Source: a virus. From it: DNA of 21,525 bases. The number at the start of each line of letters is the position of its first letter. Positions within the stretch are counted from its first letter, which is position 1. Both the position numbers and the translations under genes were made by a program. The notes below the pieces were generated by a model. The model worked only from the letters and a program-made list of their open reading frames with translations, was not told the DNA's origin and ran no database searches. Below, one piece after another: positions 1-21,525 of this stretch. Location of the stretch: IMG/VR virus record IMGVR_UViG_3300010354_000808, positions 1 to 21,525 of that record; one strand, given 5' to 3'.

Positions 1-2
1 GG

Positions 3-401
3 TCTAAATCTAAGATATTTAATATCTATGGTTTATCATACCCTATGCATGAAAATCCCAACACTGGGTACATGTCATTGATTAGTGGCCCAAAACTTTT
101 AAAGAGAAATATAACTCAACTTTTAAAAACTTCTCCGGGCGAGAGATTTATGCTTCCCAACTATGGGTTAAACTTAAAAAGATATTTATTTGAACCACTT
201 ACAGGATTATTAGTCGATGAACTAAAAGATTATATAGCTCAAGTCATTTCTAATTATGCTCCTTACATTGTGTTGAAAGATTTAAAATTATACACTCAAA
301 GTTTTTCAGACCCCGGGTTTGTAGCTAATTTAATAATAAAGTTATATTGTAAAGTAAGGGAAGAAGAAGGGGAAGTTTTTGAGATTGAAATAGAGGTTTA
401 A
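3..401 (+). CDS. 25: gp25-like baseplate wedge protein (5' end outside window)
   Basis: Small baseplate wedge subunit of the T4 gp25/TssE type, which in T4 joins the inner baseplate to the first sheath ring. The reading frame is open from base 3 with no in-frame stop. The first internal ATG is at 45, but the residues read upstream of it (ending IYGLSYP) align with the N-terminal part of T4 gp25, so the real start is probably before the window. Family-like segments are LLKRNITQLLKTSPGERF followed by NYGLNLKRYLFEPL and a helix ending in SNYAPYI. The family's conserved EPR triplet (NYEPRI in T4) reads APY here. The stop is one base before the gp6-like gene, as expected for a wedge operon. The family call is by sequence pattern; function is inferred from T4. 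Confidence 0.85.
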   Translation, partial: SKSKIFNIYGLSYPMHENPNTGYMSLISGPKLLKRNITQLLKTSPGERFMLPNYGLNLKRYLFEPLTGLLVDELKDYIAQVISNYAPYIVLKDLKLYTQSFSDPGFVANLIIKLYCKVREEEGEVFEIEIEV

Positions 402-402
402 T

Positions 403-2016
403 ATGGCATTCCAAGGAGCAATTACATCTGATTTTTTAAAGAAAGTACGTTTAGATGATTCTAAAAAAGAAGCATTACTAGACTTTGCTGCTACAGATTT
501 CTTTTCGTTAAGAGATAATTTAGTAAATTATATAAAAGCTGCTTATCCCTTAGATTATAACTTCTTCGTTGCTTCAGACATGGGTGCCATGTTCTTGGAA
601 TTAACTGCTGCTATGGGACACATTTTATCTTATAAGGCAGACTACTTAGCTAACGAAAACTATTTAGCAACAGCTAGAACAAGAAACAGTGTAAGAAAAT
701 TATTACAACTAATAGGTATAAGATTAAAAGGACCTACAGCTTCGGCAGCTAATGCCAAGCTTACTTTAAGTAATGCTAAATGGACTACTTCTACTGATTA
801 TGTAACAATATCTTCTTCTCAAAGAGTTGCTATTATTACTTCCCCTGAGGATGGTTCCCAAGTATCTTTTACTTTATATAAAACAAGTGCAGACGGAAAA
901 ATTATATTTGATGATCCTTCTGATAACATAGAAATACTAAGATCCGAAGCTACTACAAGTTCGGTTATCACAAACTTGATGTTTTTAGAAGGTAATTACA
1001 TAAAACAAACAGGTACATTTATTGATACTGATGCATTAAAAACTATTGAACTAACTCAATCACCTATTATCGAAGGTAGCGTTCAAGTTTTAATTACTGG
1101 GGCCACTGCAACAGAAGGAAATTACGCTCAAGTTGAAAATATCTTTTATGCATCAGGACCTGATGATAAGGTATTTCAATTAGCAACAGATGAGTCGTTT
1201 ACCGGAAGAATATTTTTTGGAGACAATCTGTTGGGTAAGTCTCCAAACATAGGTGATGAGTACACAGTTTATTATAGAACCGGGGGAGGAACCAGAGGCA
1301 ACATTGGTAAAAGTGCATTAAATGTCCCGGTTACTGTCGAATACTTTAATTCTTCTAATTCAACATTAGGAACAGGGGAGGCAACTGCTGAAAACGTTTC
1401 AATGGCAGCAGGAGGATCACCTGCTCAGACGATTGAGAATGCCAAAAGATACGCTCCTTTGCTGTTCAAGGCCCAAGACCGCTTGGTCACAATGGATGAC
1501 TATAGGGGCTTTATAAACTCTTTTAAAACAACGGTAGGTACGACAGGTAAAGGAACTGTAACAGTAAGAAGAGCTTTTTCCTCCGCAAATATAATTGATG
1601 TTTATGTATTAGAAAAAGCCAGTGCTACACAATTTAAAAGAGCAACTCCCGAGTTCAAAAGACAATTACTTACTGCTATTGAACCCAAGAAGATGTTAAC
1701 TGATGAAATAGTTGTTGTTGACGGATTGGTTAGAACCATAGATCCTGTGTTTACTATAAAATGTGATTCAATATACAGACAACGTGAATCAGAAATTAAA
1801 ATAGCAGTTAGAAATGTTATAACTAATTTTTTTAGTGTAGATAATATGGAGTTTGGAAAAACTTTTTCTGCTCAAGAAGTTAACAGACAAGTTTTTGATA
1901 GTGTTCCTGAAGTTAGATATTCAACATTAGATAATCTCCCACAAACAATCAAATTACAATTCAATGAAATTATTCAATTGAATAACCTATCAATTATAAT
2001 GGTGTTTGAGTCATGA
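403..2016 (+). CDS. 6: gp6-like baseplate wedge protein (Baseplate_J family)
   Basis: Wedge component equivalent to T4 gp6/P2 gpJ, which dimerises to form the ring holding the baseplate wedges together. Residues about 55-120 carry the family's N-terminal helical pattern: an acidic-glycine turn (SDMGAMFLELTA), then YKADYLANENYL and a RTRNSVRKLLQLIGI stretch. Residues about 347-373 have the Baseplate_J signature of an AP followed by LVTMDDYRGF. At 537 residues it is shorter than T4 gp6 (660). It starts one base after the gp25-like stop and overlaps the next gene by four bases (ATGA), so translation of gp6 and gp7-like subunits is probably coupled. Identification is good at family level; details of assembly are inferred from T4. 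Confidence 0.87.
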   Translation: MAFQGAITSDFLKKVRLDDSKKEALLDFAATDFFSLRDNLVNYIKAAYPLDYNFFVASDMGAMFLELTAAMGHILSYKADYLANENYLATARTRNSVRKLLQLIGIRLKGPTASAANAKLTLSNAKWTTSTDYVTISSSQRVAIITSPEDGSQVSFTLYKTSADGKIIFDDPSDNIEILRSEATTSSVITNLMFLEGNYIKQTGTFIDTDALKTIELTQSPIIEGSVQVLITGATATEGNYAQVENIFYASGPDDKVFQLATDESFTGRIFFGDNLLGKSPNIGDEYTVYYRTGGGTRGNIGKSALNVPVTVEYFNSSNSTLGTGEATAENVSMAAGGSPAQTIENAKRYAPLLFKAQDRLVTMDDYRGFINSFKTTVGTTGKGTVTVRRAFSSANIIDVYVLEKASATQFKRATPEFKRQLLTAIEPKKMLTDEIVVVDGLVRTIDPVFTIKCDSIYRQRESEIKIAVRNVITNFFSVDNMEFGKTFSAQEVNRQVFDSVPEVRYSTLDNLPQTIKLQFNEIIQLNNLSIIMVFES

Positions 2017-5000
2017 AGAGTAAAAATAGAAACTTAACTAAAGACTCTACAAAAAATTTCTATAAACGAAATTATGTAAAAGCCACTGAGATAATAACTC
2101 CAAAGTTTTATATTGAAGAAGATCTAGCAGCTAGTGGTAGTCAGTTAAATATAATTGATGAATTAATAAATACTAATATTAATATTGCTGATAAGTACTC
2201 AAGCGTAATTATTAGTTCTATTGGTGGCGTAAGTGCTGTATCTTCTAGTAATCTTCTTTCATCAATTAGTTCCTATGATGGTTTAAGTAAGTTTTTTATA
2301 AAACAAAACAACTTAACAGATATTGATGCAATCGACTTCGAAAGAAGAATTTTATTTAAATTAGGTAAAAGCTTTTCTAACTTTGATACAAGTTCTGATT
2401 TTAAAAATTACTTGTCATCTACATTGTTTCCATCAATAAGATTAAATACACCTTCAGCATCGTTTGACGGAGTACCTCCAAGCTCTCTACATGAGTACCT
2501 AATTGTAAACTTATCTTGGATTTATTTATTAAATGTATCTGGTGCGTCATACCATGGATACAATATATTAACTGAAGTACTAGCTGATAAATTCTGGAGA
2601 AGGCAAAGATTTTTAATAAACGACGCTGTTAAATGCTTAACAGAATATGTGTTTAGGAATTTTACAGTAAACAGACCTTCTTGGTTTCCTTTAGGAATTC
2701 TTCCTACTGACTATCTTCCAGATTTAGTTTTAGCAGATACGACCTATACAAGTGGGTTACAACAGCTAGACAAATTAAAAACACTTATAGACGTTGCTTA
2801 TTCTCCAGCATACGCTGATAGAACAGATACAAAAGTTAGAGATGCATTTGAAGAATATCAAACAACTCAAACTTATCAAGACTCATTAGAACCTCAAGGA
2901 CCTTTTTACAAATACCTTAAAGGTATTTCCTATGCATTTTCAGATTACAATAACAGTATAGAATCATTAGAAACTCTAAACGATATATTGAATTGTCCTG
3001 ATGAGACTCTTCCTTACATAGCTGATATGCTTGGTTGGTCTTTGTTTGGATCAGATCCACTAAAATGGAGAATACAAATATTAAATGCTATATCTGTTTA
3101 TAAAGCAGCAGGAACTAAAAAATCGTTACAATTTGTTTTAAATTCTTTATTTACCAAAGACTCATTAGAAGTATCAACTTCAATTGTAGAGTTATGGGAA
3201 TCGTATGTCCCTCATTTAATTTATTATTCTATTGCAACTGAATCAAGGTTATTAAAAGACTTTGATACATGGACTCAAAAGAAAGCAGATGAATTTAATA
3301 TTCATTACATTCCATCAAGCTTGGATGAATCTGTTCGTTGTGTAGTTGATGAAATAATTTTAAGAATAGCAAAAACTTTTGATTTAAAATTTTGGTATAA
3401 CGGATCTCAAGTTTCAGTTGGCGAAGACAATCTTTTTAATTATAGAGGGAGAGATTTCTTAGTACCTCCATTTGAGGAATATCAATTCTATGTAAATCAA
3501 AAGTTATCTTCAACCATAATTGAATTTATTGTTGATCAGTTAATTTGTTTTGGAGTTTCTAGGACTTTCGCAGAACAAGTTGGAAATTATATATTAACCA
3601 ATTCAATAAAATCAAATGAAGACGTTTCACTAGGATATAGCTGGTTAATATTTACTTCAGGAGTTCAGTACCCACCTAACTGGAATTCCCTGATTTTAGA
3701 TATTTCAAATAAGAAAACAGAATACCTCCCACTGTGGAATGGCAAATCCTCTCATTTCAAACTGTTCTTTGATATTGATGAATTTAATTTTAAAGATACA
3801 GATTTTGTTTTTAACACAAGAGAGGGTATGCGGACTCTAGGTAAATTGCTGGATGACTTCACACCTATTCATGCAATAAATCAATTGATGATTAGAACTT
3901 CAGCTACAGATAACTTTGTTGTAAAAGATAGAGTTTTAAGCTTGCTTTCTGTGGATGTTAAAGATCATCCTGAATTAAATAATTCAGATAACTTTAGTTT
4001 CGGAAATACTGAAGTATCAGGACACAGTTTAAATTTTTACAAGAGAGGGAAATCCCTGCCTTATAATGTTGTTAGCAGAACTTCTGTTGATAGCATTGTA
4101 GATTCTTTGATGCAAACTTCTGCAATTGCAGTGCCTAGAAAAAGTTTTAGAAGAAGAAACTTTAAAGCCACTATGTCAAATTTCGGTTATTACAGTAGAA
4201 CCGGATTTAACATGCCCACTACTTTTGAAAATTATGTTAAAGAGAATTCATATTCTTCTTTGGGATTTTTACCCTTAGGTTTAATTCCATCGTCGCAGCA
4301 GTATGTCAATATACCTGATTACGACAGGCTACCTCCTATTTATACTCAGTGTGAAGGATTGTATTCTAGCTCTATTTACTCTGGGTTGGCAGTAAGCAAT
4401 ACCTTCCCATGCAGAGGTCTCCAGAATCAATGGCAGGTAGAACCAGTCCCTGATAACCCTATAGACGTTTATCTATGGTTTGGGGATAGCTTGGCAGCAG
4501 GTGTTGATCCCAGTATGAGTGCGATGAACACTTATTATACGCAGATAAAAGATAACGTAAGTGGCACATATTTATTTATTCCAAGCGCAGGAAATTTCCA
4601 ACTAATCCAACCAGCAAAAAATTCTAATATATTACAGGTAACTTCAACGACTTCTTCAATAGGTCCTGATTGGACTTTCGGATACGAACTTTATAAGAAA
4701 AACCAAAGAAATTCTTACATAATAAAATTTGGATTGCCTAATTCTTTTGGAGTATCTGCAGATAATACATTCCCTAATACGACATCTCAACAGTCTCCTA
4801 TTTTAGGTAACAATCCTTCAATAAATGACTGGAGCATTTATAGTACTAATGAATGTTTAAATATTTATAAAAATTGGATTACTAGTGCAATAAATTCATT
4901 AACTAATACCTATGGAGATCGGGTTACTTATCGTGGATCCGTTAGTTTCTTAGGAACTAATGCTGTTACAGGGTTACTCACTACCGACGAATTAATAGAC

Positions 5001-6956
5001 TTTTCTCTAAATGGTAATGTGGCCGTAGCATTTACTAAGAGATATATAAATTCCATAAATGAGATAAAACAAAACATAGAAAGCTTCATTAAAACAACAG
5101 GAATTTATAAAGGATCTCCAATTTGGATTTCGTGTTACCCAGATCAAAAGTATACAACGAATATAAATGCTTTAAGCTCTAGTTATTTCTCTCCATTTAG
5201 AGCTAACTTTGGATCTCTAGTTGCATCTAATACTAATGTATATTTGTACGATCCCCCCTCCTATTTAAATTTGTTTGACAACATTCATTATAATGGTTCA
5301 TCAAATTTATTTTTGGGTTCATCTATAGCAAACTTTTTTTATGAATCAAAATTAGATGCTAATAGATTAGGATACAATGCTCTTGATTATTCTGTTGATA
5401 GAAATCAGTTGGATAATATTATGAGAGTCTTGTTCTATATTGGAGAAAACTCTAAACGAACTCTAGCTTCAGCTATAGTACAAAAAGACTTAAGTTCTTA
5501 TACAAACTATTTACCTTGGAAAAATGTTGTAGACTCTATAGCTAACACTTTAACAGAACAAGATACAGGATTCCCAACCAACTACTCAGATTATAAAAAC
5601 TTTAAATTTGGTAAAGATATTCATAAGTTGTATAATGTATATTGTAGAACATTTCAACGACATCCATTAATAAAAAATAATTTATATGTTAATGGGCCAA
5701 ATATATTTGGGCATACATTTGGATCAATATTAGCTAATTCAGATTTTACTAAATTTGGTAATGTTGTTCAGTCGCACCCTAATCTAATAGTTACTTCCAT
5801 ATCTTCTATTAGTTCAATATACGCTGGGGAACCTTTTTTCCCTTCTGCTGGTGGATCTAATGAATCTAGGCTTTTATATACTTCTTCATTCAAATTTGGG
5901 TCCACCGAAGTTGCTAACTCTGGAATTTTACAAGCAATAGATTTAATCCATACTATAGGATCTAACACTGAAAATAGTTTTACTATTTACAATCTAGGTA
6001 AACAACCTTATAAAAATTATACCAACAGAGATTTTACTTATGTTATAAATAATAACATAATACAAATAACCTCAAAAGCGAGAAGTGGGTTACCTAGATT
6101 AAGGTTTGATGTTAAATCCTATTACCATAACCCAACTGAAGGACACCCATTATCCTCTAATTTATTAATACCAGAGCATCAATTTAAATTAGAGTTTTTA
6201 TGTTTATTTGCTTCTGATGACTTTAAGAAGTTTGGCAGTGGCTCAGTAGGCATATTAATTCACACGGCAAATGAGAATGGTTGGACATGGGTATATGGCA
6301 CAGATAATAAATGGACATATATCCCAGTTTCTTCTTTAACGTTTGATACAGTTAAACAAATTTACTCTCATAGGATAGATCTTGCTCCTAAAGAGTACAC
6401 ATTAACATCTCAATTTGATGGATGTATAGAATATTCAAATTTATATAATTTAAATCCATCAGATTTTACTTTATGTGAGGTTACTTTTAATACTATTAAT
6501 AGAAACTTATTAGTTCCAAAAGATTACTTCAACGCTAATAATCATGTGCATAGGGAAAATCAAAATTATATAATTGATATCTTTCCTTACCCAAATCAGG
6601 ACAGATCTTTTTACTTAGATAAAATTAATCTAATAGATCTAACTTTAAATAAATGGAGTAAAGTTTTAGTGTCATCGACAAACTTCTTTCCTGTAGGTGA
6701 CATGTATTGTGAGGAATATAGATTAGATTTAACTAGAGAACACATATATTATATATTTAAGCATTTTAAGGAAATCACAGGTACTATGTCTAAGTTTGGT
6801 AAAGCAAGTAGGGTTGCTTCCGTAACTCAAGATATATTAGAGGTTAGTGGAGGAAGTAGATTAAATTATAGATTAGACCCTAACTGGCTAATTAATACTA
6901 AGTGGAATAACCTAAATGCTGTTGGGTTAGTATCATCAATTTACCTAAGCAACTAA
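2013..6956 (+). CDS. 7: gp7-like giant baseplate wedge protein with embedded SGNH/GDSL esterase-like domain
   Basis: A 1647-residue protein, longer than T4 gp7 (1032). Position after gp25 and gp6, the ATGA overlap and a P2 gpI-like segment at residues about 310-385 (CPDETLPYIADMLGW, then helices ending YKAAGTKKSLQFVLNSLF) support a gp7 role at the wedge periphery. Two PLG[IL][LI]P segments occur at residues 226-231 and 754-759. Residues about 815-1115 look like an SGNH hydrolase: VYLWFGDSLAAG gives the block I nucleophile (S826), and LFDNIHYNG gives a block V Asp/His pair (D1089, H1092). Such domains in phages often deacetylate surface glycans. The C-terminal ~500 residues are unrecognised; around residue 1410 a Trp-rich stretch (GWTWVYG) suggests a beta-sandwich. 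The gp7 assignment is moderate, the esterase domain is pattern-based, and its substrate is unknown. Confidence 0.72.
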   Translation: MKSKNRNLTKDSTKNFYKRNYVKATEIITPKFYIEEDLAASGSQLNIIDELINTNINIADKYSSVIISSIGGVSAVSSSNLLSSISSYDGLSKFFIKQNNLTDIDAIDFERRILFKLGKSFSNFDTSSDFKNYLSSTLFPSIRLNTPSASFDGVPPSSLHEYLIVNLSWIYLLNVSGASYHGYNILTEVLADKFWRRQRFLINDAVKCLTEYVFRNFTVNRPSWFPLGILPTDYLPDLVLADTTYTSGLQQLDKLKTLIDVAYSPAYADRTDTKVRDAFEEYQTTQTYQDSLEPQGPFYKYLKGISYAFSDYNNSIESLETLNDILNCPDETLPYIADMLGWSLFGSDPLKWRIQILNAISVYKAAGTKKSLQFVLNSLFTKDSLEVSTSIVELWESYVPHLIYYSIATESRLLKDFDTWTQKKADEFNIHYIPSSLDESVRCVVDEIILRIAKTFDLKFWYNGSQVSVGEDNLFNYRGRDFLVPPFEEYQFYVNQKLSSTIIEFIVDQLICFGVSRTFAEQVGNYILTNSIKSNEDVSLGYSWLIFTSGVQYPPNWNSLILDISNKKTEYLPLWNGKSSHFKLFFDIDEFNFKDTDFVFNTREGMRTLGKLLDDFTPIHAINQLMIRTSATDNFVVKDRVLSLLSVDVKDHPELNNSDNFSFGNTEVSGHSLNFYKRGKSLPYNVVSRTSVDSIVDSLMQTSAIAVPRKSFRRRNFKATMSNFGYYSRTGFNMPTTFENYVKENSYSSLGFLPLGLIPSSQQYVNIPDYDRLPPIYTQCEGLYSSSIYSGLAVSNTFPCRGLQNQWQVEPVPDNPIDVYLWFGDSLAAGVDPSMSAMNTYYTQIKDNVSGTYLFIPSAGNFQLIQPAKNSNILQVTSTTSSIGPDWTFGYELYKKNQRNSYIIKFGLPNSFGVSADNTFPNTTSQQSPILGNNPSINDWSIYSTNECLNIYKNWITSAINSLTNTYGDRVTYRGSVSFLGTNAVTGLLTTDELIDFSLNGNVAVAFTKRYINSINEIKQNIESFIKTTGIYKGSPIWISCYPDQKYTTNINALSSSYFSPFRANFGSLVASNTNVYLYDPPSYLNLFDNIHYNGSSNLFLGSSIANFFYESKLDANRLGYNALDYSVDRNQLDNIMRVLFYIGENSKRTLASAIVQKDLSSYTNYLPWKNVVDSIANTLTEQDTGFPTNYSDYKNFKFGKDIHKLYNVYCRTFQRHPLIKNNLYVNGPNIFGHTFGSILANSDFTKFGNVVQSHPNLIVTSISSISSIYAGEPFFPSAGGSNESRLLYTSSFKFGSTEVANSGILQAIDLIHTIGSNTENSFTIYNLGKQPYKNYTNRDFTYVINNNIIQITSKARSGLPRLRFDVKSYYHNPTEGHPLSSNLLIPEHQFKLEFLCLFASDDFKKFGSGSVGILIHTANENGWTWVYGTDNKWTYIPVSSLTFDTVKQIYSHRIDLAPKEYTLTSQFDGCIEYSNLYNLNPSDFTLCEVTFNTINRNLLVPKDYFNANNHVHRENQNYIIDIFPYPNQDRSFYLDKINLIDLTLNKWSKVLVSSTNFFPVGDMYCEEYRLDLTREHIYYIFKHFKEITGTMSKFGKASRVASVTQDILEVSGGSRLNYRLDPNWLINTKWNNLNAVGLVSSIYLSN

Positions 6957-6957
6957 A

Positions 6958-7929
6958 ATGATTGTAGACACCGCAGGACAAGTAATAGCTGACATATTAA
7001 CACTATCTCCGAGTCTATCGAAGATACCTTCAGCTTCAGCTATTTTAGATACCTCCAACTTTACTTTTCAAGCCGTATCATACGGTAAAGATGTAAGTGG
7101 ATTTAATAAACATGCTCATGCAATATATGATTCAAATTTCTCAGCAATAATTGTTAGAAGTTATGAGGGCTCTTCAGTTTCGTCTTACCACTCATCAGCT
7201 ATTGGAAGCAGCCTATTAGCCTACAATATACTTCCAGAGTACCCGGATCCTTTAAATACTAGACTAGAGCAAGATTCTTGTAGGACTACATTTCAGTCTT
7301 TGTTTTCTGGGATGGACATAGGTCATTGTGCTAATCACGCAATACTTTCGTCATTCTCATCAACTTATCAAACTTTAGGATGCTTTGCTCCTTCAAGTGG
7401 AATAAAGTATAATGTGTTATCTTCTGCTCATGTGTCAGGAAGTTTGTCTAATACTTTATTTTCAGGAACATTGTCTGGGGCTTATAACTTATATGGAATA
7501 ATGGATGCATCTGGGTTTCTTACTTTTGCTCCATTTAATGGTAATCAAGGCAGGGCTCGTACTGCCGCACTACAGTTTACCAGCGGTGTTCTTATTAATT
7601 TATCCCCTAATTTTAGTTCTACTGGAAACGTGGATTTAGTCTGGCAATTATCGGCGCACGATGCCGCTGCTCTATTATTATATGGTGGGGTATATCATTT
7701 AGGATTATGGTGCCTAGACATTAAAGAAATGTTAAAACTAGGGCATAAACCACCTTTTGCATTTAACCCTCTAAATAATATAAGAAAATATCGTTTATTT
7801 GCGAAAAAGACTTTTTCAAAAGACTTATTGTATTTAAATGATTATTTAGGACAGTCTGGTTTTAAGTATCTGTTGGAACAAAAAAATGCTCCATATATTG
7901 TGTATCAATGGACAATAAGGTTTTTATAA
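6958..7929 (+). CDS. virion structural protein, probably baseplate/fibre-associated
   Basis: A 323-residue protein of unknown function. It starts one base after the gp7-like stop and directly abuts the next gene. It is rich in Ser, Gly and Ala in its first half and has no signal peptide or membrane segment. The C-terminal ~100 residues contain GLWCLDIKEML, then PPFAFNPLNN and RKYRLFAKKTFSKDLL, and end in YQWTIRFL. The GLW...YRLFAKKTF...WTIRF layout resembles the C-terminus of the following gene (GLF...YKYFSP...WTINF), suggesting related C-terminal modules. Its length and place invite comparison with T4 gp8 (334 residues), but I see no sequence match that supports that name. The role as a baseplate or fibre-attachment protein is inferred from context only. 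Confidence 0.7.
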   Translation: MIVDTAGQVIADILTLSPSLSKIPSASAILDTSNFTFQAVSYGKDVSGFNKHAHAIYDSNFSAIIVRSYEGSSVSSYHSSAIGSSLLAYNILPEYPDPLNTRLEQDSCRTTFQSLFSGMDIGHCANHAILSSFSSTYQTLGCFAPSSGIKYNVLSSAHVSGSLSNTLFSGTLSGAYNLYGIMDASGFLTFAPFNGNQGRARTAALQFTSGVLINLSPNFSSTGNVDLVWQLSAHDAAALLLYGGVYHLGLWCLDIKEMLKLGHKPPFAFNPLNNIRKYRLFAKKTFSKDLLYLNDYLGQSGFKYLLEQKNAPYIVYQWTIRFL

Positions 7930-8529
7930 ATGAATATCTTTGATTATTTAAATATTAACGGTCATGTAACAGTTCATAAACTTTATGACGATGGTCATGA
8001 GGAATTAGTCTACGATGACCATAACACCATTGTGTCAGGTATGGGAGTCGGGTTGGCTTGTTTGTTCGGTCTTTCTGGATCTACTACTATACTAGATTAT
8101 CAAATAGATAGATTTCAAATAGGTGTATCTGGTAGTTCATCACTAGAAGTAAGCTCAACTAATTCATTATCCGGCTCCCTATCAAGTTTATCAGAGTATG
8201 TTGGGACAGATGGAGAGTTGTTTGCTCTATCGGCTCATCAAATAAAGAGTACCTTTGTAGGTACTCCTGCATGGTATGCAGCAATACCAGCCCATAATAT
8301 AACTAGAATCGATGATAACTCAGTTAGATATACAATTGTGGTTGATAAAGAATCTTGCAATAACTTAAGATCAGATACTACTTATGTAAATGAAATTGGA
8401 TTGTTCATGAAAAATCCGTTAGGGCTAACCCCTATTCCAGCCCCGATCCTAGTAGCTTATAAGTATTTTTCACCTGTTAGGAAAAGTTCGGACTTTGCTC
8501 TAGTTTTTAGATGGACGATTAATTTTTAA
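7930..8529 (+). CDS. virion structural protein, baseplate/fibre-associated
   Basis: A 199-residue protein whose ATG follows the previous stop with no gap. The N-terminus reads as a small beta domain (VTVHKLYDDGHEELVYDDH) followed by a conserved-looking NTIVSGMGVGLACLFGL stretch and a DYQIDRFQIGVSG motif. I associate this layout with structural proteins of environmental T4-like phages. The C-terminus has VNEIGLFMKNP, an AYKYFSPVRKSSD segment and ends FRWTINF, the 'EIGLF...FxPxxKxxD...W.I.F' arrangement common in phage baseplate and fibre-lead proteins. It sits between the wedge genes and the large fibre-like genes, so a linker or adaptor role is plausible. The exact function is not recognisable from sequence. 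Confidence 0.72.
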   Translation: MNIFDYLNINGHVTVHKLYDDGHEELVYDDHNTIVSGMGVGLACLFGLSGSTTILDYQIDRFQIGVSGSSSLEVSSTNSLSGSLSSLSEYVGTDGELFALSAHQIKSTFVGTPAWYAAIPAHNITRIDDNSVRYTIVVDKESCNNLRSDTTYVNEIGLFMKNPLGLTPIPAPILVAYKYFSPVRKSSDFALVFRWTINF

Positions 8530-8539
8530 AAGGTAAACC

Positions 8540-11500
8540 ATGGTATTTCTTCAAAACGATTTTTACACAGCAAGCGGTTCAGTAAAACTTTATAATTGCT
8601 GGACTGACAAAGTTACTAAATTTGATACAAGTTCATTTTATAATTGGGAACAGGACAATCTTCCAATTTATGATTTAGAAGAAAGAACATATTATCTCTG
8701 GGAGAAGCTGGGCCATCCTACCTCAAGCATCCCCGGTATATCCATGGTTGTTTCTGCTGGAGCTAGTCCTGAACTATATGCTTGTAACCCTTATTTGTAC
8801 GAAACGGTCAGCGCAGCAATAGCAGCATTACCTGAGGTATTAAACTATCCAGTTATTATTGAAGTATGTAACAAAGGAAACCTAGGGGATATAAATTTAA
8901 ATAATATAAAATGTAGTAAAAATGGTGTTTATAAAGGATCATTAGAAATAGTAAATAGAGTTTTTGCAAAGTCTGAACCTTATAAAGGGACTACTGTTCA
9001 ATCGGCAGCTTCAGTAGCTACTGTAGGTCTTCCTTACAGTTTGTTAGGTTACCTTTCAGGGACACCTGAAGTAGGAGCAAGAAGACACTTTTTAGATACA
9101 AAGTCAGTATTTTTAAATCAAAAAATATTACCTAACTATTCTGATATAACTTCTTTAGGTTCTTTTTTAAATTCTTTTGTAATTTTAGCCTCAGATGGTG
9201 GGTACAGCCCAGCGACTTATACAGTTAGTAGCACAGCAACAAATGCTTTTGGTAATGATGTACAACAGCTTGCATTTTATGAATCTGTAGCAGCATTTCA
9301 AACACTTGAAAATATATTTACATACGACATTAGTTCTTTTAATCAAGTTAACAATGCTCAATTACTAACTAAAGCAACCTTAGCTCAATTTCCAAATCCA
9401 GCTACAGTCCTACCTTTTGTAGGATTGTTTATGGGCAATAGAGTTTCTAAAATTAATATTACAAATTGTGACGGTCCAATTTATATAAGGAATTTCTTTG
9501 TTGACGGGAGAGGTCCTGAAATTAACAATTCATACGGTGTGACTGTCAATAATTCAGAAAATATATTTTTAGAAAATTGTGTAAGTGTTAGAAACAGAAA
9601 AGCTGGGTTCTTCTTCAATAATTCTAATGTTATCATTACAAGAGGTATAGCTGCATATAGAAACTACAATTCACCTAGAAATGTAACTAACGTTTCCAGC
9701 ACATATGAAAAAGATTTGGGCGCAGGATTATTGGCTGTAAACTCAAATGTAAGTTTCAGTTCAACAAGCGCATTTGAATATGCTGCGGCCATGGCAGATT
9801 CAACTTACAGTTCCATTATCAATAGTCCAAATACCTTATCTTATGGATTGAACTATCCTATAAATTTTTGTAGAAATGCTAATGGTATTGTATTAGAAAA
9901 TTCAAAACTTCATGGTGGTATTAAGGGAACCTCTCCAACTCAATTAATTTCTGATATGAATACATTTGTCGGTATTAAGATGACCAACTCAGAATTAGAC
10001 TGGGACGGAAGATTAATACTAGAAGCAAATGATACTGGCTTACTAGCAACTAATTCCATAATTAAAACTGATAAGCATATCGTCAGAAATAATCAAAAAG
10101 TTGGTATTGATTTAAATGATTCAATGCTTGTTTATAACAAGAATTTCTTACAGGTAACATCCCCAACTCAATTTTATTTCTCAGGTAATGGAGTTCATTT
10201 AGACCTAGACAATTCTAATTATGAGTGTGATATCATTTCAGGAATGCCCAGTGCAATAGGGCAGCATAAATTTGAAAATTCTCACGGTGTTAGCAAGACT
10301 TCTAATAGTACTGGTATATCTTTACCTTCAATTAGAGTAACTAATTCTTCTAAATGTTTACTAATTCATCCTTACATTATAAGACAAAATAACTTTGTAA
10401 AGACTAATGGATTTACTGCATATTTTGAAGTTAAAGAAGGTCTTGCAGTACTGACAAAAAATAATTCGATAACTACACTTAAAGGTAGTGGCAATTACGC
10501 AAATATTATTGTTGGTCCTGCCGAGAAAACTAGGCAACATATTTCTGTAGGATTACATGCGGATAATAATTCAACAATAAATATACAAGGACCAACAGCA
10601 GCGGCTCAATTTTCTATAAATGTTCTAGCAGACAATAACTCAGTTTTGAATATTACTCCTCACCAAGATGAGTCTAATAAATTAGAGATTCAAGAGTTTG
10701 ATTTAAGTTCTCCAAGAAATCATACAATGGTAGAACTACATTCAACAAGAGCTTGTCTATTAGCTAATAAAAATTCTACTATAAATATTACAAATTTGGG
10801 TAATTATTTAAATGAGTGGACTGCAGGAAGTATAGGAACAAACTTCTTAGCTTCTAATATTTTAGATTTAACTTACTATCAACCACATACAGGACTATTT
10901 ACTAGTGGGGGGTTCCTTCAATTCTACCCAAATCCTTTTGCAACCGATAATGGGGCAGCCAATTATCCTGTATATGAAGTAACCAGTGCTAATTTTGCAA
11001 ATAATCAATTCACTCAACCTTCAAATTATTATTTGTTTAATAGATCAGTAACTTCAACTAGTGATTTTACTCAAATAACTAATGGTGGCTTTTGTGTAAA
11101 AGCTCATAACAATAGCACAGTTAATGTTAGAGGAGTTAACTTTCCTTGCGGTTGGTGGAATCCTTCCTCCATAGTGTTTGATGCAGATACCTTTATTGGT
11201 AATTGCTCAAAATTATTTATATGGAACATTGCAGATGATTCTAAATTGTTAGCATCGTATTGCTCAGTGAGCGGAATGTACCCAGCCGATGCCTCATATA
11301 ACGGCCCTCCTGCTGTCTGGTTGTCCGCTTTAAATAATGATTGGACTATTTCAGGTTCTTTATTATCCGGGGCACCAACAGGAACACCTGATACTAGTTC
11401 TTTATCCATACTTGATTATTTTGGATCTGGTCCTTCTAGCGTACTTCAATCATATTTATTCACTTCATCTTTCCAAAACAAAGGACCTTTCAGACTTTTC

Positions 11501-11971
11501 TTTTCAGTTGACCCCGCAAGTCAATCATTAAAATTAATGAGTAATTTAGCGGGATTAACTTATAATAATAACTATACTTCTACTGGATTTGGGGGTTCTC
11601 ATTTCTGGTTATATCAACTCTATTCTCAAGGATATCAACCTCCATTCTCAGCATCCGCTATAAGCTCCGTAAGCTCTTCTTACAAGAACTTAATAAATAG
11701 CACTACTAAGTCCTTGTCTGGATTCTATTATGGATCATCAATGGTTTATTCTCCTAATAATATTAAATGTATTTTAGATGAATCAGCTTCAAATACTTTT
11801 GCTAATGCCAAACATTGCGGAGTAGGGAAGTCTGGATTACCTAAGTTAGTATCACTTATATCCTCCACCAGAAACGTGGCAGGTGATTTACATGGAGAAG
11901 GCACTGGAACAACTGTTACTATCACTGGTTTGGGTTCTCTAAATATATTTGATTTGAATAGGTACATATAA
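8540..11971 (+). CDS. large parallel beta-helix tail/baseplate-periphery protein
   Basis: A 1143-residue protein preceded by an AAAGGT ribosome site. Residues about 33-57 carry WEQDNLPIYDLEERTYYLW, a short motif also found at the start of the next gene product and probably used for docking or trimerisation. Next comes a segment (ETVSAAIAALPEVLNYPVII) that leads into a long right-handed beta-helix region. There, short strands alternate with Asn ladders, for example VTVNNSENIFLENC and GFFFNNSNVIITRG. Four diverged copies of an A-x-N-NS-[TV]-x-N-[IV] coil occur at residues 672-863. Folds of this type bind or cleave surface polysaccharides in tailspikes, but I cannot point to catalytic residues. 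The C-terminal ~200 residues are Ser/Gly-rich and end in a short hydrophobic strand. A receptor-binding role is inference. Confidence 0.72.
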   Translation: MVFLQNDFYTASGSVKLYNCWTDKVTKFDTSSFYNWEQDNLPIYDLEERTYYLWEKLGHPTSSIPGISMVVSAGASPELYACNPYLYETVSAAIAALPEVLNYPVIIEVCNKGNLGDINLNNIKCSKNGVYKGSLEIVNRVFAKSEPYKGTTVQSAASVATVGLPYSLLGYLSGTPEVGARRHFLDTKSVFLNQKILPNYSDITSLGSFLNSFVILASDGGYSPATYTVSSTATNAFGNDVQQLAFYESVAAFQTLENIFTYDISSFNQVNNAQLLTKATLAQFPNPATVLPFVGLFMGNRVSKINITNCDGPIYIRNFFVDGRGPEINNSYGVTVNNSENIFLENCVSVRNRKAGFFFNNSNVIITRGIAAYRNYNSPRNVTNVSSTYEKDLGAGLLAVNSNVSFSSTSAFEYAAAMADSTYSSIINSPNTLSYGLNYPINFCRNANGIVLENSKLHGGIKGTSPTQLISDMNTFVGIKMTNSELDWDGRLILEANDTGLLATNSIIKTDKHIVRNNQKVGIDLNDSMLVYNKNFLQVTSPTQFYFSGNGVHLDLDNSNYECDIISGMPSAIGQHKFENSHGVSKTSNSTGISLPSIRVTNSSKCLLIHPYIIRQNNFVKTNGFTAYFEVKEGLAVLTKNNSITTLKGSGNYANIIVGPAEKTRQHISVGLHADNNSTINIQGPTAAAQFSINVLADNNSVLNITPHQDESNKLEIQEFDLSSPRNHTMVELHSTRACLLANKNSTINITNLGNYLNEWTAGSIGTNFLASNILDLTYYQPHTGLFTSGGFLQFYPNPFATDNGAANYPVYEVTSANFANNQFTQPSNYYLFNRSVTSTSDFTQITNGGFCVKAHNNSTVNVRGVNFPCGWWNPSSIVFDADTFIGNCSKLFIWNIADDSKLLASYCSVSGMYPADASYNGPPAVWLSALNNDWTISGSLLSGAPTGTPDTSSLSILDYFGSGPSSVLQSYLFTSSFQNKGPFRLFFSVDPASQSLKLMSNLAGLTYNNNYTSTGFGGSHFWLYQLYSQGYQPPFSASAISSVSSSYKNLINSTTKSLSGFYYGSSMVYSPNNIKCILDESASNTFANAKHCGVGKSGLPKLVSLISSTRNVAGDLHGEGTGTTVTITGLGSLNIFDLNRYI
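10553..11128 (+). repeat. four diverged beta-helix coil repeats (x-A-x-N-N-S-T-x-N-[IV])
   Basis: Within the beta-helix protein the units LHADNNSTINI (10553-10585), VLADNNSVLNI (10622-10654), LLANKNSTINI (10757-10789) and VKAHNNSTVNV (11096-11128) are clearly related at the protein level but are no longer alike as DNA. Spacing is irregular (23, 45 and 113 residues), so other coils or insertions lie between them. This is the look of an Asn-ladder in a right-handed parallel beta-helix, not of a recent tandem DNA repeat. Confidence 0.6.
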
Positions 11972-11972
11972 A

Positions 11973-14669
11973 ATGGTTACTATTAATTTAAACTTAAGTT
12001 CATCTAACTTCTATAAGTTTACTGATCCGATTCGTAAGTATAAGGCAAATGATCCTTACTATTACGAAGTTGATAATATTCCTATTAAACAATTAGAAGA
12101 GAATATCTTATGGTTAAAGGAAGCATTTGAGAATACTACGGTAACCGTTGAGAATGAGCAAACTCAAACAATTCCTCAAGGTGGATCTAGAGAAACATTT
12201 ACTGAATTACAGCCATTTGTCTCTGGGACTAATTCTAATATAATTTCGGTTAGACCCGGAAAGTTCATGGCAAGAATAAACGATGCTTATGATCTTACAC
12301 CCTTGCAAGTAATTGGAAGAGCTACAGGATTAAATTTTGGTGAATTTAATGAATGGGATGTAGCAACGATTGATAACGTTTTATTAGCTCCTGTTTTGGA
12401 AAAATTTAAGACATATGTTAATGCTGATTCTTTAGGAATGAATGGATTAGCTGAAAGAAGTTTTGGATCTTTTGTATTATCTAATTTAAATTCTGTTGGA
12501 TTGGCAACAAGCAGTAATATTAATCCAAGTCTAACTTTCTTTAGTATTATTGGAACTAATCCAGACTTTACATATCCAACATTCCTTTGGACAGGGTCAC
12601 CTAGAAATGGGCAACCGGGGAGTGAGGGAGTTAGTGGCCCTTACCTAAAAGTTAAGCAGTACGAAGTATCCACGACAGCAGGTGATATCGGACAAGGCTT
12701 CGCTTCCTTATACTCTGCCGATACTCAATTTATAAAAAAATGGCGAGGTATAGCTAGGACCGCAGTGGTTGATGTCCCAGAAAATCTATCGATAAACATA
12801 GAGCCATTTAATTCTGATGATTTCTCCTACATCGATGAAGATGGTTTAGTTGTTGATTCAGCAGACCCCGGAAGTCCTGCTTCTCAAGCAACACAAAGAG
12901 TAGATTTATTATTTATTTATTCAAAGCCTATTGATGTATCTGCATCTCATTTAAATACTAGCTGGACTTCTTTTAGTCCAAGAAAAATTTATAAAGCAGA
13001 GCTAGGTGTTGTTAAAGGTGCTGGTCTTGTGTTGAATTATCAAACAGGTAAAACTTCAAACAGTAAATTTTTCTATCCTACTTATCAAGATAGTATATTA
13101 GCTAATGTTTCTGATGAGTTGAATGCTGGATTAGGGTTTGATTCTATTGATATCAGAGGTTCATTCCCATCTCCCGATGATCTAATGAATATATCTCCTA
13201 CCTTAGCAGAATGGTTACCTAAGAATCATTATGCTCTAGTAGGTCAATCTATTTTACCTATTGCATATATCGTAGTTAAAAAGAATAATCTCAATGAAGA
13301 TTTAAATCAAATAATTGAAGCTACTGATATTATTGATATTAGACCATTCTTTAGAACTACTGAGTTAACTTATGGTGAGCGTGCTGGGATTGCCGCTGCT
13401 CTCCCTAATATATCTTTAGCAAATCCAGTTGCTACAGAAGCATATGTTAAGTATGAATCAAATAAATCTTTTAACTTAATTAATTCAAAAATAGAAGAAG
13501 TAAATTCAATAATAAATACCACAATTAATAATCAGACTCAAATAGATTCTGGTATGGGAAGAATCCTTACCCGTGGTATTGTTCGTGGTGGAAATTATTA
13601 TGGACCCGAGGGCGCAATATGTGCAGTAATCCAAGAGAAGTATGGAAGTGTGGCACAGCCTTTAACAAAAGAAGAAACAATTAATAAGTTCAAGGAATTT
13701 CACAATCTTCCTAATGCTTATGAATTTGTTAATTTCCCAGATTGGGACTTGGGTAATTGGACATTCAGAGCCGTAACGGGAACAGGTAACACATTCCCAT
13801 CAATTGGATATGGTGTAGTTGATAGGATAAATACAGCTATATCTGATGATCTTGGTGTTCAGATAAATGAAAATAATCAAGGTGTAACTTTAAACAGTTC
13901 CGACTTCGGTAGATTTAGATCTGCTCCGATAGACCCTTCTAAAAGAACGCCAAAACTATTTCCTTTTAATTTATATTGGTTATCTAAAACAATTACTTTA
14001 GATATTACTGATACCCCTTGGGTTGAAGATATAACAGTAATTTCAAAGTTTTGGAACTGTGTTCCTATGGGTATTAATTATGATATAGTAACTACTACTA
14101 ACTTTGGGAACTTTCCTCAGTACATCAATAGTCCAAATCCAGAATCAGGTATTGTTGTTTCTAAAGGAAAGAAAAGAGGTCCAATTATCTTTACTGAGGG
14201 ATCAACACAAGTAACAAAATATTTTATAGATTTTACCATAATTACTTTTTTACCCTCAAATTTATTTCCAGTATTCCCTGTCTCAGGAACTTCAATACAA
14301 TATGGAAGTCCAACTCTTAATAATCCTTTAGGAGCAATCCCACCTAATCCAAGAATTGAGTTAAATTTAAATAGCAATACGAATAATGCTAATGTTTGGG
14401 GTGGATTGTTTGCCGCATTTAGCCATGTTATGCAATGGGATCCTAGTGGAAATCCACTATACTCTTTAGGAGGAGGGCCTTTACCAGTCATTTATCCATC
14501 AGTTGAGTATACAGTTATAGGTCATCCTTATAACTATGGTAATGGGTCATCTCAATTCTTTAATGGTGTGCATAAAGTTCCGGGAATGTTGGATCACGAA
14601 GGTTATGTGGCAACTGGAAGATCTGATAGACCTAATATTCAAACAAGGAATAAACCTCCAGAGGGTTAA
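11973..14669 (+). CDS. large tail-fibre/baseplate structural protein
   Basis: An 898-residue protein starting one base after the preceding stop. Residues about 29-50 (YYYEVDNIPIKQLEENILWL) match the N-terminal motif of the upstream beta-helix protein, with the shared pattern [WY]-x-x-DN[IL]PI-x-x-LEE-x-x-x-x-L. This suggests both proteins attach to the same baseplate element or trimerise in the same way. The body contains RPGKFMARINDAYDLTPLQV and VDLLFIYSKPIDVS, then a segment (EATDIIDIRPFFRTTELTYG) typical of structural proteins that coat or decorate the baseplate. A helical stretch (residues about 485-530, rich in Asn, Ile and Ser) may be a coiled-coil linker. The C-terminus is Gly/Asn/Pro-rich and ends in a polar tail (NIQTRNKPPEG). 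No enzyme motif was recognised. The fibre or baseplate role is inferred from position and the shared motif. Confidence 0.72.
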   Translation: MVTINLNLSSSNFYKFTDPIRKYKANDPYYYEVDNIPIKQLEENILWLKEAFENTTVTVENEQTQTIPQGGSRETFTELQPFVSGTNSNIISVRPGKFMARINDAYDLTPLQVIGRATGLNFGEFNEWDVATIDNVLLAPVLEKFKTYVNADSLGMNGLAERSFGSFVLSNLNSVGLATSSNINPSLTFFSIIGTNPDFTYPTFLWTGSPRNGQPGSEGVSGPYLKVKQYEVSTTAGDIGQGFASLYSADTQFIKKWRGIARTAVVDVPENLSINIEPFNSDDFSYIDEDGLVVDSADPGSPASQATQRVDLLFIYSKPIDVSASHLNTSWTSFSPRKIYKAELGVVKGAGLVLNYQTGKTSNSKFFYPTYQDSILANVSDELNAGLGFDSIDIRGSFPSPDDLMNISPTLAEWLPKNHYALVGQSILPIAYIVVKKNNLNEDLNQIIEATDIIDIRPFFRTTELTYGERAGIAAALPNISLANPVATEAYVKYESNKSFNLINSKIEEVNSIINTTINNQTQIDSGMGRILTRGIVRGGNYYGPEGAICAVIQEKYGSVAQPLTKEETINKFKEFHNLPNAYEFVNFPDWDLGNWTFRAVTGTGNTFPSIGYGVVDRINTAISDDLGVQINENNQGVTLNSSDFGRFRSAPIDPSKRTPKLFPFNLYWLSKTITLDITDTPWVEDITVISKFWNCVPMGINYDIVTTTNFGNFPQYINSPNPESGIVVSKGKKRGPIIFTEGSTQVTKYFIDFTIITFLPSNLFPVFPVSGTSIQYGSPTLNNPLGAIPPNPRIELNLNSNTNNANVWGGLFAAFSHVMQWDPSGNPLYSLGGGPLPVIYPSVEYTVIGHPYNYGNGSSQFFNGVHKVPGMLDHEGYVATGRSDRPNIQTRNKPPEG

Positions 14670-14680
14670 GGTAGCTAAGT

Positions 14681-17600
14681 ATGTCGGATCATGATCCACC
14701 AAATCAACCAAGACCTAGGATTTTTTCTAACTGTGGTGGATTACTTCCGACATCATATCAATATGGCGGAACTAATTTACCAGATCCTAGCCTGCCATTA
14801 TTGCCTTATTGCCCTAACGGAAACTGTGGAAATCCTCGACCTTTTGGACCTAGGGACGATCCTTTTGTGTGTGTATGTGCTGGTTCTTTGTCTCCAGCTA
14901 GACAAGGATGTGAAGAGGAGTCTACAAGAATTTGCGTAAGACTTTCAGAAGTAGGGGCTAGACCTAGATCTTTAGAAACTTATACAACAGAAGCCGAATG
15001 TCGTGCAAATGCTTTTGATAAATTTCCATGTTGGTTATCTGTTGTTAGGTGCGTTGAAAGTATTCAACCTTGTGAAGAGCCTTCTAGAGCTACTGGCTTT
15101 GTCTTACTTACTGAAACAAAAACAATAAGATCATGCATAGAACAAGATCCACAAAGAGTTAGACCAGCAGGAACATTTAAAAGCTTAGACCAGTGTGCTC
15201 CAAGATGTATATCTACAGATTGTTTACTAATTAAAGATCCAACTGTCCCAACTCCAACATTTAGATGGAAGTGCGAGACATTCACACAAACTTGTCCAAT
15301 AGAACCGGGGGAAGAGTTTCCTTTAACTTTTACTCAAAGAAGATGTGTACCTTGTACTGCACAAGAAATAGCTACTAACCCTAACGCTTGCAGATATTTA
15401 ACAGCTAACTGTGATGGGGAATGCAATCAAATTTTTTGTGGGTATAAATGTACTTTTGACTTTGAGAGGTGCCCGGATCAAGTTAATCAAAGAAGGACTG
15501 GATACTGTACTAAGTGTACAACTGAGGATCCTAATTGTATCCCCGGGTTTACTAAACAAAATTGTTCTCAAACATGTACTGATATTACCTGCCCTCCCAT
15601 TACACCATCAATAGTTGTAACTCAACCCTTAGCCATAGTTACAGAAAATCCTAGATCCTCAGAAGTTCCTACTGGAACGTCTACTACAGTGCCGGGAGTA
15701 ATAACTGTCAACAGTGCCGGAACCCGCCCGATTGACGTAATAAATAGAACTGTTCCTAGAAAAATTACAGAAGCAAGATATGGATACAATCGTGACGGAG
15801 ACTCCTGCGTGGAGTGTATTAACCCCAGCCCTTGTCAATTTACAACCTTAGAAAATTGTTTAAATTCTGTAAGATCTAATTCTACAAATCCTGTTGAGAT
15901 ACCTTCTCGATCAAGAATATTTAATCAAAAGCCTACTTATATTACACAAACAAATTACGAAGAATATTCCAGATCTCCTCAAGGGAGTGCCGCTTTTAAA
16001 GATTCAGCAAGTCCTGAGCAAGGTACAAATCCAAGATGGAATGATGTTAAAGTTGTAGGTGGAAAAACAAGATTTGTTAAAACAATAGACTTTAATAATT
16101 CTAATAATATACTTTATGTAGATGATAAAGATCAAAATAAACTAAACATAAACTTCAAACAAGTTTACGATAGCACTTATAATTTTTTTGAAAGAGTCCC
16201 TAATCCAAGAACAAAATTAGTTGAGAATGATATTAGATTAGACATTTTCAATAATACAGTAACTGAAGAGGTTAAGTATTTTCTATTAAAAAATCAAGCT
16301 GGGTATTCGGCAAAATGGAAAGAATCTTATTATTTTGATTTAACTTTAGATAAACTAACAATTAGTTTAAATAAAAATTTATTAAACTCTATACAGTCTA
16401 TTCATGGTGTTGATAATAATTTAATAAGTCCTGATCTTTTTTTGAACGCTCTCTTACAAATGCTGAGGTCTGGGAGATTAGATGAATTTGATCCCGGAGT
16501 TTATAGTGAAATAGCTGCTTATCAATACTCTGATGAACTTTTAGAAATAAAACCTCCAATAGAACCTACTGTATCCGAACGAGCAGCACTAACATTAATA
16601 ATTAATGGAGCAGCCCCAACGGATCAAGGATATTATCAAGAAATAGATAAGCTTAAAATTATTAGACAAAAAAGGTTAAACACTGATATTGGAGCTAACA
16701 TTCCGGCAACGACTTTGGATGCTTCTAATATTTCAATACCGTTAGAAGACGCTGGTATTAGCATAACAACTTTAGACTCAACAGAAACTTTTGCCAGTAT
16801 AGGGACTGGAGACAATTATTTTATAGAAGTATCAGACATTGTGGATAACGAATTAGATGTTCCACTAGATTCAAAAAATAATGTCGCCACTTTCACTCCA
16901 GACGGTGTCCGAGTTGCCGCTCTAAAAACATTAAATCAAAATCCTTATTCTCTTTTAACAGTATCATCTGTAAGTTCAAATAATGAATTTATAGAAACTT
17001 ACATAAGAAGAGATACAGAACCAATGTATTTTTATCTTGATTTATCTTCTATAAAATTATTAAATGAAGATCAGTCAATAGTAAACAATTTACAAGCAAC
17101 TTATAGAAGATTAACAAATTCTGAAAAAATAAATAACCATCTAATAAATTACGGATTTAATGTTACTAAATTAAATTTAGATTTTAGAGATCCTTTTGTC
17201 TCGTATGCATATGATACGAGTTGTTTTACATTAAATCAAAATGATATCACATTTAGAAACTTTGATTTTTATCTACAGGGTAATCATATAAATGATTTTA
17301 TCTTAACAAGAAATCTACCTTTTGCAATAATCATAGTTCCGGGATGTGGTACAAGACATAATCCTTTTGATATTATGTCTGATATTAAAAATTATAAAAA
17401 TAATATAGTTGAGAGATCTGTTTATTGCACTCAAACTATTAAAATAAATGATGCTAAAAAGCTGGATAATGCTGTTGATGAGGTAGCACTAAGCCAGACA
17501 ACTAGGCCAAATGAAAGCCTCTATGGCTATAGTGATAAATTATATTATCAATATAACCCTTCCTCATATGGTAATTCTTATTATTATAAAAATTCTTACT

Positions 17601-17935
17601 TACAGACTCCTCCAATCGAAATAGAAGATAGAAGGTCTATATTATCTAAAATTATTAGAGAAGTAGTAAATCCTATAATTCAAGTATACCAACCTGACGA
17701 GTTAAAATGGTTTGATATTTTTTCAAGATTAAGTTATGAAGAAGTTGGAGATTATTTTAATAATGGAAATTTAGATTTATTATCGAATATAATAAAAGAG
17801 AAGTATAATATTGCTGTAAAAGATGTGATTAAAGATAAAGGAATTAAAACTGGTATAGGTGAACCTGTGGAAGACCCAGAAGACTTAGGGATTACACTAA
17901 GAAATCAAATAATTCTACCAGAAGAGAGGACATAA
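14681..17935 (+). CDS. large virion protein with Cys-rich N-terminal region
   Basis: A 1084-residue protein with an AAGGT ribosome site eight bases upstream. About 35 cysteines fall in residues 18-393, many as CxC, CxxC or C-x(3-5)-C. The motif [YF]-[TK]-[TS]-x-x-x-C recurs (YTTEAEC, FKSLDQC, FTTLENC), suggesting diverged small disulfide- or metal-stabilised units. There is no signal peptide, so the region either binds metal in the cytoplasm or oxidises after lysis. Between them a Pro/Thr/Val-rich linker (residues about 305-360) separates the last pair of units. The C-terminal ~650 residues are of a different character: Asn/Lys/Ile-rich, with helices around LDKLTISLNKNLLNSI and a terminal helical segment (REVVNPIIQVY). 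Its place between fibre-like genes and the PAAR gene implies a tail or baseplate component. Function unknown. Confidence 0.7.
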   Translation: MSDHDPPNQPRPRIFSNCGGLLPTSYQYGGTNLPDPSLPLLPYCPNGNCGNPRPFGPRDDPFVCVCAGSLSPARQGCEEESTRICVRLSEVGARPRSLETYTTEAECRANAFDKFPCWLSVVRCVESIQPCEEPSRATGFVLLTETKTIRSCIEQDPQRVRPAGTFKSLDQCAPRCISTDCLLIKDPTVPTPTFRWKCETFTQTCPIEPGEEFPLTFTQRRCVPCTAQEIATNPNACRYLTANCDGECNQIFCGYKCTFDFERCPDQVNQRRTGYCTKCTTEDPNCIPGFTKQNCSQTCTDITCPPITPSIVVTQPLAIVTENPRSSEVPTGTSTTVPGVITVNSAGTRPIDVINRTVPRKITEARYGYNRDGDSCVECINPSPCQFTTLENCLNSVRSNSTNPVEIPSRSRIFNQKPTYITQTNYEEYSRSPQGSAAFKDSASPEQGTNPRWNDVKVVGGKTRFVKTIDFNNSNNILYVDDKDQNKLNINFKQVYDSTYNFFERVPNPRTKLVENDIRLDIFNNTVTEEVKYFLLKNQAGYSAKWKESYYFDLTLDKLTISLNKNLLNSIQSIHGVDNNLISPDLFLNALLQMLRSGRLDEFDPGVYSEIAAYQYSDELLEIKPPIEPTVSERAALTLIINGAAPTDQGYYQEIDKLKIIRQKRLNTDIGANIPATTLDASNISIPLEDAGISITTLDSTETFASIGTGDNYFIEVSDIVDNELDVPLDSKNNVATFTPDGVRVAALKTLNQNPYSLLTVSSVSSNNEFIETYIRRDTEPMYFYLDLSSIKLLNEDQSIVNNLQATYRRLTNSEKINNHLINYGFNVTKLNLDFRDPFVSYAYDTSCFTLNQNDITFRNFDFYLQGNHINDFILTRNLPFAIIIVPGCGTRHNPFDIMSDIKNYKNNIVERSVYCTQTIKINDAKKLDNAVDEVALSQTTRPNESLYGYSDKLYYQYNPSSYGNSYYYKNSYLQTPPIEIEDRRSILSKIIREVVNPIIQVYQPDELKWFDIFSRLSYEEVGDYFNNGNLDLLSNIIKEKYNIAVKDVIKDKGIKTGIGEPVEDPEDLGITLRNQIILPEERT
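14732..15859 (+). other. Cys-rich region encoding diverged small-domain repeats
   Basis: This stretch encodes about 35 cysteines in some 375 residues, far above any other gene in the window. Three clear copies of an aromatic-[TK]-[TS]-x-x-x-C unit lie at 14981-15001, 15176-15196 and 15839-15859. The sequences between are too diverged to define a strict period by eye. Confidence 0.65.
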
Positions 17936-18279
17936 TGGGATTAGTTTTAAAAACCGGAGATGCTTTTTTTACTGATGGAGCCCCCCCTTTAATGACAGTG
18001 GTTCCACTTAGTAATACCAATACAAGACTATTTGTTAATTCAAGATTAGTCTTTCATCAAGGTAATCAACTAACCCCACATATAGCTCCTCCCGAAGTGT
18101 CCCATAATCCCCTTATTTCCCCATCTCCTTTAGCTGTAGCTACAAGGGTGTATGTCGAAGGGAAACCTATAGCAACAAGTACAGATATCTCAAGCTGTAA
18201 TGCTGCTTTAATATTAAAACCCACTACAACAACTTCTCTTTCATTTTCACCTGTATTCGCAGGTCCACCAGTAATATAA
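17935..18279 (+). CDS. PAAR-like spike tip protein (gp5.4-like)
   Basis: A 114-residue protein of the PAAR family, which caps the central spike of contractile tails (T4 gp5.4, 97 residues) and sharpens it for piercing the outer membrane. Visible features are a G-D start (KTGDAFF), short beta-strands ending in polar turns, FVNSRLVFHQG, then ATRVYVEGKPIATSTDISSC. Three histidines (H41, H49, H57) and C88 have the order and spacing of the PAAR zinc site (three His, one Cys). Its ATG overlaps the preceding TAA by one base, so it is translated with the Cys-rich protein and closes the tail operon. There is no C-terminal toxin or effector extension, so this is a simple structural tip. Confidence is high. 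Confidence 0.9.
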   Translation: MGLVLKTGDAFFTDGAPPLMTVVPLSNTNTRLFVNSRLVFHQGNQLTPHIAPPEVSHNPLISPSPLAVATRVYVEGKPIATSTDISSCNAALILKPTTTTSLSFSPVFAGPPVI

Positions 18280-18373
18280 TAAATAATTTAAATATTTAAT
18301 AAAATTTTATTCATATTTTTTAAGTTCAGTTATAAATAGTTTATAGGACATAGTTTAATTAATTGGTGATTTT
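18280..18373 (+). other. 94-base AT-rich intergenic spacer between tail and head modules
   Basis: This is the only sizeable gap between genes in the window. It consists almost wholly of A and T up to about 18330. It contains a perfect 14-base palindrome (AATAAAATTTTATT, 18298-18311) with no loop and no GC stem, so it is not a convincing terminator although a run of T follows. The T4-type late promoter box at 18331-18338 and the weak ribosome site (GGTGAT, 18365-18370) of the next gene lie in its second half. Confidence 0.6.
18331..18338 (+). promoter_or_regulatory. T4-type late promoter box (TATAAATA)
   Basis: A perfect match to the T4 late promoter consensus TATAAATA, recognised in T4 by the gp55 sigma-like factor with gp33 and the gp45 clamp. 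It lies in the only intergenic spacer of note, about 36 bases before the ATG of the first head-assembly gene, so a start site near 18345-18350 would give a short leader. No -35 element is expected for this class. Background AT content makes chance matches likely (two others fall inside genes), so the evidence is position plus exact match. Confidence 0.65.
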
Positions 18374-18940
18374 ATGGTAAAAAAGCGTTTTGACGAAACT
18401 GATAGTTTTATTAACACCGTTCTAACAGAGGCTAATTGGAGTCAAGCTAACATTAAATTAAAACTTAATGAAGAGTCTAATCCTTTTGAAAAGAAGGACG
18501 ATGAGAAGAAAGAAGAGCCAAAGGAGAATGGTGATAACGAGGAAGAAGAAGGTGAGGAGGACGAGGAGAACAAGGAGAAGCAAGAGGAATCTGTCGAACT
18601 AGGTTACGATGCTTGCCCTCTTTGTGAGTCAGAACTAGAGAATGATGATGTTATCTTTGAGAACATTGATACTCACTTTAATAACCTTCTAAATTTGGTT
18701 GATCAAATTGAGCAAATCCAAGAGTCCGAAGACTTTGATGGAGAGGTAATGATTGAGTCAGTTGTTAAAGATGGTTGCTGCCCACTATGTGAATCAGACG
18801 TTGAAGACGATTCAGTTATCCTCAATAACATGAATGAGCATTTCGATGTTGTTCTAGAGATGCTTGCTGAATTAGAGGAAGCCGAGCAAGTTCAGGAAGC
18901 TTACGGAAAAAAGCCCACACTAAAAAAGAAAAAGAAGTGA
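18374..18940 (+). CDS. putative prohead core protein with duplicated CPLC zinc-knuckle-like unit
   Basis: A 188-residue, mostly acidic protein, first gene behind the late promoter. Residues 32-75 are a Glu/Asp/Lys-rich low-complexity linker. Two copies of a unit follow: CPLCES-x14-HF at C81/C84/H101 and again at C136/C139/H156, exactly 55 residues apart. Each is followed by a Leu-rich helix (HFNNLLNLV, HFDVVLEML). The C-terminus is a Lys run. The CxxC plus His layout suggests zinc binding, perhaps one site per copy completed by another ligand, or one site shared by both. An LTE|A site (E19|A20) matches the T4 prohead protease signature. T4 has acidic core protein gp67 in this place. A core/scaffold role is inferred from context, and a homologue by sequence was not recognised. 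Confidence 0.68.
   Translation: MVKKRFDETDSFINTVLTEANWSQANIKLKLNEESNPFEKKDDEKKEEPKENGDNEEEEGEEDEENKEKQEESVELGYDACPLCESELENDDVIFENIDTHFNNLLNLVDQIEQIQESEDFDGEVMIESVVKDGCCPLCESDVEDDSVILNNMNEHFDVVLEMLAELEEAEQVQEAYGKKPTLKKKKK
18614..18841 (+). repeat. tandem protein-level duplication of CPLCES-x14-HF unit
   Basis: Copy 1 runs from 18614 to 18676 and copy 2 from 18779 to 18841. Each encodes CPLCES, an acidic stretch of 14 residues and HF, with identical internal spacing. The two copies differ clearly as DNA, so this is an old duplication held in register. Confidence 0.75.
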
Positions 18941-18956
18941 GTTTAGGAGTTAACCT

Positions 18957-19397
18957 ATGTCCACCTATCCTAAAACATCAATAATAGATATTGCTATGGG
19001 GGTCCTATCAAACATGGATCCCAAAGCTAACTCTGTACCACCCTCAGTTGGAGGTGAATCACCAATCAGAGAGTCTAGAAAAGATCCCATGGTATCAGAC
19101 TTTGTTCCCGATGTTTCAAATACTAAGGTAACTGATGATTATATTGATCAAATACTAGAGGGAACTATGGGTGTTGCTTCAAAAAAGAAGCAATCGCAAC
19201 CAGCAAAACAAGTTAAAAAGCAACCAGTAACTGAAGCCAGAATAACTGATATTATTCAAAAATTATCTTCATTACTAACTGAGGCTAAAGAAGTACTCAG
19301 TGAAATGACTACCACTGGAATGATTGGAACGAACCTATCAGGGAAAACACATGGACCTTCTAAACCTCATATTAGAATCAAAAACAGAAAAAGGTAA
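18957..19397 (+). CDS. putative prohead core/assembly protein
   Basis: A 146-residue protein with a strong ribosome site (AGGAG, 18945-18949, seven bases before ATG). It was not recognised as a named family. The N-terminus is a short helix (IIDIAMGVLSNM), then a Ser/Pro-rich linker, a Lys/Gln-rich patch (KKKQSQPAKQVKKQP) and a second helix (DIIQKLSSLLTEAKEVL). The C-terminus is a Gly/Lys/Arg-rich tail (GMIGTNLSGKTHGPSK). It contains two good prohead-protease-type sites, ILE68|G69 and LTE109|A110, plus a weaker VTE93|A94. Position between the acidic CPLC protein and the protease matches where T4 has gp68. Role as a core protein processed during maturation is inference. Confidence 0.65.
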   Translation: MSTYPKTSIIDIAMGVLSNMDPKANSVPPSVGGESPIRESRKDPMVSDFVPDVSNTKVTDDYIDQILEGTMGVASKKKQSQPAKQVKKQPVTEARITDIIQKLSSLLTEAKEVLSEMTTTGMIGTNLSGKTHGPSKPHIRIKNRKR

Positions 19398-19422
19398 GGG
19401 GTCTTCTGCTGGTAGGGGAAAA

Positions 19423-19770
19423 ATGCTTACTTCTAAGGGTAAGCCCCACACAACAGCAACAAAGTCCAGAGTAAAAGTCTACAACAGTATTAAAGATGCT
19501 CTGTGTACTGGTTACATGGGTCAGATCTTTTCAACAAAAGGATCAGATAGACTTTATGTAATAACCAAAAGAAAGTGGGGCAAAGATGACGAACAGGAAT
19601 GTGGGGGTAGAGTTGCCAAAGGATTTAGTCCCGGTAGTATCCCCTCAACATTTAAAGATGTAAAAAAGTATGCAGCGAGGACCATGGTTCGTCATGGAAA
19701 GTCCACCTCCGCTGGTTTGAAAAAGTATTACAAAAAATACTCAAAGTCTAAAGATAAAAGTGGAGATTAA
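19423..19770 (+). CDS. small basic protein in prohead module, start uncertain
   Basis: A strongly basic protein, 115 residues from the ATG at 19423. I chose this start because it has an AGGGG site five to six bases upstream and leaves a 25-base gap after the preceding gene. An ATG at 19351 (139 residues, weak GGG site) and a TTG at 19324 would overlap the upstream gene by 47 and 74 bases. The middle contains ALCTGYMGQIFSTKG, a strand-like DRLYVITKRKWG and GGRVAKGFSPGSIPSTFKDV. The C-terminus is Lys/Tyr/Ser-rich (KKYYKKYSKSKDKSGD). No family is recognised. The charge suits binding DNA or the acidic core protein encoded two genes upstream, but this is inference from composition. No clear [LI]xE|[AG] site is seen. 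Confidence 0.6.
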   Translation: MLTSKGKPHTTATKSRVKVYNSIKDALCTGYMGQIFSTKGSDRLYVITKRKWGKDDEQECGGRVAKGFSPGSIPSTFKDVKKYAARTMVRHGKSTSAGLKKYYKKYSKSKDKSGD

Positions 19771-19772
19771 TT

Positions 19773-20846
19773 ATGTTACTACAAGACGTAAGATTATTAG
19801 ACAAATTACAAGTTATTAGTGAGAATACAGGTTCTGGGAAATGCATGAAGGTTCGTGGCATTTTTCAAAGAGCCGATGAAGCTAATAGTAATGGTCGTAT
19901 CTATCCTAAAAAAGTATTAGAGAGCGCAATCAATAATCTTATTGAAGCTGTTCAAGATCGTCGTTGTGTTGGTGAATTAGATCACCCCACTTATGACATG
20001 GTAAAGCTTTCCAATGCTTCTCATATCATAACAAAACTATGGTTTGAAGGCAATGAAGTATATGGAGAAGCTGAAATTCTTTCAACTCCAGCCGGAAAGG
20101 TTGTTGAGTCATTAATTAAAGATGGTATCCGTATCGGAGTTTCAAGCCGTGGCATGGGAACTTTAAGTGAAGGTAACGGACATAAAATTGTTAATGAAGA
20201 CTTCAAATTATTAACATTTGATATTGTCGCAGATCCATCTACCAGAGGCGCATTCCCTTCATTAGCTGAAAGCAAAAATCATCAATCTAAAATTGTAGAG
20301 AATACAATAAAGAGGGTTGTTGGTCGTAATGTTTTCTTATCAATATTAGAAGCCAAGATTGATAATAAACTTGATGAGCTTCGTGTTGATGAGGAGCGTT
20401 GCTGGACAGGCTATGAGCCAACTCCCGGTGTAGAACCCTATGCAAAGGGTAGCTGCCGTCTTAAGCGTAAAAAAAGAAAAGATGAAGCTACTGTTTTAGA
20501 AACAAAGGCAGACAAAGAACTTCCTGAAGGGGAGCCTTGGAGTGCTGAAGATCAAAAGAATTATGGTGTAAAAGGAAGGAAGCCCGGCGCAAGAGCAGTA
20601 GCAAGAACGGATAGGCTTGTTAAGCAATTTTCCGGGGGAGATCCAATAACAGGAGCTAGAGTATATAGTGACGTTGCTGCACTTAGATTATTACAACATA
20701 AGAATAGAAGAGGAGTTAAAGCTCCTAAGCCCCCTAAGCCTGAAAACTCCAGCAACATGTACGAAAAATATGCAGGAAAATTTATCCAAGAGATGAAGTC
20801 CTGTGGTTATAGAAAAGCCGCTAAGAAAAAAGGCGGAAAGAAATAA
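19773..20846 (+). CDS. 21: gp21-like prohead core protease with long C-terminal extension
   Basis: Serine protease of the T4 gp21 type (MEROPS S77-like), which is built into the prohead core, cuts scaffold and capsid proteins, and then degrades itself. The protease domain covers residues about 1-195. The catalytic His lies in CVGELDHP (H71), the nucleophile in RIGVSSRGMG (S124 or S125), and the conserved LLTFDIVADPS...GAFP segment follows (D150/D154). T4 gp21 ends near residue 212, whereas this protein continues to 357. An ILE193|A194 site, of the kind the enzyme itself cuts, lies just at the junction. The extension has CWTGY-x-P-x-PG...KGSC (C210, C228), a KRKKRK patch, a Pro/Lys-rich linker and a final Lys-rich tail. 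It follows the basic gene by two bases and precedes the scaffold gene by ten. Confidence 0.9.
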   Translation: MLLQDVRLLDKLQVISENTGSGKCMKVRGIFQRADEANSNGRIYPKKVLESAINNLIEAVQDRRCVGELDHPTYDMVKLSNASHIITKLWFEGNEVYGEAEILSTPAGKVVESLIKDGIRIGVSSRGMGTLSEGNGHKIVNEDFKLLTFDIVADPSTRGAFPSLAESKNHQSKIVENTIKRVVGRNVFLSILEAKIDNKLDELRVDEERCWTGYEPTPGVEPYAKGSCRLKRKKRKDEATVLETKADKELPEGEPWSAEDQKNYGVKGRKPGARAVARTDRLVKQFSGGDPITGARVYSDVAALRLLQHKNRRGVKAPKPPKPENSSNMYEKYAGKFIQEMKSCGYRKAAKKKGGKK

Positions 20847-20856
20847 GGAATTAGTT

Positions 20857-21498
20857 ATGGCAAAAACAAATAAAATGGAAGAGATAGCAAAGTTACTGCC
20901 AGAAAATCTGGACGAATCAGTAGCTATCGAGATTGCTAATCTTGTTAGTGAGAAAATTACCGAAGAAGTTGAGAAGGTTAAATCCGATTTAACTTTAAAA
21001 ACCACTTCATTTATTCGTGGTCAAATAGAAAAACTAAAAGAGCACGCTCTAAAGGAATTAGAGATGGAGAACGATACCGTTCGCAACGCTGCCATGTATG
21101 AGCACTTAAAAGCCATAATGGCTATTGAAGTTGGACCAGAAGATGAGGTTAATGCCGTCAACTTGATGGCTTTAGAACAAACAAATATAGAAAAGAATCT
21201 AAAAGTTATTACAGAGGAACTGCAAAATGTTCTTACTGAGAATAACAAATTTAAGAACGTAATCAAGATTCAAAAGGACAAAATAGGTCTACTTGAATCA
21301 AGAGTTTCTAACTTACAGGTTAGCATAAAAGAAAATAAGGAAAAAGCTAAAATGGAAGTTAGTGGTGATGCATTAGTTGTTTCAGAAGAGAACTTTAAAA
21401 AGAGAGAAACACTTACTGAAGCAAAAACTCATAAGGCATCAGGTGTCTACAACCCCTTCCTTAGCGAAGAGACTCTGAATCTTATGATTAAAGATTGA
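20857..21498 (+). CDS. 22: gp22-like prohead core scaffold protein
   Basis: Main scaffold candidate of the prohead, directly after the protease as in T4 (gp22, 269 residues); this one has 213. The ATG at 20857 is chosen because AAGGA lies seven bases upstream; the longer GTG reading from 20803 would overlap the protease gene by 44 bases without a comparable site. The sequence is almost entirely charged and helical, with no Cys and few aromatics, and heptad-like stretches suggest coiled coil at residues about 20-75 and 105-165. Near the C-terminus is a good cleavage site, LTE188|A189, followed by a conserved-looking SGVYNPFLSEETLNLM tail that could contact capsid protein. In T4, gp22 is cut to peptides during maturation. 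The call rests on context plus composition. Confidence 0.82.
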   Translation: MAKTNKMEEIAKLLPENLDESVAIEIANLVSEKITEEVEKVKSDLTLKTTSFIRGQIEKLKEHALKELEMENDTVRNAAMYEHLKAIMAIEVGPEDEVNAVNLMALEQTNIEKNLKVITEELQNVLTENNKFKNVIKIQKDKIGLLESRVSNLQVSIKENKEKAKMEVSGDALVVSEENFKKRETLTEAKTHKASGVYNPFLSEETLNLMIKD

Positions 21499-21502
21499 TA
21501 TT

Positions 21503-21508
21503 TAGGAG
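21503..21508 (+). promoter_or_regulatory. strong ribosome binding site before truncated gene
   Basis: TAGGAG, nine bases before an ATG at 21518. It is among the best ribosome sites in the window, as expected ahead of a highly expressed gene. Confidence 0.7.
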
Positions 21509-21517
21509 AATTTTACA

Positions 21518-21525
21518 ATGAGAAA
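21518..21525 (+). CDS. start of next gene, probably gp23-like major capsid protein (cut by window end)
   Basis: Only ATG-AGA-AA is in the window, so the sequence itself says nothing about the product. The strong ribosome site and the order core proteins, protease, scaffold, next gene point to the major capsid protein, as in T4 (21-22-23). This is an inference from gene order only. Confidence 0.5.

Follow-up and report, generated by a model that had tools for sequence, protein, structure and literature searches.

A Predicted SGNH Esterase-Type Domain Inserted at a Putative Module-Exchange Site of a gp7-Type Baseplate Wedge Protein

The Wedge Protein and Its Gene Neighborhood

The window analyzed here is a viral DNA stretch of 21,525 nucleotides (IMG/VR record IMGVR_UViG_3300010354_000808, positions 1 to 21,525). 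Three plus-strand genes, in the order gp25–gp6–wedge protein, encode a gp25-like wedge subunit (45–401; PF04965, E = 1.7e-13; phrog_261), a gp6-like wedge subunit (403–2016; phrog_219, E = 4.4e-39, matched by tblastn to genes annotated as gp6/wedge in T4-like phages), and a protein whose ORF (2013–6956) translates to 1647 aa. An S77/T4-type prohead protease is encoded at 19773–20846 and has its best matches in T4-like cyanophages and in Pelagibacter, Methylophilales, and Pseudomonas phages. The virus is a T4-like myovirus infecting bacteria.

A profile search placed a Tail_P2_I-like region at aa 319–397 of the 1647-aa protein (2967–3203, plus strand). For the window protein, the score lies slightly under the Pfam cut-off (PF09684, E = 0.0013; 19.1 vs. 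20.6 bits), whereas homologue L001 exceeds it with 21.3 bits; among 20 wedge homologues, 13 matched, the best at E = 1.8e-7. In addition, a profile built from 20 wedge sequences reached gp32, a wedge protein of phage Pam3 (8kea_c, E = 0.0044). On account of the Tail_P2_I similarity and the profile match to Pam3 gp32, we assign the protein, from its sequence, to the gp7/gpI type of wedge proteins and not to the fibers. The gene order agrees with this assignment, which an earlier preliminary description of the same DNA had already proposed.

Proteins of this type are well described in other phages. T4 gp7 is a monomer present in six copies (PMC3004832), and its ortholog in XM1, gp17, has just 242 residues (PMC10457771); in both phages, one gp7-type copy is found per wedge, in a (gp6)2-gp7 complex (PMC3004832; PMC10457771). 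The window protein has the wedge role and the gp25-gp6-gp7 neighborhood in common with T4 gp7, P2 gpI, and XM1 gp17 (Tail_P2_I), but it is far longer and carries an esterase-like insert. Sequence searches found no relatives of the wedge protein or of its inserted domain among cultured phages. Escherichia phage 899 gave one weak match (33 aa at E = 1; hhalign, 0.0015), which was dropped because the protein had no SASA/GDSL match.

Boundaries of the Inserted Segment

The scaffold to the left of the insertion point (aa 700–802; 4110–4418, plus strand) ends with TFPCRG and is kept in homologues with and without the insert. The inserted segment, linkers included, spans aa 803–1124 (4419–5384, plus strand), as delimited by homologue alignment and by the spacing of flank profiles, and homologue comparison places the conserved right-hand scaffold, beginning with DYSVDRNQL, at aa 1125–1290 (5385–5882, plus strand). 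Within the segment, the SGNH-hydrolase-like core covers aa 818–1115 (4464–5357, plus strand), as judged from AlphaFold2 model mbab300747723 and its Foldseek matches to 2APJ, 1ZMB, and 3PT5. The preliminary description had put an SGNH-like domain at about residues 815–1115, and the model does match SGNH enzymes.

In an end-to-end alignment of five homologues, the segment is present in the window protein and L001 and absent from the close homologues L002, L003, and L004, in which TFPxRG is joined to YxVDR over a short linker. Further scans enlarged the set to about 98 distinct wedge sequences. When insert length was taken as the number of residues between the left-flank profile (aa 700–802) and the right-flank profile (from about aa 1125), 76 homologues showed a spacing of 4–23 residues, compared with 310–365 in the insert-bearing proteins. 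The segment is thus a clean in-frame insertion into the wedge protein, and the suggestion that wedge sequence flanks it on both sides is borne out by the alignment with insert-free homologues and by the flank spacing. Because the length of the linker itself varies, the insertion point is probably a surface loop. In L051 and L052, a gap of about 300 residues was considered as a further insert and discarded; both have a short linker at the site itself, with the additional residues located further along the protein. Nor does base composition single out the insert as foreign DNA: the G+C content of the insert (32.1%) is close to that of the flanks (31.4 and 30.0%), and therefore recent transfer is not indicated.

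Fold Prediction and Profile Searches

Single-sequence profile searches with the window domain gave no significant match in Pfam, PHROG, or PDB sequences. The search against SGNH families, which the preliminary description had recommended as a check, returned PF00657 at E = 0.067, under the Pfam cut-off; profile searches of PDB sequences gave chance matches only, and a degenerate-pattern scan of bacterial and archaeal genomes found no relative of the domain. As searches of this kind were unproductive, the case rests on relatives and on structure.

A first AlphaFold2 model, computed from the five window-type sequences alone, reached a pLDDT of 53, and Foldseek gave no clear fold for it. A second model, covering aa 788–1137 and computed from an alignment of 13 sequences that included SASA-type relatives (described below), reached a pLDDT of 66 and a pTM of 0.72 and presents strands beta1–beta5 alternating with helices in the SGNH order. 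Foldseek gave 27 PDB matches to it at E ≤ 0.001, every one of them an SGNH enzyme. SASA/CE6 structures head the list, with 2APJ as the best (2.4e-8); 1ZMB (1.4e-7), NanS (2.7e-6), and SIAE (7.3e-6) are also among the matches. Among viral models, it matched the Salmonella phage ViI adhesin E1XTI0 (6e-6), the Vi06 tail fiber, and many phage proteins named as SGNH. The fold match is not fully independent, because SASA-type rows were in the alignment of the model; their inclusion is justified by the common site and by an in-register alignment of the window-type profile with the SASA-type group (E = 6.8e-4, a single comparison). Judged from the model, the segment is assigned to the SGNH superfamily as a predicted domain of carbohydrate-esterase type.

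Motifs and Predicted Active Site

The SGNH blocks were defined according to a review of the superfamily (PMC9487903). The sequences VYLWFGDSLAAG, IIKFGLPNSFG, and LFDNIHYNG lie exactly where they had been reported, and S826, D1089, and H1092 were confirmed residue by residue. Block I, GDSLAAG (aa 824–830; 4482–4502, plus strand), contains the predicted nucleophile S826 (4488–4490); its GDS, and indeed GDSLA, is present in all five window-type domains. It is followed by GPDWTFGYE (aa 884–892; 4662–4688, plus strand), a helix in the model that aligns with WGPEVRFAE of the SASA-type inserts. The preliminary description overlooked block III, FLGTN (aa 979–983; 4947–4961, plus strand), with the predicted oxyanion-hole residue N983; GTN occurs in each of the four full-length window-type domains, and the assignment follows the published block definition (PMC9487903).

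Two motifs are less regular. IIKFGLPNSFG (aa 903–913; 4719–4751, plus strand) had been offered as a possible inner block. In the window-type alignment, the Gly that this would require at position 907 is not conserved (G/S/G/A across four domains), whereas LPN, with N910, is. What the block II Gly contributes is a backbone amide, and this may come from a different residue instead. The block II contact is missing in some SGNH members (PMC9487903). Block V, DNIH (aa 1089–1092; 5277–5288, plus strand), had been described as an Asp/His pair; the His is invariant in the window-type alignment, but the Asp is only loosely kept, with DNIH in the window domain, DSIH in L009, DNLVH in L001, and FDVH in L008.

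The four full-length window-type domains are 45–60% identical, and S826, N910, G981, T982, N983, and H1092 are invariant among them. From column rates, the joint chance invariance of S826, G981, N983, and H1092 has p of about 0.006, an indicative value for residues picked beforehand as motif positions. Across both types of domain, most inserted esterase domains (L001, L008, L028, L098, L099, L131, and L152) keep Ser and His but have a shifted block V Asp or another residue in its place. The SASA-type inserts carry GQS and QGE and have Ser, Tyr, Gln, or similar residues in place of this Asp. Between full-length window-type and SASA-type rows, MAFFT misplaces the block I Ser, matching that of the SASA rows to a Ser some 10 residues past S826; GDS was therefore paired with GQS on the basis of their location behind beta1 and of alignments of fragments, of which one other layout aligned badly. 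A single insertion site thus appears to hold two oxyanion-hole types, the Asn type of the window domain and the SASA type. With the block V Asp so weakly conserved, catalysis by a Ser-His dyad would be plausible for either type, the window domain included. There is precedent in SGNH enzymes that act as Ser-His dyads with no working Asp, such as CE2 and NanS, the latter lacking the block V Asp according to the same review (PMC9487903).

Alternative Occupants of the Insertion Site

Four states of the site were found among the relatives, so the insert is one among several alternative occupants, a point that the preliminary description had missed. In the first, nothing is inserted (the 76 homologues with a 4–23-residue linker). 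In the second, a window-type SGNH domain is present, which is the case in five viruses, namely the window, L001, L007 (partial), L008, and L009. In the third, the site is occupied by a SASA/CE6 domain starting with GQSNMNG or GQSNING (L028, L098, L099, L106, L107, L131, L150, and L152; partial in L100, L124, and L154). The Pfam SASA profile scores above its cut-off in the inserts of L098, L106, L131, and L099, where the four E values are 6.5e-10, 2.3e-9, 9.3e-9, and 8e-7.

In the fourth state, the wedge gene itself is split, as seen in two lineages (L083–L085; and L102, L104, and L125). Here the first ORF terminates at or shortly past the site (PVRGW), and the second begins no more than about 15 bases on, as in L084 (ORFs 2886–5303 and 5306–9145). 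The second ORF encodes a different module of about 750–870 residues, followed by the right flank of the wedge protein (E down to 6e-57). This module lacks an enzyme signature and in one case has weak Kelch similarity (E = 0.0085); the N-terminal parts of the modules of the two groups are 34% identical (1.5e-70). That the chain may end at the site with the C-terminal part kept argues strongly for tolerance of large modules there. Taken at the level of sequence, the insertion point reads as a module-exchange site on the baseplate wedge.

Evolution of the Site

On a tree for which the alignment was restricted to the scaffold (about aa 240–802), the state of the site requires about 9–11 changes. 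A single origin was rejected for the SASA state (p-AU 2.4e-4) and for the split state (p-AU 6e-10), as was the grouping of SASA and SGNH rows together (p-AU 1.6e-44), while the SGNH rows are compatible with one clade (p 0.47); these p values are approximate, coming from quick trees computed with no mixture model and from groups named by their own state. The window and L001 are 58% identical in the domain and 80% in the scaffold, and the window and L008 are 60% and 62% identical, respectively. From these identities, the domain appears to change faster than the scaffold or partly independently of it. Overall, the tree points to a virus group that repeatedly swaps accessory modules at this site of the wedge.

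Comparison with Known Systems

The best structural matches to the window domain belong to SASA/CE6 (PF03629; AT4G34215, 2APJ; 1ZMB; E. coli NanS, 3PT5). The two share a GPE-type helix and a beta2 motif in register, and SASA domains occupy the same site in relatives. However, the window domain has GDS rather than GQS, GTN rather than (H)QGE, and an Asn oxyanion hole of the canonical kind where that of SASA is inverted, and the Pfam SASA profile found no match in window-type domains. Assignment to SASA/CE6 was considered and rejected because of the oxyanion-hole features GDS and GTN, judged by the published definition (PMC9487903). With the broader SGNH/GDSL superfamily (PF00657 and relatives), the domain has in common the order of the fold, GDS in block I, and GxN in block III, and the window domain itself reads DxxH at block V; it differs in its score under the cut-off (E = 0.067), in LPN replacing the block II Gly, and in the poor conservation of the Asp among relatives.

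SGNH domains on phage fibers are well known. The tailspike O-acetylesterases of phages, such as coliphage G7C gp63.1 and the Salmonella phage ViI adhesin, carry an SGNH-type domain on an adsorption protein of the virion, as here, and the model of the window domain matches the ViI and Vi06 proteins. However, the domains of G7C gp63.1 and ViI are situated on fibers or spikes, while that of the window lies within the chain of a baseplate wedge protein. Nor is an SGNH domain on a baseplate protein in itself a novelty, as one is present in Tal, the hub protein of Staphylococcus aureus phages 80alpha (gp59) and phi11 (gp44) (PMC7048315; PMC4876445). The Tal domain is a C-terminal fusion on a trimeric siphovirus hub, as opposed to an apparently exchangeable internal insert in a myovirus wedge. 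Accessory host-surface modules absent from close homologues have likewise been described for other baseplate proteins; additional carbohydrate-binding modules are present on Vp4 Gp119, a wedge protein of a Bacillus myophage (PMC11406892), and Dit proteins accept inserted modules (PMC9692632). These examples are a different wedge protein (BW3) and a siphovirus protein, and the modules are of the binding kind, not enzymes. No description of an exchange site of this kind was found for Vp4 Gp119 or the "evolved" Dit proteins. In the open-access literature, of which our coverage is incomplete, we found no report of an enzyme-type module or of a common exchange site in a gp7/gpI-type wedge protein.

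Proposed Function and Alternatives

Taken together, the reading that we favor, and hold to be reasonably probable, is that of an SGNH domain of carbohydrate-esterase type, inserted in a wedge loop at a swap site and editing host glycans. About six copies would ring the baseplate, a number taken from T4 gp7. When the baseplate meets the cell, S826 would remove ester groups with the help of H1092 and possibly D1089, with N983 in the oxyanion hole. These groups would most likely be O-acetyl groups on glycans of the host surface, for instance those of O-antigen, capsule, or exopolysaccharide. The baseplate itself could thereby edit polysaccharide near the membrane, besides the fibers. The glycan deacetylase activity, its substrate, the display geometry, and the copy number are what we infer from these comparisons. 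As a precedent, the tailspike esterase gp63.1 of G7C is a deacetylase, and deacetylation without depolymerization can be essential for infection (PMC10743462).

The most serious competitor, which we regard as rather unlikely, retains the SGNH fold and makes the domain a non-catalytic glycan-binding module, comparable to those that bind carbohydrates in "evolved" Dit and wedge proteins. Wedge proteins decorated with binding modules do exist, as Vp4 Gp119 illustrates (PMC11406892), several relatives have a displaced block V Asp or none at all, and the occupant in the split lineages has weak Kelch similarity and no enzyme signature. Against this, the Ser, the block III Asn, and the His are invariant while the remainder of the domain drifts, and dyad SGNH enzymes lacking a working Asp are known (CE2 and NanS; PMC9487903).

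An esterase acting instead on acetyl groups of peptidoglycan or elsewhere deep in the envelope, during penetration rather than on outer glycans, seems improbable. In contractile tails, the wedge ring remains outside the cell, and the hub and tube alone penetrate, which counts against such a role; the closest folds, moreover, are carbohydrate esterases of the sialate and xylan types. The idea draws on the facts that O-acetyl groups of peptidoglycan are also SGNH substrates (PMC9487903) and that a supporting part in wall degradation has been proposed for the SGNH domain of the Tal hub in S. aureus phages (PMC7048315).

It is less credible still that the inserted modules are docking platforms for fibers or spikes with an incidental enzyme ancestry. 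Although T4 gp7 binds gp9 and the tail spike attaches to the flexible part of XM1 gp17 (PMC3004832; PMC10457771), the site is empty in most homologues, which presumably have fibers all the same, and the catalytic residues are retained. Finally, weak profile scores and a first model lacking a clear fold match would suit a chance resemblance of motifs in some other alpha/beta domain, which we consider highly implausible given that the second model matches solely SGNH structures at E ≤ 0.001, that SASA domains sit at the identical site, and that the residues of blocks I, III, and V are invariant.

Going beyond the esterase reading, it may tentatively be proposed that the gp7-type wedge of this virus group has a dedicated socket by way of which lineages exchange esterases of two oxyanion-hole types as well as other surface modules, with the chain cut at that point in the split lineages. 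In that case, deacetylation by the ring would contribute to the sensing or holding of the cell by the baseplate before contraction; we regard this extension as possible, though doubtful.

Phage surface enzymes have mostly been sought and annotated on fibers and spikes. In the present case, a module of enzyme type belongs to a core subunit of the wedge, and its position is reused for SASA-type esterases, for an SGNH domain of another type, and, where the chain is broken, for a larger module. As a result, the gp7-type protein offers a natural insertion point that evolution has used several times, and the wedge family allows the loss, gain, and swap of esterases to be compared on one scaffold. 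The baseplate itself, beyond the fibers, may edit host surface sugars. The case further suggests that host-range surveys overlook some of the surface-active repertoire if they consider receptor-binding proteins alone.

Other Observations at the Locus

Further extra sequence is found elsewhere in the wedge homologues. L054 and L061 carry an insertion of about 1200 residues between window-equivalent aa ~670 and ~709, with an FN3 match (1.2e-5) and weak beta-helix similarity. More insertion points lie near aa ~1511 (L036/L033), near ~1420 (L042 and L045), and past ~470 (the L038–L058 group), and the segments near ~1420 and ~1511 resemble jelly-roll, binding-module-like domains by eye. Several loops of the wedge scaffold thus seem able to take up modules.

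As for the neighboring genes, the best relative of the gp6-like protein (403–2016) in deposited phage records is encoded in a 595-kb genome of an uncultured phage (LR756511.1; 27% identity, 2e-29). Downstream of the wedge gene, the region 8540–17935 encodes three very long proteins of 1143, 898, and 1084 aa; they had no significant Pfam or PHROG match and are perhaps fiber or baseplate-peripheral proteins. A PAAR-type protein resembling a spike tip is encoded at 17935–18279 (phrog_281, 1e-7).
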